From: Pseudoalteromonas sp. UG3-2
GTDB lineage: Bacteria; Pseudomonadota; Gammaproteobacteria; Enterobacterales; Alteromonadaceae
DNA: 64,000 nucleotides
Assembly: GCF_037120705.1 (NCBI RefSeq)
Contig: NZ_JAWLJU010000002.1
Span: 1,674,001 to 1,738,000, forward strand
Direction: 5' to 3'
The notes beneath the pieces were generated by a model. The model was not told the origin of the DNA, did no database searches, and worked only from the letters and a program-made list of their open reading frames with translations. This document shows, in pieces, positions 1-64,000 of the stretch. The position numbers were made by a program, and so were the translations under genes. Every line of letters begins with the position of its first letter. Within the stretch, counting starts at the first letter, position 1.

Positions 1-1250
1 TACGCAATAATGAATTTGACTTGGCCACACTTGAGCTTGGCATCAACGAAGCCCATCAGCAAAACAAAAAGTTTTACGTGGTATCCAATATCGCGCCCCA
101 TAACGGTAAAGTAAAAACGTACTTACGTGATATTGAACCGGTTATTGCAATGGGGCCTGATGCCCTAATCATGTCCGATCCTGGCCTAATTATGCTGGTA
201 CGGGAAAAATGGCCAGATATGCCGATCCACCTTTCAGTGCAAGCCAATGCCGTGAACTATGCCGCGGTGCAATTTTGGGCCAAACAAGGCATTGAACGAG
301 TGATTTTATCTCGCGAGCTATCACTGCAAGAGATTGAAGAAATTCGCACCTTATGCCCCGACACTGAACTTGAAGTGTTTGTACATGGTGCACTGTGCAT
401 GGCCTACTCCGGCCGCTGTTTATTATCTGGCTACATTAACAAGCGCGACCCCAACCAGGGCACTTGCACCAATGCCTGCCGTTGGAGTTATGACGTAAAA
501 CCAGGTCAAGAAACCGCTACAGGCGACGTGGTGCATAAAGTCGACCCGAAAGCGATTATTCCAACTTTAGGGGAAGGCCAGCCCACCGATGAAGTATTTA
601 TGCTCGAAGAGCAAGGTCGCCCTGGTGAATACATGCCCGCTTTTGAAGATGAACATGGCACTTACATCATGAACTCAAAAGACTTGCGCGCAGTTCAATA
701 CGTTGACCAGCTCACGCGCATGGGTGTGCACAGTCTAAAAATTGAAGGCCGTACCAAGTCATTTTACTACGTTGCCCGCACTGCACAAGTCTATCGCAAA
801 GCCATTGATGATGCCGTTGCCGGTAAGCCGTTTGATCCTAGCTTAATGAAAACACTAGAGAACCTGGCTCACCGTGGTTACACCGAGGGCTTTTTAAAGC
901 GCCACGCCCATCAGGATTACCAAAATTACGAGTATGGCCACTCCATTTCCGAACAGCAGCAATTTGTCGGCGAGGTGCTCGGTCGTAACAGCAATGGCTT
1001 GGTTGAAATTGATGTAAAAAATAAGTTCTGTACTGGGCATAGCCTCGAGCTTATGACACCCAAAGGAAACATTCAATTTAACCTCGAACACATGGAAAAT
1101 AAAAAAGGTGAAACCATTAATGATGCCAAGGGATCAGGCCATATTGTGCAAATCCCATTGCCGCAAGAGATCGATCTTGAACATGCCATTTTAATGCGTA
1201 ACTTAGGTGACCATGAGGATACCCGTAACCCTCATAAAAAGGTGTCGTAA
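1..1250 (+). CDS. trhP: TrhP (YegQ), prephenate-dependent tRNA U34 hydroxylation protein, peptidase U32 family, 5' end outside window
   Basis: The reading frame is open from the first bases of the window (RNNEFDLATLELGINEAHQ...) and continues the family's conserved RVRNNEF segment, so roughly the first 38 residues are missing and the first in-window TTG at 21 is not the start. The product matches E. coli YegQ almost throughout: GPDALIMSDPGLIMLVRE, the Cys-rich segment HGALCMAYSGRCLLSGY followed by GTCTNACRW (the cysteines expected to bind an Fe-S cluster), then FEDEHGTYIMNSKDLRA and KIEGRTKSFYY. Members of this U32 branch are not proteases; TrhP is needed for 5-hydroxyuridine at the wobble position of several tRNAs, using prephenate. 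The stop codon overlaps the ATG of the following ferredoxin gene (TAATG), so the two are translationally coupled. Confidence 0.96.
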   Translation, partial: RNNEFDLATLELGINEAHQQNKKFYVVSNIAPHNGKVKTYLRDIEPVIAMGPDALIMSDPGLIMLVREKWPDMPIHLSVQANAVNYAAVQFWAKQGIERVILSRELSLQEIEEIRTLCPDTELEVFVHGALCMAYSGRCLLSGYINKRDPNQGTCTNACRWSYDVKPGQETATGDVVHKVDPKAIIPTLGEGQPTDEVFMLEEQGRPGEYMPAFEDEHGTYIMNSKDLRAVQYVDQLTRMGVHSLKIEGRTKSFYYVARTAQVYRKAIDDAVAGKPFDPSLMKTLENLAHRGYTEGFLKRHAHQDYQNYEYGHSISEQQQFVGEVLGRNSNGLVEIDVKNKFCTGHSLELMTPKGNIQFNLEHMENKKGETINDAKGSGHIVQIPLPQEIDLEHAILMRNLGDHEDTRNPHKKVS

Positions 1251-1498
1251 TGGCGCTATTGATCAACGATAAATGCATTAATTGTGATATGTGCGACCCA
1301 GAGTGCCCTAATCAGGCCATTTATATGGGTGACAAGATTTATCAAATCGACCCAGATAAATGCACCGAATGCGTGGGTCACTATGATAATCCAACCTGCG
1401 TTAGCGTTTGCCCAATTGATTGCATTAAACCCGATCCGGATCATCGCGAGAGCTTAGATCAACTGGCAGAAAAATACCTCAGCCTCACCGAGGGCTAA
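1250..1498 (+). CDS. yfhL: YfhL-family 2[4Fe-4S] ferredoxin
   Basis: An 82-residue ferredoxin with two cluster motifs, CINCDMCDPECP near the N-terminus and CTECVGHYDNPTCVSVCP in the second half, the second carrying the insertion typical of the Alvin/YfhL-type ferredoxins. It opens MALLINDKCINCDMC, nearly the same as E. coli YfhL. Its ATG overlaps the trhP stop codon by one base. In E. coli the two genes are not adjacent, so the fusion of reading frames here suggests, as an inference, that this ferredoxin supplies electrons to, or helps assemble, the Fe-S protein TrhP in tRNA hydroxylation. Cytosolic; no signal peptide. Confidence 0.93.
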   Translation: MALLINDKCINCDMCDPECPNQAIYMGDKIYQIDPDKCTECVGHYDNPTCVSVCPIDCIKPDPDHRESLDQLAEKYLSLTEG

Positions 1499-1822
1499 CT
1501 AAACTGTTAATGACCACAGCCGAGTAATTACTATTTTTACACGGCTGTGGTTGGCCATATTACGCCCCATTTTCCTTGCCTATTTTGCAACAAAGCAAGA
1601 TCAGCCATTTTCATCATCTTCGAGTCGAAATTTCACCCAAATAGGCTACAGTTAAAGCTATTAGTCAGTGGCTTGCTGTAAGTACTGCAGCTAGGTGTTA
1701 CGCCACTATGACTTTAAGCTTGCTCAAGGTAAGAGACTCAACCTGACACTCGCACTCTCTGCTTTCGAACAAGACCGCTTAGTAAAGCAAAATGGTATGA
1801 TTATTTTGTGTAAGGACATAAC
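1499..1822. other. Intergenic region between yfhL and the sensor kinase
   Basis: 324 bp with no credible gene and none of the REP-type repeats that fill most later gaps. It starts with an inverted repeat (1514-1550, listed separately) and must contain the promoter of the three-gene signalling operon. The ribosome site AAGGA lies seven bases before the ATG at 1823. I see no operator-like palindrome. Confidence 0.6.
1514..1550 (+). terminator. Inverted repeat, possible terminator of trhP-yfhL
   Basis: CCACAGCCG at 1514-1522 is exactly complementary to CGGCTGTGG at 1542-1550, with a 19-base loop, starting 15 bases after the yfhL stop. The stem is strong but no T-run follows, so it is either a weak terminator or an mRNA 3'-end stabiliser. 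Confidence 0.4.
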
Positions 1823-4513
1823 ATGGATCTGAACTCGCTCGAGTCATTTTTTCACAATGCCTATATGCCCCATGGGCACTGTTATTTGTGGCAATCTCAC
1901 ATTTTATGGACCAATGTTGTCTCCGATATCTTAATCGCTGCAGCCTACTTTTCTATTCCCATGGCCATTATGATTTACGCAAAAAAGCGCCCCGATATTG
2001 CAAAAAACTGGGTCGCCATCTTGTTTTGTGCCTTTATTACTTTATGTGGCCTCACCCACCTTATTGGCGTTTACACCGTATGGCATGGTGCTTACGGTAT
2101 TCACGGTATCGCCAAAGCCATTACCGCCATCATCTCAATGCTGACCGCGGTTTACTTATTCCGACTTATTCCCAGTGCCGTTACCTTGCCCACGCCGCTG
2201 CAATATCGTGGGGTGAGAGATAAACTCAGACGTGTCACCTCGGAAAAACAAGCGCTGCACACCCAGCTTGGCGAGCAAAAAGTGACTGAGTTTATGCTCG
2301 ACGCCTTACCCACCAGCGCGTTAATGCTCGATGAGCTACTAAGCGTAAACCGATGCAACCCCTATTTTTACCGAGAGCTTGGCTATGACTCTCCACAGCC
2401 GCTGATTGGAAAACGCCTGAACGAAATTGTCAGTCTCGATGACCCGTTTGATAGCCTAGAGTCCATTAGCCAATCGTTACTTAATCAAAGTGACTTTAGT
2501 AAAGAAGCCTTGTGCCATGTTATTGATAAAGAGGGTAACCAAATCCCTATGGAAATGCGCTTAGTGCAAGAGCAGTTTGATGGTCAGAACTTTATTCTCG
2601 CCGTGTTCAATAATATGACCTCCCTTAAGCGCACAGAAAAAGCCTTGGCCGAGTCCAGTGAACAGGTTAATCGTGCTGTCAATGCCACTGAAGACGGCAT
2701 TTGGGAATGGAATGTGCCAGATAACCGGGTTAGCTATTCAGCACGTTTAAAACGCATGATTGGCAAGCTAGACGATGACGAGGTGAGCTTTGAAGATTGG
2801 TTTGAGCATATTCACCCCGACCATCGCAGTAAAGTGCAAGCCGCTATTGATGAGCACTTTACTAGCAAAGAGCAATATCACATTGAGTACCTTGGCCGTG
2901 ACAATAATCACCAGTACGCTTGGTTTTCGGCTGTGGGCAATAGCACGTTCGACGCCCAAGGCAACCCCCTATTAATGTCTGGGGCACTGCGTAATATCCA
3001 TCATAAAAAATCGTTAGAGCTGCAAGTAGCTGAGAAAAATAAAATTCTTAATGCCATTTACGACGGTGCCAGCCAAGCTATTTGGCAATTAAAGGTGGAA
3101 CCAAATTATGAGTTTCGTTTTTTAGAGTTTAACAAGCTTGCCTGTCAGCGCACTGGGGTTAGTTTTGAACAAGTGGCAAATAAAACCCTTAGCGAGCTGC
3201 GCGACAAGGTATTTGATAGCAAGCTAGTGGATAAAATCGCCAAAAACTATCGTCTATGTGTTGATGTTGCCAAACCCATTGATTACACCGAAATGATCCC
3301 CCATCAAGAGCGCGAGCGTTGGTATCAAACCACCCTCTATCCGTTAAAAAATAATCAGGGTGAAGTGGAGCAAATTGTTGGCATTGCGGTGGATATTACT
3401 GCCAGAAAAGCAGCCGAGCAGGAGCTTGAAGATAATCAGCGCTTTTTACAACGGATCATCGATTCCGCCGTGTGTGGTTTGTATTTGTATGATTTAAAAC
3501 AAGCGCGAACCACTAAAATAAACAAACGCTATACCCAGCTGGTTGGCTATCAACAGCACGATTTGGCTGCTACTGACATTGACGCACTATTTCACCCCAG
3601 TGAGCTCGCCCTAGTTGAAGCACACATAGAAGAGGTAAAGGCCAGCGAGGATGGCCAGTTACTGCCACTTAAATACCGTTTTAAACACAAAGCCGGCCAC
3701 TGGATTTGGTGTTACGCCGTCGATACCGTACTTACTCGCGATGACCACGGCAATGCCGAATTAATGCTTAGCACGTTCGTCGATATGACCGAGCAGACCG
3801 AGCTATTAATCAAGCTGCAAGAGTCTAATGCCCAGCTCGAGCAGTTTGCCTATTTAGCGTCCCATGATCTGCAAGAGCCGTTAAGAAAGATCACCGCTTT
3901 TTCAGATAGCTTAGCAGAGCGGATAACGCCGCAACTGCCCGACTATGAAGACGCCAAGTTTGAACTAGAGCGCTTAGTCAGTGCCAGTCAACGCATGCGC
4001 ACCATGATCCAAGACTTGCTCAAATTGTCGCGTTTGCACTCGCACCAACTCAAATTACAAGACACCAATCTCAGTATTATCCTCGAAGATGTCTGTGAAA
4101 TACTCAGTTTTAGTATTGAGGAAAGCCAAACAGAAATCAGCTTAGAGCACGGCGATATTATGGTGCAGCTAGACGCATCATTGTTTATCCAGGTATTACA
4201 AAATCTGATCAGTAACAGTATTAAGTTTAAGCGCGACAATAGTGCACCACAGATCCGCATCGACTGCCAGCAAAAAGGCCAGCAGCTGGTGATCCATTAT
4301 CAAGATAATGGCATTGGCATTCCAGCCGCAAGACAGCAACAAATATTTGAGCCGTTTAAGCGCTTCGGTGGTAACCAAGAGCAAGGCAGTGGCATAGGGC
4401 TTTCTTTGTGTAAAGAAATCATCAAGCTACATGGTGGCACTATCTGTTGCCACGATTGTGATAATGGCGCACTGTTTGAAATTACACTGCCGCGGCAAGC
4501 TAAGGAGTCATAA
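1823..4513 (+). CDS. Multi-PAS sensor histidine kinase with N-terminal ETR1-like ethylene-binding membrane domain
   Basis: 896 residues. The first ~130 residues form a three-helix membrane domain that matches the ethylene-binding domain of plant ETR1. The six residues known to be essential in ETR1 (Asp25, Tyr32, Ile35, Ile62, Cys65, His69) all have counterparts at identical spacing: D35, Y42, I45, I72, C75, H79, including LCGLTHLI where Cys and His bind the Cu(I) cofactor. Four PAS-like segments follow at about 150-280, 285-400, 400-540 and 545-670. The HisKA box is LASHDLQEP with phospho-acceptor H681, and the ATPase domain has NLISNSIKF (N box), DNGIGIP (G1) and GSGIGLSL (G2). There is no attached receiver; the receiver is the next gene, one base after the stop. 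The start is supported by AAGGA seven bases upstream. The predicted ligand is inferred from homology alone. Confidence 0.93.
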   Translation: MDLNSLESFFHNAYMPHGHCYLWQSHILWTNVVSDILIAAAYFSIPMAIMIYAKKRPDIAKNWVAILFCAFITLCGLTHLIGVYTVWHGAYGIHGIAKAITAIISMLTAVYLFRLIPSAVTLPTPLQYRGVRDKLRRVTSEKQALHTQLGEQKVTEFMLDALPTSALMLDELLSVNRCNPYFYRELGYDSPQPLIGKRLNEIVSLDDPFDSLESISQSLLNQSDFSKEALCHVIDKEGNQIPMEMRLVQEQFDGQNFILAVFNNMTSLKRTEKALAESSEQVNRAVNATEDGIWEWNVPDNRVSYSARLKRMIGKLDDDEVSFEDWFEHIHPDHRSKVQAAIDEHFTSKEQYHIEYLGRDNNHQYAWFSAVGNSTFDAQGNPLLMSGALRNIHHKKSLELQVAEKNKILNAIYDGASQAIWQLKVEPNYEFRFLEFNKLACQRTGVSFEQVANKTLSELRDKVFDSKLVDKIAKNYRLCVDVAKPIDYTEMIPHQERERWYQTTLYPLKNNQGEVEQIVGIAVDITARKAAEQELEDNQRFLQRIIDSAVCGLYLYDLKQARTTKINKRYTQLVGYQQHDLAATDIDALFHPSELALVEAHIEEVKASEDGQLLPLKYRFKHKAGHWIWCYAVDTVLTRDDHGNAELMLSTFVDMTEQTELLIKLQESNAQLEQFAYLASHDLQEPLRKITAFSDSLAERITPQLPDYEDAKFELERLVSASQRMRTMIQDLLKLSRLHSHQLKLQDTNLSIILEDVCEILSFSIEESQTEISLEHGDIMVQLDASLFIQVLQNLISNSIKFKRDNSAPQIRIDCQQKGQQLVIHYQDNGIGIPAARQQQIFEPFKRFGGNQEQGSGIGLSLCKEIIKLHGGTICCHDCDNGALFEITLPRQAKES

Positions 4514-4514
4514 C

Positions 4515-4919
4515 GTGGAATTACTATTAGTTGAAGATGACCCAGATGATATCTACTTTTTTAAACGTGCTTACACCAGTGTGGCAAATCGTCCTAGTCT
4601 CAAAGTATTTAATGATGGTTGCGAATTGCTGCACTATATTAAGCACTGTGAAACCCTAGGCCAAGTGGTGTTGCTGGATTTAAATATGCCCAACATGTCG
4701 GGGTTTGAAGTGATGGCAGCACTCAGTGAGCAGCAACTCACTAGCAACTTAATTATTGTGTGTTACACCACTTCAACCCATCACAGCGATATCAACAAGG
4801 CCTATCAACTCGGTGCTAAGTCATATATCACGAAACCGGGGCGTTTAGGCGATTTAGAGAACTTGATAAAACTAGTTAAGCAATACTGGTTTGATCATAA
4901 CCATGCGGTAAAAGGATGA
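4515..4919 (+). CDS. Receiver-only response regulator (Rcp1-like)
   Basis: 134 residues when started at the GTG at 4515, which has AAGGAG at 4502-4507 and directly follows the kinase stop; a longer in-frame ATG at 4431 lies inside the kinase gene and adds a non-receiver tail, so it is rejected. It is a single receiver domain of the type paired with phytochrome-like kinases: acidic pair in VEDDPDD, phospho-acceptor D55 in LLDLNMPNMSG, conserved Thr in CYTTS and Lys in SYITKPG. With no output domain it probably relays phosphate from the upstream kinase, by protein contact or through a further phosphorelay step. Its stop overlaps the start of the next gene. Confidence 0.92.
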   Translation: MELLLVEDDPDDIYFFKRAYTSVANRPSLKVFNDGCELLHYIKHCETLGQVVLLDLNMPNMSGFEVMAALSEQQLTSNLIIVCYTTSTHHSDINKAYQLGAKSYITKPGRLGDLENLIKLVKQYWFDHNHAVKG

Positions 4920-5869
4920 CGATGAATACCTGGTTAATTTACCTGCTTGAAGACAACGACGAAGACGCTTATCTGGTCAAGCGCACCCTGGCTGATATGA
5001 GTGGTAAACATAAATTTAAGGTTAAGCATTTCAAAACCTTGGATGAGCTAAATCAAGCGTTGAAAAATTTTAAACCAGAAACCCTGCTGATCGATCTTAA
5101 TATCGAAGAAAGCCATGGGCTCAACACCTTGCTGGCAGTAAAACAAATGTCTACCAGCGCCCCTATTGTGGTGCTTACCGGTATTTCCGAGGAAGCTTTC
5201 GGTGAAAAGGCGATCCAGCTAGGCGCACAAGATTACATTCCTAAGCATGAAGTAACCGGCCCTTTGCTTTGCCGCACCATTAAATTCTCTAAAGAGCGTT
5301 ATGAGATGCAACGTAACCTCGAAAACCTGGTCATTATGGACCGGCTCACTATGCTGCATAATCGTGGCGCGTTTGATAACGAAATCGAGCGCACCATTTC
5401 TGATTCAGAGCGCTATGGCCATGGTTTTGGCTTATTATTTATCGATTTAGATAACTTTAAGCCCGTTAACGACAACCTCGGTCACCAAGCAGGAGATCAA
5501 TTATTAAAAATTCTCTCAGCTAAATTAAAAATGTATAAGCGCGCCTCGGATTTTGTTGCTCGCTATGGCGGTGATGAATTTGTGGTGATAGCCCCTCACC
5601 TCACGGAAAAAAATCAGTTAAGAAAATTAGCCCAACACAAATACGACCTATTAAGCGATACTTACTGCCTCCAAGATGAGCAAAACCAATTGCAAGAAAT
5701 ACACCTAAAGCTCAGCATTGGTGCCGTAATCTACCCAACCGACGCCAACAGCGCCGATGAGCTCGTCGCCAAAGCCGACAAAGCCATGTACGCCGCAAAA
5801 TCACAAGGGTTACCTTATGTGATTTATTCTGAGCTAAACCAAAGTGACCCTGATCCAAGCCAGGAATAA
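4916..5869 (+). CDS. Receiver-GGDEF diguanylate cyclase
   Basis: 317 residues: a receiver domain (residues 1-125, phospho-acceptor D60 in LLIDLNIEES) joined to a GGDEF domain. The catalytic motif YGGDEF is intact at 217-222 and the inhibitory I-site RASD (209-212) lies exactly five residues before it, so both cyclase activity and feedback inhibition by c-di-GMP are expected. The ATG at 4916 overlaps the preceding stop (ATGA); a second ATG at 4922 would drop two residues. As last gene of the kinase-receiver-cyclase operon it is the likely output: phosphorylation would change c-di-GMP level, which in this group of bacteria controls biofilm matrix, fitting the curli and polysaccharide genes that follow. 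Confidence 0.93.
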   Translation: MTMNTWLIYLLEDNDEDAYLVKRTLADMSGKHKFKVKHFKTLDELNQALKNFKPETLLIDLNIEESHGLNTLLAVKQMSTSAPIVVLTGISEEAFGEKAIQLGAQDYIPKHEVTGPLLCRTIKFSKERYEMQRNLENLVIMDRLTMLHNRGAFDNEIERTISDSERYGHGFGLLFIDLDNFKPVNDNLGHQAGDQLLKILSAKLKMYKRASDFVARYGGDEFVVIAPHLTEKNQLRKLAQHKYDLLSDTYCLQDEQNQLQEIHLKLSIGAVIYPTDANSADELVAKADKAMYAAKSQGLPYVIYSELNQSDPDPSQE

Positions 5870-5877
5870 CATACTAT

Positions 5878-6716
5878 CGCGATGTAACATTATGAAAACC
5901 ATCGCGATATAAAATCATAAAAACAATCGCGATATAAAATCGCTGCTACGACATAGTGCATGTGTTTGAAGCACCGTTCGCAATAACACCACCCAACCCG
6001 TAGCAGCGGATTTATTCCGCGACCTCGTGACCACAACACATAACCATAAAAACAATCGCGATGTAAAATCATGAAAACAACCGCGATATAAAATCATAAA
6101 AACAATCGCGATATAAAATCGCTGCTACGACATTGTGCATGTGTTTGAAGCATCGTTCTCAATATCACCACCCAACCCGTAGCAGCGGATTTATTCCGCG
6201 ACCTCGTGACCACAACACATAACCATAAAAACAATCGCGATGTGAAATCATGAAAACAACCGCGATATAAAATCGCTGCTACGACATAGTGCATGTGTTT
6301 GAAGCATCGTTCTCAATATCACCACCGAACCCGTAGCAGCGGATTTATTTCGCGACCCCAATGGACCCTGAATCAAGTTCAGGGTGACGTATTTTGTAGC
6401 CGCGGATTGACTCCGCGGAAAGACCTCACCTAAAACTCCCTTGTAGGACCGGCTTTACGCCGGGATCTTTTAGCGCGATATAAAATCGCTGCTACGACAT
6501 TGTGCATTTGTTTGAAGCATCGTTCTCAATATCACCACCGAACCCGTAGCAGCGGATTTATTTCGCGACCCCAATGGACCCTGAATCAAGTTCAGGGTGA
6601 CGTATTTTGTAGCAGCGGATTGACTCCGCGGAAAGATCTCACCTAAAACTCCCTTGTAGGACCGGCTTTACGCCGGGATCTTTTAGCGCGATATAAAATC
6701 GCGCCTACACATAATG
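5878..6716. repeat. REP cluster 1 (between the cyclase and the csgD-like gene)
   Basis: The whole gap is built of short palindromic elements. Most are GTAG-headed hairpins: GTAG-CA then GCGGA-TTTAT-TCCGC, and the matching inverted form ending ATCGCTGCTAC; the two lie face to face about 55 bp apart and their 23-base arms match at 19 positions as an inverted pair. There are also GTAG-GA-CCGGC-TTTAC-GCCGG hairpins and GTCA-headed CCCTGAATCAAGTTCAGGG hairpins. A 213-bp stretch is present twice in tandem at its right end (6261-6473 and 6474-6686). No gene is credible here; short open frames are translations of the repeats. Confidence 0.93.
6261..6686. repeat. Tandem duplication of a 213-bp REP-containing unit
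   Basis: The segment starting CGCGATATAAAATCGC at 6261 recurs at 6474 in the same order of elements (inverted GTAG pair, GTCA hairpin, GTAG hairpin, GCCGG hairpin), with only scattered single-base differences, and the start of a third copy is seen at 6687 before the sequence diverges. This is a head-to-tail duplication of a compound repeat rather than independent insertions. Confidence 0.88.
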
Positions 6717-6802
6717 CCACGCTAAAACATAAAATAAAGTTCAAATTATTGTAAAAAATATGTATATTAAATTTTACTAAAAACTAAGGTGCAGGATTAA
6801 GA

Positions 6803-7525
6803 ATGACTGGAAAGGACGGTTCTAGCATGGCAAAGCATTGGCAAAGCCGTGAGATTTTTATCTTAACTCACCCTAATGCTGATACCAGTAGTGAAGTTTA
6901 CATCTTACTTGTTAAAGTACTAGAAACTTTGGCGGGCACAGTCAAAATAGACACAAAATTACCCGATGCTGCTCTAAAGACTGCCATTTCATTGTTTGTG
7001 ATTGATGTTGAGCACCGTGATTGCAACGAACTCATCAGCCCTGAAATCAAACAGCTCGCCATGCAGCACCATGTGGTGCTTTTCAATGCTGAACGCGGCA
7101 CAGTAAGCGAAAAAACCGCGCTATTTGGCAATGTAAAAGGCTTGCTGTATCAAGATGCTTCACCACAAACACTATTCAATGGCATAACCAGCGTGCTCGA
7201 GGGTGAACTGTGGTTTTGCCAACATGCCGTTGCCACGGCGTTCAGTGAACTGTTATCGGCCATGCCAAAGCCGGTAAAACACAGTGATATTATCGTTGGT
7301 AATGACCAACTAAGCCGCCTTACCTCAAGAGAAAAGTCTGTGATCAAGCTCATCGCGTCGGGGGCTAAAAATGAAGACATTGCCGATCAGCTTAATATCA
7401 GCAACCACACGGTTAAAACCCATATTTACAGCGCATTCAAAAAAACCAATTCTCGCAACCGCGTGGAGCTTGCAAATTGGGCGTTGCGCCATATCCCCCT
7501 GGTAGGTGCGGCCTTTTCTGGGTAG
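6803..7525 (+). CDS. csgD: CsgD-like LuxR/FixJ-type transcriptional regulator
   Basis: 240 residues with a degenerate receiver-like N-terminal half that lacks the usual acidic pocket and a C-terminal LuxR-type helix-turn-helix (about residues 170-232): LTSREKSVIKLIASGAKNED, then ISNHTVKTHIYSAFKKT..NR. The last part (VKTHxYxxFKK, NR, WA) closely follows CsgD of E. coli, the curli master regulator. Two starts are plausible: ATG 6803 (AGGA six bases before) and ATG 6827 (AAAGGA ten bases before), giving 240 or 232 residues. It lies near csgEFG and the curlin gene, supporting a role as their activator. The last residues run into repeat DNA: the stop codon TAG is part of the GTAG head of a REP element, so the C-terminus may have been altered by a repeat insertion. 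Confidence 0.8.
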   Translation: MTGKDGSSMAKHWQSREIFILTHPNADTSSEVYILLVKVLETLAGTVKIDTKLPDAALKTAISLFVIDVEHRDCNELISPEIKQLAMQHHVVLFNAERGTVSEKTALFGNVKGLLYQDASPQTLFNGITSVLEGELWFCQHAVATAFSELLSAMPKPVKHSDIIVGNDQLSRLTSREKSVIKLIASGAKNEDIADQLNISNHTVKTHIYSAFKKTNSRNRVELANWALRHIPLVGAAFSG

Positions 7526-8325
7526 GACCGGCTTTACGTCGGGATCTTTTAGCGCGATATAAAATCGCGCCTACAACGTTCCCCTGTTGCGTTATAAAAC
7601 CGCGCCTACCACAGGCCGTCATTCCGGACTTGATCCGGAGCCTAGGTTAATCGCGATATAAAGCCATAAAAACAATCGCGATATAAAATCGCTGCTACGA
7701 CATCGTGCATGTGTTTCAAATACCGAGCTCAATAACCCCACCGAGCCCGTAGCCGCGGATTTATTCCGCGACCCCAATGGACCCTGAATCAAGTTCAGGG
7801 TGACGATACATTTAACAATGTGGAAGGTTGAGTTGTAGGACCGGCTTTACGACGGGATCTTTAGCGCGATATAAAATCGCGCCTACAACGTTCCCCTGTT
7901 GCGTTATAAAATCGCGCCTACCAAAGGCCGTCATTCCGGACTTGATCCGGAATCCATATAAAACCATTGCAACGACATCGATACCTTTTTATCGCGTGTA
8001 CAATCATGAAAACAATGGGGATATAAAATCATAAAAACAATCGCGATATAAAATCGCTGCTACGGTATTGTGCATATGTTTGAAGCATCGTTCTCAATAT
8101 CACCACCGAACCCGTAGCAGCGGATTTATTCCGCGACCCCAATGGACCCTGAATCCAGTTCAGGGTGACGAGTTTTGTAGGGCGGATTTATTCCGCGACC
8201 CCAATGGACCCTGAATCCAGTTCAGGGTGACGTATTTTGTAGGCGCGGATTTACTCCGCGACCCCAATAGACCCTGAATCAAGTTCAGGGTGACGAGTTA
8301 TGTGGCAATGGACTTATTCCGCGAG
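7522..8325. repeat. REP cluster 2 (between csgD-like gene and csgG, convergent)
   Basis: About 800 bp of REP elements fills the gap between two convergent genes, touching both stop codons: it begins with the GTAG that supplies the csgD-like stop and ends with a decayed copy (ACTTATTCCGCG) directly before the csgG stop. It mixes GTAG-headed hairpins, at least four GTCA-headed CCCTGAATC-type hairpins (two with CCAG in place of CAAG in the loop region) and two TTCCGGACTTGATCCGGAA-type or related hairpins. It may act as a bidirectional transcription stop. Confidence 0.92.
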
Positions 8326-9093
8326 CTATCCCGCTGCGGCCCAGATGCCTTTATCAATTCCCTGCTTCACCATTAAGGTTAAGGCTTTTTCAATGGCTTG
8401 AGTGACACAAATGTGCATGGGTTCGTTGTCACTATACCCGCCTTCGGCTTCAGCTAGGCGTTTATAGCTGACATAGCGAAATAGCCCCGCACGCACTTCC
8501 ATTGAAAGCACTTTTTTGCTGCTGGCCACAGAAAGCAGCACTTGGCCGGTGCGGACATCCACGGCCCGCATATAGATAGAAATGACGTCTTCGCGATATA
8601 ATTCAGAGGCGCCAATACCAAAGTACTCCATGCCTAAGCCACCGGTACGAACGTTGGAATCGTAACTAATAATGCCGCCTTCCAAAATGATTTTTGCTGT
8701 CATCAGCGGTGGTAAAGGAGCAGCCTGCTTATCCTCGACCGCAGCACGGATGATTTTTCGCTCGGTAAGCAGGTTTTGTAGCCCTTCGCGCTCAACTGGT
8801 AAAAACCAATCGGTTTCATGCAACGCTTGCATCAATATGGAGTTGGCGCCTTGGGTTACGGCCGTTGAAAAGGAGCTGACGTTTTCTTGTGGCTTATATT
8901 GCCCAGTTTGGTCGCGAAAAGAATAAACCGATACCGGGATCCGACCCTTTGGCATTGGCAGTGCTTTTAGCTCGGCAAAGGCCGGGGACGCTGCCAGCGC
9001 TACGGCTGTAGTTTGTTCGGGAGGTAAGACACGAGAAATACTGCTACAACCGCCAAGCACAAGTAACAATGCCGGCGACACTACACGCCACAT
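8326..9093 (-). CDS. csgG: CsgG, outer-membrane curli secretion channel lipoprotein
   Basis: 255 residues from the ATG whose first base overlaps the csgF stop (TGATG); a TTG one codon earlier is not needed. Signal peptide with lipobox LVLGGC, lipidated Cys16. The body has CsgG-family features: a conserved VYSFRDQTGQYKP segment, SSFSTAVTQGANSILMQAL, ILEGGIISYDSN, and YREDVISIYMRAVDVRTGQVL. CsgG forms the nonameric pore through which curlin subunits leave the periplasm. It is last in a csgE-csgF-csgG operon with overlapping genes, an order that matches other gammaproteobacteria. Slightly shorter than the 277-residue E. coli protein. Confidence 0.95.
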   Translation of the reverse strand: MWRVVSPALLLVLGGCSSISRVLPPEQTTAVALAASPAFAELKALPMPKGRIPVSVYSFRDQTGQYKPQENVSSFSTAVTQGANSILMQALHETDWFLPVEREGLQNLLTERKIIRAAVEDKQAAPLPPLMTAKIILEGGIISYDSNVRTGGLGMEYFGIGASELYREDVISIYMRAVDVRTGQVLLSVASSKKVLSMEVRAGLFRYVSYKRLAEAEGGYSDNEPMHICVTQAIEKALTLMVKQGIDKGIWAAAG

Positions 9094-9509
9094 CAAGAGA
9101 ACCTCGGCACTTCAAGAATGGTCTCTTCACCGGAAATGGTATTGGTGATTTTTACTGTGATCGAATCGGGTGTACTGGTGATCACCTGAATTTGATAATC
9201 GCCGCTCATAAACATGGCATCTTGATTAAAGATACTATCTTCAACGTCATCGCCAAAGGCCATCCCTGTTATTTCTCTCACCATACGGTTTAAATAGGTT
9301 CGCTCTAACGATTCTTGGAATTTTTCACCATAGTTTTTTTCTATATTCGGCGCGCGGTGCTTATTTTGCGCTTGCGCCTTGCTTAACAGCATATTGGCAT
9401 TAAGTGGGTTACCACCAAATGAGGGGTTAATGGGTTTGTACACAATTTCTGTTGCCGCCGCTGAAAAGCAGCTCAAGGCAATGAGGCTGCTGATTATTTT
9501 TGTTGTCAT
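9093..9509 (-). CDS. csgF: CsgF, curli assembly and nucleation factor
   Basis: 138 residues from the ATG at 9509 (GGTGG five bases before); an earlier in-frame GTG at 9518 would overlap csgE. The length equals that of E. coli CsgF. After the signal peptide comes the hallmark segment INPSFGGNPLNANMLLSKAQAQN, which in E. coli inserts into the CsgG pore. CsgF links the CsgG channel to surface nucleation of curli fibres. The gene begins three bases after the csgE stop and its stop overlaps the csgG start, so the three genes are translationally linked. Confidence 0.95.
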   Translation of the reverse strand: MTTKIISSLIALSCFSAAATEIVYKPINPSFGGNPLNANMLLSKAQAQNKHRAPNIEKNYGEKFQESLERTYLNRMVREITGMAFGDDVEDSIFNQDAMFMSGDYQIQVITSTPDSITVKITNTISGEETILEVPRFS

Positions 9510-9511
9510 GG

Positions 9512-9913
9512 TTACCACCCGCTACTGGCTAAATCTTTGGAGCCTTGTTGATAGTGTTGTCTTGCCATGGCATCCATAATGGCAAATATGGCCGTTTCCA
9601 CTCGCTCATCGACCGAGCTACCGCGCCTGCCCATGGCTGTGGCATAAACGGCTTTGTCGTTCATTACCACTTCTAATCGCGTTCCGGCTCTTGGCAACAC
9701 CGTTTCTTTGATGGTGACGTTGACGCCAGCGGTGTCTGGCACATCACGCCACAGCTGTGAAAATTGAAAGTAAAACTGATGGCCAAAGCGACTGATGGAC
9801 TGATCCATCACTAAGCCATCAATTTCGACTTCTTGCCTTGCCTGCAGCGCACCACTGCCAAGGCTTAGAACGGTTAAGAGTGCGAATAGTGTTATTTTAT
9901 TGTTCTTGAGCAC
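9512..9913 (-). CDS. csgE: CsgE, periplasmic curli secretion adaptor
   Basis: 133 residues starting at GTG 9913, with GGGAAAGA just upstream. A signal peptide (LFALLTVLSLGSGALQA) is followed by the CsgE domain: EIDGLVMDQSISRFGHQFYFQFSQLW, TVLPRAGTRLEVVMNDKAVYATAMGRR. CsgE caps the periplasmic face of the CsgG channel and gives it substrate selectivity. First gene of csgEFG. The promoter must lie in or beyond repeat cluster 3, which begins about 25 bp upstream of the start. Confidence 0.93.
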   Translation of the reverse strand: MLKNNKITLFALLTVLSLGSGALQARQEVEIDGLVMDQSISRFGHQFYFQFSQLWRDVPDTAGVNVTIKETVLPRAGTRLEVVMNDKAVYATAMGRRGSSVDERVETAIFAIMDAMARQHYQQGSKDLASSGW

Positions 9914-9939
9914 AGCTCTTTCCCTATTATTTAAAAATA

Positions 9940-11515
9940 ATCGCGATATAAAATCGCTGCTACACCTAGCGTCATTCCGGACTTGATCCGGAATCCATAT
10001 AAAACCATTGCATCGACATCGGTACCTTTTTATCGCGATGTTAAATCATGAAAACAATCGCGATATAAAATCGCTGCTACGGCATTGTGCGCGTGTTTTA
10101 AATACCGCAGCTATTAACCCAACCTGTACACACGGATTTATTCCGTGGACCTAATGGACCCTGAATCAAGTTCAGGGTGACGTATTTTGTAGCCGCGGAT
10201 TTATTCCGCGAACTCAATGGACCCTGAATCAAATTCAGGGTGACGAGTTTTGTAGGCGCGGATTAATTCCGCGGACCCAATGGACCCTGAATCAAGTTCA
10301 GGGTGACGAATTATATAGCAGCGGATTAATTCCGCGGAAAGACCTCACCTAAAGCTCCCTTGTAGGACCGGCTTTACGCCGGGATCTTTTAGCGCGATAT
10401 AAAATCGCGTCTACAACGTTCCCCTGTTGTGTTATAAAACCGCGCCTACATCAGGCGTCATTCCGGACTTGATCCGGAATCCATATAAAACCATTGCGCC
10501 GGCATCGATATCTTTTTATCGCGGACCCAATGGACCCTGAATCAAGTTCAGGGTGACGAATTATGTAGCAGCGGATTTATTCCGCGGACCCAATGGACCC
10601 TGAATCAAGTTCAGGGTGACGAATTATATAGCAGCGGATTAATTCCGCGGAAAGACCTCACCTAAAGCTCCCTTGTAGGACCGGCTTTACGCCGGGATCT
10701 TTTAGCGCGATATAAAATCGCGTCTACAACGTTCCCCTGTTGTGTTATAAAACCGCGCCTACATCAGGCGTCATTCCGGACTTGATCCGGAATCCATATA
10801 AAACCATTGCGCCGGCATCGATATCTTTTTATCGCGGACCCAATGGACCCTGAATCAAGTTCAGGGTGACGAATTATGTAGCAGCGGATTTATTCCGCGG
10901 TGATACCTCAGCCTAAAGCTCCCTTGTGGGACCGGCTTTATGCCGGGATCTTTTATCGCGATATAAAATCGCTGCTACGACATTGTGCGCGTGTATTAAA
11001 CATCGCGGTCAACAAACCACCCAACCCGTACCCACGGGTTTACTCCGCGAACCCAGTGGACCCTGAATCAAGTTCAGGGTGACGAATTATGTAGCAGCGG
11101 ATTTATTCCGCGGTGATACCTCAGCCTAAAGCTCCCTTGTGGGACCGGCTTTATGCCGGGATCTTTTATCGCGGTTTAAAATCATGAAAACCATCGCGAT
11201 ATAAAATCGCTGCTACGACATCGTGCATTTGTTTAGAGCACCAAAATCAATAACCTCTCCGGGCCCGTAGCAGCGGATTTATTCCGCGACCTCGTGACCA
11301 CAACACATAACCATAAAAACAATCGCGATATAAAATCGCTGCTACGACATTGTGCGCGTGTCTTAAACATCGCGGTCAACAAACCAGCCAACCCGTAGGC
11401 GCGGATTTATTCCGCGAACCCAATGGACCCTGAATCAAGTTCAGGGTGACTAATTTTGTAGGCGCGGATTTATTTCGCGACCCCAATGGACCCTGAATAA
11501 AGTTCAGGGTCACGG
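9940..11515. repeat. REP cluster 3 (between csgE and the curlin gene)
   Basis: Nearly 1.6 kb of GTAG-headed and GTCA-headed palindromes, with no plausible gene. By eye there are at least nine CCCTGAATCAAGTTCAGGG-type hairpins and three TTCCGGACTTGATCCGGAA hairpins, interleaved with GTAG-type hairpins in both orientations. It contains a near-perfect 313-bp tandem duplication (listed separately) and a further duplicated stretch of about 100 bp at 10868 and 11081. The block separates the curlin gene from csgEFG, which are on the same strand; if they share a transcript it must read through this block. Confidence 0.93.
10268..10893. repeat. Tandem duplication of a 313-bp REP-containing unit
   Basis: Two successive 313-bp copies (about 10268-10580 and 10581-10893) carry the same ordered elements: GTCA hairpin, GTAG hairpin, GCCGG hairpin, inverted GTAG hairpin, CCGGA hairpin. 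I found no difference when reading the shared interior base by base, so the duplication is recent. Confidence 0.88.
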
Positions 11516-11525
11516 TATGGGCTTT

Positions 11526-13076
11526 TTATTGTTGCGTGATGGTGGCTACGTTGTTGTCGCCTACTTGGGTAACGGTGATATTTTGGCCGCTGCTGGCGAT
11601 GCCGCCTTGTACTAGGTTGCCGTTGCCGAGCTGGCTTACCGTTAGGCTGTTGTCGTCACCGTTAATAACAAAGGCGCCTTGGTCCATGCCGACCACAAAG
11701 TTATTGTCGCCACTTTGGGTGATGTCGAGCATATTGCGGCTGCCTTCGAGCATGATATCAATAGCATTAAACTCACCAGATTGCGCAATATCCACTTGGT
11801 TACTGCTGCTATCAAACACACTGCTCATGGTGACTGCTGCGCCATTGCCCATACCGTCTTGGGCAATATCAATTTGGTTGTCGTTGCTGGCAAGGCTGAC
11901 ATCAGGGTAAGAAGACTGCACCAGCACTTCGTTTTCACTGCCGCTTTGGGTGACATCCACATCGTTATTGTTGCCGTTAAAATTAGCGACATGAGCTTGG
12001 TTGTTATCGCCCAACTGCATGGCACTAAACTCATTGTTATTGCCAGCTACACCTAAATACACATCGTTATTGCCAGCTACACCTAAATACACATCGTTAT
12101 TATTGCCATCTTGCAGTGCCATAAACTGGTTATCGTCACCGATGACATCCGCGGCGGCTTGGTTTTCGCTGCCATTTTGTTGTGCTACCACCTCGTTGTC
12201 GGCGCCTACCAGCATGTCTGAGGTAAAGCTGTTTAACGAGCCTTCTTGATCAATACTGAGCTCATTATCGCTGCCTGAAATCTCAAACACAGAAACCGTA
12301 TTGTCTTCCCCTTCAGACTGCTCAATCGCCACTTCGATATTGTCGCCAATTAGAGTCTCAATTTGGATTTCGTTGTAGTCACCGCTTTGCCGCGTTTCAA
12401 TTTCGTTATTGCTGCCCTCAATACTGACCAAGCCAAATTGGTTATAAAAGCCATTTTGGTCCAGCGCGATGTCGTTCATATCGCCTTGAACCGACTCCAG
12501 CGTTGCCTCATTCCAGGTACCCGATTGCGTTGCTGAAACCGTATTTTGGCTGCCTTGCATATCCAGATTATAAAACCAATGGCCACCAGCGCCTTGGGTC
12601 ACTGTAATGTTATTTTGGTCGCCAGTGATTTTGTTAATGGCTTCGTTATTAATGCCTAATAAACCAGTGCCTGACTGCATCACATCAATGTTATTAGCAT
12701 CACCGGTTAACTCTGTTGCTACGCCATTGACTTCGCCATCTTGAGTATAGGTTTGGGTGTTGTTGTTACCTGTGGTGGTGATAAATGCGGCGTTATCAGA
12801 ACCGTTTTGGGTTGCCACAGTGGCGTTATTGTCACCGACGGTGGTGATCTCGGTTAAATTTGCCGTACCTAACTGCGTGGTTTCCAGTTCATTGCCACCT
12901 TGTTCGGCTGCGGTTTGCGAAATAGTAAGTTCGTTGCTTTCACCGGCGGCTCTTTCAGCTTGGGCAAGCACCGATGTCGACAGTGGCTTGTCTGCCTTAT
13001 CTGCAGCCAGTGCTGCTGTAGAGTGTGTTAGTGCAATAGCGATAGCAGCACTTACGATTGATTTTGAAAACTTCAC
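11526..13076 (-). CDS. Very large curlin-repeat protein, predicted curli fibre subunit
   Basis: 516 residues from the GTG at 13076, chosen because AAGGAG lies six bases upstream and the first residues then form a clean signal peptide (FSKSIVSAAIAIALTHSTAALA). The rest consists of about 20 curlin units of roughly 22 residues with the Q-x-G-x-x-N pattern, e.g. ITQSGDNN, VTQSGSEN, IAQSGEFN, VTQVGDNNVATITQQ. E. coli CsgA and CsgB have five units each in about 150 residues; here one protein has about four times as many and no second curlin gene is visible. It is rich in Asp, Glu and Asn. A 30-bp perfect tandem duplication (12041-12100) repeats ten residues. CsgEFG are downstream on the same strand, so it is the probable secreted substrate. 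Confidence 0.9.
   Translation of the reverse strand: MKFSKSIVSAAIAIALTHSTAALAADKADKPLSTSVLAQAERAAGESNELTISQTAAEQGGNELETTQLGTANLTEITTVGDNNATVATQNGSDNAAFITTTGNNNTQTYTQDGEVNGVATELTGDANNIDVMQSGTGLLGINNEAINKITGDQNNITVTQGAGGHWFYNLDMQGSQNTVSATQSGTWNEATLESVQGDMNDIALDQNGFYNQFGLVSIEGSNNEIETRQSGDYNEIQIETLIGDNIEVAIEQSEGEDNTVSVFEISGSDNELSIDQEGSLNSFTSDMLVGADNEVVAQQNGSENQAAADVIGDDNQFMALQDGNNNDVYLGVAGNNDVYLGVAGNNNEFSAMQLGDNNQAHVANFNGNNNDVDVTQSGSENEVLVQSSYPDVSLASNDNQIDIAQDGMGNGAAVTMSSVFDSSSNQVDIAQSGEFNAIDIMLEGSRNMLDITQSGDNNFVVGMDQGAFVINGDDNSLTVSQLGNGNLVQGGIASSGQNITVTQVGDNNVATITQQ
12041..12100 (-). repeat. Perfect 30-bp tandem duplication inside the curlin gene
   Basis: The 30 bases at 12041-12070 are repeated exactly at 12071-12100, in frame, duplicating the ten-residue segment NNDVYLGVAG without the usual Gln, so one curlin unit is longer than the others. 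Confidence 0.95.
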
Positions 13077-13696
13077 ACTGTTCTCCTTAGAGATCTCTGT
13101 TTTATTTTTGTGTAAGTACAAAGTTTGATTAGAGTTGTTGCCGGACTCCACTGCACACAAATTTATACTTAATGTATGCCAGCCTCGCTGGCTGGCATTG
13201 AATTACTCACCATCCAAATGGTTACCAGAAGTTTACATTTGGCGTATTCGCTTACTGTTATTTTCTCTATCCGCTGCCAATATGCACAAACGAACTAAGT
13301 TATAACGATACGCCTTCAACCACTCTAAATTGGGAACAGGCGAAGATAAATTAGCAGTTTTTATGAAATAAAAACCCATTAAATTTCATATAAATAAAGT
13401 AACAAAAAAGAAAACCAGTAAATAAAAAAGCTTCACTGCCAAAAAAGCATGAGCAAACATGCATCAACCAGCACGCAATCACTGCCATAAAAAAGCACCA
13501 ATTTAAGCGCATTTTATTTAGCCAAAACCACAAAAAAGAGGGATTTTATGTTTTAACTATTTTTTTACATTGCATATCCCAAAAACAGAGACTAGGTTTT
13601 TAAACGTTGCCAACCAAAACCACCATTCATACCAGAGCGTTAATTCAAGACTTGGCTAACCAAGCCGTTAGTCACAAAAAGTGAATAGGAATAACA
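13077..13696. other. AT-rich divergent control region between the curlin and protease genes
   Basis: 620 bp between divergent genes, free of REP elements and strongly AT-rich, in contrast to nearly every other gap nearby. It must hold the curlin promoter (minus) and the protease promoter (plus). The only clear structure is the hairpin at 13176-13198. A 60-codon hydrophobic open frame at 13351-13533 (minus) has no ribosome site and looks like chance. Confidence 0.6.
13176..13198 (-). promoter_or_regulatory. Perfect hairpin upstream of the curlin gene
   Basis: ATGCCAGCC (13176-13184) and GGCTGGCAT (13190-13198) form a nine-pair stem with a five-base loop, exactly 100 bp before the curlin start. 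No T-run follows on either strand, so it may be a 5'-leader structure or operator rather than a terminator. Confidence 0.5.
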
Positions 13697-16198
13697 ATGA
13701 AATCAAAACTTTCGAAATTAAGCTTGGCGCTACTGCCAGCTCTAACCTTATCAGCACAAGCGGCAGTACAAATTGAAACCACCAAAACCATCGCAGATGA
13801 CAGCATCTTAGTGGTATTTAAAGAAAACACTTCAGCAGCCCTGCGTGCCAACGCTCGCAACCTAGTAAAGGCCACCATGGCAGACCATAATGCCGATGGC
13901 ATCGATGACAAATACCGCCATGTATTAAAAGGCCGATTGGCCAACTTTAAGCTCAATAATAACAACGCCAAAGAAGCCATTGCTAAGCTGGCCAAGCACC
14001 CTGCCGTTGAATACGTTGAGCCCGATTATCAAGTTCAAGCACTGGGCATTCCTGACGATAGCCGTTTTGATGAGCTATGGGGCTTAAACAACTCTGGACA
14101 AACTGGCGGTACGGCAGATGCCGATATTGACGCCCCCGAAGCGTGGGATATTACCGTGGGCTCTCGTGATGTGATTGTCGGCGTGATTGATACTGGGGTC
14201 GACTATACTCACCCAGACCTGGCCGCCAATGCATGGCAAAACCCAGGTGAAATTGCCGGCGATGGCATCGATAACGACGACAATGGCTACATTGATGATG
14301 TCTATGGTATTAATGCCATCACAGGTACGGGCGACCCAATGGACGACCAAGGCCATGGTACGCACGTATCGGGCACCATTGGCGCAACGGGTAACGATGC
14401 TCTGGGCGTGGCTGGGGTTAACCACGAAGTGTCGATCGTGGGCTGTAAGTTCTTAAGTGCTTCAGGCTCGGGGTCAACCTCAGATGCCATTGAATGTATT
14501 GACTACATGGTGGCGCTGAAAGACGCAGGCCATAATGTGCGCGTAACCAATAACAGCTGGGGTGGCGGCGGCTTTAGTCAAGCGCTGTCTGATGCCATTA
14601 CGGCCAGTGAAAACGCCGATATTTTGTTTGTTGCAGCGGCCGGTAACAGTGCGGTTGATAACGACCAAAATCCACATTACCCATCAAGCTACGAGCAAGA
14701 CAGCGTTCTGGCCATTGCCAGCACTACCCATACCGATGCCATGTCTTCTTTCTCGCAATGGGGTGTAACGTCTGTGGACATGGGCGCACCAGGTAGCGAT
14801 ATTTTATCCACGGTACCAGGTGGCGGCTATTCCAGCTACTCAGGAACATCGATGGCGACACCGCATGTGGCTGGTGCTGCAGCCTTGGTGCTGTCTATCA
14901 ATCCAACACTTTCCGCCATTGAACTGAAAAACCTACTGATGCAAAGCGGTGACGATAACGCCGATTTAGCCGACAAAACCGTCTCTGGTAAACGCCTAAA
15001 TGTGAATCAGGCGGTGATCGATGCCGATCCGGAGCCTGGCTTTAGAGTGTCGGCACGCCCTGGTGATCAAGAGATCACCGCAGGCGATACCGCAACGTAC
15101 GAGTTTAGCTTTAGCTCAGTGGCCGATTGGCAAGGCAGCATTGACCTTAGCCTAACATCACCAATTGCTGGCGCTACGCTGTCGGCAGAAGTGGCGATGC
15201 CGGGTGACACAGTAACATTAACTGTGCCTACAACGGCAGAAACACAATGGGGCGATTACAGCTTTACCCTAGATACCACATCAGGTGAGCTAAGCGACCA
15301 AGAAACGGTATCGCTGTATGTATTGCCACAAGGACTGAACGAGTTCAGCTACCAAAACACTACTCCGGTTGAGATCCCAGACAACGATGCCACTGGTATC
15401 ACTTCCACCATTACCGTGGCCGATAGCGTAACAGTGTTTGATAGCAATACCCTAGTTGATATCACCCACACTTACATCGGCGACTTGCTCATAACACTAA
15501 CCTCACCGGCAGGCACAGTAGCAACACTGCACAATCGTCAAGGTGGCGGCGATGACAACTTGAATCAAACCTTTAACTCAGCGGCGTTTAACGGCGAAGT
15601 GGCAACGGGCGATTGGACCCTAACGGTGTCTGATAACGCCGGCATCGACACTGGTACACTAAACAGCTGGACGCTCAATCTAACTGGCCTGGGTGAAGTA
15701 TTACCACAACCACCGCAAGCAGGCTTTAGCTACAGCGCAGATGGCTTAAACGTTAACTTTACTGACGACAGCCGTGACGCCAATGACGACATCGTCAGCT
15801 GGGAGTGGGACTTTGGTGATGGCAGCATCAGCACCGACACCAACCCTATGCACCAATTTGCCGCAGGCGGCGAATACAGCGTGTCACTCACCGTAACCGA
15901 TAGCGAAGGTAACACTGACACCACCAGCCAAACCGTGGTGGTTAGCAGTGACAACATTGAGCTTGATGTGGTGCGCGCCAACAAATCACGCTTAGGCTTT
16001 ATCCGCGTAGAGCTAGCATGGCAAGGCAGCAGCGCCGATGAAGTCACCATCTACCGCGATGGCCGCGCCCTAGATACCGTGAACAACAGCGGCAAATACC
16101 GCGACTTCGCACGGGACGTGAACGCCACCAGCATGACCTACCAAGTATGCCAAAGCGGCGACATCTGCTCTAACGAAGTGACCGTTAACTTCGAGTAA
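13697..16198 (+). CDS. Secreted subtilisin-like serine protease with P domain and PKD domain
   Basis: 833 residues. Signal peptide (LALLPALTLSAQA), an inhibitor-I9-type propeptide (about 35-112, ending VEYVEPDY), then the S8 catalytic domain with the full triad: D165 in GVIDTGVDYTHPDL, H223 in GHGTHVSGT and S385 in GTSMATPHVAG, plus the oxyanion Asn317 in AAGNS. A pro-protein-convertase P domain follows (about 555-670, TSTITVADSVTVFD ... HTYIGDLLITLTSPAGT) and then a PKD domain (about 680-765, VSWEWDFGDGS). This architecture is common in exported proteases of marine Alteromonadales. Ribosome site AGGA precedes the ATG. Single gene, closed by a strong terminator. Its link to the adjacent curlin gene is position only. 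Confidence 0.95.
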   Translation: MKSKLSKLSLALLPALTLSAQAAVQIETTKTIADDSILVVFKENTSAALRANARNLVKATMADHNADGIDDKYRHVLKGRLANFKLNNNNAKEAIAKLAKHPAVEYVEPDYQVQALGIPDDSRFDELWGLNNSGQTGGTADADIDAPEAWDITVGSRDVIVGVIDTGVDYTHPDLAANAWQNPGEIAGDGIDNDDNGYIDDVYGINAITGTGDPMDDQGHGTHVSGTIGATGNDALGVAGVNHEVSIVGCKFLSASGSGSTSDAIECIDYMVALKDAGHNVRVTNNSWGGGGFSQALSDAITASENADILFVAAAGNSAVDNDQNPHYPSSYEQDSVLAIASTTHTDAMSSFSQWGVTSVDMGAPGSDILSTVPGGGYSSYSGTSMATPHVAGAAALVLSINPTLSAIELKNLLMQSGDDNADLADKTVSGKRLNVNQAVIDADPEPGFRVSARPGDQEITAGDTATYEFSFSSVADWQGSIDLSLTSPIAGATLSAEVAMPGDTVTLTVPTTAETQWGDYSFTLDTTSGELSDQETVSLYVLPQGLNEFSYQNTTPVEIPDNDATGITSTITVADSVTVFDSNTLVDITHTYIGDLLITLTSPAGTVATLHNRQGGGDDNLNQTFNSAAFNGEVATGDWTLTVSDNAGIDTGTLNSWTLNLTGLGEVLPQPPQAGFSYSADGLNVNFTDDSRDANDDIVSWEWDFGDGSISTDTNPMHQFAAGGEYSVSLTVTDSEGNTDTTSQTVVVSSDNIELDVVRANKSRLGFIRVELAWQGSSADEVTIYRDGRALDTVNNSGKYRDFARDVNATSMTYQVCQSGDICSNEVTVNFE

Positions 16199-16219
16199 GT
16201 TTCCCCCAATACCACACCC

Positions 16220-16243
16220 CAAGCCCCGCAAGGGGCTTTTTTG
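16220..16243 (+). terminator. Intrinsic terminator of the protease gene
   Basis: AAGCCCC-GCA-AGGGGCTT followed by a run of T, 22 bases after the stop codon: a textbook Rho-independent terminator. Confidence 0.9.
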
Positions 16244-16249
16244 TTGGTC

Positions 16250-16663
16250 GTAGCAAATAAATTCCGCAACGAAACCGAGCGCAACGACACCTCCAACCCC
16301 GTAGCAGCGGATTTATTCCGCGACCTCGTGACCACAACACATAACCATAAAGACAATCGCAATATAAAATCATGAAAACAATCGCTATATAAAATCTTAA
16401 AAACAATCGCTATATAAAATCGCTGCTACGACATGGTGCGCGCGTTTCAAACTCCTAGCCCAACAACACCTCCAACCCCGTAGCAGCGGATTTATTTCGC
16501 GACCTCGTGACCACAACACATAACCATAAAGACAATCGCAATATAAAATCATGAAAACAATCGCGATATAAAATCGCTGCTACGAGATTGTGCATGTGTT
16601 TAGATGCACCGAAATCAATAACCTCTCCGGGCTCGTAGCAGCGGATTTATTCCGCGACCTTTG
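16250..16663. repeat. REP cluster 4 (left of the RAYT gene)
   Basis: About 400 bp made of three inverted GTAG-type pairs, each of a left arm ATCGCTGCTAC and a right arm GTAGCAGCGGA-TTTAT-TCCGC separated by about 55 bp (the first lacks a good left arm). No GTCA-headed elements are seen in this block. It ends about 60 bp before the RAYT start codon. Confidence 0.92.
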
Positions 16664-16721
16664 CAAAAGTAACCAGCAATGACGATACTCTATAGGCCAA
16701 TCATCGTTATAAGGATTTAAC

Positions 16722-17168
16722 ATGTTTAGATGCCAAAACCTGCGCAAATATCGCCACTCTGCGCGAAACCACTTTTATGCCATCACAATCAATTGCCGCA
16801 AACGAAAGAAGGTATTTACCTCATTTAAGCTATGCTCAATCTCGTGCCAAACTATTTTTCAGTGTAACAAAGAGGGGTTATTTAAACTGATTGCATTTGT
16901 AATTATGCCTGATCACATTCACCTTATAATTCAATTAAACGGCACCTTAGATTTGCCAGACAGTGTCAAAGCGACTAAAGGCCGAGTTGCATCCTGCTTG
17001 AGAGAATTCAGCCTCTTCAATATTTGGCAAAAAGGTTATTACGAACGACAAATTAGAGATGAAAGCGAATTGCGAGAGCAAGCCAGGTACATTATCAGAA
17101 ACCCAATTAGAGCTGAGCTGATAACCAAGGTAGGTAATTATCCATATTGGTATTGTATATGGGTCTGA
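16722..17168 (+). CDS. REP-associated tyrosine transposase (RAYT, Y1 HUH endonuclease)
   Basis: 148 residues with all hallmarks of the RAYT branch of the Y1/IS200-like nucleases: ITINCRKRKK strand, HUH motif in MPDHIHLII (H65, H67), then FNIWQKGYYERQIRDESELREQARYIIRNPIRAEL with the catalytic tyrosine at Y123, aligning with Tyr115 of the E. coli enzyme, and a PYW ending. These single-copy enzymes cut and join REP hairpins that carry a 5' GTAG tetranucleotide and are thought to spread them. Here REP clusters of exactly that type lie on both sides. Nothing is missing and AAGGA stands seven bases before the ATG, so the gene looks intact and active. No terminal repeats of its own are visible. Confidence 0.93.
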   Translation: MFRCQNLRKYRHSARNHFYAITINCRKRKKVFTSFKLCSISCQTIFQCNKEGLFKLIAFVIMPDHIHLIIQLNGTLDLPDSVKATKGRVASCLREFSLFNIWQKGYYERQIRDESELREQARYIIRNPIRAELITKVGNYPYWYCIWV

Positions 17169-17182
17169 TAAACCTGAAATTC

Positions 17183-17735
17183 ATTGCAATATAAAATCAT
17201 AAAAACAATCGCGATATAAAATCATAAAAACAATCGCGATATAAAATCGCTGCTACGACATCGTGCATATGTTTAGAGCTCCAAAATCAATAACCACTCC
17301 AACCCCGTAGCAGCGGACTTATTCCGCGACCTCCTGACCATAGCCACATAATCTAAAAACCACCACGATATGAAATCATGAAAACAATCGCGATATAAAA
17401 TCGCTGCTACGACATGGTGCACGCGTTTCAAACTCCTAGCCCAACAACACCTCCAACCCCATAGCAGCGGATTTATTCCGCGACCTCCTGACCACAACAC
17501 ATAACCATAAAAACAATCGCGATATGAAATCGCTGCTACGAGATTGTGCATGTGTTTAGAGCACCGAAATCAATAACCTCTCCGGGCTCGTAGCAGCGGA
17601 TTTATTCCGCGATCTCCTGACCACAACACATAACCATAAAAACAATCGCGATATGAAATCATGAAAATAATCGCGATATAAAATCGCTGCTACGAGATTG
17701 TGCATATGTTCTCAACACCGAGCCCCCGTAGCGGT
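17183..17735. repeat. REP cluster 5 (right of the RAYT gene)
   Basis: About 550 bp of GTAG-type inverted pairs only, at least four, following the RAYT stop by about 15 bp; the unit of left arm, 55-bp middle, right arm and a CTCGTGACC/CTCCTGACC..CATAACCATAAAAACA linker repeats with few changes. The linker contains no palindrome. No gene is credible. Confidence 0.92.
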
Positions 17736-17790
17736 TGCAAAATTCCCCATTAGCTTCCACAATTGGGCAAATACTCAACAAGGATGAACA

Positions 17791-19164
17791 ATGGATATTG
17801 ATATTTTACATCACGGGGCCACCTCTGGAGTAACGGGCTCGTGCCATGAGTTACGGCTGGATAATAACCACAGTGTGCTAATTGATTGCGGCTTATTTCA
17901 AGGCTCGGAGTCAGACACTGACTTAGCCATTGAGTTTGATATTAGCAAGGTCGTTGCCTTAATCGTTACTCATTGTCATATTGATCATGTGGGACGCATT
18001 CCCTATTTACTTGCCGAGGGCTTTAAACAACCTATTTACTGCTCCGAGGCCACGGCTAAGTTACTGCCTATGGTCATCGAAGACGCATTAAAGGTTGGCG
18101 TAACGCGCGATCAGCAGCTGATCGATACTTGCTTAAAACTACTCAAAATACTTATAAAACCAATTGATTTTAAAACCTGGTTTGAACTCCCAGTTAACAA
18201 CGCAAGTAAACCGGTAAAAGCGAGGCTGCAAAGAGCTGGGCATATTCTTGGCTCTGCTTATGTAGAAGTTGAAATCGGCAAAAAGAACAATAATCACAGA
18301 GTGGTTTTTTCAGGTGATTTAGGCGCACCTTACACGCCCCTTTTGCCCTCGCCCAAAGCCCCCTATCGTGCCGATATCTTAGTAATCGAATCAACCTACG
18401 GAGATAAAAACCACGAGGGCCGGGCACACAGAGCAAAAACTTTAAAACGCGTAATAGAAAAAGCCACCGCCGACAACGGCGTGGTATTAATCCCCGCTTT
18501 TAGTATTGGCAGAACGCAAGAGCTACTGTATGAGCTTGAGCAAATTATTCACAATGCCCCTAAGCATTCAATGTGGCGAGAAATTGAAATCATTGTCGAC
18601 TCTCCCATGGCCGCCAACTTCACTGAGTTTTATATTGACTTTAAAGCCCTGTGGGATAATGAAGCGAAAAAGAAGGTCGCGCAAGGACGCCACCCCCTCG
18701 ACTTTTCCAGTGTTTATGCCATCGACTCTCACAGCACTCATATGGCCACTGTGAACTACCTTCGTAATCGCAATAAGCCCGCCATTGTTATTGCTGCCAG
18801 CGGCATGTGTAGCGGTGGTCGCATCGTAAACTATTTAGAAGCCTTTTTAGCTGACCCCACCGCCGATGTGATTTTTGTTGGCTACCAAAGCCAAGGTACC
18901 CTAGGCCGCGACATACAAACTTATGGCCCTAAGGGAGGTTATGTTTATATTGACCACCAGCGCATAAATATAAAAGCGCAAATACACACTATTAGCGGTT
19001 ATTCTGCCCATGCCGATCAAAAAGGGTTGCTGAGGTTTGTCACTGGTATGAAGAAAAAACCAAAACAAATCAAATTAGTACATGGTGATACCAATGCTAA
19101 GCAAGCGTTAAAACAGCAATACCAAGCGCAATTGCCCGGCACAGAGGTAATAATAGCCACCTAA
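17791..19164 (+). CDS. MBL-fold/beta-CASP RNA-processing exonuclease
   Basis: 457 residues. The metallo-beta-lactamase motif is THCHIDHVGR (H61, H63, D65, H66); the later metal ligands sit in AGHILGSAYVEVE and SGDLG. The beta-CASP part follows (ESTYGDKNHEGR, PAFSIGRTQELLYEL, IVDSPMAANFTEFY) and a C-terminal RMMBL segment with SGYSAHADQKGL. This is the CPSF73/Ysh1-like group, metal-dependent RNases acting on RNA 3' ends or as exonucleases; the cellular target in proteobacteria is not well known. AAGGA stands six bases before the ATG. galU follows 76 bp later on the same strand, with no terminator between. Confidence 0.9.
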   Translation: MDIDILHHGATSGVTGSCHELRLDNNHSVLIDCGLFQGSESDTDLAIEFDISKVVALIVTHCHIDHVGRIPYLLAEGFKQPIYCSEATAKLLPMVIEDALKVGVTRDQQLIDTCLKLLKILIKPIDFKTWFELPVNNASKPVKARLQRAGHILGSAYVEVEIGKKNNNHRVVFSGDLGAPYTPLLPSPKAPYRADILVIESTYGDKNHEGRAHRAKTLKRVIEKATADNGVVLIPAFSIGRTQELLYELEQIIHNAPKHSMWREIEIIVDSPMAANFTEFYIDFKALWDNEAKKKVAQGRHPLDFSSVYAIDSHSTHMATVNYLRNRNKPAIVIAASGMCSGGRIVNYLEAFLADPTADVIFVGYQSQGTLGRDIQTYGPKGGYVYIDHQRINIKAQIHTISGYSAHADQKGLLRFVTGMKKKPKQIKLVHGDTNAKQALKQQYQAQLPGTEVIIAT

Positions 19165-19240
19165 CCTATGGTTGCAACTCATGGTTGAAGCGCTAAAATA
19201 GCAAAATAATTTTGGAAATCCACTACAATATGGACTTTTT

Positions 19241-20137
19241 ATGAAAGCAGTTATTCCAGTTGCCGGCCTAGGCACACGTATGTTACCCATGACCAAAGCC
19301 ATCCCGAAAGAGATGCTGCCATTGGTAGATAAACCACTTATTCAATATATTGTTAATGAATGCGTTGCCGCCGGTATTAAGGAAATTGTGCTGGTTACAC
19401 ACTCGTCGAAAAATGCCATTGAAAACCACTTTGATACCAGCTTTGAATTAGAAGCCACATTAGAAAAACGAGTAAAGCGTAAGCTGCTTGATGAAGTGCG
19501 CTCTATTTGTCCTGACGATGTCACTATTATGCATGTTCGCCAAGGTGAGGCAAAGGGCTTAGGTCATGCGGTGTTATGTGCCAAACCCATTGTTGGAGAT
19601 GACGACTTTGTAGTGGTATTGCCGGATGTTATTTTAGATCAATATACTGCCGACCAAAGCAGCGAAAACCTTGCCGCTATGCTTAAGCGTTTTGAGCAGA
19701 CCCAGGCCAGCCAAATTATGCTAGAGCCGGTGCCCACTCAAGATGTTTGTAAGTATGGCATTGCCGATATAAACGGCGTAACCCTAAAACCCGGTGAGAG
19801 CAGCGCGATTAAATCAATGGTAGAAAAACCAGCGGTTGAAGACGCTCCTTCAAACTTAGCCGTGGTAGGCCGTTATGTGCTGTCAAAAAACATTTGGGCG
19901 CTATTGCAAAAAACCCCTATTGGTGCCGGCGGCGAAATACAACTTACCGACGCCATTGACATGCTAATGGAAAAAGAAACTGTTGAAGCGTTCCACATGA
20001 GCGGTGTATCGCACGACTGTGGCGATAAATTAGGCTACCTAAAAGCCATTGTAGAATATGCCGCAAGGGATGAACAATTGGGCGAAGAATTTAGCCAGTT
20101 CTTAAAGCGCTTTCAACAACTCAGCGTAGCCTCGTAA
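19241..20137 (+). CDS. galU: GalU, UTP-glucose-1-phosphate uridylyltransferase
   Basis: 298 residues, full length. N-terminal nucleotide-binding signature [25 protein letters not shown], followed by [34 protein letters not shown] and [10 protein letters not shown]. Makes UDP-glucose from UTP and glucose-1-phosphate in the cytosol. It supplies ugd (31197-32363) in the capsule operon and other glycan pathways. Its downstream gap is repeat cluster 6. Confidence 0.96.
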
Positions 20138-20149
20138 ACCCAACCCAAT

Positions 20150-21470
20150 CGCGATGTGCCTGATTTCCACATCGCGATATAAAATCATAAAAGACAATCT
20201 CGATATAAAATCGCTGCTACGAGATTGTGCATATGTTTAGAGCATCGAAATCAATAACCTCTCCAACCCCGTAGCAGCGGATTTATTCCGCGACCTCGTG
20301 ACCACAACACATAACCATAAACACAATCGCGATATAAAATCGCTGCTACGAGATTGTGCATTTGTTTAGAACACCGAAATCAATAACATCTCTGGGCCCG
20401 TAGCAGCGGATTCATTCCGCGACCTCGTGACCACAACACATAACCATAAACACAATCGCGATATAAAATCGCTGCTACGACATTGTGCATATGTTTAGAG
20501 CATCGAAATCAATAACCTCTCCAACCCCGTAGCAGCGGATTCATTCCGCGACCTCGTGACCACAACACATAACCATAAAGACAATCGCGATATAAAATCG
20601 CTGCTACGAGATTGTGCATATGTTTAGAGCATCGGGATCAATAACCACACCAAACCCGTAGCAGCGGATTCATTCCGCGACCTCGTGACCACAACACATA
20701 ACCATAAAGACAATCGCGGTGTGAAATCGCGCCTACCCCCTTTCTGTGTGGGACCGGCTTTACGCCGGGATCTCCTTGCGCGATGTAAAACCATAAAAAC
20801 AATCGCGATATAAAATCGCTGCTACGACATTGTGCATTTGTTTAGAACACCGAAATCAATAACCTCTCCGGGCCCCGTAGCAGCGGATTTATTCCGCGAC
20901 CTCGTGACCACAACACATAACCATAAACACAATCGCGATGTGAAATCGCGCCTACCCCCTTTCTGTGTGGGACCGCCTTTATGCCGGGATCTCCTTGCGC
21001 GATGTAAAACCATAAAAACAATCGCGATATAAAATCGCTGCTACGACATTGTGCATTTGTTTAGAACACCGAAATCAATAACATCTCTGGGCCCGTAGCA
21101 GCGGATTCATTCCGCGACCTCGTGACCACAACACATAACCATAAACACAATCGCGATGTGAAATCGCGCCTACCCCCTTTCTGTGTGGGACCGGCTTTAC
21201 GCCGGGATCTCCTTGCGCGATGTAAAACCATAAAAACAATCGCGATATAAAATCGCTGCTACGACATGGTGTGCGCGTTTCAAACTCCTAGCCCAACAAC
21301 ACCTCCAACCCCGTAGCAGCGGATTTATTCCGCGACCTCGTGACCACAACACATAACCATAAAGACAATCGCGATATAAAATCGCTGCTACGAGATTGTG
21401 CATATGTTTAGAGCATCGGAATCAATAACCACACCAAACCCGTAGCCGCGGATTTATTCCGCGACCTCAA
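20150..21470. repeat. REP cluster 6 (between galU and gloA)
   Basis: About 1.3 kb of GTAG-type inverted pairs and GCCGG hairpins (GGGACCGGCTTTACGCCGGGA). GTCA-headed elements appear to be absent here. The right part (20711 to about 21265) is a 218-219-bp unit repeated about two and a half times. It lies between two convergent genes. Confidence 0.92.
20711..21265. repeat. 218/219-bp tandem repeat within REP cluster 6
   Basis: CAATCGCG..GTGAAATCGCGCC at 20711 recurs at 20930 and 21148, each time followed by the same GCCGG hairpin and inverted GTAG pair; the third copy diverges near 21265. Again a compound unit duplicated head to tail. Confidence 0.85.
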
Positions 21471-21499
21471 ATTAAATATGCTGAGGTCATACCAAAATA

Positions 21500-21895
21500 T
21501 CAACCATATACGGCGGAACGTTCGATCACTTCAATTTCATACCCGTCAGGATCTTGGATAAAAAAGAACTTAGCCACTAGCTCATCACCGTTATAAAAAG
21601 ACTTTATCTCTCGGGGCTGGTAACCAAGCTCTGCGGCTTGCTGATGTAACGGTTTAAGGTCGTCGGCGGCAAACGCCAGATGGCCGTAGCCGTTGCCAAG
21701 ATCGTATGTTTGATCGCCCTTGTGGTTCCAAGTGAGCTCAAGCTCAAAGCTGGTCTCATCATTAGCTAAATAAATGAGCGAGAAATCATTGAAGTCGACG
21801 CGCCTTTTTACTCTAAGAGCAAACACATCGTGATAGAATTGAATAGAGCGATCGGCGTCTTTCACGCGGATCATACTATGGATCATTTTAGCCAT
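21500..21895 (-). CDS. gloA: GloA, lactoylglutathione lyase (glyoxalase I)
   Basis: 131 residues of the vicinal-oxygen-chelate fold: MIHSMIRVKDADRSIQFY, ELELTWNHKGDQTYDLGNGYGHLAF, FIQDPDGYEIEVIE. The four metal ligands are recognisable (His5, Glu in FELEL, His in GYGHLAF, Glu in GYEIEV), the pattern of the short Ni-type bacterial GloA. Converts the methylglyoxal-glutathione adduct to S-lactoylglutathione. AGAGGAA precedes the ATG. The start lies only 19 bases from the start of the divergent ribbon-helix-helix gene. Confidence 0.94.
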   Translation of the reverse strand: MAKMIHSMIRVKDADRSIQFYHDVFALRVKRRVDFNDFSLIYLANDETSFELELTWNHKGDQTYDLGNGYGHLAFAADDLKPLHQQAAELGYQPREIKSFYNGDELVAKFFFIQDPDGYEIEVIERSAVYG

Positions 21896-21914
21896 TATTT
21901 CCTCTGGAGACTTT

Positions 21915-22178
21915 ATGTGTGAACTCTACTCATCTACCGAGCCTAGTCGTTATGACATCAATAAACGCTCTATACGCATTCAAGGAGCAGTGACTAGCTT
22001 GGCACTCGAAAATGAAATATGGCAAACTCTCGAAACCATCGCCGATTCTGAGCAATTAAGTGTTGCAGAATTTATTTCAACGCTTTATCAAGAAGTAATT
22101 GAGCGCCACGGTAAAGTAAATAACTTGGCATCAATGCTTAGAGTTACGTGTTTAACTTACTTGAGGAATTATAAATAA
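21915..22178 (+). CDS. Small ribbon-helix-helix (RHH_4-type) protein
   Basis: 87 residues. KRSIRIQGAVTSLALENEIWQTLETIADSEQLSVAEFISTLYQEVIER...NLASMLRVTCLTYLR matches the RHH_4 family, with a basic strand (RSIRIQG) expected to insert in the DNA groove. Family members are small presumed DNA-binding proteins of unknown target. GGAG lies six bases before the ATG. Divergent from gloA with overlapping control regions; convergent with the recombinase-like gene, from which only 35 bp separate it. Confidence 0.8.
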   Translation: MCELYSSTEPSRYDINKRSIRIQGAVTSLALENEIWQTLETIADSEQLSVAEFISTLYQEVIERHGKVNNLASMLRVTCLTYLRNYK

Positions 22179-22194
22179 TAAAAGTCGCCATGAG

Positions 22195-22212
22195 GTAGTA
22201 ACGCATTACTAC
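22195..22212. terminator. Small inverted repeat between convergent genes
   Basis: GTAGTAA-CGCA-TTACTAC fills most of the 35-bp gap between two convergent stop codons. It is short and lacks a clear T-run on either strand, so a terminator role is only suggested by position. Confidence 0.35.
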
Positions 22213-22213
22213 A

Positions 22214-22891
22214 TTAATGCCTTGCCATAAAACGCTGCCACGTGGCATTTGGGTTGACCACACGAATAGGCGAGATAATCTGCTTTAACAGACCGTGCGG
22301 AGGCTGTGGTACTTCATATCCTTCCTGTTTAAGGCCCATTAAATACATAAAGCTAGCTTTGCTTCCATGCTGTATTGCTGAGATCCGAACCTGCTGTTCA
22401 AAATTAAGGCGCAAACTGCTAATTGCGGTTTTTAACCCTTGTTGATCAATATTTGGCAAACCTGTTTTTTGTAAATACCCCTGCCGTTCTCCTTCTCCAG
22501 AGAACCATATTCTCACTTTTTCACTGTAGCGGCCGGTTTTCGCGGGCAAATCGAACATTAAACGCTGCTGCCCTTGCTGTTTTATCATTGCCAAATAAGG
22601 CTCTAAGCCTGCCTGCCACAAAGCCGGATGGATTGGCACGTAACGTGGTTGGATTTTTCCGTGTGTTTGAAAGTGAAATAAGTGCACATGTTCTTTATGA
22701 TGGATATCATCTAGGGTAAGCGACCCCACCTCATCGCTATAAGCGCCGGTGTAGTAACACAACAGCGGCAGCCAAAAGTGCCAATGTTTGGGCTGTTCTC
22801 GCTTAAGCTTTTCATCGCCGTAAATATAACCATTAAATAGAGTATGAAGCTCCATGGCTGTAAATGCCCTGCGTCCTAAATGAGTTTTCAT
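22214..22891 (-). CDS. Degenerate tyrosine-recombinase-like protein (catalytic domain only)
   Basis: 225 residues resembling the catalytic half of a phage-type integrase: HWHFWLPLLCYYTGAYSDEVGSLTLDDIHH, then FQTHGKIQPRYVPIHPALWQAGLEPYL. The first catalytic arginine, normally in TGARxxE, is replaced by Tyr (GAYSDEV). I cannot find the HxLRH box or a clear C-terminal tyrosine nucleophile, and the N-terminal core-binding domain is absent. No ribosome site is visible before the ATG. It is therefore either a domesticated DNA-binding relative or a decaying remnant. A 20-bp inverted repeat with a six-base spacer lies 76 bp upstream. Confidence 0.65.
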   Translation of the reverse strand: MKTHLGRRAFTAMELHTLFNGYIYGDEKLKREQPKHWHFWLPLLCYYTGAYSDEVGSLTLDDIHHKEHVHLFHFQTHGKIQPRYVPIHPALWQAGLEPYLAMIKQQGQQRLMFDLPAKTGRYSEKVRIWFSGEGERQGYLQKTGLPNIDQQGLKTAISSLRLNFEQQVRISAIQHGSKASFMYLMGLKQEGYEVPQPPHGLLKQIISPIRVVNPNATWQRFMARH

Positions 22892-22966
22892 ACAAAAATT
22901 AATGTCTTATATCGATTCATAAAAGTTAAGTTTAGCGTTTTTTTACATTCTCTGGAAGCAATTGCA

Positions 22967-22986
22967 TCATAACAATAATGTTATGA
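22967..22986. repeat. Inverted repeat upstream of the recombinase-like gene
   Basis: TCATAAC-AATAAT-GTTATGA: seven-base perfect arms around a six-base spacer, the geometry of a dimer operator or of a tyrosine-recombinase core site. It lies 76 bp upstream of the recombinase-like gene. Confidence 0.45.
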
Positions 22987-23029
22987 GCGTGAGTTTATTC
23001 CTCAAGGCTAGGTGTACATTATAAAAATA

Positions 23030-24445
23030 GTCGAGATGTAAAATCGCGCCTACACCAGGCCGTCATTCCGGACTTGATCCGGAATCTATGTAAATCATTG
23101 CGATATAAAACCATAAAAACAATCGCGATGTGAAATCGCTGCTACGTCATCGTGCATGTATCGAAAGCACCAACCATAACACCACCACCCTCGTAGCAGC
23201 GGATTCATTCCGCGACCTCGTGTCCACAGCGCATAACCATAAAGAAAAACGCGATGTAAAATCATGGTAATAATCGCGATATAAAACCATAAAAACAATC
23301 GCGATATAAAATCGCTGCTACGACACTGTGCATGTGTTTAGAACATCGAAATTAATAACCACACCGGGCCCGTAGCAGCGGATTCATTCCGCGACCTAAT
23401 GACCACATCACATAACCATAAAAGCAATCGCGATATAAAATCGCTGCTACGAGATTGTGCATATGTTTAGAGCACCTAAATCAATGACCACACCGGGCCC
23501 GTAGCAGCGGATTTATTCCGCGACCGCGTGACCACAACACATAACCATAAAAACAATCGCGATATGAAATCGCGCCTACCATAGCTCGTCGATCCGGATT
23601 TGATCCGTAGCCCAGTAAAACAATCGCGATATAAAATCGCTGCTACGAGATTGTGCATATGTTTAGAGCACCTAAATCAATAACCTCTCCGAGCTCGTAG
23701 CAGCGGATTTATTCCGCGGACCCAATGGACCCTGAATCAAGTTCAGGGTGACGGTGTGGTTCAGGGTGACGAGTTTTGTGGGACCGGCTTTATGCCGGGA
23801 TCTCTTTGCGCGATATAAAATCGCGCCTACACCAGGCCGTCATTCCGGGCTTGATCCGGAATCCATGTAAACAATCGCGATGTGAAACCATGAAAACAAT
23901 CGCGATGTGAAATCGCTGCTACCATAGCTCGTCGCTCCGGACTTGATCCGGAGTCTATGGTTACCTTGTCACTGCCCTTTCAGATGGACCCTGAATCAAG
24001 TTCAGGGTGACGAGTTTTGTGGGACCGGCTTTACGTCGGGATCTTTTAGCGCGATATAAAATCGCGCCTACACCCTTTCTGTGTGGGACCGGCTTTACGC
24101 CGGGACCTCCTTGCGCGATATAAAACCATAAAGACAATCGCGATATAAAATCGCTGCTACGAGATTGTGCATGTGTTTAGAGCACCTAAATCAATGACCA
24201 CACCGGACCCGTAGCCGCGGATTTATTCCGCGACCGCGTGACCACAACACATAATCATAAAAACAATCGCGATATGAAATCGCTGCTACGAGATTGTGCA
24301 TGTGTTTAGAGCACCGAAATCAATAACCTCTCCGGGCTCGTAGCAGCGGATTCATTCCGCGACCTCGTGACCACAACACATAACCATAAACACAATCGCG
24401 ATGTAAAATCGCGCCTCCCCCCTTTTATGTGGGGCCGGCTTTATA
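23030..24445. repeat. REP cluster 7
   Basis: About 1.4 kb carrying all element types: GTAG inverted pairs (at least six), GCCGG hairpins (at least four), two CCCTGAATCAAGTTCAGGG hairpins and several CCGGA-CTTGA-TCCGG hairpins, some imperfect (CCGGATTTGATCCG, CCGGGCTTGATCCGG). It spans the gap between the divergently oriented recombinase-like gene start and the 3' end of the lipoprotein gene. No gene is credible. Confidence 0.92.
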
Positions 24446-24510
24446 CCAGGAGCTCGTGGCTGTAAAAATATTGGTGTGATGTGCAGCTTGCGATTGTAGC
24501 AGGCGGGAAA

Positions 24511-24553
24511 GGGTTGTGGGGTTGTGGGGTTGTGGGGTTGTGGGGTTGTGGGG
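24511..24553 (+). repeat. GGGTTGTG tandem repeat, potential G-quadruplex
   Basis: Five perfect 8-bp copies of GGGTTGTG plus a final GGG, preceded by GGGAAAGGG-like sequence. The strand has at least five runs of three or four G separated by TTGT, enough for an intramolecular G-quadruplex, and the copy number could vary by slippage. Confidence 0.9.
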
Positions 24554-24581
24554 ATATGTTTAGCTAGGTATAAATTGAACA

Positions 24582-24611
24582 AAAAAATGCCGGCGGATGC
24601 CGGCATTTTTG
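24582..24611 (-). terminator. Intrinsic terminator after the lipoprotein gene
   Basis: AAAATGCCGGC-GGAT-GCCGGCATTTTT: a strong GC stem flanked by A and T runs, so it can act on both strands. It lies about 30 bp after the stop of the minus-strand lipoprotein gene. Confidence 0.88.
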
Positions 24612-24641
24612 TATACTCGATGGTTTATGGCTAATTACTTA

Positions 24642-26288
24642 TTAGCTGCCGCCTGTAGTACCAGTTGAACCAGTTGTAGTGTCACACTGGAACTGGAATT
24701 GTTGGCTGTAAGTTTCACTGTCTACGTCAGTTAGCTCGATAACGTTAGACTGACCGTCTGCAAGTTGCAGGCCACGGAAATTAACGGTAACTGTGTAATC
24801 TGAACCATCACGGATGTTGTCCATTAGGAAAGTACCATCGCTCTCAGCCAGCTTGTTGCGAGCAGCTTTACGTGTACCTGTGCGCTTAAACTTAATTTTA
24901 GAAGCAGTTACGTCTACTTCAACATCGTTGTCTGCTGCACAAACACCTGTTAGTTCAAGCGTTTTGTCGATTGACGTGTAAGGTGCTGTTAAAGGTGTAT
25001 CGATTGAACCACATACGCCAATTTCACCAAGTGTATTTGCAGAGTCAACTGTGCTTGAGTCAAACCAAACTGAACCTTCAACGTCGGTTACAAATACACG
25101 AGCTTCTGCGCTATCTGATACACCAAAACGTGAAATCAAACCTGCTGGTAAACCTTGTTCAAATACTGTTAAAGGCATACCAAAGAAGGCAAAATCGTTA
25201 GTGAACATGCTTACGAACAGTGGGCCGTTTGTAGTGTCACCGCCAGAAGCGTCAATTGTCATGCCATCAGTACAAACTGCCGACTGCTTGTTAATAGCAA
25301 AGAACGTTAAGTGATCTGTATCAAAAGTTAGTTTGCCGTCTGTAAAGCTAACGTCAAAATCTTCGTCGGTCCACGTTGCCTTATCTTCGTCATAAGAACT
25401 AACCGTTAAATCATCAGCAGAAGTTGTACCTTCTGGTGCTGCCATAGCAACATTTAAAGTACCGCCCTCAAACTGCTTAACTTTACGCTCGCCTAGAGTT
25501 AGAGTAACGTCAGAAACAGAAACAGGTGACTTAACAGTTTGGCTGTCGCCGCTGTTTAGACCTTCTGGTACGATTGAGATAGCGTTACGAGAACCAGCTT
25601 TTGCACCAGTAACATTTAGCTGCAAGTTATCACCAGCAACAATTTCGCCGTCAGCGTCTTTAAGAGTAGTACCAGCAGCTAAAGTTGCAGTAGCTAGAGC
25701 TGTGTCGTCTGCGTTTGCAGAAGCAGCAACAGCCTCTGTAGTTGTGCCATCGGCAGCAGCTACGGTTTCAGAGGCTTCAGCCACGTCGTCAACTAGTTTA
25801 GAAACCAACGGCAGCTGTACGTTTAGTACGCTTTCATCACCAGCTAGGCTAAAGTCGACATTAAACGACTTAGAGAAGTAGCCATCGGCCATAACAGCAA
25901 CAGTTACAGAGTCAATATCTGCGTCGTCTTTAAGGCGGAATGCAAAAGAGCCTTCTTCGCCAGTTTCGATTGAGGTAACCGCTTCGCCGTCTTCGTTCAG
26001 GATGTTAGTAGATGCTTCGCCGTTTTCAAAGAAGTGAACGGTTGCATTGATCGCATCACCAGCTTCGATTGCGTCATCGCCTGAACCATAGTCGTCACTA
26101 GCAACAACTGCTGCGCTTACTAAGAATGAGATAGCCTCTGGTTTTTCTGGAGCTACTACTACCGGATCAGTAGGCTCTGGTGGCGGTGGAGTTACTGTTA
26201 CGTTGTTATCATCATCGCTAAAACAGCCAGAAAGCATTAACGCTGAAGCGACAGACAATGCGAGTAGAGATTTTTTGTTCGCAATCAT
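24642..26288 (-). CDS. Large lipoprotein of unknown function
   Basis: 548 residues. Lipoprotein signal with LMLSGC, lipidated Cys22, followed by an acidic linker and a Pro-rich stretch (TPPPPEPTDP). The remainder is acidic, Ala/Thr/Asp-rich and predicted to be mostly beta: a carboxypeptidase-regulatory-like portion (GSFAFRLKDDADIDSVTVAVMADGYFSKSFNVDF) and a similar one near the C-terminus (DGTFLMDNIRDGSDYTVTVNFRGLQL). Few cysteines besides paired ones in the C-terminal half. It ends in a Gly/Thr/Ser tail. AGGA stands seven bases before the ATG. I do not recognise the family; a surface or outer-membrane location is likely. Own promoter region and terminator, so probably a single gene. Confidence 0.85.
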   Translation of the reverse strand: MIANKKSLLALSVASALMLSGCFSDDDNNVTVTPPPPEPTDPVVVAPEKPEAISFLVSAAVVASDDYGSGDDAIEAGDAINATVHFFENGEASTNILNEDGEAVTSIETGEEGSFAFRLKDDADIDSVTVAVMADGYFSKSFNVDFSLAGDESVLNVQLPLVSKLVDDVAEASETVAAADGTTTEAVAASANADDTALATATLAAGTTLKDADGEIVAGDNLQLNVTGAKAGSRNAISIVPEGLNSGDSQTVKSPVSVSDVTLTLGERKVKQFEGGTLNVAMAAPEGTTSADDLTVSSYDEDKATWTDEDFDVSFTDGKLTFDTDHLTFFAINKQSAVCTDGMTIDASGGDTTNGPLFVSMFTNDFAFFGMPLTVFEQGLPAGLISRFGVSDSAEARVFVTDVEGSVWFDSSTVDSANTLGEIGVCGSIDTPLTAPYTSIDKTLELTGVCAADNDVEVDVTASKIKFKRTGTRKAARNKLAESDGTFLMDNIRDGSDYTVTVNFRGLQLADGQSNVIELTDVDSETYSQQFQFQCDTTTGSTGTTGGS

Positions 26289-26631
26289 GATTAGTCCTTG
26301 TTTCCTTTAAAGTATCACGTGCTCAATGCACAGTTACAAATTGTTACGCTAAGCATATTCAATGCACGCGTACTAATAAATTCATTTAATACAGGGACTT
26401 TCTTCCCTGATTAGGGCCTACGAGTTACTGCTACGCAGTGGCAAGCAAATTTCCCAAGCCTTTAGAAATTTAGCACAGATAGTATGCACTGCCAAACAAC
26501 CCCTTTAATTTCTTTTATAGGTTACTACCAGCGTGTTTAATAAACAACCTCTTAATGGTAGCCATTTACAAAATAATAAGTGTTTTGCTAATTTGGTTAC
26601 ATTTTTGTTCCCAAACTACCTAAAGCTACTA
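26289..26631. other. Intergenic region between yjbH-like and lipoprotein genes
   Basis: 343 bp with no gene and no REP elements of the kind seen elsewhere. Small inverted repeats are present (CAGGG..CCCTG at 26392-26409; ACTGC-TAC-GCAGT near 26425), neither followed by a T-run. It should hold the terminator of the upstream operon and the lipoprotein promoter, but I cannot assign them. Confidence 0.5.
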
Positions 26632-28800
26632 TTAATTGCCTTTGTATTGTTCATATACGGCTTGTAAGCGATCTAAATGCTGGTAAATATAAGCCCCCGA
26701 CAAGCGCCCCTGATTAAAGAAGGTACGCTCCATATTTATGTGAGTGCTTACTTCTTCTGCTCGGGCCGCGGCTATGCGGTTATGGCTTTCACCTATTTGG
26801 GTGCCAATACGATAACGCCACGACTCATCCCCTTTAACTTGGCCATACCACGTTGGTGCCATGTCTTTACGTGGGGTTAGCGGAATACTTAGGGTGATCC
26901 CTGCAATTTGTACGTTGGTGTCTTGGGCGTAAATACCAATGTAGCTGTCGCCAAACCAAAAACGGGTTTCTAGTTTTACGCCTTTATCGCCATAAAAGAA
27001 CTCGCCGCCGGTTACATGAAGGCTTAAGTCTTTTTCTGCCCATAAATAACGATACGACACAGTGCCATAGTCACGCTCGTAGCCGTCGTAGTCTTCATAT
27101 TCTAAGTAAGCGTAGTTCGCCTCTACCTTGTGGCGGCCATTATTACTTAACCAGCCAGTAGTGTTTTTAAACCCAACGTAGTCGTTGTAGTTCTTAAAAA
27201 AGCCTACATGGGTTTGGTTATATAAACCATAAGGCAGGTCAAAGGTTTGGTAGAAAGTAGCCTCGGTTAAGCCATCTTGTTTAGCAAAACGCGCAAATGG
27301 CTTGCCCGGTTCAAAGTCGTCGGTTTTATGTAGCTCGGTTTGCGCGGTAACCGATACCCCAGCCCCATACCATAATGGCACTGTAACATTGGCTTTCGCT
27401 GCTAACGAGTAGTCGTACACGCCAAGCTCGGTGGCAATATTGGTGGCAAGGCTTGGGAACACCGTAAGCCTTGGCTTAAAGTATGGGCTATTGGCATTTA
27501 GCTCACCCACCCAAGCCACACCAGGTACCGCCGCCATGCTGCCCTGGTTAATGGTAAGGTCTGGCGCAGTGCCTTGTTGTAAAAACTGTTGGTAGTTGCT
27601 CACGCTGCCAGAAATCGCCAACATCGCCATACCATGGTTTTTAAGCTGCAGGGTGAATTGCGCATTTGGCTGAGTTAAGTGCTCGGTAATACGGCCCATT
27701 ACTAGGCCTAAAGCGTCTATGTCGTTGCGATTAAACACGTGGTTTTCAAAGCTTACTACCACATGGGCTTGGCTATTAACACCCACGCTTACCGCTTCAA
27801 AGCCATCGGTGATCAATGCTTGTTTAAGTGCTCTAGCACTGAGGTTTAGGGCTTTAGGTAAGCCATAACTTGCAGACTCATCCACTTGCTTAACTGGCTG
27901 TGAGCTAGCTAGCGTTGATTTTGTTACAACCGGCGCAGCTGCAGTGGGCTTATTGCCACTTGGCGCATTAGCTGTAATTATTGTTTTAGCCGCTTTAGAC
28001 GTTTTAGGTGCTTTACTAGCAGGCTGAGGTGCTGCTTTCACCACATAGGTATTTGCAGGCTCATATAAAGGCAGCCTAAAGTTAAGCCCCCAGTAAGTGT
28101 CTTTTTCGCTGTGATCGGTATTAGAATAAAACTTGCTGGTTAAGGTTAGCTCACCAATATCATACAACCAAGCTTTAGGAATGGTCACCTTAGCGCCGGC
28201 ACTAAAGGCTTCAGCATCGTGCTCTAGTTGCAGTGCAAACCAGTCAAACGCTTGCCACTCCACACTGCCAAAGGCGCCATCCATCATGCCGGTTTTGCGG
28301 TCACTGGCGGCCATACCAGCAGAAAACCTAAAATTGCGCCACTCTTTAGAGGCCACGCCATAGTAGGTTTCGTAGTTGTTTGCCGCACCGCCAATGTCTT
28401 TGGCGCCAATGGCAACGGTTACCCAATCTGTGGGTATAAAAGGCAATTGGTATTTAAGATTAAAAGAAAGGTCGCGAGTTTGTTGTTGTTCTTTTGCTGC
28501 ACGGGTAAAGAGGTTGTCGTGCATAGTGCTTGAGGCAATCATGCCACTTACTTCTAACCCCGGATATAAGCCTGCAGAAAAAATATAGTTGTGGCCATCA
28601 AGGTATTTTTCGCCGCGTAAATCAAGTTGATTGTTATAACCAATATCGGCCATACCACGCTGCAAGGTGGCAGCGTTAGGCGTATTAAACACACCGGTAA
28701 AGCCAGCAAAAGAGCTATGTTCGCCTACTTCACTTTGTGCAAGGGCTGGTAGGCTTGTGGCTACCGCGCCACACGCCACTAAGTATTTTATTTTTAACAT
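26632..28800 (-). CDS. YjbH/GfcD-like outer-membrane exopolysaccharide protein
   Basis: 722 residues with a cleavable signal peptide (ending SLPALAQ) and the YjbH family pattern: FAGFTGVFNTPNAATLQRGMADIGY at the N-terminus, YIFSAGLYPGLEVSG, then many alternating beta strands of an outer-membrane barrel (SVEWQAFDWFALQLEHD, TFYQTFDLPYGLYNQTHVG, RHKVEANYAYLEYEDYDGYERDYG). A Pro/Ala/Lys-rich linker (about 250-300) separates two barrel-like halves. Family members are needed for export or assembly of exopolysaccharide. Unlike the four-gene yjbEFGH/gfcABCD operons, this member stands alone, 95 bp after the end of the wbpM-like gene on the same strand. Confidence 0.85.
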   Translation of the reverse strand: MLKIKYLVACGAVATSLPALAQSEVGEHSSFAGFTGVFNTPNAATLQRGMADIGYNNQLDLRGEKYLDGHNYIFSAGLYPGLEVSGMIASSTMHDNLFTRAAKEQQQTRDLSFNLKYQLPFIPTDWVTVAIGAKDIGGAANNYETYYGVASKEWRNFRFSAGMAASDRKTGMMDGAFGSVEWQAFDWFALQLEHDAEAFSAGAKVTIPKAWLYDIGELTLTSKFYSNTDHSEKDTYWGLNFRLPLYEPANTYVVKAAPQPASKAPKTSKAAKTIITANAPSGNKPTAAAPVVTKSTLASSQPVKQVDESASYGLPKALNLSARALKQALITDGFEAVSVGVNSQAHVVVSFENHVFNRNDIDALGLVMGRITEHLTQPNAQFTLQLKNHGMAMLAISGSVSNYQQFLQQGTAPDLTINQGSMAAVPGVAWVGELNANSPYFKPRLTVFPSLATNIATELGVYDYSLAAKANVTVPLWYGAGVSVTAQTELHKTDDFEPGKPFARFAKQDGLTEATFYQTFDLPYGLYNQTHVGFFKNYNDYVGFKNTTGWLSNNGRHKVEANYAYLEYEDYDGYERDYGTVSYRYLWAEKDLSLHVTGGEFFYGDKGVKLETRFWFGDSYIGIYAQDTNVQIAGITLSIPLTPRKDMAPTWYGQVKGDESWRYRIGTQIGESHNRIAAARAEEVSTHINMERTFFNQGRLSGAYIYQHLDRLQAVYEQYKGN

Positions 28801-28895
28801 AAACGCAGACCAATTCCATTGCCGCAGCCATTTTAGCTACGCATTATTTATTTTATAACGCCATTATAGGGTGAAAAGGCGATGAACAAAACGCT

Positions 28896-30866
28896 TTAGT
28901 TGTTGCTTCTTAAATTAACTACTTTGGGCTCGTCGACCAGGTCCACCGTATAGCTATCGAGATCTTGCTTGGCATTCCATACTAAATCGCCAATGCCATC
29001 TGTGGGCGTAAAGGCCAATGGTGCTTCTAGTAGTAAAGAGCGAATGACATCGTGCTCAAAGTCGTGGCAGGCTTTATCGAACTTAGCAATAAGCGACTCT
29101 AACTCGGCAATGGGTAGCTTTACCTCAGAGGCCGTCATAATCCGCTCGTGCGAGGTTTGCTCTACGTTATCGCCAATCAACAGCTCTTCGTAAAGCTTTT
29201 CGCCAGGGCGCAGGCCTGTGCATTTTATTTCAATGTCGCCATGGGGGTTCGACTCGCTTTTTACCTCAAGGCCCGATAAGTGCACCATTTTAGTAGCTAA
29301 ATCTTTTATTTTAACCGACTCGCCCATGTCTAACACAAACACATCGCCACCACGGCCCATAGCACCGGCTTGGATCACCAATTGTGCGGCCTCAGGAATG
29401 GTCATAAAAAAGCGGGTAATGTCGTTGTGAGTTAAGGTAATGGGGCCGCCTTGTTTAATTTGCTTGCGGAACAAAGGCACCACCGAGCCGCTAGAGCCGA
29501 GCACATTACCAAAACGCACCATACAAAAGCGGGTGTGTTTATACACCGACTTGCTCTCTGCCAAGGCTTGTAGCACAAGCTCTGCCATGCGCTTGGTTGC
29601 CCCCATCACATTAGTGGGGCGTACGGCTTTATCGGTAGAAATAAGTACAAAGGTCTCTACTCCGGCGTTAATCGCCGCTTTGGCGGCATAGTAAGTGCCA
29701 AACACATTATTGCGCACCCCTTCAACCACATTTTGCTCAACCAGTGGTACATGTTTATAAGCGGCAGCATGGTACACGGTTTGTACGCCAAACGCCTTCA
29801 TGCAAGTTTCAATACGGTTAATGCGCTGCACAGAGCCAATAATGGGTACTATTTCAATCTTTAGCCCTTTTTCGGTGCAGGTTTGTTGCAGTTCTTTTTC
29901 TATGCTGTATAAACCAAATTCAGACACTTCAAACAGTATCAGCTTAGTGGGGCCATGCTTAATAATTTGCCGGCACAGCTCAGAGCCAATAGAGCCCCCG
30001 GCACCAGTTACCATCACTACTTTGTTGTGTATGTTGGCGGCCATTAACTCTGGCTTAGGGTCGACTGGGTCGCGGCCTAATAAGTCTTCTATTTCAACTT
30101 CTTTAATTTCGTTTTGGCTGGCGCGACCGTCGATTACATCGGCCATACCAGGTACCGTCATCACTTCTAGCGGTAACTTTTCTAGCTTGGTTAAAATTTC
30201 TTTACGGCGGGCACGAGATACACTGGGTAAAGCAAGCAATACCTTTTTCACTTGCTTTTTGTCTATTAGTTTATAAATGTCATCAAAAGGCAGAACCACT
30301 TTGCCTAAAATAATGGAGTGATGTTTGGCTTTATCGTCATCAATATAAGCGGTAACAAAATACTCTGGGCCAGTGGCTAACGCGGTAGCAAGCTGCCTGC
30401 CGGCGTCGCCTGCGCCATAAATCACCACCGGGGTTTTGCTAGTAGAGGTAACACGGTTAATTAAGGCCCGGGCAAAAATACGCGCACCACCAACCGAAAG
30501 CACCAACAACCAAGCATAAATAACCGGCATAGTGCGCGGTATGCTCACTTGTGTAAAAAACGAGGCAAGCACTAACACCATGGTACTTATTAGCGTACCT
30601 AACACCACTGCCCCTACAGCATTAGTACCAACATAACGTAGCACCGCTCGGTAAAGCCCTAGCCTAACAAAGCTGAGTAAGCTCAGAGGTAACACTATAC
30701 CTAGCAGTAACCAGTTGAAGCTATTAAAAAAAGGAGAGAGACTATCGAGCCTAACAATAAGCGCTAACCAAAAAGCAGAAAAAATAAAAGTAGAATCAAC
30801 CAGCAAGGTAATTAGCCGCTTTTTACTGCGAGGCGCACTTAAAAGTGCTTGTAGCCAAGTGTCCAT
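28896..30866 (-). CDS. WbpM/FlaA1-type membrane-bound UDP-HexNAc 4,6-dehydratase
   Basis: 656 residues from the ATG at 30866, chosen because AAAGGG stands six bases upstream; an ATG seven codons earlier has no ribosome site. Four N-terminal membrane helices (first ~130 residues), a first Rossmann domain (VVIYGAGDAGRQLATAL) and a second, catalytic short-chain dehydrogenase domain (VMVTGAGGSIGSELCRQI). The active-site region reads STDKAVRPTNVMGATKRMAE, with Met in place of the usual Tyr of YxxxK, as is normal in large WbpM-type enzymes. Product: UDP-4-keto-6-deoxy-GlcNAc, precursor of QuiNAc, FucNAc and bacillosamine-type sugars. Last gene of the capsule operon, 330 bp after ugd. Confidence 0.92.
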   Translation of the reverse strand: MDTWLQALLSAPRSKKRLITLLVDSTFIFSAFWLALIVRLDSLSPFFNSFNWLLLGIVLPLSLLSFVRLGLYRAVLRYVGTNAVGAVVLGTLISTMVLVLASFFTQVSIPRTMPVIYAWLLVLSVGGARIFARALINRVTSTSKTPVVIYGAGDAGRQLATALATGPEYFVTAYIDDDKAKHHSIILGKVVLPFDDIYKLIDKKQVKKVLLALPSVSRARRKEILTKLEKLPLEVMTVPGMADVIDGRASQNEIKEVEIEDLLGRDPVDPKPELMAANIHNKVVMVTGAGGSIGSELCRQIIKHGPTKLILFEVSEFGLYSIEKELQQTCTEKGLKIEIVPIIGSVQRINRIETCMKAFGVQTVYHAAAYKHVPLVEQNVVEGVRNNVFGTYYAAKAAINAGVETFVLISTDKAVRPTNVMGATKRMAELVLQALAESKSVYKHTRFCMVRFGNVLGSSGSVVPLFRKQIKQGGPITLTHNDITRFFMTIPEAAQLVIQAGAMGRGGDVFVLDMGESVKIKDLATKMVHLSGLEVKSESNPHGDIEIKCTGLRPGEKLYEELLIGDNVEQTSHERIMTASEVKLPIAELESLIAKFDKACHDFEHDVIRSLLLEAPLAFTPTDGIGDLVWNAKQDLDSYTVDLVDEPKVVNLRSNN

Positions 30867-31196
30867 TTTTGTCCCTTTTATATCCACATATTTATTAAGC
30901 TCGAGTGAGTTTTCATTATAGCCAAATAATTAATAATAAAAACCTCGTACCTATAGCTAGAGCAACTCATTCTCACCAAAAGTCGAATTTTTCGCTGTTA
31001 AGACAGTCTTTAGATTTAACCTGACTAGTAATCTAGCTAGTCAGCAGGTGCTTGTAAGCTGGCTTAGCTCTTCGTACTACCATGCCGCACTCATATTAAG
31101 AAGGTCAAAACTGACGCTCTGATTACAATAATTCAAACTATTAGTTATACCCTATAGGCTTTAATACGTCAGTTAATTTAGGTTGGTTAATAATAT
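30867..31196. other. Gap between ugd and the wbpM-like gene
   Basis: 330 bp, the largest gap inside the capsule gene series. It has a CTGACTAG..CTAGTCAG inverted repeat at 31021-31044 (eight-base arms, eight-base spacer, nested CTAG palindromes) with no T-run, possibly an operator or processing site. A separate promoter for the wbpM-like gene is plausible. Confidence 0.5.
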
Positions 31197-32363
31197 CTAA
31201 TCACTTCCGAATAGGTCACGGGTGTAAACTTTTTCAATAACATCGGCTAGCTCGGTGCTGTGACGATTTGAGATGATTACATCTGATATCTTTTTAAACT
31301 CCTCGATATTCCTAACAACTTTAGAATTAAAAAAGGCTTCATCTTCTAAAGTGGGTTCATAGATAATAACCTCGATGCCTTTCGCTTTTATGCGCTTCAT
31401 AACACCTTGTATAGCAGACGCCCTAAAATTATCAGAGCCCGACTTCATAACTAACCGATACACACCAACTACCTTTGGTTGCTTTTTAATTATTGAATCT
31501 GCAATAAAGTCTTTGCGGGTAGTATTGGCATCTACTATCGCTCGGATCATGTTATTGGGTACATCTTTATAATTAGCCAATAGCTGCTTGGTATCTTTAG
31601 GTAAGCAATAGCCCCCATAACCAAAAGAAGGGTTGTTGTAATGCTTTCCTATACGCGGGTCTAACCCTACACCTTCTATTATTTGTTTGGCGTCTAAGCC
31701 ATGGCTTTCGGCATAGCTATCTAACTCATTAAAATACGCAACGCGCATAGCTAAGTAGGTATTAGAAAATAGCTTGATCGCCTCTGCTTCTGTGGAGTCA
31801 GTAAACAAAACCTCTATATCGTTTTTTACAGCACCCTGAGCTAGTAAATCAGCAAATATTTTAGCTCGTTCACTTTGCTCGCCTACAATAATACGTGAAG
31901 GGTGTAAGTTATCGTATAGCGCTTTACCCTCTCGCAAAAATTCAGGCGAGAAAATAATATTATTTGTTGCAAACTTTTCTTTAACAGCTTTGGTAAAGCC
32001 AACCGGCACAGTAGACTTAATTACCATACAGGCCGACGGGTTTATCTCTAGTACATCAGTAATTACAGACTCAACCGAGCTAGTGTTAAAGTAATTTGTA
32101 TCTGGATCATAATCAGTTGGAGTTGCTATGACTACATAGTCGGCATTTGCTAGTGCGGCTTGCTTATTCGTTGTTGCAGTAAAATTTAAAGACTTATTAG
32201 CCAAAAACTCACTTATTTCAGCGTCCATTATTGGAGACTGATGATCTTTTAATAATGCAACTTTGTTATCATCTATATCTAGCGCAACCACCTTATTGTG
32301 TTGCGCTAGTAACATGGCGTTAGAGAGGCCTACATAGCCTGTACCAACTACAGCAATCTTCAT
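31197..32363 (-). CDS. ugd: Ugd, UDP-glucose 6-dehydrogenase
   Basis: 388 residues, full length. GTGYVGLS (GxGxxG, residues 7-12) binds [11 protein letters not shown], the catalytic nucleophile C253 in [14 protein letters not shown], and the conserved [14 protein letters not shown] helix are present. Oxidises UDP-glucose, supplied by GalU, to UDP-glucuronate for the capsular polysaccharide. AAGGA stands before the ATG. Lies 117 bp after the sugar transferase gene. Confidence 0.96.
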
Positions 32364-32480
32364 TTGCTAGCATCCTTTTAAGAAAATATATTGATTCATG
32401 GAAAGTGACAGTGATAAGCCAAATCAATATGTAAGCTCTAAACAGTGTTACAATATGGCTTTAACTAAAACTGCAGTGTG

Positions 32481-33029
32481 CTACTTAACACGGTCGCCAC
32501 TTCCACTACCAGTAATAGTCATTAGAATATATTTGAAATAGTTACTTAAATTGAGTGTATCTATCATTTCACGATCAGTTTTAGCTAATAACTCAGGGGT
32601 AGACATATCAATTTCGTTTACTTGAGCAAGGCCTGTTATTCCTGGACGTACATCAAATACATTTTTTGCTTCACGGGCTGTGGTAAGTTCTTCTTGGTTA
32701 TATAGACCAGGGCGCGGCCCGACTAAGCTCATTTCCCCCTTTAATACATTCCATAGCTGTGGAAGTTCATCTAACTTTGTTTTACGTAAAAAACCACCAA
32801 AAGGGGTTATTGATGCAGTGCTTGCTAAATGGCTGGCAACAGAGGCAGTATCTACTTTCATTGTTCTGAATTTAACAAGAGTGAACGGTTTTTTATTACG
32901 CCCTACCCGCTCTTGCGTAAATATAGGTGAACCAGTATCAAATAAACCTATAACAAATAATATAACCAGAAAAGGGAAAGCTATAAGCAAACCGAATAAG
33001 GCGAATAGAAAGTCGAGTAAGCGTATCAT
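32481..33029 (-). CDS. Initiating sugar-1-phosphate transferase (bacterial sugar transferase, short form)
   Basis: 182 residues: a single N-terminal membrane hairpin (LLDFLFALFGLLIAFPFLVILFVIGLF) then the catalytic core GSPIFTQERVGRNKKPFTLVKFRTMK, FLRKTKLDELPQLWNVLKGEMSLVGPRPGL and VRPGITGLAQVNEI. This is the monotopic phosphoglycosyl transferase fold, moving sugar-1-phosphate onto undecaprenyl phosphate to start repeat-unit synthesis. The short form next to a 4-ketoreductase-type epimerase gene recalls enzymes that start glycans with N-acetylquinovosamine (WbpV/WbpL- or WreQ/WreU-like pairs); the exact sugar is an inference. Confidence 0.93.
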   Translation of the reverse strand: MIRLLDFLFALFGLLIAFPFLVILFVIGLFDTGSPIFTQERVGRNKKPFTLVKFRTMKVDTASVASHLASTASITPFGGFLRKTKLDELPQLWNVLKGEMSLVGPRPGLYNQEELTTAREAKNVFDVRPGITGLAQVNEIDMSTPELLAKTDREMIDTLNLSNYFKYILMTITGSGSGDRVK

Positions 33030-33052
33030 TTTTATAAATCCGTTAGTTTTTA

Positions 33053-33973
33053 TTAAGTGCGTTTGGCAGCCTGCTTGAAGCCATGTTCAACTGTGTAAGG
33101 GGGTGTCCAATTAAGCGTACTTTTTGTATGAGCGATATCTAGTTGCAATGAACCAGTCAGTCGATCTATCACGGCTTGTTTGCCTAATAATTTACCAGCA
33201 AACTTAAAACACCACAGAGGCACAGGTATAGCTAAATTTGGTTTACCTTGCACTTTTGCCATTAACGAAACCATTTCTGCTGTCGATAAATCATGATCAT
33301 CTGAGGCTAAAAACACTTGATTTGCCGCTTTTGGATGCTCTAGACACACTTTTATTAAATCTACCAAATTATAAACCGACACCAAACTTCGTTTATTTTT
33401 GTTAATTAACCTGAATGGTAATGGTAAGCCTTTACTGACTAAACGCATTAGCGAAGCAAAGTTCGCTTTTACACCTTCACCGTAAACAAGCGGAGGGCGT
33501 ATAATAACAATCTGCATTCCCGTTTGTTTACCAAGCTCAAGTAATTGCTGCTCAGCTTCAGCTTTAGATATACCATAAAAATCCTCGGGTGCAGGCACAT
33601 CATCGGCAGTAAAAGAGGCTTTATTGGTTGTACTTTCTCCGTTCACTTTTATGGAGCTGACAAATATAAAACGTTTAACACCAGCCATAGCCGATTGTTT
33701 CGCCAAATTTATAGTACCTTCAACATTAACAGCTCGAAACTCACGGAGGGGATCACTTGCTACATCATCCATAACATGAACTCTAGCAGCACAGTGAACA
33801 ACTATGTCGATATTATCTAACAAGCCCAAATAATCTATCTCCTTGGATATATCATAATTAAAGTGATTCTTCCCAGAACGACTCAATAGCTTTAATTTAT
33901 AGTTACTATCAAGGGCTTTCTCTAGCTGGCTACCAACAAAACCTGTAGCACCAGTAATTAATATATTAGTCAC
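33053..33973 (-). CDS. NAD-dependent sugar epimerase/4-ketoreductase (WbpV/WreQ-like)
   Basis: 306 residues of the extended short-chain dehydrogenase family: ILITGATGFVGSQL at the N-terminus, VVHCAARVHVMDD, FVSSIKVNGE (catalytic Ser region) and YGISKAEAEQQL (YxxxK). The AARVHVM signature is typical of the group that reduces UDP-4-keto-6-deoxy-GlcNAc, the product of WbpM-type dehydratases, which are encoded at the end of this operon. Overlaps the preceding GT2 gene by eight bases and is followed by the sugar transferase. A plain 4-epimerase role remains possible. Confidence 0.85.
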   Translation of the reverse strand: MTNILITGATGFVGSQLEKALDSNYKLKLLSRSGKNHFNYDISKEIDYLGLLDNIDIVVHCAARVHVMDDVASDPLREFRAVNVEGTINLAKQSAMAGVKRFIFVSSIKVNGESTTNKASFTADDVPAPEDFYGISKAEAEQQLLELGKQTGMQIVIIRPPLVYGEGVKANFASLMRLVSKGLPLPFRLINKNKRSLVSVYNLVDLIKVCLEHPKAANQVFLASDDHDLSTAEMVSLMAKVQGKPNLAIPVPLWCFKFAGKLLGKQAVIDRLTGSLQLDIAHTKSTLNWTPPYTVEHGFKQAAKRT

Positions 33974-34727
33974 TAACTTTAGGTCTCTTTAATAGCTCTA
34001 ATAGTTTAAAGGGTAACTTTAACATTAAGATAAATAAGTTTGTGTAAACCCCATTTTCTTTACACGCCATTACAATTTCTTTATTTAGTGTAATTGAACT
34101 TTTTAATCCAGAAGTACTTACTCCACCATCACGCATACGAACTAAAGTTTTACTCACATACTTAAATCTAACCTTATTAACTAATAAAAACCTAACAAAA
34201 ACCTCATAGTCAGCTGATATTTTGTAATTAATTTTATATAAACCAAACCTATCATAAACCGACTTTTTAATAAATGTGGCTGGGTGAGGAGGCATCCAAC
34301 CAAACCTCAACTTCCAAGCTTTAAAATTAGGCAGAGAGTAAAAACGAGTTACTTTTTCTATATTTTCAGGCTTAACAAAAATAAGATCTCCAAAAACGAT
34401 TTCTGTATCACTGTCAAATTTACTTACCATTTCAGAAATCACATTTTTAGCTTCATAAAAATCATCAGAATTTAAAATACCAACAATTTCGCCCGTTGCG
34501 TTTTTAATTCCCTTATTCATTGCATCGTAAATGCCTTCATCAGGCTCACTAATAATAGAGGTTATTCTATCTCGGTATTTATTGATGATGTCTAATGTTG
34601 AATCAGTTGAGCCACCATCAATCAATATATACTCAATATCTTGGTAATCTTGAGACAACACCGACTTTATTGTATCTTCAATTGTCGCCGAACTATTATA
34701 GCAAACCGTAATTATTGAAACTTTCAT
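33966..34727 (-). CDS. Family 2 glycosyltransferase
   Basis: 253 residues, GT-A fold: SIITVCYNSSATIEDTIKSVLSQ, then YILIDGGSTDST (nucleotide binding), SEPDEGIYDAMNKGI and the metal-binding GILNSDDFY. The C-terminal part has GWMPPHPATFIKKSVYDRFG, as in colanic acid WcaA-like and similar enzymes. Cytosolic, no membrane helices. Donor and acceptor cannot be told from sequence. Short AT-rich gene; starts seven bases after manB and overlaps the epimerase. Confidence 0.93.
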   Translation of the reverse strand: MKVSIITVCYNSSATIEDTIKSVLSQDYQDIEYILIDGGSTDSTLDIINKYRDRITSIISEPDEGIYDAMNKGIKNATGEIVGILNSDDFYEAKNVISEMVSKFDSDTEIVFGDLIFVKPENIEKVTRFYSLPNFKAWKLRFGWMPPHPATFIKKSVYDRFGLYKINYKISADYEVFVRFLLVNKVRFKYVSKTLVRMRDGGVSTSGLKSSITLNKEIVMACKENGVYTNLFILMLKLPFKLLELLKRPKVSD

Positions 34728-34734
34728 TTGCTTC

Positions 34735-36150
34735 CTAGAGTTGAATTAAACTAAAAGTAGCTGCTACTATGCTTTTAGCTTTTTCGTCAGAGCTCGACTC
34801 AGCATAACATCGTAACTCAGGCGCATTACCTGAAGGTCTTAAATGCACTACATCACCTGATTTAAGCACGATCCTAAGGCCATCAGTAAGATCTAATTCA
34901 TAAGCCTCGTCGTAGCCAAGCTTAGATAAAAAACTTTGCGCATCGTGCTTTAAAGATTCAATCAATGACAAGCTTTTATCTCTTGAAAAATCCTGAATCC
35001 TATCACTGGCAGTAAAGCGTTTTGGTAATTTAGTGAGAAGCCTAGATACATATTCAGGTTGCGCTAACAAAATTAATGCAGGAAGAAGTGCATCCCTTGT
35101 TGGCAGAGCTTTTAGTAACTTGCCATTGAGAGTTATATCTGAACCTAGTAAGTAACCACCATTAGCTTCAAAGCCTGCAACTGATGCGTATTTCTCGGCT
35201 AAGTTTGCAAATTCAGCAATAACATAGGGTGAACCAATTTTTGTACGCTCAATGTGTTTAAAGCTTTCAGACTTTTCAATTGCGGTATTACAACTGACCG
35301 GCACTGCAAGCGCTTCGATATTTAACAGCTGACTACACAGCAAACCTAGGATATCACCGCGTAGCCAATGGCCGTGCTCATCTGAAATTAGAGGACGGTC
35401 GCCATCACCATCTGTAGAAAAAATCGCATCAAAGCGATAGTCTTTTGACCAATTTAATGCTCGTTGTTTGTCTTCGTCAGACACCGCTTCAGTATCAATT
35501 GGCACAAACTCATCACTGCGCCCCAAGCATACAACCTCTGCGCCTAATTGCTCAAACAAGGCCTTGTAGATATCACGCCCTGCACTTGAATGCTCGTAAA
35601 TACCGATCTTTTTACCTTTGAGGGTATCTTCACTAAAAAGAGAGGTATAACGCTGCGTGTAAGATTCGCAAGCAGCAATATCTAATGCAAGTTCATCAAG
35701 AGTTTCTGGTAACGCTGTGAATAAGGCCTGACTGTTCAGAATAGACTCTTCGTCAGCCTTTGAGATCTCACCGTCAGGGCGGTAGAACTTTAAGCCATTG
35801 CGATCAAATGGAATATGGCTGCCAGTAACCATGATGCAAGGGATATTATCTTGCATTGCTTTGTATGCTAGTGCTGGAGTGGGTACCACACCATAATACA
35901 CAACATTTAACTTGTGTTGTTTTAACGCTTCTGCACATGCCTGCGCAATTGCATAACTGCTTGGGCGGTTATCTATCGCAATTGCTACAGTATCGAAGGA
36001 AAATTCACTTTCTATTGCTGATATAAAGGCTAAAGCAAATGCCGCATTTACATCAGGGGTGAAATTTTTTACAAGACCACGTGCACCACTGGTACCAAAC
36101 GCAATACCGCTCTTTGCTATGATTTCAGAGCAAACTAACTGGCTATCCAT
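34735..36150 (-). CDS. manB: ManB/CpsG-type phosphomannomutase
   Basis: 471 residues of the alpha-D-phosphohexomutase family. [10 protein letters not shown] at the N-terminus, the phospho-serine loop [13 protein letters not shown] (Ser111, in the less common TGSHIP form), metal loop STDGDGDRP, sugar-specificity loop [13 protein letters not shown] and phosphate-binding [11 protein letters not shown]. Interconverts mannose-6- and mannose-1-phosphate for GDP-mannose. Next to manC, as in colanic acid clusters. Confidence 0.93.
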
Positions 36151-36259
36151 AAAAAACCTTCAAATTAATACTTTTATTAAGCATACAGCTCGTAAAATGA
36201 GCTGCACTAGCTGCTTTTCTAACACCTGATATCTAAACTTCTAATATCTGTCTATGCGT

Positions 36260-37666
36260 TTATTTCACTCGACCATATCGATCTTCAAAACGTACGATAT
36301 CGTCTTCACCTAAGTACGAACCCGATTGCACTTCAATTAACTCTAAATCAACTTTGCCTGGGTTTTCTAAAGCATGAACCGCTGTAATTGGGATATAAAC
36401 AGACTCATTTTCTGTTACATATTGCTCCGTTTCATCAATTTGCACTTTTGCCGTACCCGATACCACAATCCAATGCTCTGCGCGGTGGTGGTGCATTTGT
36501 ACCGATAGTTTAGCACCTGGTTTTACGGTAATACGTTTTACTTGGAAGCGCTCACCATTATCTACTGAGTCGTACTTTCCCCAAGGACGATATACTTCTC
36601 TATGAAAAGTAACTTCAGAACGCTCTTCCGCTTTTAACTGGTTTACAATTGCTTTAACTTGTTGTGACTTATCTTTGTGGGCAACTAAAACGGCATCTTT
36701 TGTGTTTACAATTACTAGGTCTTCAATACCGACGGTTGCGACTAGTTTGTCTTCACCAAATACAAGTGTATTTTTTGTATCTATCGCTTTTACATCACCT
36801 TTAAAGGCATTACCATTTTCATCTTTAGAAGATACTTCCCAAAGAGCTGCAAAGCCACCAACATCGCTCCAACCTGCATCCATAGGCACAACAACAGCAT
36901 CTTTTGTGTGCTCCATTACGGCATAGTCAATCGACTCATCAGGGCAGGCTTCAAAGGCGGCTTTATCTACGCGAATAAAGTCCATATCACTGCTTTGTAC
37001 TGCTATGGCTTTTTCGCAAGCTGCATAAATATCTGGGCGAAATGCTTTTAACTCGTCTAAGTAGCGACTTGCTTTAAATAAGAACATACCACTGTTCCAG
37101 TAGTAATCACCACTTTCAATATACTGCTTGGCTGTGTCTAAATTAGGCTTTTCAACAAAACTGTCAACCACATAACCATGCTCTACTGCTTCACCACGTT
37201 TAATATAGCCATAACCTGTTTCAGGGCTGTTACCTACAATACCAAACGTTACTAGTTTATCTTGGTTTGCTAATTTTGCTGCTTTATTCACACTGGCTTG
37301 GAATGCTGCCGAATCTTCAATTACATGGTCTGCAGCAAGCACAAGTAATAATGGGTCTTGCTCATTTTCAATAGCTTTAAAAGCAGCCAAAGCAATAGCA
37401 GGTGCGGTATTACGCCCTACTGGCTCTAAAAATATACCGCCATGTTCTGCACCTAATTGGCGCACTTGCTCTGCAGCAATAAAACGATGCTCTTCATTAC
37501 AAATTAACATTACAGGTGAGTGCGATAAACCTGTTAAGCGGCTTAGCGTATCTTGAAGCATGGTCTGCTCGCAGTTTAGCGATAAAAATTGTTTTGGATA
37601 GTTGCCGCGTGATAGCGGCCATAAGCGTGTGCCTGAACCACCCGCCATGATTACTGGTAAAATCAT
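36260..37666 (-). CDS. manC: ManC, mannose-1-phosphate guanylyltransferase / mannose-6-phosphate isomerase
   Basis: 468 residues, the bifunctional type II enzyme. Guanylyltransferase domain (1 to about 285) with [28 protein letters not shown] and [14 protein letters not shown]-terminal cupin isomerase domain (about 340-468) with [37 protein letters not shown]. Makes GDP-mannose, used directly and by gmd-fcl to give GDP-fucose. Separated from manB by 109 bp. Confidence 0.96.
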
Positions 37667-37681
37667 AAAAGTTCCCTGTGT

Positions 37682-38149
37682 TTATTTTGTTAATGCTTCA
37701 AAATACCATTTTGTATGCTTATGAACTGCAGGCGATTTAAGCAACTCATCAAAACTGAACCATTTATATGCTGCATGCTGTTCATTTAATGGCAATGTAT
37801 CAAGCTTTTGTTTTGTTAACCTTACTACATAAGCAATTGCGACATAGTGTGTTTTTATTTTATCGTTAAATACGCAATCATCATAAAAATGATCATAAGG
37901 GCCAAGCAGCTCGGCAGTTGATAATTCGAGTTCAATACCCAGCTCGTTAAGTGTTAGCCTTTTAAAAGCATTAGCCAGTGACTCATTTTTTAAAATGCGA
38001 CCACCAGGAACAAACCAAAAGCCCTCAGCAGGGCGGTTTAGCCTTTGCCCAAGTAATGCTTCATTTTGTTCATTAAGAACAACAAGGTCTATAGATACTA
38101 ATGGTGTACTGTCGATGACGGTTTCAAACGTTTTTTGCTCTAAAAACAT
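37682..38149 (-). CDS. gmm: Gmm, GDP-mannose mannosyl hydrolase (Nudix family)
   Basis: 155 residues with the Gmm-type variant Nudix box: FWFVPGGRILKNESLANAFKRLTLNELGIE. LVSIDLVVLNEQNEALLGQRLNRPAEG and HFYDDCVFNDKIKTHYVAIAYVVRL match E. coli WcaH. Hydrolyses GDP-mannose or GDP-glucose, probably tuning GDP-sugar pools. Only one base follows its start before the stop of fcl, placing it in the gmd-fcl-gmm-manC series typical of colanic-acid-like loci. Confidence 0.93.
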   Translation of the reverse strand: MFLEQKTFETVIDSTPLVSIDLVVLNEQNEALLGQRLNRPAEGFWFVPGGRILKNESLANAFKRLTLNELGIELELSTAELLGPYDHFYDDCVFNDKIKTHYVAIAYVVRLTKQKLDTLPLNEQHAAYKWFSFDELLKSPAVHKHTKWYFEALTK

Positions 38150-38150
38150 A

Positions 38151-39128
38151 CTATTTTCTAAAGTTGTCTTGGTTAGCTAAGAACCACTCATAGGTCTGTG
38201 CTAAACCTTCTTCAAGGCTGATTTTATATTGCCAACCCAAAGACTTTAATCTAGAAACATCCATAAGCTTACGAGGCGCACCATCTGGCTTTGAAGTATC
38301 AAACTCAATATCACCGTTAAAACCAACTACTTTAGCTACAGTTTCGACTAACTCACGAATAGTACAATCGATACCCGTACCCACATTAATATGATTAAGC
38401 ATCTCTTGTGTATTTGAGTTATAAACATCATCACTAAGGTTCATAACATGAATAGAAGCTGCAGCCATATCATCAACGTGTAAAAATTCACGCATAGGCT
38501 TACCTGACCCCCAAGCAACAACCTTGTCATCACCAGCCAGTTTAGCTTCGTGGAAGCGTCTCAGTAGTGCAGGTATTACATGAGAGTTTTCTGGATGAAA
38601 ATTATCATTTTCACCATATAAATTAGTTGGCATAACTGAGCGGTAATTTCGCCCATATTGACGATTATATGATTCACACATTTTAATACCGGCAATTTTA
38701 GCAATTGCGTAAGGTTCATTAGTTGGCTCTAAAATACCAGTTAACAGTGCGCTTTCTGTCATTGGTTGATCTGCAAATTTAGGGTAGATACAACTTGACC
38801 CTAAAAACAGCAAGTCATTAACATCAGATAAGTGTGCACTATGGATGATATTATTTTGAATCATCAAGTTCTCATATATAAACTCTGCAGGGTAAGTATT
38901 ATTTGCAATAATCCCCCCGACTTTAGCCGCAGCTAAATACACCTGATCAATATCATTCGATTCAAAAAAATCAGCAACTTCACTTTGGTTCAGAAGATTT
39001 AACTCTGAGCGAGAGCGAGTGATAACATTCACTCTTGGCTGATTTTGTAATTGCCTAACAATGGCACTGCCGACCATTCCGTTATGACCTGCGACAAAAA
39101 TCGTTTTAGCTTGCATCGTTCTATCCAT
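38151..39128 (-). CDS. fcl: Fcl (WcaG), GDP-L-fucose synthase
   Basis: 325 residues; [16 protein letters not shown] binds [20 protein letters not shown] and [20 protein letters not shown] supply the Ser/Tyr/Lys triad, [28 protein letters not shown] is the family signature. Epimerises and reduces GDP-4-keto-6-deoxymannose to GDP-L-fucose. Start is either ATG 39128 or ATG 39116 (321 residues); neither has a strong ribosome site. A hairpin lies just upstream between gmd and this gene. Confidence 0.95.
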
Positions 39129-39135
39129 AATAAAA

Positions 39136-39152
39136 CCCAGCTTTACGCTGGG
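39136..39152 (-). terminator. Hairpin with T-run between gmd and fcl
   Basis: CCCAGC-GTAAA-GCTGGG followed by TTTTATT on the coding (minus) strand, ending seven bases before the fcl start. It looks like a small terminator or attenuator inside the operon. Its core (CAGC-TTTAC-GCTG on the plus strand) resembles the REP hairpin CCGGC-TTTAC-GCCGG, so it may be a decayed REP. Confidence 0.5.
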
Positions 39153-39181
39153 CTAATAATTTTATAACTAAAGGCTTAAGG

Positions 39182-40300
39182 TTACTCTACAGAGACACTA
39201 ACATCGTAGCCGTGCGACTTTAAAATTGCATGTTGCTTCGCTTTAGCTAAATCACTTTGCACCATTTCAGCACACATTTCTTCTACAGTAATTTCAGGTT
39301 CCCAACCTAACTTTTGTTTCGCTTTTGTTGGGTCGCCAAGTAGCGTTTCTACTTCAGCTGGGCGGAAATAACGAGGATCTACGCGAACAATTATATCTCC
39401 TACATTTAGGGCTTCAGCATTATCGCCCTCAATAGCAACCACAGTAGCAACTTCGTCAACACCCTCACCACTAAATTCTAAAGTAATACCTAGCTCTTTA
39501 GCCGAAAGTGTTACGAACTCACGTACAGAAATTTGCTTACCGGTTGCTATTACAAAATCTTCCGGTGTTTCTTGTTGAAGCATCATCCACTGCATACGCA
39601 CATAGTCTTTAGCATGGCCCCAATCACGTAGTGCGTCCATGTTACCTAGGTATAAACATTTTTCTAAACCTTGCGAAATATTTGCTAAACCACGAGTAAT
39701 CTTACGAGTGACGAAAGTTTCACCACGACGCGGTGACTCATGGTTAAATAAAATACCATTACATGCATACATACCATATGATTCGCGGTAGTTTACTGCG
39801 ATCCAATAAGCGTACATTTTAGCTACAGCATAAGGTGAGCGTGGGTGAAATGGCGTTGTCTCTTTTTGTGGGATCTCTTGCACTTCACCATAAAGCTCAG
39901 AAGTTGATGCTTGATAAAACTTAGTTTTCTTCTCTAAACCTAAAAAGCGAATCGCCTCTAACAAACGTAATGTGCCAATAGCATCTACATCAGCGGTATA
40001 TTCTGGGGCTTCGAACGATACAGCAACATGGCTTTGCGCACCTAAGTTGTATACTTCATCAGGCTGTACTTCTTTTAAAATACGAGTTAAGTTAGATGTG
40101 TCAGTTAAATCACCGTAATGTAGAAAGAATTTAGGATTCGATTCATGAATGTCTTGATATATGTGATCGACACGCTCAGTATTAAAGCTAGATGCTCTGC
40201 GTTTTATACCATGTACCTCATAGCCTTTTTCGAGTAAAAACTCAGCTAAATAAGATCCATCTTGTCCTGTTACACCAGTGATTAAAGCTACTTTATTCAT
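39182..40300 (-). CDS. gmd: Gmd, GDP-mannose 4,6-dehydratase
   Basis: 372 residues, full length. [42 protein letters not shown] at the N-terminus, [38 protein letters not shown] (catalytic Tyr and Lys) and [17 protein letters not shown]. Converts GDP-mannose to GDP-4-keto-6-deoxymannose, the Fcl substrate. Starts 11 bases after the stop of the neighbouring glycosyltransferase gene. Confidence 0.97.
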
Positions 40301-40311
40301 TTAAAATCTCA

Positions 40312-41532
40312 CTATATTAATTTTTCGTATATTCCATTATAATCCGATGCTATTTTAGCTGGATTAAATTTTTCTTTGATATATTCTGCAGAATTTTTTG
40401 ACATCAAATCTACCTTCGACTTTTCTAGGCTAATGTATTTAGCAATACACTCAGCGAGACTCTTTGAGCAAAAGGGTTCTGCTAGAAAACCATTATAATT
40501 ATCAATTATAATATCTTTTAGGCCTGAATAATTAAAAGCAACAACAGGAGTCCCACATGCACAACTTTCGGCTGCGACTTGGCCAAATGCTTCAGCTCTT
40601 GATGGCACAACTGTTAAGTCAGCAAGCCTATATAAACTCGCCATTGATTCCTCTGAATTTATATGGCCGACTTTAATGATATCAAAATGTGGAATACTAC
40701 TATCGTCAAACTCCCCACCGAAAGCCACAAGCTTCACTTTATTTTTTTTGCTTTGTGGAAGCATTTCGTCTAACAAAGCAAGTGCGCTAATTAGCAAGTC
40801 AGCTCCCTTAACAGGATTAACAGCCCCTCCTACAGCTCCAAAAAGTACTAAAAAGTCATCATCTGAAACGCCTAAATGCCGCCTAGTTAAAGAGTTTGAA
40901 TTGTGAGGTGAAAAAATATCTACAGGTATTGGGTTTCCTACCACATGGACCGTTTTGCCAGCTAATAAGACGCTTTGTTCAACTCTAGACTTCATCCAAG
41001 TAGAGGGTACAGTAATTTCAAAGCTAGCTTTATTTAAATATTTCATTTTACGTTTAAAAGTGTGAATAGAGGAGAAAGGAATACTTATTTTCGTATCAAA
41101 ACCTTTATTATATAACCCAAACCTTCCTTCAGCATAATGTTCATTTCCACAATAAAGCCATTCATCATGTAAAGTAATTATACATTTATGTTTGCTAGTT
41201 AACTTACTCACTTTCTCTATGGAAATAGCGTCATTATTAACCCAATGCAAGTGAACTAAAGCTGGTTTAATACTTAGCAATTCATTAGTTATAGGTGAGT
41301 TAAAGATATTGAGAGAAACTTTATTTCTATAATTAAAATTAAAAATACGCCCCAAAGCATAAGATATTAACCTAAATAAAAAATATCTTTTACCGGCAAA
41401 GCCACCACATTCATCTGCGGCACGAAAATCGACATCACTCCCTGAAGCTTTTAAGGCCTCACTAATTCTTCTAGCCGCTTGTGCTGCACCACCTGATGTT
41501 CGAGAAAATGAGAAAAATAAAACTTTAATCAT
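40312..41532 (-). CDS. Family 4 glycosyltransferase (WcaC-like)
   Basis: 406 residues, GT-B fold. The N-terminal FSFSRTSGGAAQAARRISEAL, LVHLHWVNND and CIITLHDEWLYCGNEHY place it with colanic acid WcaC-type retaining enzymes; the C-terminal half has VVPSRAEAFGQVAAESCACGTPVVAF, the donor-binding E-x7-E region. Very similar in plan to the protein at 44546-45802, so the two may descend from one gene. Donor unknown. Confidence 0.92.
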   Translation of the reverse strand: MIKVLFFSFSRTSGGAAQAARRISEALKASGSDVDFRAADECGGFAGKRYFLFRLISYALGRIFNFNYRNKVSLNIFNSPITNELLSIKPALVHLHWVNNDAISIEKVSKLTSKHKCIITLHDEWLYCGNEHYAEGRFGLYNKGFDTKISIPFSSIHTFKRKMKYLNKASFEITVPSTWMKSRVEQSVLLAGKTVHVVGNPIPVDIFSPHNSNSLTRRHLGVSDDDFLVLFGAVGGAVNPVKGADLLISALALLDEMLPQSKKNKVKLVAFGGEFDDSSIPHFDIIKVGHINSEESMASLYRLADLTVVPSRAEAFGQVAAESCACGTPVVAFNYSGLKDIIIDNYNGFLAEPFCSKSLAECIAKYISLEKSKVDLMSKNSAEYIKEKFNPAKIASDYNGIYEKLI

Positions 41533-41578
41533 GTTAATGCTACTTTCTCCAGTAAACTGAGTCTGTATTAATTTTAAT

Positions 41579-42649
41579 TTAAGATTTTAAATCTTCGATC
41601 ATACCCACAAACCTATTAAACATATCACTTGTATTAAAGGATTGAGATATAGTGAGCATGGCGCTATTTGACATTTTCATATAATTTTTCTCGTCTAGGT
41701 TGAAAATTAGATTAATCTTTGAAACTAGATCATTAATATTTCCCTTGTCAAAACAATACCCGTTTATATTATTTCTGAAAGCTGAAAATTCAGGCATATG
41801 ATATTTGCTATCGGAATGTATAATAGCAGGTAGACCATAGTTAAATGCATGAATAAGACTAAGCCCAACAGCCCCGGGGTACACAAATACATGTGAACTT
41901 AGCATCACCTGTGCAATTTCGCATTCATCAAATAAAGCCCCATGCCAAATAACTCTATCTTTCAACCCTAGTTTAAATGCAATACCTTTATAATATTCAA
42001 TATTTTCACAACTACCAATAACATTAAGATTTATACTATTCTCAACTTGTGATAATGCATGTAAAAGAAACTCAAAATTAGACTTTTTAGTAATACGGCC
42101 AACAAAAACCAGATTAAATCCGGAGCTACCTCGCTGAGGAGCATCGGCTTTATCTATACAGTTCTTTATCGCATGAGAGTCCAATCCATTATTAAGCGCA
42201 TAACATTGATATTGGGCTAAACTCATACACTCTTTGTCGGTATAAACCAAGATAGCAGTTGCTAACCTCATGAGATAAATTCGTAGAGCAGCTGCTCTAC
42301 TATAACTTCCAGCAGTCCAACCATGTCCCCACCAAACTGTCTTAACTCCCTTAAGCCTTAAAAAAATGAATAATAGCATATAATTTAAGACTCGTGGATT
42401 TCCGTTAATAACAACAATATCGCCTTTTCTGTATGGAGAGTTTAAAGGTAACCCTTTATGCCAAAATATCTTATTAAAAAAACTTTTAAAGCCTTTAGAC
42501 AAAACCAATTTATTTGACTCATATACAGTTTTGACACCTAAAAAGTCAGTTTCTGTTGTATAAAAGTTAATATCATATTTTTTTTCTAAGTTATTAAAAA
42601 AAGGAATCCGATATTTTGGTATTGCAGGCTGAATGATGTGAAGCTTCAT
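41579..42649 (-). CDS. Family 4 glycosyltransferase
   Basis: 356 residues, GT-B fold. Begins KLHIIQPAIPKYRIPFFNNL, then WWGHGWT, NLVFVGRITKKSNFEFLLHAL and, in the donor site, SSHVFVYPGAVGLSLIHAFNYGLPAI. AT-rich with many rare codons, as are its neighbours between 40 and 49 kb, a usual sign of a strain-variable serotype region. Its donor sugar cannot be assigned. Confidence 0.88.
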   Translation of the reverse strand: MKLHIIQPAIPKYRIPFFNNLEKKYDINFYTTETDFLGVKTVYESNKLVLSKGFKSFFNKIFWHKGLPLNSPYRKGDIVVINGNPRVLNYMLLFIFLRLKGVKTVWWGHGWTAGSYSRAAALRIYLMRLATAILVYTDKECMSLAQYQCYALNNGLDSHAIKNCIDKADAPQRGSSGFNLVFVGRITKKSNFEFLLHALSQVENSINLNVIGSCENIEYYKGIAFKLGLKDRVIWHGALFDECEIAQVMLSSHVFVYPGAVGLSLIHAFNYGLPAIIHSDSKYHMPEFSAFRNNINGYCFDKGNINDLVSKINLIFNLDEKNYMKMSNSAMLTISQSFNTSDMFNRFVGMIEDLKS

Positions 42650-42654
42650 AAGAA

Positions 42655-43350
42655 TTATTTCAATCCGACTTTAAGTGCTATCATATAAAGGAAAGAGGCA
42701 AAAACGCTTTTTAAGCCAAAAATATTATAGACAGCTCTATATTTATCTATTCGCTTTTCTTTCGAAACCGAGGAAGATACACCTCCACCTTCAAACTCAC
42801 AAACAATTTCATTTGAATAAAGAAGTGATTTCCTATCTTGTTTATATAATCGGGCGACCAAATCATAATCACCATAAATTTTGTATCTTAAGTCATAATG
42901 AATTCCATTTCGGAAAAACATTGCTTGGTGGCAAGCATGGATAATTCCTAACATAAGAAAGTGGGCTGGCAAAGGAGGTATTATTTCCTTTAATTTAAAT
43001 TGGGCCCCATATATCAAATTTATATTTTCAGGAACTTTTTTCTTAAATACATTACTAATAGCTTTACTACTATAAAAGGTATCACCGCTATTCATAAAGC
43101 TTATCCACTCACCTTTAGCGTTATTAATACCTTTATTCATAGCATCATAGATCCCCGAATCTTTCTCACTGATTAAAACATTAATACTCTCTTTATATTT
43201 TTCAACAACATCAACAAAACCATCTGTAGAACCGCCATCGACAATAATAAACTCAACGTCATCATAATCCTGCTCTATAACGCTTAAGATAGTCTTTATT
43301 AAACCTTTTGAGTTATTATAATTAACAGTCACAACTGAAATTTTACACAT
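42655..43350 (-). CDS. Family 2 glycosyltransferase
   Basis: 231 residues, GT-A fold with VVTVNYNNSKGLIKTILSVIEQDYDDVEFIIVDGGSTDG, SEKDSGIYDAMNKGI and the metal site SFMNSGDTFY (an MNSGD variant of the DxD motif). Overlaps the wzy-like gene by eight bases. Resembles the GT2 enzyme at 33966-34727 in its first half. Confidence 0.92.
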   Translation of the reverse strand: MCKISVVTVNYNNSKGLIKTILSVIEQDYDDVEFIIVDGGSTDGFVDVVEKYKESINVLISEKDSGIYDAMNKGINNAKGEWISFMNSGDTFYSSKAISNVFKKKVPENINLIYGAQFKLKEIIPPLPAHFLMLGIIHACHQAMFFRNGIHYDLRYKIYGDYDLVARLYKQDRKSLLYSNEIVCEFEGGGVSSSVSKEKRIDKYRAVYNIFGLKSVFASFLYMIALKVGLK

Positions 43351-44539
43351 TTAATTCACTTCGTCCTTTACTGTCATTAACATCCCTTTCGAGACAAATC
43401 CAAAATAAGCTTATACACCAAAAGAAAGGTGTATCAAACAGGGGTTGAAAAAATAGCATAGTAATAAAAAAAGGCAGTGTAATGGCTAAATACTTATAAC
43501 TTCCATTTTTCCCCACAATGAAAAGTGGAAAAACGTATAAAATGATAACCAATAAAAAATTATGGAAACCAATATAGCCCAAACTAGCTATCAAATTTAT
43601 GTTCCCAAGTACTGAGCTATCGTCTTTTAAATAACCTATTCCAAAAGGTGTATTTATGAAGTTTTGGAAACCATTTAATAAAGCATCAGTCCTTCCTGAT
43701 ATCGACGAGGTATGGCTTGTTTTTTTTGCATAATAACCAATATATGGAGCAAACAAAAAAACAGCTATACTAATCATAAAGACTATAAAACCATATAGGA
43801 TAGAACCAACCTTATTATTACTTCTAACTAAATGTATAAAAAATATTGATATTAAGAATACTGTATAGCCTGGTATTGAAAACGTTAGGAACATTGCAAT
43901 AAAACAACCTGTCAAGATCCACTTTTTTCTAGAATAGAAAATGGATGTATAGGAGTAGCAGAATGTCGCTAAAGCCTGCATAATACCTGGCTCCCTCATG
44001 AATGATGAGAACCTCAACAAGGTCAAACCATTAGTATTGAATTCTCCAGACGCTATGCTAAATGGTAAATACAGTAAACCAGCATTTGGGTATTCGAATA
44101 TTTCAAATTTATAGAGGAGCAAGCCTCCAGCTCCCATTACTGAATAGATTATGAAAGTTATTAGTGATGAAACGCCTAAAAATGCAACAACCTTACTTAA
44201 TACTAATAAAATATCTATTTTTCTATTATTTGTAGAAAACCACAACAAAAAACAAACAATCGGGATTAAATTAGTTACCACTGATGATAAAAAAACTAAC
44301 AACCCTCCTTGATTAAACAAAGTACTAATAAGTAAAGAACACCAAAAAAGAATAAAGATAAGCAAATATCTCAATGCGGCTCTAGATAGCTTGACTTTAC
44401 AATATAAAGTTATAAGAAAAATAGAAAGGCATGATGTTACTAAACCTATATAGGCATAGTTTTGTGCAAAAAGACTAGGCCTTAAGAACATAAGGGTTGT
44501 AATTAAAAACACCATCAATAAGCTAGAAATTAAAAACAT
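43343..44539 (-). CDS. Wzy-like polysaccharide polymerase, multi-pass membrane protein
   Basis: 398 residues with about ten to twelve hydrophobic helices and almost no other recognisable motif, which is normal for Wzy. A large loop region holds SSFMREPGIMQALATFCYSY and TSSISGRTDALLNGFQNFINTPFGIGYL, the latter resembling the SGR.....G pattern seen in O-antigen ligase/polymerase family members. Located among glycosyltransferases with a flippase gene nearby, so repeat-unit polymerisation in the periplasm is the best guess. Confidence 0.8.
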   Translation of the reverse strand: MFLISSLLMVFLITTLMFLRPSLFAQNYAYIGLVTSCLSIFLITLYCKVKLSRAALRYLLIFILFWCSLLISTLFNQGGLLVFLSSVVTNLIPIVCFLLWFSTNNRKIDILLVLSKVVAFLGVSSLITFIIYSVMGAGGLLLYKFEIFEYPNAGLLYLPFSIASGEFNTNGLTLLRFSSFMREPGIMQALATFCYSYTSIFYSRKKWILTGCFIAMFLTFSIPGYTVFLISIFFIHLVRSNNKVGSILYGFIVFMISIAVFLFAPYIGYYAKKTSHTSSISGRTDALLNGFQNFINTPFGIGYLKDDSSVLGNINLIASLGYIGFHNFLLVIILYVFPLFIVGKNGSYKYLAITLPFFITMLFFQPLFDTPFFWCISLFWICLERDVNDSKGRSELNV

Positions 44540-44545
44540 ACTTAG

Positions 44546-45802
44546 CTATTTACCTACAGCTGCATCATGGAGAATTGAGTTGTAAAGTTTTAAATATAAA
44601 TCTGCTATTTTTTCTTCATTTCTTTTCATATTTGAGACTTGGGCGATCTCATTGGGTATGGTGGTTTTATTTAACTGCTTAAGTATTTTACTAGCTAAGG
44701 ACTCTGCTGCTAAAGTACAGGCCAGCTCGCCCATCAAATCACTACATATTAAATCACTCAATCCACCAACTTGGTAACTGACGGCAGGTGTACCACAAGC
44801 AAGTGACTCAACTAACGTATTAGGTAAATTATCCTGTAAAGAAGGTGCTACAAAAAAATCAGCCGCATTATAGGCCGCAATTAAACTATAATCATCCTTA
44901 AGCACTCCTAGATAGTGAGCTTTTAATCCAACCTCCTTTTCTAAATCCCCCTCTTCTGCTCCGAAGATTACTATCTCTACATTATTTTCTGATAATTGCT
45001 CACTAATTAATTCAAGTGCTTCTTTTAATAGGTGGTAACCCTTCCTAGGATCTGAAGTACTAGACATGGCACCAAATAGAATTAATATTTTATTTTCCGG
45101 TAAGTTTAACAACTTTCGACAAAACTGAGTATCTAGCACTTTATATGAGTTGTGATCCAAGCAATTGGGGATAACATAAGAAGATGTACCATTTAATAAG
45201 TAGCTTCTTTGAAGTGATTCATTTAGCCATTTGCTGGGAGAGACATAATGAATATTTGTGTTATTCTGAAGATACTTTTTTTTCTTCTTGAAAACAAGTT
45301 TATCTATATCTATACCTTTAGATGTGATCAACTTATTGTTTTCAGAATACCCACTTAAATACCGTTCATTTCCGCTAAGCTCACAATAATGTTCGGCTCC
45401 ACAAAAGGGCCACATATCATGCAAGGTCCATACAATTGGAGCTTTAATTCTAGAAATATCTTTAGGGGATAAGAACTCATTACCGACCCAATGAAGGTTT
45501 ACTACATCAACATCCATTTGATTAATAACATCAGCTACTCCATTGCTAAAAAAGTTTATAGAGTGGTGAACTTTATTTTCTTTAGTTTGAAACTTTAAAA
45601 TATTTCTCGATATTACCCCTGCAATTTTCACTCGTAGCCGACATAGTCCTTTTAAATTTTGAACATTACTATTTTTAGATAGCTTATCGACCACTAACAT
45701 AGAACTATTTATACCAGCTTTTCTTTGCGCTATATGAAGTCTATAAGCAGCTTTTGCAGCACCGCCATTTAAATCGCTATAAGTTATGTGTAAAACTTTC
45801 AT
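44546..45802 (-). CDS. Family 4 glycosyltransferase (WcaC-like)
   Basis: 418 residues, GT-B fold. KVLHITYSDLNGGAAKAAYRLHIAQRKAGI, VVNLHWVGNEFLSPKDI, IVWTLHDMWPFCGAEHYC and the donor site FVAPSLQDNLPNTLVESLACGTPAVSYQVGG are typical of the colanic-acid-type group. The start is six bases after the wzy-like stop in transcript order of the operon and its start abuts the preceding fusion gene, so the genes are tightly linked. Confidence 0.92.
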   Translation of the reverse strand: MKVLHITYSDLNGGAAKAAYRLHIAQRKAGINSSMLVVDKLSKNSNVQNLKGLCRLRVKIAGVISRNILKFQTKENKVHHSINFFSNGVADVINQMDVDVVNLHWVGNEFLSPKDISRIKAPIVWTLHDMWPFCGAEHYCELSGNERYLSGYSENNKLITSKGIDIDKLVFKKKKKYLQNNTNIHYVSPSKWLNESLQRSYLLNGTSSYVIPNCLDHNSYKVLDTQFCRKLLNLPENKILILFGAMSSTSDPRKGYHLLKEALELISEQLSENNVEIVIFGAEEGDLEKEVGLKAHYLGVLKDDYSLIAAYNAADFFVAPSLQDNLPNTLVESLACGTPAVSYQVGGLSDLICSDLMGELACTLAAESLASKILKQLNKTTIPNEIAQVSNMKRNEEKIADLYLKLYNSILHDAAVGK

Positions 45803-48127
45803 CTAGAAAACGGCCTTTTCAAAAGACTCACAAAACTTTAACTCTAATTCTGAAGTTGAAGGCTTTTTAGTATTCAGCAACTCTAAATACATATTCAGTA
45901 GACTTTCGGAATTCAGGTTCTGAATCGCAATATTAGGTACGTCGTATTTTTCAGCTAGAGAGCGCACTTTCCCTTTACCCATTGTATAGTCGATAGCCAT
46001 TGAGCTAACATCTAAGCCAAGACCAAAGACTAGAGAGTGAAACCTCATTGCAACTAAACCATCTGCTGCTGCAATTTGCTCAGCATAATCTATCGGGGCG
46101 AGCTCTTTGCCCAATAAACTATAATCAAGATAATCATTTAATTTATCTGAATACCGGAAAAGCTTGCGATAAAACCACCTATCATCACTACCAAAATGAT
46201 TTGTACACATAGGTAATGGCTTAATAATTAAGTTTGGATTTGTCTCAACCAACTTTTCAAGGGATTTAATTACGGATTTTTCATAATTATCTTTTATTTT
46301 AATTGAATCATCCTTTGAATAATCTCTTGCATACTCTTGATAAGGGAAGTCTCTTAAGCCCAACATCAAAACTTTTTTGGATTGTACTTTATCTGTTTGT
46401 TCATTTTGGATTGCTTGTTTAATTGATGCTAACCATGTAAAAGCGGGATCTTCAGCCACAAAATCATTCTTTATATCAACACCTAGAGATTGAGCACCTC
46501 GTAAAGATTTCTCATCACGGTAAATCTTAACATCACTTAATTTTAAAATAGCTGCAATACTATCATTTAACCACTCATCACCTAATGGGCCAACTCCACA
46601 GCTAGCTACTATTGTTTTTGCGCCATTCTCCTTTGCATTCTCAAACATTACATGCATTGGAGCAAGAGCATTAATTGCCATTAAAGGACCGCCACCAAAG
46701 ACCATATAATCTACCTTTTTTGATAAATACAATGCTTCATCTATACTAACAACACTAGCACTCTTTAACTCTGGCATTTGAAGTTGAGTCATTTTACAAA
46801 TATATTTATTCAAAGAAGCTATTATTATTTGAGTATCCTCACCTAAGTATTTCTTGAAAGCTAAAATAATACCCGCCAGTATTGCTTTATCACCCAAAGT
46901 TTCTGTGCCATACCACCCACATATTAATACTGATTTTGACTTTCTTACAGCAACATTTGAAATTGAGTCATTAGCCCTCAAAGTTTTAAGCTTTTCTAGG
47001 TACGCTTTTTTCTTCTTAAAATCATTAATAGTAATTAAACCTGGTATTTTTTTTAGTTTATCTCTTAAATTTAATTTACTTTTTAAATATTCACCTAACA
47101 ACCTTCTATAAACTTGTGGGCTTGGTTTACCTGTATAGTCATGATTGCAGTTATCACAATCATTCTTGATTATATCTTGTAAGTGTTTCTCATTAGAAAA
47201 ATAAGCTTGTTTTGGATCTCCAGTTGCTATATTAGGCATTAAAGTTTTACTTTGGACAGCACAATAAGCAAGTTCACCTTTAGCCGTAATTGTAGCTCCA
47301 CGGTGCTTCCAATTACAGCCAGCTTCCCGTGGCTTCTGGTACAAAATTTGGTTGATTAAAGATCTATAGAAAAAGTTTTGCATTATACTTTTTTCGTAAG
47401 ATTCAATTAAGCCTTCTAAAAACTCAACTAACTCATACTTTTCAGTAAATGTTAATGCATAAGGATCTAATAAGTTTTCTGTATACAACCTCTGATGAGG
47501 TATACCTAGACGATACTTTATATAAAGTTCATTTTTTATACAGAACTCAAGAAGCTCTGTTAAATGAAAGACATTTTCTTTTATTATTGTGCAGCCAATA
47601 CGAACATTATCCACATCAGCAGATTCCTTGGCGTACTTTATAACATGTTGCGCATTTTTAAAGTTTCCAGTTTTACCTCTTACTTTATCATGCACCTCTT
47701 CAAACCCATCTAGTGAAATCATAACATCGAAGTTTATATTATTTTTTTTGCATATAATGCCTATTTGCTCAATTTTTTCGATTACTTGCTTGTATTTGTA
47801 GGCATTAGTAATAAGAGATATAGCCTTCAACTTAGGCATACCATCAACACAAGTTTGGACAACTTCTTTTAAGTCATCACGTAAAGTGGGTTCTCCACCA
47901 TTAAACCCTATGCTGCTCACCTCAGAAAACAAATCACTTGTTAGGCCTTTTTGTAAGTCAGCTACAGTTATATCAGAACTTTGTTTGTTCTCCCAAATAC
48001 GACACATTTGGCATTTAGAATTACAAATATCAATCACAGGAAATTGTATAACTTGTGGTTTTTCTAATTGAAACGGGTAGGGTTCAAAAAGTGGCTTTAA
48101 GTTGTTATAAACTGTTGATATTTTCAT
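45803..48127 (-). CDS. Fusion of a radical SAM/SPASM-like enzyme and a polysaccharide pyruvyltransferase domain
   Basis: 774 residues in one uninterrupted frame. Residues 1-340: radical SAM core with CxxxCxxC at C35, C39, C42 (VIDICNSKCQMCRIW), the GGEP motif (78-81) and a C-terminal SPASM-like cysteine set (C272, C290, C325, C328). After a Lys-rich linker, residues 399-750 form a CsaB/WcaK-type polysaccharide pyruvyltransferase domain: VLICGWYGTETLGDKAIL, DYMVFGGGPLM, VASCGVGPLG, VAEDPAFTW, MRFHSLVFGLG. Pyruvyltransferases add pyruvate ketals to sugars from phosphoenolpyruvate. The radical SAM part has no assignable substrate; it could modify the same glycan or the protein could be a larger bifunctional tailoring enzyme. 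Located second after the flippase gene. Confidence 0.88.
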   Translation of the reverse strand: MKISTVYNNLKPLFEPYPFQLEKPQVIQFPVIDICNSKCQMCRIWENKQSSDITVADLQKGLTSDLFSEVSSIGFNGGEPTLRDDLKEVVQTCVDGMPKLKAISLITNAYKYKQVIEKIEQIGIICKKNNINFDVMISLDGFEEVHDKVRGKTGNFKNAQHVIKYAKESADVDNVRIGCTIIKENVFHLTELLEFCIKNELYIKYRLGIPHQRLYTENLLDPYALTFTEKYELVEFLEGLIESYEKSIMQNFFYRSLINQILYQKPREAGCNWKHRGATITAKGELAYCAVQSKTLMPNIATGDPKQAYFSNEKHLQDIIKNDCDNCNHDYTGKPSPQVYRRLLGEYLKSKLNLRDKLKKIPGLITINDFKKKKAYLEKLKTLRANDSISNVAVRKSKSVLICGWYGTETLGDKAILAGIILAFKKYLGEDTQIIIASLNKYICKMTQLQMPELKSASVVSIDEALYLSKKVDYMVFGGGPLMAINALAPMHVMFENAKENGAKTIVASCGVGPLGDEWLNDSIAAILKLSDVKIYRDEKSLRGAQSLGVDIKNDFVAEDPAFTWLASIKQAIQNEQTDKVQSKKVLMLGLRDFPYQEYARDYSKDDSIKIKDNYEKSVIKSLEKLVETNPNLIIKPLPMCTNHFGSDDRWFYRKLFRYSDKLNDYLDYSLLGKELAPIDYAEQIAAADGLVAMRFHSLVFGLGLDVSSMAIDYTMGKGKVRSLAEKYDVPNIAIQNLNSESLLNMYLELLNTKKPSTSELELKFCESFEKAVF

Positions 48128-48142
48128 AAAGAATAGAGCTCG

Positions 48143-49438
48143 TTAAAATTTAATAAAATTTGCTTCAAAGGCTTTTCGAAAAAGCCTTATAGGTATTAAG
48201 GACTTAATTTTCAAGAAAAATAGAAATCTTATTGGGTGAAATAGTAAGTCGGATAATAAAAATGCGAATACTACAGCTATTAGAGTTGCGTAGGCAGCAC
48301 CAATACCGCCATATTGAGGTATAAGCAAACAGTTAGCTATGATGTTAATAAGTAACCCTATTAAGTTACGATATAGATTGTATTTTAATAGCTTTTCTGC
48401 CGCCATATAAGAGCCTGAAGTAGATCCCAAAAAAATGAACAAACATACCCAACAATGAACCATCAAAACACTAGCACTTTGCAGATAACTTTCACCAAAA
48501 ATAAAAAGGACAATATCTTTAGCAATAAAAGTTAAAGTCGCTATAGAAAGCAAGGATATGAAACTAATCAATGTCATAAGAAGTAATAGTTTATCTTTAT
48601 AAACACCATCATTTTCTTTTTTCGCTTTAATCACAGCAGGGAACGTTACAGTAATAATTGAAGCAGGAATAAAATACCATGCTTCAGACAACCTTGTGGC
48701 TGCAGAATATAGCCCCACACTTTCTGATGAGTCCAAATATTGTAACATTACAATATCTAGCTTCATGAATAATATACCACCAAACCCTGCAATTACTTCC
48801 ACCCAAGATTCACTCAAAAAACATTTAGCTTTTTTTAATGAAAATGAATTTGGGTTAAAAAAATTCATTTCTTTTTTCACACAAAGAAAAAGAAATAACG
48901 CAACCAACAAATATTCTATGAATACAGCGAGAAATAGATAAAATATATCTGCTTGATAATATACCAAAATTAATTTTATAAGCGAGCTAACAACACTTGA
49001 GGCTGAACGATAAAAACTAACAACTTTTAACTTATTAACACTTTGAAAATACAAATCTACCGAGTTAAAAGGGGTAAAAATAATAGATAAGAAAACTAAA
49101 GAGTAACCTAACCAATATTCATAACCATATACAAAAAGAGCAGATGAAAATATTAAATACAAAAGAAAACTTATAATTAACCTTATATAAAAAACAGTTG
49201 TAAGTATTTCTCTAGTATCTTCTGTACTTATACTTTCAACGACCTCCCGAACTGTAATCCTGTTTAACCCAGACAAACTAATGACTGTTAATATGGCTAA
49301 AATAGTTAATGATAAAGAAAACACACCATAAGAAGTAGGCCCTAGATACCTGGCAATTTGGGCTGTAACAATAAGTGCCAGCCCTAGCTTTAAAACTTTT
49401 TCTAGCATCATCCAAATTGAGTTTGACAAGGCTTTCAT
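48143..49438 (-). CDS. wzx: Wzx-type polysaccharide flippase
   Basis: 431 residues with about twelve membrane helices and the MATE-like Wzx pattern: NSIWMMLEKVLKLGLALIVTAQIARYLGPTSYGVFSL at the start, VGLYSAATRLSEAWYFIPASIITVTFPAVIKAK in the middle. Moves undecaprenyl-linked repeat units across the inner membrane. The ATG is directly preceded on the coding strand by nine consecutive G residues, which form the only ribosome-binding sequence; length change in this tract would alter translation. Confidence 0.93.
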   Translation of the reverse strand: MKALSNSIWMMLEKVLKLGLALIVTAQIARYLGPTSYGVFSLSLTILAILTVISLSGLNRITVREVVESISTEDTREILTTVFYIRLIISFLLYLIFSSALFVYGYEYWLGYSLVFLSIIFTPFNSVDLYFQSVNKLKVVSFYRSASSVVSSLIKLILVYYQADIFYLFLAVFIEYLLVALFLFLCVKKEMNFFNPNSFSLKKAKCFLSESWVEVIAGFGGILFMKLDIVMLQYLDSSESVGLYSAATRLSEAWYFIPASIITVTFPAVIKAKKENDGVYKDKLLLLMTLISFISLLSIATLTFIAKDIVLFIFGESYLQSASVLMVHCWVCLFIFLGSTSGSYMAAEKLLKYNLYRNLIGLLINIIANCLLIPQYGGIGAAYATLIAVVFAFLLSDLLFHPIRFLFFLKIKSLIPIRLFRKAFEANFIKF

Positions 49439-49447
49439 CCCCCCCCC
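49439..49447 (-). promoter_or_regulatory. G9 tract serving as the ribosome-binding site of wzx
   Basis: On the minus strand TTTAAGGGGGGGGGATG places a run of nine G immediately against the start codon. Such homopolymers slip during replication and are classic phase-variation tracts when they sit in control regions. Confidence 0.7.
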
Positions 49448-49468
49448 TTAAACCTCACAAAGCCAAAC

Positions 49469-51700
49469 TTAATTATTAGATTTATACTCGTAATTATAAT
49501 ACCCATAATAACCATAGGCATTACTGGCTTTTTTCACTACGCCGTTAAACACCACGCCTTTTACGTCTATGCCATTTTGCTCAAAGCGGTTGCGAGTTAG
49601 CTCCAGCTCTCTGATGTGGTTTTGGCCAAATCGGGTTACTAGTAAAGTGCTACCAGCATGGGCACTCACAATTGCTGGGTCGGTGACCGCTAAGATAGGT
49701 GGCGTATCTATAATGATTAGATCGTACTTTACGCTGACTTCTTCTACTAGCTTACTGAAGTTGCTGTGCATTAGTAGCTCTGAAGGGTTTGGCGGTATTT
49801 GACCACGAGTGATTACATCTAGCCCCTCTACCTGTGAAGGTTTAGTAATTTCACTTAGGTTTAAACGGCCTGATAAGTAATCACTTAAACCGTTGTCCCA
49901 CTGCATACCAAATTGGGTTTGTAGGTAGCCTTTTCGCATGTCGGCGTCGATGATTAGTACCTTTTTACCGCTTTGGGCTAATACCGTTGCTAGGTTAACT
50001 GAAATAAACGATTTACCTACACCTGGGCTTGGGCCCGAAATAGCAATAATGTTATTTTTTGCCTCCATCATAGCAAAGTGCAGGCTGGTTCTTAGGCTGC
50101 GAAGCGCCTCTATAGAAAGGTCTGCCGGGTTATCGACCGCTAGGATAGATTTAGCCTTAGCGGCTTTATTTTTTCGCGCTTTGGCAAAGCCAGTAAGTTT
50201 AACTTGGTACTCTGAGTAAGGCACACTGGCGTATACTGGCAGGCCAATAGCTTCTATTTCGTTTGGATCTTCAATACCTTTATGCAGTGCACGGCGCACT
50301 AACACAATTGCTACAGCTAGCATACCGCCAAGCATAGTGGCCATAACCACAATGAGTGCTTTTTTGGGTTTTACTGGCTTGGTAGTGTTTACTTCAGCGT
50401 AGTCAACAATACGCACATTACCCACGGTGCCTGCACGTACTATGTCTAGCTCTTGGGTTTTGGCCAGTAACAGAGTATAAATTTCGTTGTTTACTTCTAC
50501 ATCACGCTTTAAGCGTAATAGGTCGCGCTGGGTTTCTGGCAGTATTTGTACTTCGCCCGCTAGTTCGTTACGTTGTTTTTTAACCGTTTCTATTTGCTCT
50601 ATTACGCCGCGATAGGCTGGGTGCTCGCGTTTAAATTTACGGCCTAGTTCTAAGCGTTTAAGCTCTAGCTCTTGAATTTTGGTTTCTAGCTCTACGATTT
50701 GCTCTAGAATGGCTTGGGTTTCTAGGCTTATGTCGATGGACTCTTGCTTAATTTGGTATTCATTAAAGGCTTTTTCTGCGCGCTCTAGGTTGCGTTTTAC
50801 CTCAGGTAATTGTACCTCTAAAAACTCAAGCGACTTCTGAGCCTCGGCGCTGTTACGCTCTACGTTGCGGCGGACGTAAATAGCCGCGACTTTATCGAGC
50901 ACTTGCTCTGCATAAGCCGGAATATGATGCTGCAAGCTTAGGTTAATAATGCCGGAGTCTTTGCCTTTTTCAGAAGCGCCAATGGCCGCTTGTAAGTCGA
51001 TGATGGTTTGTAAGCGGTTGCGTTTAATAATAGTAAACTCGGTTTGCGGCCTTGCGATTAGGGTTTTAAGCGTCAGCTCAAAATTACCTTGTTTTACGGT
51101 TTCGCCTACTTTACCAGCTAGCACCACTTGGTCGTCGCCATTGAGTAACTCAAAGCGATTATTCTCCAGAGCTTTTAGCGTAAAACCAACGCCAATGGCA
51201 CTTTGCGGTACACGAAAGCGGTGTACCTCAACCTTTTCACCGCCCCAAGCGTAAGAGTTTGCGCCAAAGCTTGGCTCGGCAACTGGTTGCTCGGCTTGCG
51301 GTACAAATTTACGGTAGCTGCGAGAGCCAATGATTGGAAACAGCTTTGGCTCTACTACGGTGTCTAAATTAAGTTGATCTACCGCTTCGCCAATTACGCT
51401 ACGCGATTTAAGCAGCTCGATTTCGGTGACGGCGGCTGAGGTTGACTCAAACATGCCAGACATGTCGTCAAACCCTGGTACCGAGCCACCTTTTTCTTCT
51501 ACCTGGATCATGGCGGTGGCTTGGTAAATGGGGGTGCTAAAAATGGCGTAGGCCACACCTAGCGCCATAAACACGGCGGTGATGCCGGCAATAAACCATT
51601 TAGCATCGAGCAGTGCGCCCAATAGCGCCATTAAGTCTATTTCTTGTACGTCGTCTTTTGTCGTTTTTTGCTGGGTGATAATATTTGGCTGAGCGTTCAT
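49469..51700 (-). CDS. wzc: Wzc, polysaccharide co-polymerase and tyrosine autokinase
   Basis: 743 residues. Wzz-like N-terminal domain with a membrane helix (about 30-50), long coiled-coil region (about 260-420), a second helix (about 455) and a cytoplasmic BY-kinase domain: Walker A GPSPGVGKSFISVNLA, Walker A' VLIIDADMRKG, Walker B LIIIDTPP. The tail is a tyrosine cluster, YGYYGYYNYEY, seven tyrosines in eleven residues, the expected autophosphorylation sites removed by Wzb. Controls chain length and export with Wza. Follows wzb in the operon. Confidence 0.96.
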   Translation of the reverse strand: MNAQPNIITQQKTTKDDVQEIDLMALLGALLDAKWFIAGITAVFMALGVAYAIFSTPIYQATAMIQVEEKGGSVPGFDDMSGMFESTSAAVTEIELLKSRSVIGEAVDQLNLDTVVEPKLFPIIGSRSYRKFVPQAEQPVAEPSFGANSYAWGGEKVEVHRFRVPQSAIGVGFTLKALENNRFELLNGDDQVVLAGKVGETVKQGNFELTLKTLIARPQTEFTIIKRNRLQTIIDLQAAIGASEKGKDSGIINLSLQHHIPAYAEQVLDKVAAIYVRRNVERNSAEAQKSLEFLEVQLPEVKRNLERAEKAFNEYQIKQESIDISLETQAILEQIVELETKIQELELKRLELGRKFKREHPAYRGVIEQIETVKKQRNELAGEVQILPETQRDLLRLKRDVEVNNEIYTLLLAKTQELDIVRAGTVGNVRIVDYAEVNTTKPVKPKKALIVVMATMLGGMLAVAIVLVRRALHKGIEDPNEIEAIGLPVYASVPYSEYQVKLTGFAKARKNKAAKAKSILAVDNPADLSIEALRSLRTSLHFAMMEAKNNIIAISGPSPGVGKSFISVNLATVLAQSGKKVLIIDADMRKGYLQTQFGMQWDNGLSDYLSGRLNLSEITKPSQVEGLDVITRGQIPPNPSELLMHSNFSKLVEEVSVKYDLIIIDTPPILAVTDPAIVSAHAGSTLLVTRFGQNHIRELELTRNRFEQNGIDVKGVVFNGVVKKASNAYGYYGYYNYEYKSNN

Positions 51701-51714
51701 ATACTCTCAGTTCC

Positions 51715-52149
51715 TTATAAGTACTTTTGCCAAGCGCTGCAGGCGCTGTCGATTAGCTCGTAAACATGCTCGAAGGCTTCGCGCGATTGGCGGTAAGGAT
51801 CGGGGATTTCTTTATCGCCAATCCATTTGCCGAGCAGGAAGGTTTTGCCGCGAGCTTGCGGGTAGCGCGTGCATATATCATCAAAGTGGCGCTGCTCCAT
51901 CACCAAGATAAGGCTGTTTTGGGCAACAATGGGGCCACTAAGTTGGCGGCCTTGGTGGCCGCTCATGTCGATATTTTTTGCTTGAGTGAGCTCTTGTGCC
52001 ATTGGGTCGGCTGGCTTGCCCTCTAATGCGGTTAGGCCTGCCGACGACACGGTTATGTTTTGGTCAGTGAGTTTGCTTTTTAGCACATACTCAGCTGTGG
52101 GGCTGCGGCAAATATTGCCAGCACATACCATTAGTACACTGTCGAACAT
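51715..52149 (-). CDS. wzb: Wzb, low-molecular-weight protein tyrosine phosphatase
   Basis: 144 residues from the ATG at 52149, which gives the usual MFDSVLMVCAGNICRSPTAE start; an in-frame GTG three codons earlier overlaps the wza stop. The catalytic loop C-x5-R is C9-AGNIC-R15 and the general acid Asp is in IPDPYRQS. Removes phosphate from the tyrosine tail of Wzc. Between wza and wzc as in enterobacterial group 1 capsule and colanic acid operons. Confidence 0.96.
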   Translation of the reverse strand: MFDSVLMVCAGNICRSPTAEYVLKSKLTDQNITVSSAGLTALEGKPADPMAQELTQAKNIDMSGHQGRQLSGPIVAQNSLILVMEQRHFDDICTRYPQARGKTFLLGKWIGDKEIPDPYRQSREAFEHVYELIDSACSAWQKYL

Positions 52150-52157
52150 ATTACTCA

Positions 52158-53273
52158 CTACTGATTTTCTATATCTTGAAGGGCGTCAACGGTTGAAAGC
52201 GACGGCAACAATAAGCTGATTACCTTGTTCCAACGTGCCAGTGGCGCACTGGTTACGTAGACTATGTCTTGGGGTTGTAGCTCAAACTGCTCGGCTAACA
52301 CCAACGAGGCGACATTTTTGGCATGGAGTTGATATACATCGGCCAATACCCCATCGCGCTCTAGGTTGCGTTTACGTAGCACAAACACGCCGTTGGCGTC
52401 GGCAGTGCGCTCGTTAAAGCCGCCTACCTCGGTAAGTGCCTCTGCTAGGCTTAGGCCATAGCGATTAACATTTACTTTACCGGCTCGAATTACATCGCCA
52501 AGTACGTACACGTTGCGCTTATCGTTGCGGCTCACATGCACAATATCGCCGTGTTTTAATAAACGGTTTTGAGAGATGTCGCCTTCGGCATAGAAATCGT
52601 CTAGTTGGATGGTTTCGGTGTTGTCGCCACGGGTAAAGGTTACGGTTTCCCAATCGGCCGCCTCGGTTAAGCCGCCAGCTTGGTTAATGGCGTCGATTAA
52701 TGTGGTTGGCGTTTCTGTGATTGGGTATACACCAGGCTTGGTTACTTCGCCGGTTACATAAGCTTTTTGGCTTTTAAAACCCACTACTTTTACATCGATT
52801 TGTGGGTCTTCAATAACGCGACTTAGTCTTTGTGATAAGGCATCTCGTAATTCGGTTACGGTTTTACCGGCAGCAGGTACTTTTGGGGCATAGGCAAAAG
52901 TGATGGTGCCATCGGCCTGTACGCGGAAACCATCGAACTCGGCGGTTCTTTGTACTGCAGCTGGAATGGTAAGCTCGGGGTGATCCCACACGCCAATGGT
53001 GATGACGTCGCCCACGCCTAAGCGGTATTCGTAGTTTGAGGTGTCGACCCCAGATAATGAGCTGCGTTCTTTGTTGATTTCCTTGCTATTTTTTTGTTTT
53101 TGAACCAATTGAGCATCGATAACGCGAATGTTCACTTGCTCTAGGTCTTGTTCTAGGTTGGCGGTTTGTTCGCCTGACTTAATTCCGTTGAAATGGCCCC
53201 CTGGGATCAGAGTACAGCCACTCATTGCTAATAAGACAGCAGAAGCAATGATAGTTTTACAGCGTAGCGCCAT
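52158..53273 (-). CDS. wza: Wza, outer-membrane polysaccharide export lipoprotein
   Basis: 371 residues. Signal with lipobox LAMSGC (Cys about 19) then the Wza pattern: YRLGVGDVITIGVWDHPELTIP, FRVQADGTITFAYAPKVPAAGKTVTELRDAL, KAYVTGEVTKPGVYPIT, NVYVLGDVIRAGKVNV and the C-terminal amphipathic helix WNKVISLLLPSL that spans the outer membrane in Wza. First gene of the capsule operon, with AGGA before the ATG. Its upstream region is repeat cluster 8, in which a JUMPstart/ops-like element lies 1.7 kb upstream. Confidence 0.96.
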   Translation of the reverse strand: MALRCKTIIASAVLLAMSGCTLIPGGHFNGIKSGEQTANLEQDLEQVNIRVIDAQLVQKQKNSKEINKERSSLSGVDTSNYEYRLGVGDVITIGVWDHPELTIPAAVQRTAEFDGFRVQADGTITFAYAPKVPAAGKTVTELRDALSQRLSRVIEDPQIDVKVVGFKSQKAYVTGEVTKPGVYPITETPTTLIDAINQAGGLTEAADWETVTFTRGDNTETIQLDDFYAEGDISQNRLLKHGDIVHVSRNDKRNVYVLGDVIRAGKVNVNRYGLSLAEALTEVGGFNERTADANGVFVLRKRNLERDGVLADVYQLHAKNVASLVLAEQFELQPQDIVYVTSAPLARWNKVISLLLPSLSTVDALQDIENQ

Positions 53274-53464
53274 TATGTCTTCCTAAAATTTTTAATGTTC
53301 TTTTTACTGCTTTTGATCTAGCAATTTTTTGATGGTTAATTAAAGCATGGCAAGATGTTAATCGCAAGTGAGTTCTTGTATCGCAACATGAAGTTGCTGC
53401 TAGGCTTTGATTGACCATTTTGCTTGTTCTTTGCTTTTATTTTCTGCTTTTGTAACGCTGCGCG

Positions 53465-55395
53465 TTTGGACCCTGAATCAAGTTCAGGGTGACGGAGCAA
53501 ACGATCGCGATGTTGAATTGTAAAAACAGTCGCGATGTAAAATCATAAAAACAGTCGCGATATAAAATCGCTGCTACGGTATCGTGCATTTGTTTCAAGC
53601 GTTTGGACCCTGAATCAAGTTCAGGGTGACGGTGCAAACGATCGCGATGTTGCATTGTAAAAACAGTCGCGATGTAAAATCGCTGCTACGGTATCGTGCA
53701 TTTGTCGTAAGCACCAAGCCCAATAACACCTCCAACCCGTAGCAGCGGATTTATTCCGCGACCTCTTGACCATAGGCACGCAACCTAAAAACCATCACGA
53801 TATAAAATCATGAAAACAGTCGCGATGTTGAATTGTAAAAACAGTCGCGATGTAAAATCATAAAAACAGTCGCGATATAAAATCGCTGCTACGGTATCGT
53901 GCATTTATCGTAAGCACCAAGCCCAATAACATCTCCAACCCTTAGCAGCGGATTTATTCCGCGACCTCTTGACCATAGGCACGCAACTTAAAAACCATCA
54001 CAATATAAAGCCATGAAAACAATCGCGATGTAAAATCATAAAAACAGTCGCGATGTAAAATCATAAAAACAGTCGCGATATATAATCGTTGCTACGGTAT
54101 CGTGCATTTGTTTCAAGCGTTTGGACCCTGAATCAAGTTCAGGGTGACGGTGCAAACAATCGCGATGTTGAATTGTAAAAACAATCGTGATGTAAAATCA
54201 TAAAAACAGTCGCGATATAAAATCGCTGCTACGGTATCGTGTATTTGTTTCAAGCGTTTGGACCCTGAATCAAGTTCAGTGTGACGGTGCAAACGATCGC
54301 GATGTTGAATTGTAAAAACAGTCGCGATGTAAAGCCGCTGCTACGGTATCGTGCATTTGTTTCAAGCGTTTGGACCCTGAATCAAGTTCAGGGTGACGGT
54401 GCAAACAATCGCGATGTAAAATCATAAAAACAGTCGCGATATAAAATCGCTGCTACGGTATCGTGCATTTATCGTAAGCACCAAGCCCAATAACACCTCC
54501 AACCCGTAGCAGCGGATTTATTCCGCGACCTCTTGACCATAGGCACGCAACCTAAAAACCATCACGATATAAAATCATGAAAACAATCGCGATGTTAAAT
54601 CATTAAAACAATCGCGATGTAAAATCGCTGCTACGGTATCGTGCATTTGTTTCAAGCGTTTGGACCCTGAATCTAGTTCAGGGTGACGGTGCAAACAATC
54701 GCGATGTTGAATTGTAAAAACGGTCGCGATATAAAATCATAAAAACAGTCGCGATATAAAATCGCTGCTACGGCATTGTATGCGTGTATTTATCGTAAGC
54801 ACCAAGCCCAACAACACCTCCAACCCGTAGCAGCGGATTTATTCCGCGAACCCATTGGACCCTGAATCGAGTTCAGGGTGACGGGGTTTATAGGCGCGGA
54901 TTTATTCCGCGGTGGTACCTCAACCTAAAGCTCCCTTGTGGGACCGGCTTTATGCCGGGATCTTTTATCGCGATATAAAATCGCTGCTACCTAATGTGGT
55001 TTAGGCACGCTTCCGCCCTTAGGTTGCAGCTCCTAAATGCTGTTTTTTTGTGAATTTTTGCTCGTTTTGACCTAACGCTGCTGCGTTCGCCTGTCGCGAT
55101 GTTCAATTATGAAAACAATCGCGATGTAAAATCATAAAAACAGTCGCGATGTAAAATCGCTGCTACGGTACCGTGCATTTGTTTCAAGCGTTTGGCCCCT
55201 GAATCAAGTTCAGGGTGACGGTGCAAACAATCGCGATGTTAAATCATAAAAACAGTCGCGATATAAAGCCGCTGCTACGGTATCGTGCATTTGTTTCAGG
55301 CGTTTGGACCCTGAATCAAGTTCAGGGTGACGAAGCGAACGATCGCGATGTTGAATTGTAAAAACAGTCGCGATGTAAAAGCGCCGCTACGAGTT
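53465..55395. repeat. REP cluster 8 (between rfaH and wza)
   Basis: About 1.9 kb of repeats of a recognisable sub-type: ACAGTCGCGAT in place of ACAATCGCGAT, and a recurrent order of GTCA hairpin (CCCTGAATCAAGTTCAGGG, at least nine copies), GACGGTGCAAACGATCGCG, GTTGAATTGTAAAAACAG and a GTAG-type arm. Full inverted GTAG pairs occur at about 53675-53760, 53875-53960, 54440-54530 and 54760-54850. The block is interrupted by a repeat-free island at 54991-55097 that holds a JUMPstart-like element. No gene is credible. Confidence 0.92.
55006..55042 (-). promoter_or_regulatory. JUMPstart/ops-like element (RfaH recruitment site)
   Basis: Read on the minus strand, 55017-55006 is GGCGGAAGCGTG, eleven of twelve bases of the E. 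coli ops site GGCGGTAGCGTG. It is preceded by CAGCATTTAGGAGCTGCAAC, matching much of the upstream JUMPstart consensus (CAG..., GG.AGCTG). It lies downstream of rfaH and about 1.73 kb before the wza start, on the wza strand. The single change is at T6, a base that E. coli RfaH reads directly, so binding needs testing. A small hairpin (AACGC-AGCA-GCGTT) lies just upstream. Confidence 0.7.
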
Positions 55396-55457
55396 TTGTT
55401 ATTTTTAAATATGAACCAACCAGCGTTTTACCGTGCTCTATCGTTTTAGTTAAACCT

Positions 55458-55934
55458 TTATAACTTTTTTATTGCGTTATTATCAACAGTGATTTTTGTA
55501 TTTTGGTTTAACAGCTTGATAAGCAAGATACTTCTTTTTTCGCCGTCTGGCTCTTGGTAAAGGGCTTGTATGTTTTTGTAACAACCCTCGGTTAACATTA
55601 CCGTGTCACCTTGATTTAATTCGCATTCGATTGGCTGTTCTGGAGACTGCATTAGCTGTGTGACGAGTTCGCTTGGCACCAGTTGTAAGTTTGCGCCGTA
55701 ACGAACAAAGTCTGAGACTCCACGAGTATTTCTTACCGCAGAGAAAGAGGCGGTTTCAGGATTTAAGCTGACGAATAAGTAGCGCGGAAAAAGAGGTTGC
55801 TTTACCGCTTTAGATGAAGTGGTTTTGCTTTTACTAATGCTTGGATAGCAAGCTGTGATGCCCTGTGCCGCTAAGTTTTCTTGGGCTCGGCTTTCTTGCT
55901 TGGGTTTGCAATATACTAAATACCAGCACTCCAT
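55458..55934 (-). CDS. rfaH: RfaH, operon-specific transcription antiterminator
   Basis: 158 residues from the ATG at 55934 (AAGGA nine bases upstream; a GTG two codons earlier is too close to the ribosome site). NusG-type NGN domain: WYLVYCKPKQESRAQENLAAQGITACYP, KQPLFPRYLFVSLNPET, NTRGVSDFVRYGANLQLVP; then the KOW-like C-terminal domain DTVMLTEGCYKNIQALYQEPDGEKRSILLIKLLN. Closely follows E. coli RfaH rather than NusG. It binds ops DNA on paused RNA polymerase and prevents termination in long surface-glycan operons. It sits between two such operons on the same strand. Confidence 0.95.
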   Translation of the reverse strand: MECWYLVYCKPKQESRAQENLAAQGITACYPSISKSKTTSSKAVKQPLFPRYLFVSLNPETASFSAVRNTRGVSDFVRYGANLQLVPSELVTQLMQSPEQPIECELNQGDTVMLTEGCYKNIQALYQEPDGEKRSILLIKLLNQNTKITVDNNAIKKL

Positions 55935-56451
55935 GTGCACTCTTCCTTAAAACCAATCATAAAGTATGGGCGACATTATACCCAATTTATCAATTGCGTC
56001 TAGCCTAGTATGGGGAGTTGTTTATTGCCCTTTAAAGAATAGAATCGTTTCGAGAGTTCTTGGTTGGAAGTTAGGTCCGAATTCAGCTTTAAGGTGCGAC
56101 AATTTCTACAAAATTAAGCAGCCTGCGTGTTTTTTTAAATACCACACCTGGCTGCTTAAAGCTCAAACACTTTCGTGGTCGATAATTTATCCGCGACATC
56201 GCGAACCCAACAACTGCACCACTTACCTCTCTCAAATCGATGCCTTTGTTTATATATTGCCGAAGCAGAGAACGCCCCTTCCAACAATATGGAAATCTGA
56301 AATTTTCTGCCCTCGGTCAAGTGCTGATATCTCATGGTCGTACTGCTTGTTTCTTAGCCGAGAAGAGCGTGCCACTTTCAGCAGTTGGTTTCCTCCTCTA
56401 CGCGATCTCATGAGTGCGCACTTAAATAGCTGAAATCAGCGCGAACTTCAT
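55935..56451. other. Gap between the GT56 gene and rfaH
   Basis: About 500 bp free of REP elements. It holds the inverted repeat at 56114-56159 and must contain the rfaH promoter. An open frame on the plus strand (55966-56433) has no ribosome site, family resemblance or partner and is judged spurious. No ops-like sequence is visible here. Confidence 0.55.
56114..56159 (-). terminator. Long-loop inverted repeat downstream of the GT56 gene
   Basis: TTAAGCAGCC (56114-56123) and GGCTGCTTAA are exactly complementary with a loop of about 25 bases that has partial extra pairing (ACACGC/GTGTGG). On the minus strand the stem is followed by TTTTG. A terminator for the rml operon or a 5'-leader structure of rfaH are both possible. 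Confidence 0.45.
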
Positions 56452-57498
56452 TTACACCAGCTTATCAACAAGCGATTTAGTTTTTTTTATCGTTACTTCT
56501 GAATTAAAAAACTTTAGACTTAGGCTTTTATTTATTCCCATGTCATCCATTGATATACAATCAAAATTTAAGTTTTCTTTATTAAAAAGCCTGAAACCCA
56601 TGCATTTAAAATAGTCGTATAAAGGGTTGTCTTTATCTAAAAAAACTTTAGCACCCAATGATAACATAATAAGGACATTCCCGGCCGCTTCTTGCCTTTT
56701 ATGGTTCATAATGACAAAAGCGCAACGTTTAAGAGTAGAGAAATACTCCTCCTGGGTTAAAAAATCCCTTAGAATTGTGTAATTCAATGAAGTAGATTTC
56801 AACTTAGCTATGATCTTTTCAGCATATTCACTATCACCATACGACAATGGCACGATGATTTCTCGCTTCTCATTTAATTTAACTAAATCATCGATTATTT
56901 CAAGGTGGTTATTTGTCTCAGTTGCACTATTCCCTAACAATATTGAGTCACCATCAATATAATCATGTTTAAGTTTTTTAACAACTTTATCTGAAGAACC
57001 ATAATTCCAATCTACATATTGTGCATTTAACCTTAATCGTTTTGACACCTCTTCAAATTCACTTTCTAAAACAGGACAAAAGTAATTAATTTTTTGATAA
57101 GATGCGTCTAAATTAAAAATGCTATATTTAATAAAATACCTAAGCCCTTTTTTTTCCTCCTTTCGCCCTGGTAGAATTTTATTGTAATCATAGTAATCAA
57201 ACCCAAAGCCAACCCAACATATATTCAACCTCTTAGGAATGAGCTTTATAAAAAATTTAAACACACCATTTAGTGAGTGAAAAACAACAGCATCATACTC
57301 CTTTAACCGACCAATGAGTATTTGTAATAAAAAAGCTGATTTTGATTTGATGGTGACATTTTTATTTTTTATATATTCTAGTGAGCTCTCTTTACTAATA
57401 ACCAAAAAATCACTTTTAACATGACTTATTGCATTAAAATTAGCAATAGCAGAGTCAATAAACTTTTCATCTGAACATACATGTAAGATTTTTTTCAC
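56452..57498 (-). CDS. GT56 family (WecF-like) 4-acetamido-4,6-dideoxyhexosyl transferase
   Basis: 348 residues. The C-terminal half has the GT56 features of WecF: ILLGNSATETNNHLEII, IIVPLSYGDSEYAEKII, EEYFSTLKRCAFVIMNHKRQEAAGNVLIMLSLGAKVFLD. WecF adds Fuc4NAc from dTDP-Fuc4NAc to a lipid-linked intermediate. The genes upstream (rmlA, rmlB, a 4-aminotransferase, an acyltransferase) would supply such a dTDP-4-amino sugar, which makes this the likely transferase for the modified sugar. N-terminal half is divergent. Two bases separate it from the ATP-grasp gene. Confidence 0.85.
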   Translation of the reverse strand: MKKILHVCSDEKFIDSAIANFNAISHVKSDFLVISKESSLEYIKNKNVTIKSKSAFLLQILIGRLKEYDAVVFHSLNGVFKFFIKLIPKRLNICWVGFGFDYYDYNKILPGRKEEKKGLRYFIKYSIFNLDASYQKINYFCPVLESEFEEVSKRLRLNAQYVDWNYGSSDKVVKKLKHDYIDGDSILLGNSATETNNHLEIIDDLVKLNEKREIIVPLSYGDSEYAEKIIAKLKSTSLNYTILRDFLTQEEYFSTLKRCAFVIMNHKRQEAAGNVLIMLSLGAKVFLDKDNPLYDYFKCMGFRLFNKENLNFDCISMDDMGINKSLSLKFFNSEVTIKKTKSLVDKLV

Positions 57499-57499
57499 A

Positions 57500-58507
57500 T
57501 CACAACCTTACCGGTTTTATATCTTTACTAGATAAAATATCAGTATTAATTGTCGTCAACTCTTGATTAGTTTTCAACCCCATACACCAATCGACTATTT
57601 GCTTAGGGATATTAGCCCCCGCCAAATGTGAAAATGGGTATTGACCGCCAAATCGGGCATTGAGTTCTAAAACATAAAACTCACCATCGATTTCCAAACA
57701 ATCAGAATCTAGTATAGCAATATGCCCTACTGCTGATGATAAACGTTGACCAATTGCTGACAATTTATCATTTTTGATGGTGATAGCTTGATCTGTTTCA
57801 CCTGAGCGCATAGCCAGCTTTTTCTTGCAAAATGTTGTTACGTAGTTTTTTTGTAGGTCATTAACAACTTCAATGCCGTATTCCTCACTGGCAATGCACT
57901 GCTGAATTAATATTGCTTGGTCGATATCGGCCCTCGACTCGAATTTTAGATAAGATGATTCGATTTCATTGCGTACCTTTTTGTAAAGTACTTGCAGCTC
58001 TTCTAAATTATCGGCTTTATAAATACCAATTGAACCCATACCCCAGCGCGGTTTAATAATGACAGGGTATTCAAGCTCTGTATTATTAAGTGCCGTAACC
58101 GCCTCTGAAAATGAGATATAGGTTGCCGGCGTTTTAATATTATGCTGTATTAAAAACTGATAGGTTTTCCATTTATCATTACAAATATCAATCACTTCAG
58201 GGTCAGAAACAACAACATCAACACCAACTTCTTTAAAACGCTGTTTATTTTTAGCTAATATAGGTAAATCGATATCAAAAAGTGAAACAAGCACTGTGAT
58301 TTTATTTTTTATACAGTAGTCTATTAGAAAATCTATGTATTCAGCCGAGTATATTTGTGGTGTTAATGTAAACGCATCCGCCTGTTGTAAGGCATATGTT
58401 TCTATGCTATTTGCAGCAAACACTTTACCGTTTAACGGTTTGAGCGATTCTTTAAAATAGTTAATGAGGTAGCTTCTTCGCCCTACTGAGGTTAATAATA
58501 TATTCAT
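57500..58507 (-). CDS. ATP-grasp ligase (carbamoyl-phosphate-synthase/PylC-like)
   Basis: 335 residues. N-terminal pre-ATP-grasp fold (NILLTSVGRRSYLINYF), then the ATP-grasp domain: DKWKTYQFLIQHNIKTPATYI, YPVIIKPRWGMGSIGIYKA (Lys binding ATP), QCIASEEYGIEVVNDL and the metal-binding end YVLELNARFGGQYPFSHLAG. Such enzymes join a carboxylate, often an amino acid, to an amine. In this operon the obvious amine is a 4-amino-4,6-dideoxyhexose, so aminoacylation of that sugar is proposed, as an inference. Overlaps the PLP enzyme gene by four bases. Confidence 0.87.
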   Translation of the reverse strand: MNILLTSVGRRSYLINYFKESLKPLNGKVFAANSIETYALQQADAFTLTPQIYSAEYIDFLIDYCIKNKITVLVSLFDIDLPILAKNKQRFKEVGVDVVVSDPEVIDICNDKWKTYQFLIQHNIKTPATYISFSEAVTALNNTELEYPVIIKPRWGMGSIGIYKADNLEELQVLYKKVRNEIESSYLKFESRADIDQAILIQQCIASEEYGIEVVNDLQKNYVTTFCKKKLAMRSGETDQAITIKNDKLSAIGQRLSSAVGHIAILDSDCLEIDGEFYVLELNARFGGQYPFSHLAGANIPKQIVDWCMGLKTNQELTTINTDILSSKDIKPVRL

Positions 58508-59418
58508 ATTTGCTTAGTCGCCATTAAGTTTAATAATCCACCTGTGTGCCAAAAAAGTACATTACTACCCGGCTTCACTTTCCCACTTTTAATATACTGT
58601 TGCATACCATGCCATGCCTTGCCTGAGTATGTGGGATCGAGTATGATTCCAGTCTGTTCAGCTACGCTTTTAATTACACTTAATTGCTCAGGGTTAGTTT
58701 TTTCATACCCCCCTGCAATATATTCATCATCAAACATTATATTTTCTGATAGTTCAGTATCTAACTGGTTTGCATTAACGAACTCTAAAACAGAATGGGT
58801 GATCGCCTCTGTACCTCGAGGATTTTCTCGAGCAACACTAATACCAATAACCTGAGTCGCTAAATTTATTTTTTTAAATCCTACATGTAACCCAGCTTGG
58901 GTTGCACCAGTACCACTTGCATGAAAAACAAAATCAAAGTGTTGCTTAGCTTGTGTGTGCGCTTCAAATGCAGCATCGTAAAATGCTTGCGTGCCTTCTA
59001 AACAATGCCCGCCCCCCCAAATATAAAATGGCTTTAAGCCTTGCTTTGCATGCTCTGCCATTTCAGCGTCCATTACTTTTGCAACATCAACCATGTCGCA
59101 ATAGGCTATTTTGACACCAAGCAGCCGCAGTAATTTAAGATTACCATTAGACTCTCTCGGCTCAGAGGCGTGAATGACTATTGTGCACGCAATGCCCAGC
59201 TCTTTGCAACGTATTGCTGTGGCTCTTACGTGGTTTGATTGTGCACCGCCACAAGTGACAACTGCGTTACAACCATCTGCAATACATTTAGCCAAAATAT
59301 ATTCCGCTTTACGACCTTTATTACCACCACCAGAAATAGGATATAGATCGTCTCGTTTTACGAACAGGTTCACACCTAAATAGTTAACTTTAATTAGTGG
59401 CGTTTCTGTTGACCTCAT
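58504..59418 (-). CDS. PLP-dependent D-cysteine desulfhydrase / ACC deaminase family protein
   Basis: 304 residues of the tryptophan-synthase-beta-like fold: PLP lysine K34 in GGGNKGRKAEYI, TCGGAQSNHVRATA and HASGTGATQAGL (phosphate binding). At the two positions known to separate the activities in this family, ACC deaminases have Glu (in VYEGK) and Leu (in HLGG); here they are Ser265 (TYSGK) and Thr292 (HTGG), the D-cysteine desulfhydrase pattern. It is probably not an ACC deaminase. In this operon it may instead make or release a small amino acid or keto acid for the ATP-grasp ligase. Overlaps genes on both sides by four bases, so it is a true member of the operon. Confidence 0.85.
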   Translation of the reverse strand: MRSTETPLIKVNYLGVNLFVKRDDLYPISGGGNKGRKAEYILAKCIADGCNAVVTCGGAQSNHVRATAIRCKELGIACTIVIHASEPRESNGNLKLLRLLGVKIAYCDMVDVAKVMDAEMAEHAKQGLKPFYIWGGGHCLEGTQAFYDAAFEAHTQAKQHFDFVFHASGTGATQAGLHVGFKKINLATQVIGISVARENPRGTEAITHSVLEFVNANQLDTELSENIMFDDEYIAGGYEKTNPEQLSVIKSVAEQTGIILDPTYSGKAWHGMQQYIKSGKVKPGSNVLFWHTGGLLNLMATKQI

Positions 59419-59867
59419 GATAACTTTAATTCCATTTTCAAACCTTTAATGCAACTACCCTCATAATTAAATTCATTAATGGTCTTAAAGCCCACTTTCT
59501 TATATAAATAACTGGCGGGACTATCGGCTCTAACTGTGAGTGATAGACTATTAAATTGCTTCGATTTTAAATCTGCAATAGCGAGTTCAAGTAATTGTTT
59601 ACTCAATCCCTGGCCCCTAGAGTTTGGTAATATAGCAATAAATGGACAAAAGGCTATTTTATTATCTAGATCGTTCATGTATATAGCGATTGCACCCACC
59701 AACTGGTTCTGCTTATATAATCCAAAAACAGTTGCAACCTTTAGTAACTTTAAAGCGTATTGCTCTAAGTTGACTCGTGATGACAATGTAGGTGAAAAGT
59801 CAGCATCCACTTGGTTTAAAAGTTTAAAAAAGGGTGTAAAGTCGCCCTCATTTAATACATTAACCAC
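59415..59867 (-). CDS. GNAT family N-acetyltransferase
   Basis: 150 residues from GTG 59867 (AGAGG six bases before). GNAT fold with the acetyl-CoA-binding loop in AILPNSRGQGLSKQLLELAI (RGQGLS) and a following SLTVRADSPASYLYKKVGF. Probably N-acylates the amino sugar made by the neighbouring aminotransferase, or an amino acid attached to it. Starts just before the aminotransferase stop and overlaps the PLP gene. Confidence 0.88.
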   Translation of the reverse strand: MVNVLNEGDFTPFFKLLNQVDADFSPTLSSRVNLEQYALKLLKVATVFGLYKQNQLVGAIAIYMNDLDNKIAFCPFIAILPNSRGQGLSKQLLELAIADLKSKQFNSLSLTVRADSPASYLYKKVGFKTINEFNYEGSCIKGLKMELKLS

Positions 59868-60951
59868 AAATAACCTCTATAATTTTCATTTGCTCTTCTT
59901 CTGCTAAGGCATTATGAATGGGTATACACAATACTTGCTCTGAAATTGCTTTAGCATTAGGAGTATTGCTAGCGTAGCCCTTATAAAGCTCAAACTGGGT
60001 TACTAACGGGTAAAAATAACGCCGAGCAAGGATGTTATTAGCCTGTAACTTTTCAAGTAGCTCATCACGGCTTAAGCCAAACTCAGCTTGGTCAATTAAA
60101 ATAGGATAATATGAATAGTTAAGTTGTAAGCTGGAGTGGTTATCGAGTATTTTAATACCAGCTGTAGTACTAAATGCCTTATCGTAATAGTTAGCAATTG
60201 ATTTTCGTTTAGCTATAGACTCATCTATTTTGTTTAAAGCAACGAGCCCAAAAGCAGCTTGTATTTCGTTGAGTTTTGCATTCATTCCACACACACTTAT
60301 TTGTGTTTCAGACTCAAAACCAAAGTTTTTTAATTGATCTAGCCTTTGCTTTTGCTCTAGCGTTTTACAAACAACCGCTCCGCCTTCTATAGTAGAGTAG
60401 GCCTTGGTCGCGTGAAAACTTAAAATAGATAAATCACCATAATTTAACACTGACTGATTATCTTGTTTTACTGCAAATGCATGGGCTGCATCATAGATCA
60501 CTTTTAAGCCATGCTTTTTAGCGATCGCGTCAATTGCAGGATCATTACACGGAGTACCATACACGTGAACAGGCAAAATAGCCGAAGTTTTCTCGGTTAT
60601 AGCCGCTTCAATTTTTGCCGGATCGATATTAAATGTAGCAGGGTCAATATCAACAAAAACCGGGGTTAGGTTATTCCACTTTATTGCATGAGCGGTTGCC
60701 ACAAACGTGTAAGGCGTAGTAATTACTTCCCCTGTCAGTTCTAGCGACTGTAAAGCGGTTATAAGTGCCAATGTCCCGTTAGAAAACAAACTTATATAAG
60801 GTACATCAAGGTACTTACATAGCTTATCTTCAAGCTGTTGATGGTAATGGCCGCTATTAGTTAACCACTTACGTTGCCAAATGTCTTCAAGATAAGGGGT
60901 TAATTCATCTAAAGGCGGTAACAGTGGTGAAGTGACTGTTATTTTATCCAT
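59860..60951 (-). CDS. DegT/DnrJ/EryC1/StrS aminotransferase, VioA-like dTDP-4-keto-6-deoxyglucose 4-aminotransferase
   Basis: 363 residues from ATG 60951; a TTG four codons earlier overlaps the flippase gene further. ITVTSPLLPPLDELTPYLEDIWQRKWLTNSG, ISLFSNGTLALITALQ, ITTPYTFVATAHAIKWNNLTPVFVDIDP and the PLP lysine K183 in SFHATKAYSTIEGG match the VioA group that makes dTDP-Qui4N. The donor is the RmlA-RmlB product from the same operon. The sugar could be Qui4N or, given the GT56 transferase, Fuc4N; sequence alone does not decide. Confidence 0.88.
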   Translation of the reverse strand: MDKITVTSPLLPPLDELTPYLEDIWQRKWLTNSGHYHQQLEDKLCKYLDVPYISLFSNGTLALITALQSLELTGEVITTPYTFVATAHAIKWNNLTPVFVDIDPATFNIDPAKIEAAITEKTSAILPVHVYGTPCNDPAIDAIAKKHGLKVIYDAAHAFAVKQDNQSVLNYGDLSILSFHATKAYSTIEGGAVVCKTLEQKQRLDQLKNFGFESETQISVCGMNAKLNEIQAAFGLVALNKIDESIAKRKSIANYYDKAFSTTAGIKILDNHSSLQLNYSYYPILIDQAEFGLSRDELLEKLQANNILARRYFYPLVTQFELYKGYASNTPNAKAISEQVLCIPIHNALAEEEQMKIIEVICG

Positions 60952-62398
60952 TTTTAAATTCAACCTTTTTTCTAAAAATCACATGTAAAATTTGTTTGTA
61001 TAAATCATTAACTGTGCAACGAATAAAACCAATGTAAATCAAAGGCATCAAAGTTAGGTTAATAGCTAAATGAACAGCTGGGTCCGCGATATAGTTTGTT
61101 GCCACATACCAAGATACAATATAAGTAAGTAATCCACTAAACATTACACAACCCCAAATAGGGAGTAATGCGGCTAACTGTTTAGTTGTTTTTAAACGAC
61201 TAAACCGACCTGTATAAAAAGAGTTAACAAAAAAAGCAATAAACGAATGTACCAACAACCCGATACACATAGCCTCAACACCAAATGGAATGGTAATAAA
61301 CAATATAATTGCAATTAAACTTTTTTTAATTATCTCTAATTTTAAAAATATATCTGAGCGGCCTTTGACTTGTAATAAATTTAAATTTATTGCGTGAATT
61401 GGATAAAGCATAAAAGCAAAACTCAAGATAGTTAGTAATTCTGCTGCAGGTAACCACTTAGATCCAAGAACCAGATTAATAAATGGCTCTGCTGAGATGC
61501 TCAACCCCACCATTATAGGGAACACAACCAACGCAGCCAATCGTAATGTTAGTAGATACGTATTTTCAAATTTATTAACATCATTCTGAATATTGCTTAG
61601 CATGGGGTAAGTAACACGCTGTATGACTGTAGTCATAGTCATTGCTGGAATTAGAGATAATTGATTTGCTTGAGTAAATAAACCAACTTGAGTCGCACTA
61701 AATTGCTTACCAATTATAATTTGGTAAATGTTTTTAAATACGGTATCAATGAGTGATGCAGCTAATAACTTAGAACCAAAATCAAATAAGTAGTTAAAAG
61801 ACTTTTTACTAAACCCCGTTTTTGGCAACCAAGGATGAAAAACATTTAATAAGATAACCAAAAGCAGCGCATTCGATAATGTCTGACCTACCAAAGCCCA
61901 CACACCGTAGTCTAGTTCAGCCATATACAAGGCCACCCCACTGCTGATAACAACGCTGAGTAATGACGCTTTAGCCTGTGTTTTGAAATCCATAGCAATG
62001 GTTAGCTTAGCTCTTTGTACAATTGCAAAACTATTTATAACAATAGTTATTGCAAGTACCCTCATTAAATTAACTAATTCTGGCTGATCATAAAATTTAG
62101 CGACACTAGGTGCCGCAAAAAAGAGAGTTAAGTAACAAAATAAACCAACAAAGATATTAAAGTAAAAGGCAGTTGAAAAATCCACTTCCTTGCGTTCAGT
62201 ATAGCGAATCAAAGCGGCCGTAAAACCACTATCGGTGAAGACCTGACTTATAGCAATAAACACGGCTAACATACCGACTAAGCCGAATGCATTTGGTCCT
62301 AACAGCCTGGCCAGAAACAACATAACTATCAATTGAATGGCTTGAGTAACTAATCGCTCAATAGCGCTCCATTTCAAAGCATTTGAAGAGGATTTCAT
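60944..62398 (-). CDS. wzx: WzxC-type polysaccharide flippase
   Basis: 484 residues with about 14 membrane helices. Starts NALKWSAIERLVTQAIQLIVMLFLARLLGPNAFGLVGMLAVFIAISQVFTDSGFTAALIR, the signature of the WzxC/colanic-acid-exporter branch, distinct from the shorter flippase at 48143-49438. Two different flippases imply two separate glycans. Seven bases after rmlA. Confidence 0.92.
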   Translation of the reverse strand: MKSSSNALKWSAIERLVTQAIQLIVMLFLARLLGPNAFGLVGMLAVFIAISQVFTDSGFTAALIRYTERKEVDFSTAFYFNIFVGLFCYLTLFFAAPSVAKFYDQPELVNLMRVLAITIVINSFAIVQRAKLTIAMDFKTQAKASLLSVVISSGVALYMAELDYGVWALVGQTLSNALLLVILLNVFHPWLPKTGFSKKSFNYLFDFGSKLLAASLIDTVFKNIYQIIIGKQFSATQVGLFTQANQLSLIPAMTMTTVIQRVTYPMLSNIQNDVNKFENTYLLTLRLAALVVFPIMVGLSISAEPFINLVLGSKWLPAAELLTILSFAFMLYPIHAINLNLLQVKGRSDIFLKLEIIKKSLIAIILFITIPFGVEAMCIGLLVHSFIAFFVNSFYTGRFSRLKTTKQLAALLPIWGCVMFSGLLTYIVSWYVATNYIADPAVHLAINLTLMPLIYIGFIRCTVNDLYKQILHVIFRKKVEFKNG

Positions 62399-62404
62399 AT
62401 ATTT

Positions 62405-63271
62405 TTATAAATCAGCTAAATAGCGACCATAACCATTCTTAGACATTAGTCTGGCTCTTGCAACCAGCTCTTCTGTCGTTAACCAACCATTATTAAATGC
62501 GATCTCTTCTAAACAGGCAATTTTATACCCTTGGCATCGTTCAATTGTTTCTACAAATTGCGCAGCTTCAAGCAGGCTTTCATGGGTGCCAGTATCTAAC
62601 CAAGTAAAACCACGGCCTAGCACTTCAACATTAAGCTTATTTTGCTTTAAATACATTTCATTAAGGCAGGTGATCTCTAACTCACCACGATGCGATGGCT
62701 CAACTTTTTTTGCCATTTCAATCACTGAATTATCGTAAAAATAGAGCCCTGTCACTGCAAAGTGGGATTTGGGCTTCGTTGGCTTTTCTTCGATAGAAAT
62801 TGCTTTTTTATTTTGGTCAAACTCTACAACACCAAAACGTTCAGGGTCTTTTACTTGATAGCCAAACACTGTTGCACCTTGACCATTTTTTGCATTTTCA
62901 ACAGCATGTTTGAGCTTAGTGGTAAAACCTTGGCCATAAAAAATATTATCACCTAGCACTAAACAGACATCGTCATTACCAATGAAATCTTCACCCAAGA
63001 TAAATGCTTGAGCTAATCCATCAGGACTTGGTTGAGTTGTATAGCTTAGTTCAACCCCGAATTGTGAGCCATCACCCAATAAACGTTTGAACGAATCACT
63101 GTCTTCAGGTGTAGTGATTATAAGTATCTCTCGGATCCCCGCTAACATTAAAACCGATAGGGGATAATAAACCATCGGCTTATCATAAATTGGCAAGAGC
63201 TGTTTAGAAACACCCATTGTAATCGGGTATAAGCGAGTACCGGAACCTCCAGCTAAAATAATGCCTTTCAT
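62405..63271 (-). CDS. rmlA: RmlA, glucose-1-phosphate thymidylyltransferase
   Basis: 288 residues, full length. [75 protein letters not shown] and [17 protein letters not shown]. Makes dTDP-glucose. Twelve bases after rmlB. No rmlC or rmlD is present in the visible part; the next steps are the aminotransferase and acyltransferase, so the operon branches to a dTDP-amino sugar rather than rhamnose. Confidence 0.97.
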
Positions 63272-63283
63272 TATCCTTCCTTT

Positions 63284-64000
63284 TTAAAGCGTACCAAGTC
63301 GTTCTCTTTGGTAAGAGCCATTTTGAACATTATTACACCAAGCTTGATTATCTAAATACCATTGCACTGTTTTACGCAAACCTGTTTCAAATGTTTCTGC
63401 GGGAGTCCAGTCTAGTTCTTTACTCATTTTCGAGGAATCAATCGCGTATCGACGATCGTGACCAGGTCGATCATTTACAAATTTAATTTGATCTGAATAC
63501 TTTGATTTTTTTGGGACTAATTCGTCAAGAATAGTGCAAATGGCTTTAACAACTTCAATATTTTGCTTTTCATTATGGCCGCCAATGTTATATGTTTCGC
63601 CTACTTTACCTTCAGTTACTACTTTATATAAAGCGTTCGCGTGATCTTCTACATATAACCAGTCACGTATTTGATCCCCTTTACCATATATAGGCAGCTC
63701 TTTACCTTCTAACGCATTTAAAATAACAAGCGGAATAAGCTTTTCAGGAAAATGATACGGACCGTAATTATTGGAGCAATTGGTAATTATAGTTGGAAAA
63801 CCGTAAGTACGCAACCATGCACGGACAAGGTGATCACTTGAAGCTTTACTTGCAGAGTATGGACTGCTTGGCGCATAAGGTGTTTGTTCAGTAAATAATG
63901 GCAGCTCATTTTTACTATATTTATCTTCATCTGGATGCGGTAAATCACCATATACTTCATCTGTTGAAATATGATGGAATCTAAATGTAGACTTTTTATC
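63284..64000 (-). CDS. rmlB: RmlB, dTDP-glucose 4,6-dehydratase (5' end beyond the window)
   Basis: The frame is open to the right edge, beginning in-window with [15 protein letters not shown], which includes the catalytic Thr-Asp-Glu, then [22 protein letters not shown] with the YxxxK pair, [18 protein letters not shown] and the C-terminal [16 protein letters not shown]. About 239 residues are visible; roughly 115-120 N-terminal residues including the NAD-binding glycines lie outside. A TTG at 63814 is not the start. Converts dTDP-glucose to dTDP-4-keto-6-deoxyglucose. Confidence 0.97.

Follow-up and report, generated by a model that had tools for sequence, protein, structure and literature searches.

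A predicted gene cassette for an N-acyl-aminoacyl derivative of dTDP-Qui4N in Pseudoalteromonas sp. UG3-2

INTRODUCTION

The surface glycans of several bacteria include Qui4N and related sugars that bear an amino acid. The E. coli O121 glycan contains N-acetylglycyl-Qui4N, and E. coli O121 and Shigella dysenteriae 7 share one common antigen. In Neisseria, the site of action of PglB2 is the C4 amine of UDP-bacillosamine. PglB2 has been described as an ATP grasp/phosphoglycosyltransferase whose product is a glyceramido-acetamido trideoxyhexose (PMC11130364). Glycans described for Pseudoalteromonas in PMC3210612 contain 4-(N-acetyl-D-alanyl)amino-4,6-dideoxy-D-glucose and a uronic acid L-alanine amide, 2,3-diacetamido-2,3-dideoxy-D-mannuronoyl-L-alanine. 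N-acetyl-D-aspartyl-Qui4N in Providencia stuartii O33, N-[(S)-3-hydroxybutyryl]-D-alanyl-Qui4N in the E. coli O123 glycan, the unusual amino acid L-allothreonine on Qui4N and a D-glyceroyl amide on QuiNAc4N of Pragia fontium are given in PMC10609480.

The present study concerns a 64,000-nucleotide stretch of the Pseudoalteromonas sp. UG3-2 genome (contig NZ_JAWLJU010000002.1, positions 1,674,001 to 1,738,000), here called the window. An initial annotation had suggested that five of its genes attach an N-acylated amino acid to the amino group of a dTDP-4-amino-4,6-dideoxyhexose, and had called the enzymes of such routes poorly described. No published description of this enzyme route for aminoacyl Qui4N was found in the open-access literature searched; nevertheless, the idea is less unprecedented than first implied, as the glycans have been described chemically (PMC3210612, PMC10609480) and an ATP-grasp precedent exists in PglB2 (PMC11130364).

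RESULTS

Open reading frames and Pfam matches confirmed that the aminotransferase, GNAT, PLP enzyme (PALP), ATP-grasp ligase and GT56 transferase lie in one minus-strand run (Table 1). Three junctions overlap (aminotransferase/GNAT by 8 nt, GNAT/PALP and PALP/ATP-grasp by 4 nt each), and the ATP-grasp and GT56 genes are separated by a 1-base gap. The initial placement of the genes 3' of rmlB-rmlA was correct but omitted the Wzx-type flippase gene between rmlA and the aminotransferase gene. The listed aminotransferase reading frame has a TTG start, with an ATG four codons further, near 60951, and rmlB extends beyond the window end, the whole gene encoding 358 aa (L009). A gene of the UDP-glucose-dehydrogenase family lies upstream (L009, 11015-12181). 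The order rmlB-rmlA-wzx-aminotransferase-acyltransferase-PALP-ATP-grasp was also found in P. arctica, genome G052, E. coli plasmids and two genomes taken as Vibrio, and this recurrence indicates that the order is beyond chance. In five further modules of the same order (L015, L025, L027, L059, L060), the flippase showed 55-91% identity.

Table 1. Genes of the run and its 3' neighbour in the window
Feature	Position	Strand	Match
rmlB (rfbB), dTDP-glucose 4,6-dehydratase	63284..64000	-	TIGR01181, 334 bits (in-window part)
rmlA (rfbA), glucose-1-phosphate thymidylyltransferase	62405..63271	-	TIGR01207, 499 bits, above cut-off
Wzx-type flippase	60944..62398	-	PF13440, 313 bits
VioA-like aminotransferase (DegT_DnrJ_EryC1)	59860..60963	-	PF01041, 332 bits
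GNAT	59415..59867	-	PF13673/PF00583
PALP (fold-type II PLP enzyme)	58504..59418	-	PF00291, 143 bits
ATP-grasp carboxylate-amine ligase, 335 aa	57500..58507	-	PF21360, PF02655, others
GT56 (WecF-like) transferase	56452..57498	-	PF07429, 48.6 bits (cut-off 25)
RfaH-type antiterminator (3' of run; context, outside the pathway)	55458..55940	-	NF006534 and TIGR01955, both above cut-off

The aminotransferase is clearly nearer VioA of E. coli O7 (56% identity over 364 aa) than WecE (27%), and the predicted sugar is thus most likely dTDP-Qui4N, which supports and narrows the 4-amino-4,6-dideoxyhexose originally proposed. Its top NCBIfam model was DesI (300 bits vs a cut-off of 650). E. coli O7 shares this aminotransferase step but has VioB, annotated as a dTDP-Qui4N acetyltransferase; the open reading frames and Pfam matches of the window run included no VioB. 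The Fuc4NAc genes of enterobacterial common antigen (rffG, rffH, rffC/wecD, wecE, wzxE, wecF) resemble the run in combining rmlB-rmlA, an acyltransferase, an aminotransferase, wzx and a GT56 gene. However, beyond the distance to WecE, the GT56 protein is 22% identical to K-12 WecF, the GNAT has no significant similarity to WecD by BLAST, and the window adds PALP and ATP-grasp. With at most 139 bits against WecF models (NF002756, cut-off 457), the window transferase appears, on sequence comparison, to be a GT56 relative and not WecF.

In a gene-neighbourhood survey of the ATP-grasp/PLP pair, as the initial annotation had called for, every one of the 12 PALP-clade loci with readable surroundings had a DegT aminotransferase together with the trio of PALP, N-acyltransferase and ATP-grasp, a count that omits L013 (short contig) and L029 (a 37% PALP relative without sugar genes, placed outside the PALP clade in the tree). 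These loci lie in Pseudoalteromonas and its relatives, in an E. coli, and on a Sphingobium plasmid. Among 107 Pseudoalteromonas genomes, the ATP-grasp was present in four (five places, E up to 1e-45), which are exactly the four with the PALP clade. GT56 is not constant, occurring in only half of the modules (6 of 12). The aminotransferases of L026, L014 and L028 are just 37-44% identical to that of the window, and the sugar at these loci may therefore differ. At L030, L036 and L034, the trio stands beside a sugar transferase and a different aminotransferase, and these look like bacillosamine-type loci.

The window GNAT matched the GNAT of E. coli O121 (E 2e-17), shows homology to the GNAT part of a protein in which GNAT and PALP are fused, and is predicted to N-acetylate the amino acid. 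Because a formyltransferase takes the place of the GNAT in two modules (L027 and L028) and GNAT-PALP fusions of ~460 aa exist (at least 10 among the 120 homologues listed), the target of the acyl group is probably something that PALP makes; an exchangeable acyltransferase is also what would be expected if the acyl group caps the nitrogen of an amino acid. Alternatively, the GNAT might acetylate the 4-amino group directly, giving plain Qui4NAc, with PALP and ATP-grasp modifying another residue, for example by attaching an amino acid to a uronic acid through an amide. The UDP-glucose-dehydrogenase-family gene and the uronic acid L-alanine amide reported in PMC3210612 would suit this arrangement. 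We nevertheless consider it unlikely: a sugar aminotransferase accompanies the trio in all 12 modules, the GNAT is O121-like and not detectably WecD-like, and similar GNATs are fused to PALP elsewhere.

The ATP-grasp protein has the whole carboxylate-amine ligase fold with conserved nucleotide- and Mg-type residues, and scored 366 bits against NF009404 'carbamoyl phosphate synthase-like' (cut-off 316). Its architecture, free-standing and without a phosphoglycosyltransferase fusion, sets it apart from PglB2. It is predicted to attach an (N-acyl)amino acid at the 4-amino group of the sugar, this amide being proposed because of the linkage to a sugar aminotransferase and because of precedent. That the ligase attaches a hydroxy acid instead, for instance glycerate as in PglB2, appears very improbable: a distant relative (32% identity) in Priestia (L037) lies beside a HAD hydrolase with neither PALP nor GNAT annotated nearby, and PMC10609480 gives the D-glyceroyl amide of Pragia fontium, but a hydroxy acid would need neither the PLP enzyme nor the N-acyltransferase present in all 12 modules.

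PALP belongs to the fold-type II PLP enzymes, with PF00291, a conserved K34 and a TM-score of 0.89 to D-cysteine desulfhydrase, and its nearest solved folds are D-cysteine desulfhydrases. K34, S61, Y238 and Y264, which have catalytic roles in relatives, are conserved. The protein missed every cut-off of its NCBIfam relatives and belongs to a separate clade beside D-cysteine desulfhydrase, CuyA and ACC deaminase (support 93). It scored 158-169 bits against the PRK03910 D-cysteine desulfhydrase models (cut-offs 429 to 610), 219 bits against CuyA D-cysteate sulfo-lyase (cut-off 450) and 158.9 bits against the ACC deaminase model TIGR01274 (cut-off 392), and was assigned to none of the three. These enzymes share its fold, PLP lysine, Ser61, Tyr238 and Tyr264; however, the PALP clade has His83 and His138, whereas Glu and Ser stand there in all 12 proteins of the CuyA type and its relatives that were read, and in 9 of 9 over-cut-off CuyA proteins read (10 over-cut-off places, nine of them listed as loci). 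This difference suggests a different chemistry or substrate.

PALP is predicted to be the source of the amino acid, which would be a D form or otherwise non-standard. Racemase activity is the weakest step of the pathway, at about even odds. Characterised members of the ACC deaminase/D-cysteine desulfhydrase branch carry out elimination or deamination, and to our knowledge it contains no racemase. An alternative, somewhat less probable than not, has the same coupling but a PALP that is no racemase: it would form a non-standard amino acid through elimination or through replacement at the beta or gamma position, or serve solely as a lyase clearing a competing D-amino acid. The closest characterised relatives are lyases and deaminases, the window's genome already encodes an alanine racemase, and unusual amino acids such as L-allothreonine on Qui4N are given in PMC10609480. 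On the other hand, a clearing enzyme would need neither fusion to GNAT nor travel with the ligase, and the clade's own His83/His138 set it apart from the lyase-type relatives.

DISCUSSION

We propose, with a probability of about 0.77, that the run is a cassette for dTDP-4-(N-acyl-aminoacyl)amino-4,6-dideoxy-D-glucose used in a surface polysaccharide. RmlA and RmlB would form dTDP-4-keto-6-deoxyglucose, which the VioA-like aminotransferase would convert to dTDP-Qui4N. PALP would provide the amino acid, with inversion of a common L-amino acid to the D form as the most likely means, and GNAT would acetylate the amino group of this amino acid, either before or after coupling; in L034 the GNAT is fused to a sugar transferase, as might be expected if acylation followed coupling or were directed at the sugar. 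The ATP-grasp ligase would convert a carboxyl group of the (N-acetyl)amino acid to an acyl phosphate and link the amino acid to the 4-amino group of the sugar. GT56 is predicted to pass the completed Qui4N derivative on to a lipid-linked acceptor as the repeat unit is assembled, and Wzx would flip the lipid-linked unit.

The families, catalytic-type residues, conserved linkage and exchangeable acyltransferase are seen in sequence or fold. That an amino acid is joined to the 4-amino group and N-acylated, as first proposed, is partly supported, by the 12 of 12 linkage of trio and aminotransferase, the exchangeable acyltransferase and the O121-like GNAT. Known glycans and D-specific relatives of PALP suggest which amino acid it may be and that it is a D form. 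No strain was found that combines this module with a solved glycan, and the two are therefore linked by family only. The five genes look like a portable kit by which an unusual 4-amino sugar is capped with an acetylated amino acid, probably in D form, ahead of its incorporation into the surface polysaccharide. More tentatively, and with the odds against both parts holding together, the PALP clade with its conserved His83/His138 may be the first amino-acid racemase of its branch, and PALP, exchangeable N-acyltransferase and ATP-grasp a general, horizontally moving module that places N-acyl-D-amino acids (D-Asp or D-Ala foremost) on dTDP-Qui4N and UDP-bacillosamine-type sugars at their C4 amine, in Pseudomonadota and, judged from homologues alone, in Bacteroidota.

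With a fixed gene signature, glycan structure could be predicted from sequence. The pathway is also a concrete candidate for in vitro reconstruction, and the module draws attention to a separate PLP-enzyme clade.

The WbqC route of E. coli O121/S. dysenteriae 7 and E. coli O123 likewise combines a VioA-like aminotransferase with a GNAT, but has a WbqC-family protein, of putative role, in place of ATP-grasp and PALP. WbqC (PF08889) was present in O121 and O123 and absent from the window run. In E. coli O123, WbqC and a GNAT lie between galF and gnd, where neither PALP nor ATP-grasp is annotated, and the D-alanyl-Qui4N of this strain thus indicates that D-alanine alone needs no PALP; the window's genome also encodes an alanine racemase and an Asp/Glu-racemase-family protein. 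The S. dysenteriae D7 and E. coli O123 glycans carry an N-acylated aminoacyl group on Qui4N, as predicted for the window (PMC10609480). PglB2 likewise brings an ATP-grasp domain to the synthesis of an amino trideoxyhexose whose N-acyl group is unusual (PMC11130364); however, it is fused to the phosphoglycosyltransferase and adds glycerate, whereas the window ligase accompanies PALP and GNAT and probably acts on dTDP-Qui4N. The route is a variant on known chemistry, that of Neisseria PglB2 and of the WbqC route, and the module appears to be another way of achieving the chemistry for which WbqC is present in other clusters.

Results

Gene organization and the predicted sugar

The source genome of the window comprises two contigs (4.16 Mb), and an O-antigen/capsule-type region on the minus strand encodes rmlB, rmlA, a Wzx flippase, a DegT aminotransferase, a GNAT N-acyltransferase, a fold-type II PLP enzyme (PALP), an ATP-grasp ligase and a GT56 transferase. 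The initial annotation correctly described five overlapping genes from the aminotransferase to GT56 (overlaps of 8, 4 and 4 nt, the last pair 1 base apart) but missed the Wzx flippase. Upstream of the run are genes for a protein of the UDP-glucose-dehydrogenase family, for a WecA-like member of glycosyl transferase family 4 and for two glycosyltransferases, together with a WecG/TagA gene on the opposite strand; an RfaH-type gene follows the run. Neighbouring features are included in the table; the CCTGAATCAAGTTCAGG palindrome has 26 matches in the window at ≤3 mismatches, against 0 expected.

The aminotransferase showed 56% identity (364 aa) to VioA of Escherichia coli O7 and 27% to WecE of strain K-12, so that dTDP-Qui4N is favoured over dTDP-Fuc4N as the predicted sugar, despite a transferase of the same family as K-12 WecF (22% identity).

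Coordinates of features in the window and in loci (L-numbers) read around homologues
Location	Coordinates	Feature
Window	58504-59418 (-)	PALP
Window	56156-56335	Short ORF in the gap separating the GT56 and rfaH-type genes; on visual inspection, similar to the beginning of an IS30-type transposase
Window	53280-55450	2.2-kb repeat array free of long ORFs, flanked by the rfaH-type gene and an export gene; ~25-bp units (71-nt reference in 31 copies, mostly 25 apart) nested within 112-, 137- and 203-bp units; holds the palindrome, which is found again at 6.3-11.5 kb and at 23.7-24.0 kb
Window	45803-48127	774-aa ORF in the neighbouring polysaccharide operon; by eye, putative radical-SAM and polysaccharide-pyruvyltransferase-like halves
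L014 (Paraglaciecola)	6392-7102	Second, shortened ATP-grasp gene directly before PALP (236 aa, without the C-terminal part); perhaps a remnant of a replaced module
L015 (E. coli plasmid LR890610.1, 36.7 kb)	4108-12982	rmlB-rmlA-wzx-aminotransferase-GNAT-PALP-ATP-grasp-GT2, transposase genes nearby; possible plasmid-borne surface-glycan cassette
L030 (P. arctica)	2021-6256	Second, putative bacillosamine-type module in the same locus as a Qui4N-type one: sugar transferase, PALP, PseH-like GNAT (under the PseH cut-off), ATP-grasp, aminotransferase
L037 (Priestia plasmid)	5237-8649	Aminotransferase, sugar transferase, ATP-grasp and HAD hydrolase grouped; PALP and GNAT absent from annotation
L038 (E. 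coli O123/O186)	10638-11612	324-aa protein without Pfam match, between WbqC and GNAT

Linkage and distribution of the module

PALP, the ATP-grasp ligase, an N-acyltransferase and a DegT aminotransferase occurred together in all 12 modules with readable context: the window, P. arctica (L025, L030), MMG010 (L026), genomes G052 (L027), G496 (L028) and G1084 (L034), Paraglaciecola (L014, encountered again as L035), plasmids of E. coli (L015) and Sphingobium (L036), and two putative Vibrio genomes (L059, L060). Because the query that retrieved L015 was the complete run, the gene content of that locus was guaranteed; the others, including the second P. arctica module, were retrieved by PALP searches, L036 also matching the ATP-grasp search. 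L011 and L012 duplicate L025 and L026. Two loci were excluded from the count: in L013, PALP sits at the edge of a contig of 4.9 kb; L029 has a PALP relative at 37% and no sugar genes, and served as contrast.

The N-acyltransferase was a free GNAT in 9/12 modules (in L059 a 112-aa ORF only, its end missing against Pfam), a sugar-transferase-GNAT fusion in L034, and a formyltransferase (PF00551) in L027 and L028. GT56 is not a fixed part, being present in 6/12 (window, L014, L026, L027, L059 and L060). Six modules form one group by aminotransferase: the window itself and L015, L025, L027, L059 and L060, whose enzymes share 66-96% identity with that of the window. In L026, L014 and L028 the figure is 37-44%, and the sugar may thus differ there. 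L030, L034 and L036, which we read as putative bacillosamine-type loci, carry a different aminotransferase (26-29% to the window's, 65-70% among themselves) adjoining a Bac_transf sugar transferase. The moving unit is therefore the trio of PALP, N-acyltransferase and ATP-grasp ligase, not the aminotransferase.

Within Pseudoalteromonas, the ATP-grasp ligase was found in 4/107 genomes at five places, and the PALP search (E 1e-50) matched 5/108, one of which was the L029 genome; the four with an ATP-grasp match are the same four that have the PALP clade. The module was present in 5/395 genomes of the family, 2/227 of the putative Vibrio genus, 1/321 class-wide and, at blastn sensitivity, 4/5,426 complete E. 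coli genomes, every one on a plasmid. This rarity and scatter suggest horizontal movement.

Discussion

The predicted structure of PALP (pLDDT 93) is nearest to D-cysteine desulfhydrase folds (TM-score 0.89), and the protein has conserved Lys34, Ser61, Tyr238 and Tyr264, which we take to be the catalytic residues of its family. PALP fell below every NCBIfam cut-off and formed its own clade on a long branch (support 93; 41 hand-chosen sequences, L059 and L060 left out). His138, Arg197, Ser61 and Lys267 were identical in 128/128 aligned clade members and His83 was kept in at least 97%, whereas in 12/12 proteins read that are of CuyA type or related, Glu and Ser occupy the positions of His83 and His138. 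Because D-aminoacyl glycans are known, PALP has D-specific relatives and a dedicated supplier would be needed, we infer that PALP may racemise an amino acid. Against this, D-alanine sits on Qui4N in E. coli O123, as a review records (PMC10609480), with both PALP and ATP-grasp absent from the annotation of its cluster from galF to gnd, and the window's genome also encodes alanine racemase and an Asp/Glu-racemase-family protein. The L038 cluster is that for hydroxybutyryl-D-alanyl-Qui4N, and the O121 (glycine) cluster has no counterpart of its 324-aa gene there; the encoded protein is a candidate for handling D-alanine.

The window's ACYLTRANSFERASE matched the GNAT encoded in the O121 cluster of E. 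coli (33% across 100 aa, E 2e-17). This cluster also encodes a VioA-like aminotransferase and WbqC. The O121 antigen is presumably the same as that of Shigella dysenteriae 7. The latter glycan is recorded as containing N-acetylglycyl-Qui4N (PMC10609480). BLAST gave no significant match between the window's GNAT and WecD, which per its record annotation acetylates the sugar amine itself, and the similarity to the O123 GNAT was weak at most (E 0.011). GNAT-PALP fusions, 10/120 among the homologues listed, tie acetylation to the PALP product, and one of them (P0064) matched the window's GNAT at E 2e-17; the sugar-transferase-GNAT fusion of L034 points the opposite way on the timing of acetylation relative to coupling.

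A review of marine bacteria lists 4-(N-acetyl-D-alanyl)amino-4,6-dideoxy-D-glucose among Pseudoalteromonas polysaccharides, the source behind it being the capsule of Alteromonas sp. CMM 155 (PMC3210612), and a review table gives N-acetyl-D-aspartyl-Qui4N for Providencia stuartii O33, an N-acetyl-L-aspartyl group for P. alcalifaciens O4 and further aminoacyl groups (PMC10609480). PALP and ATP-grasp relatives also occur, at genus level, in Providencia and Proteus.

Considering these comparisons, we propose, with a probability of roughly 0.77, that the ATP-grasp ligase would join an (N-acyl)amino acid to the 4-amino group of dTDP-Qui4N. The joining of an amino acid to a 4-amino sugar by this ligase, as originally suggested, is a prediction well supported by comparison, short of proof. 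The L037 group may represent a PglB2-like relative that adds glycerate. The WbqC clusters make a product of the same kind as predicted for the window's run, and PglB2 of Neisseria is a ligase of the same kind as its ATP-grasp enzyme. No description of the PALP/GNAT/ATP-grasp combination was found in the open-licence papers searched; the product kind and the ligase kind are already known from these two systems, and what would be new is the combination of enzymes.
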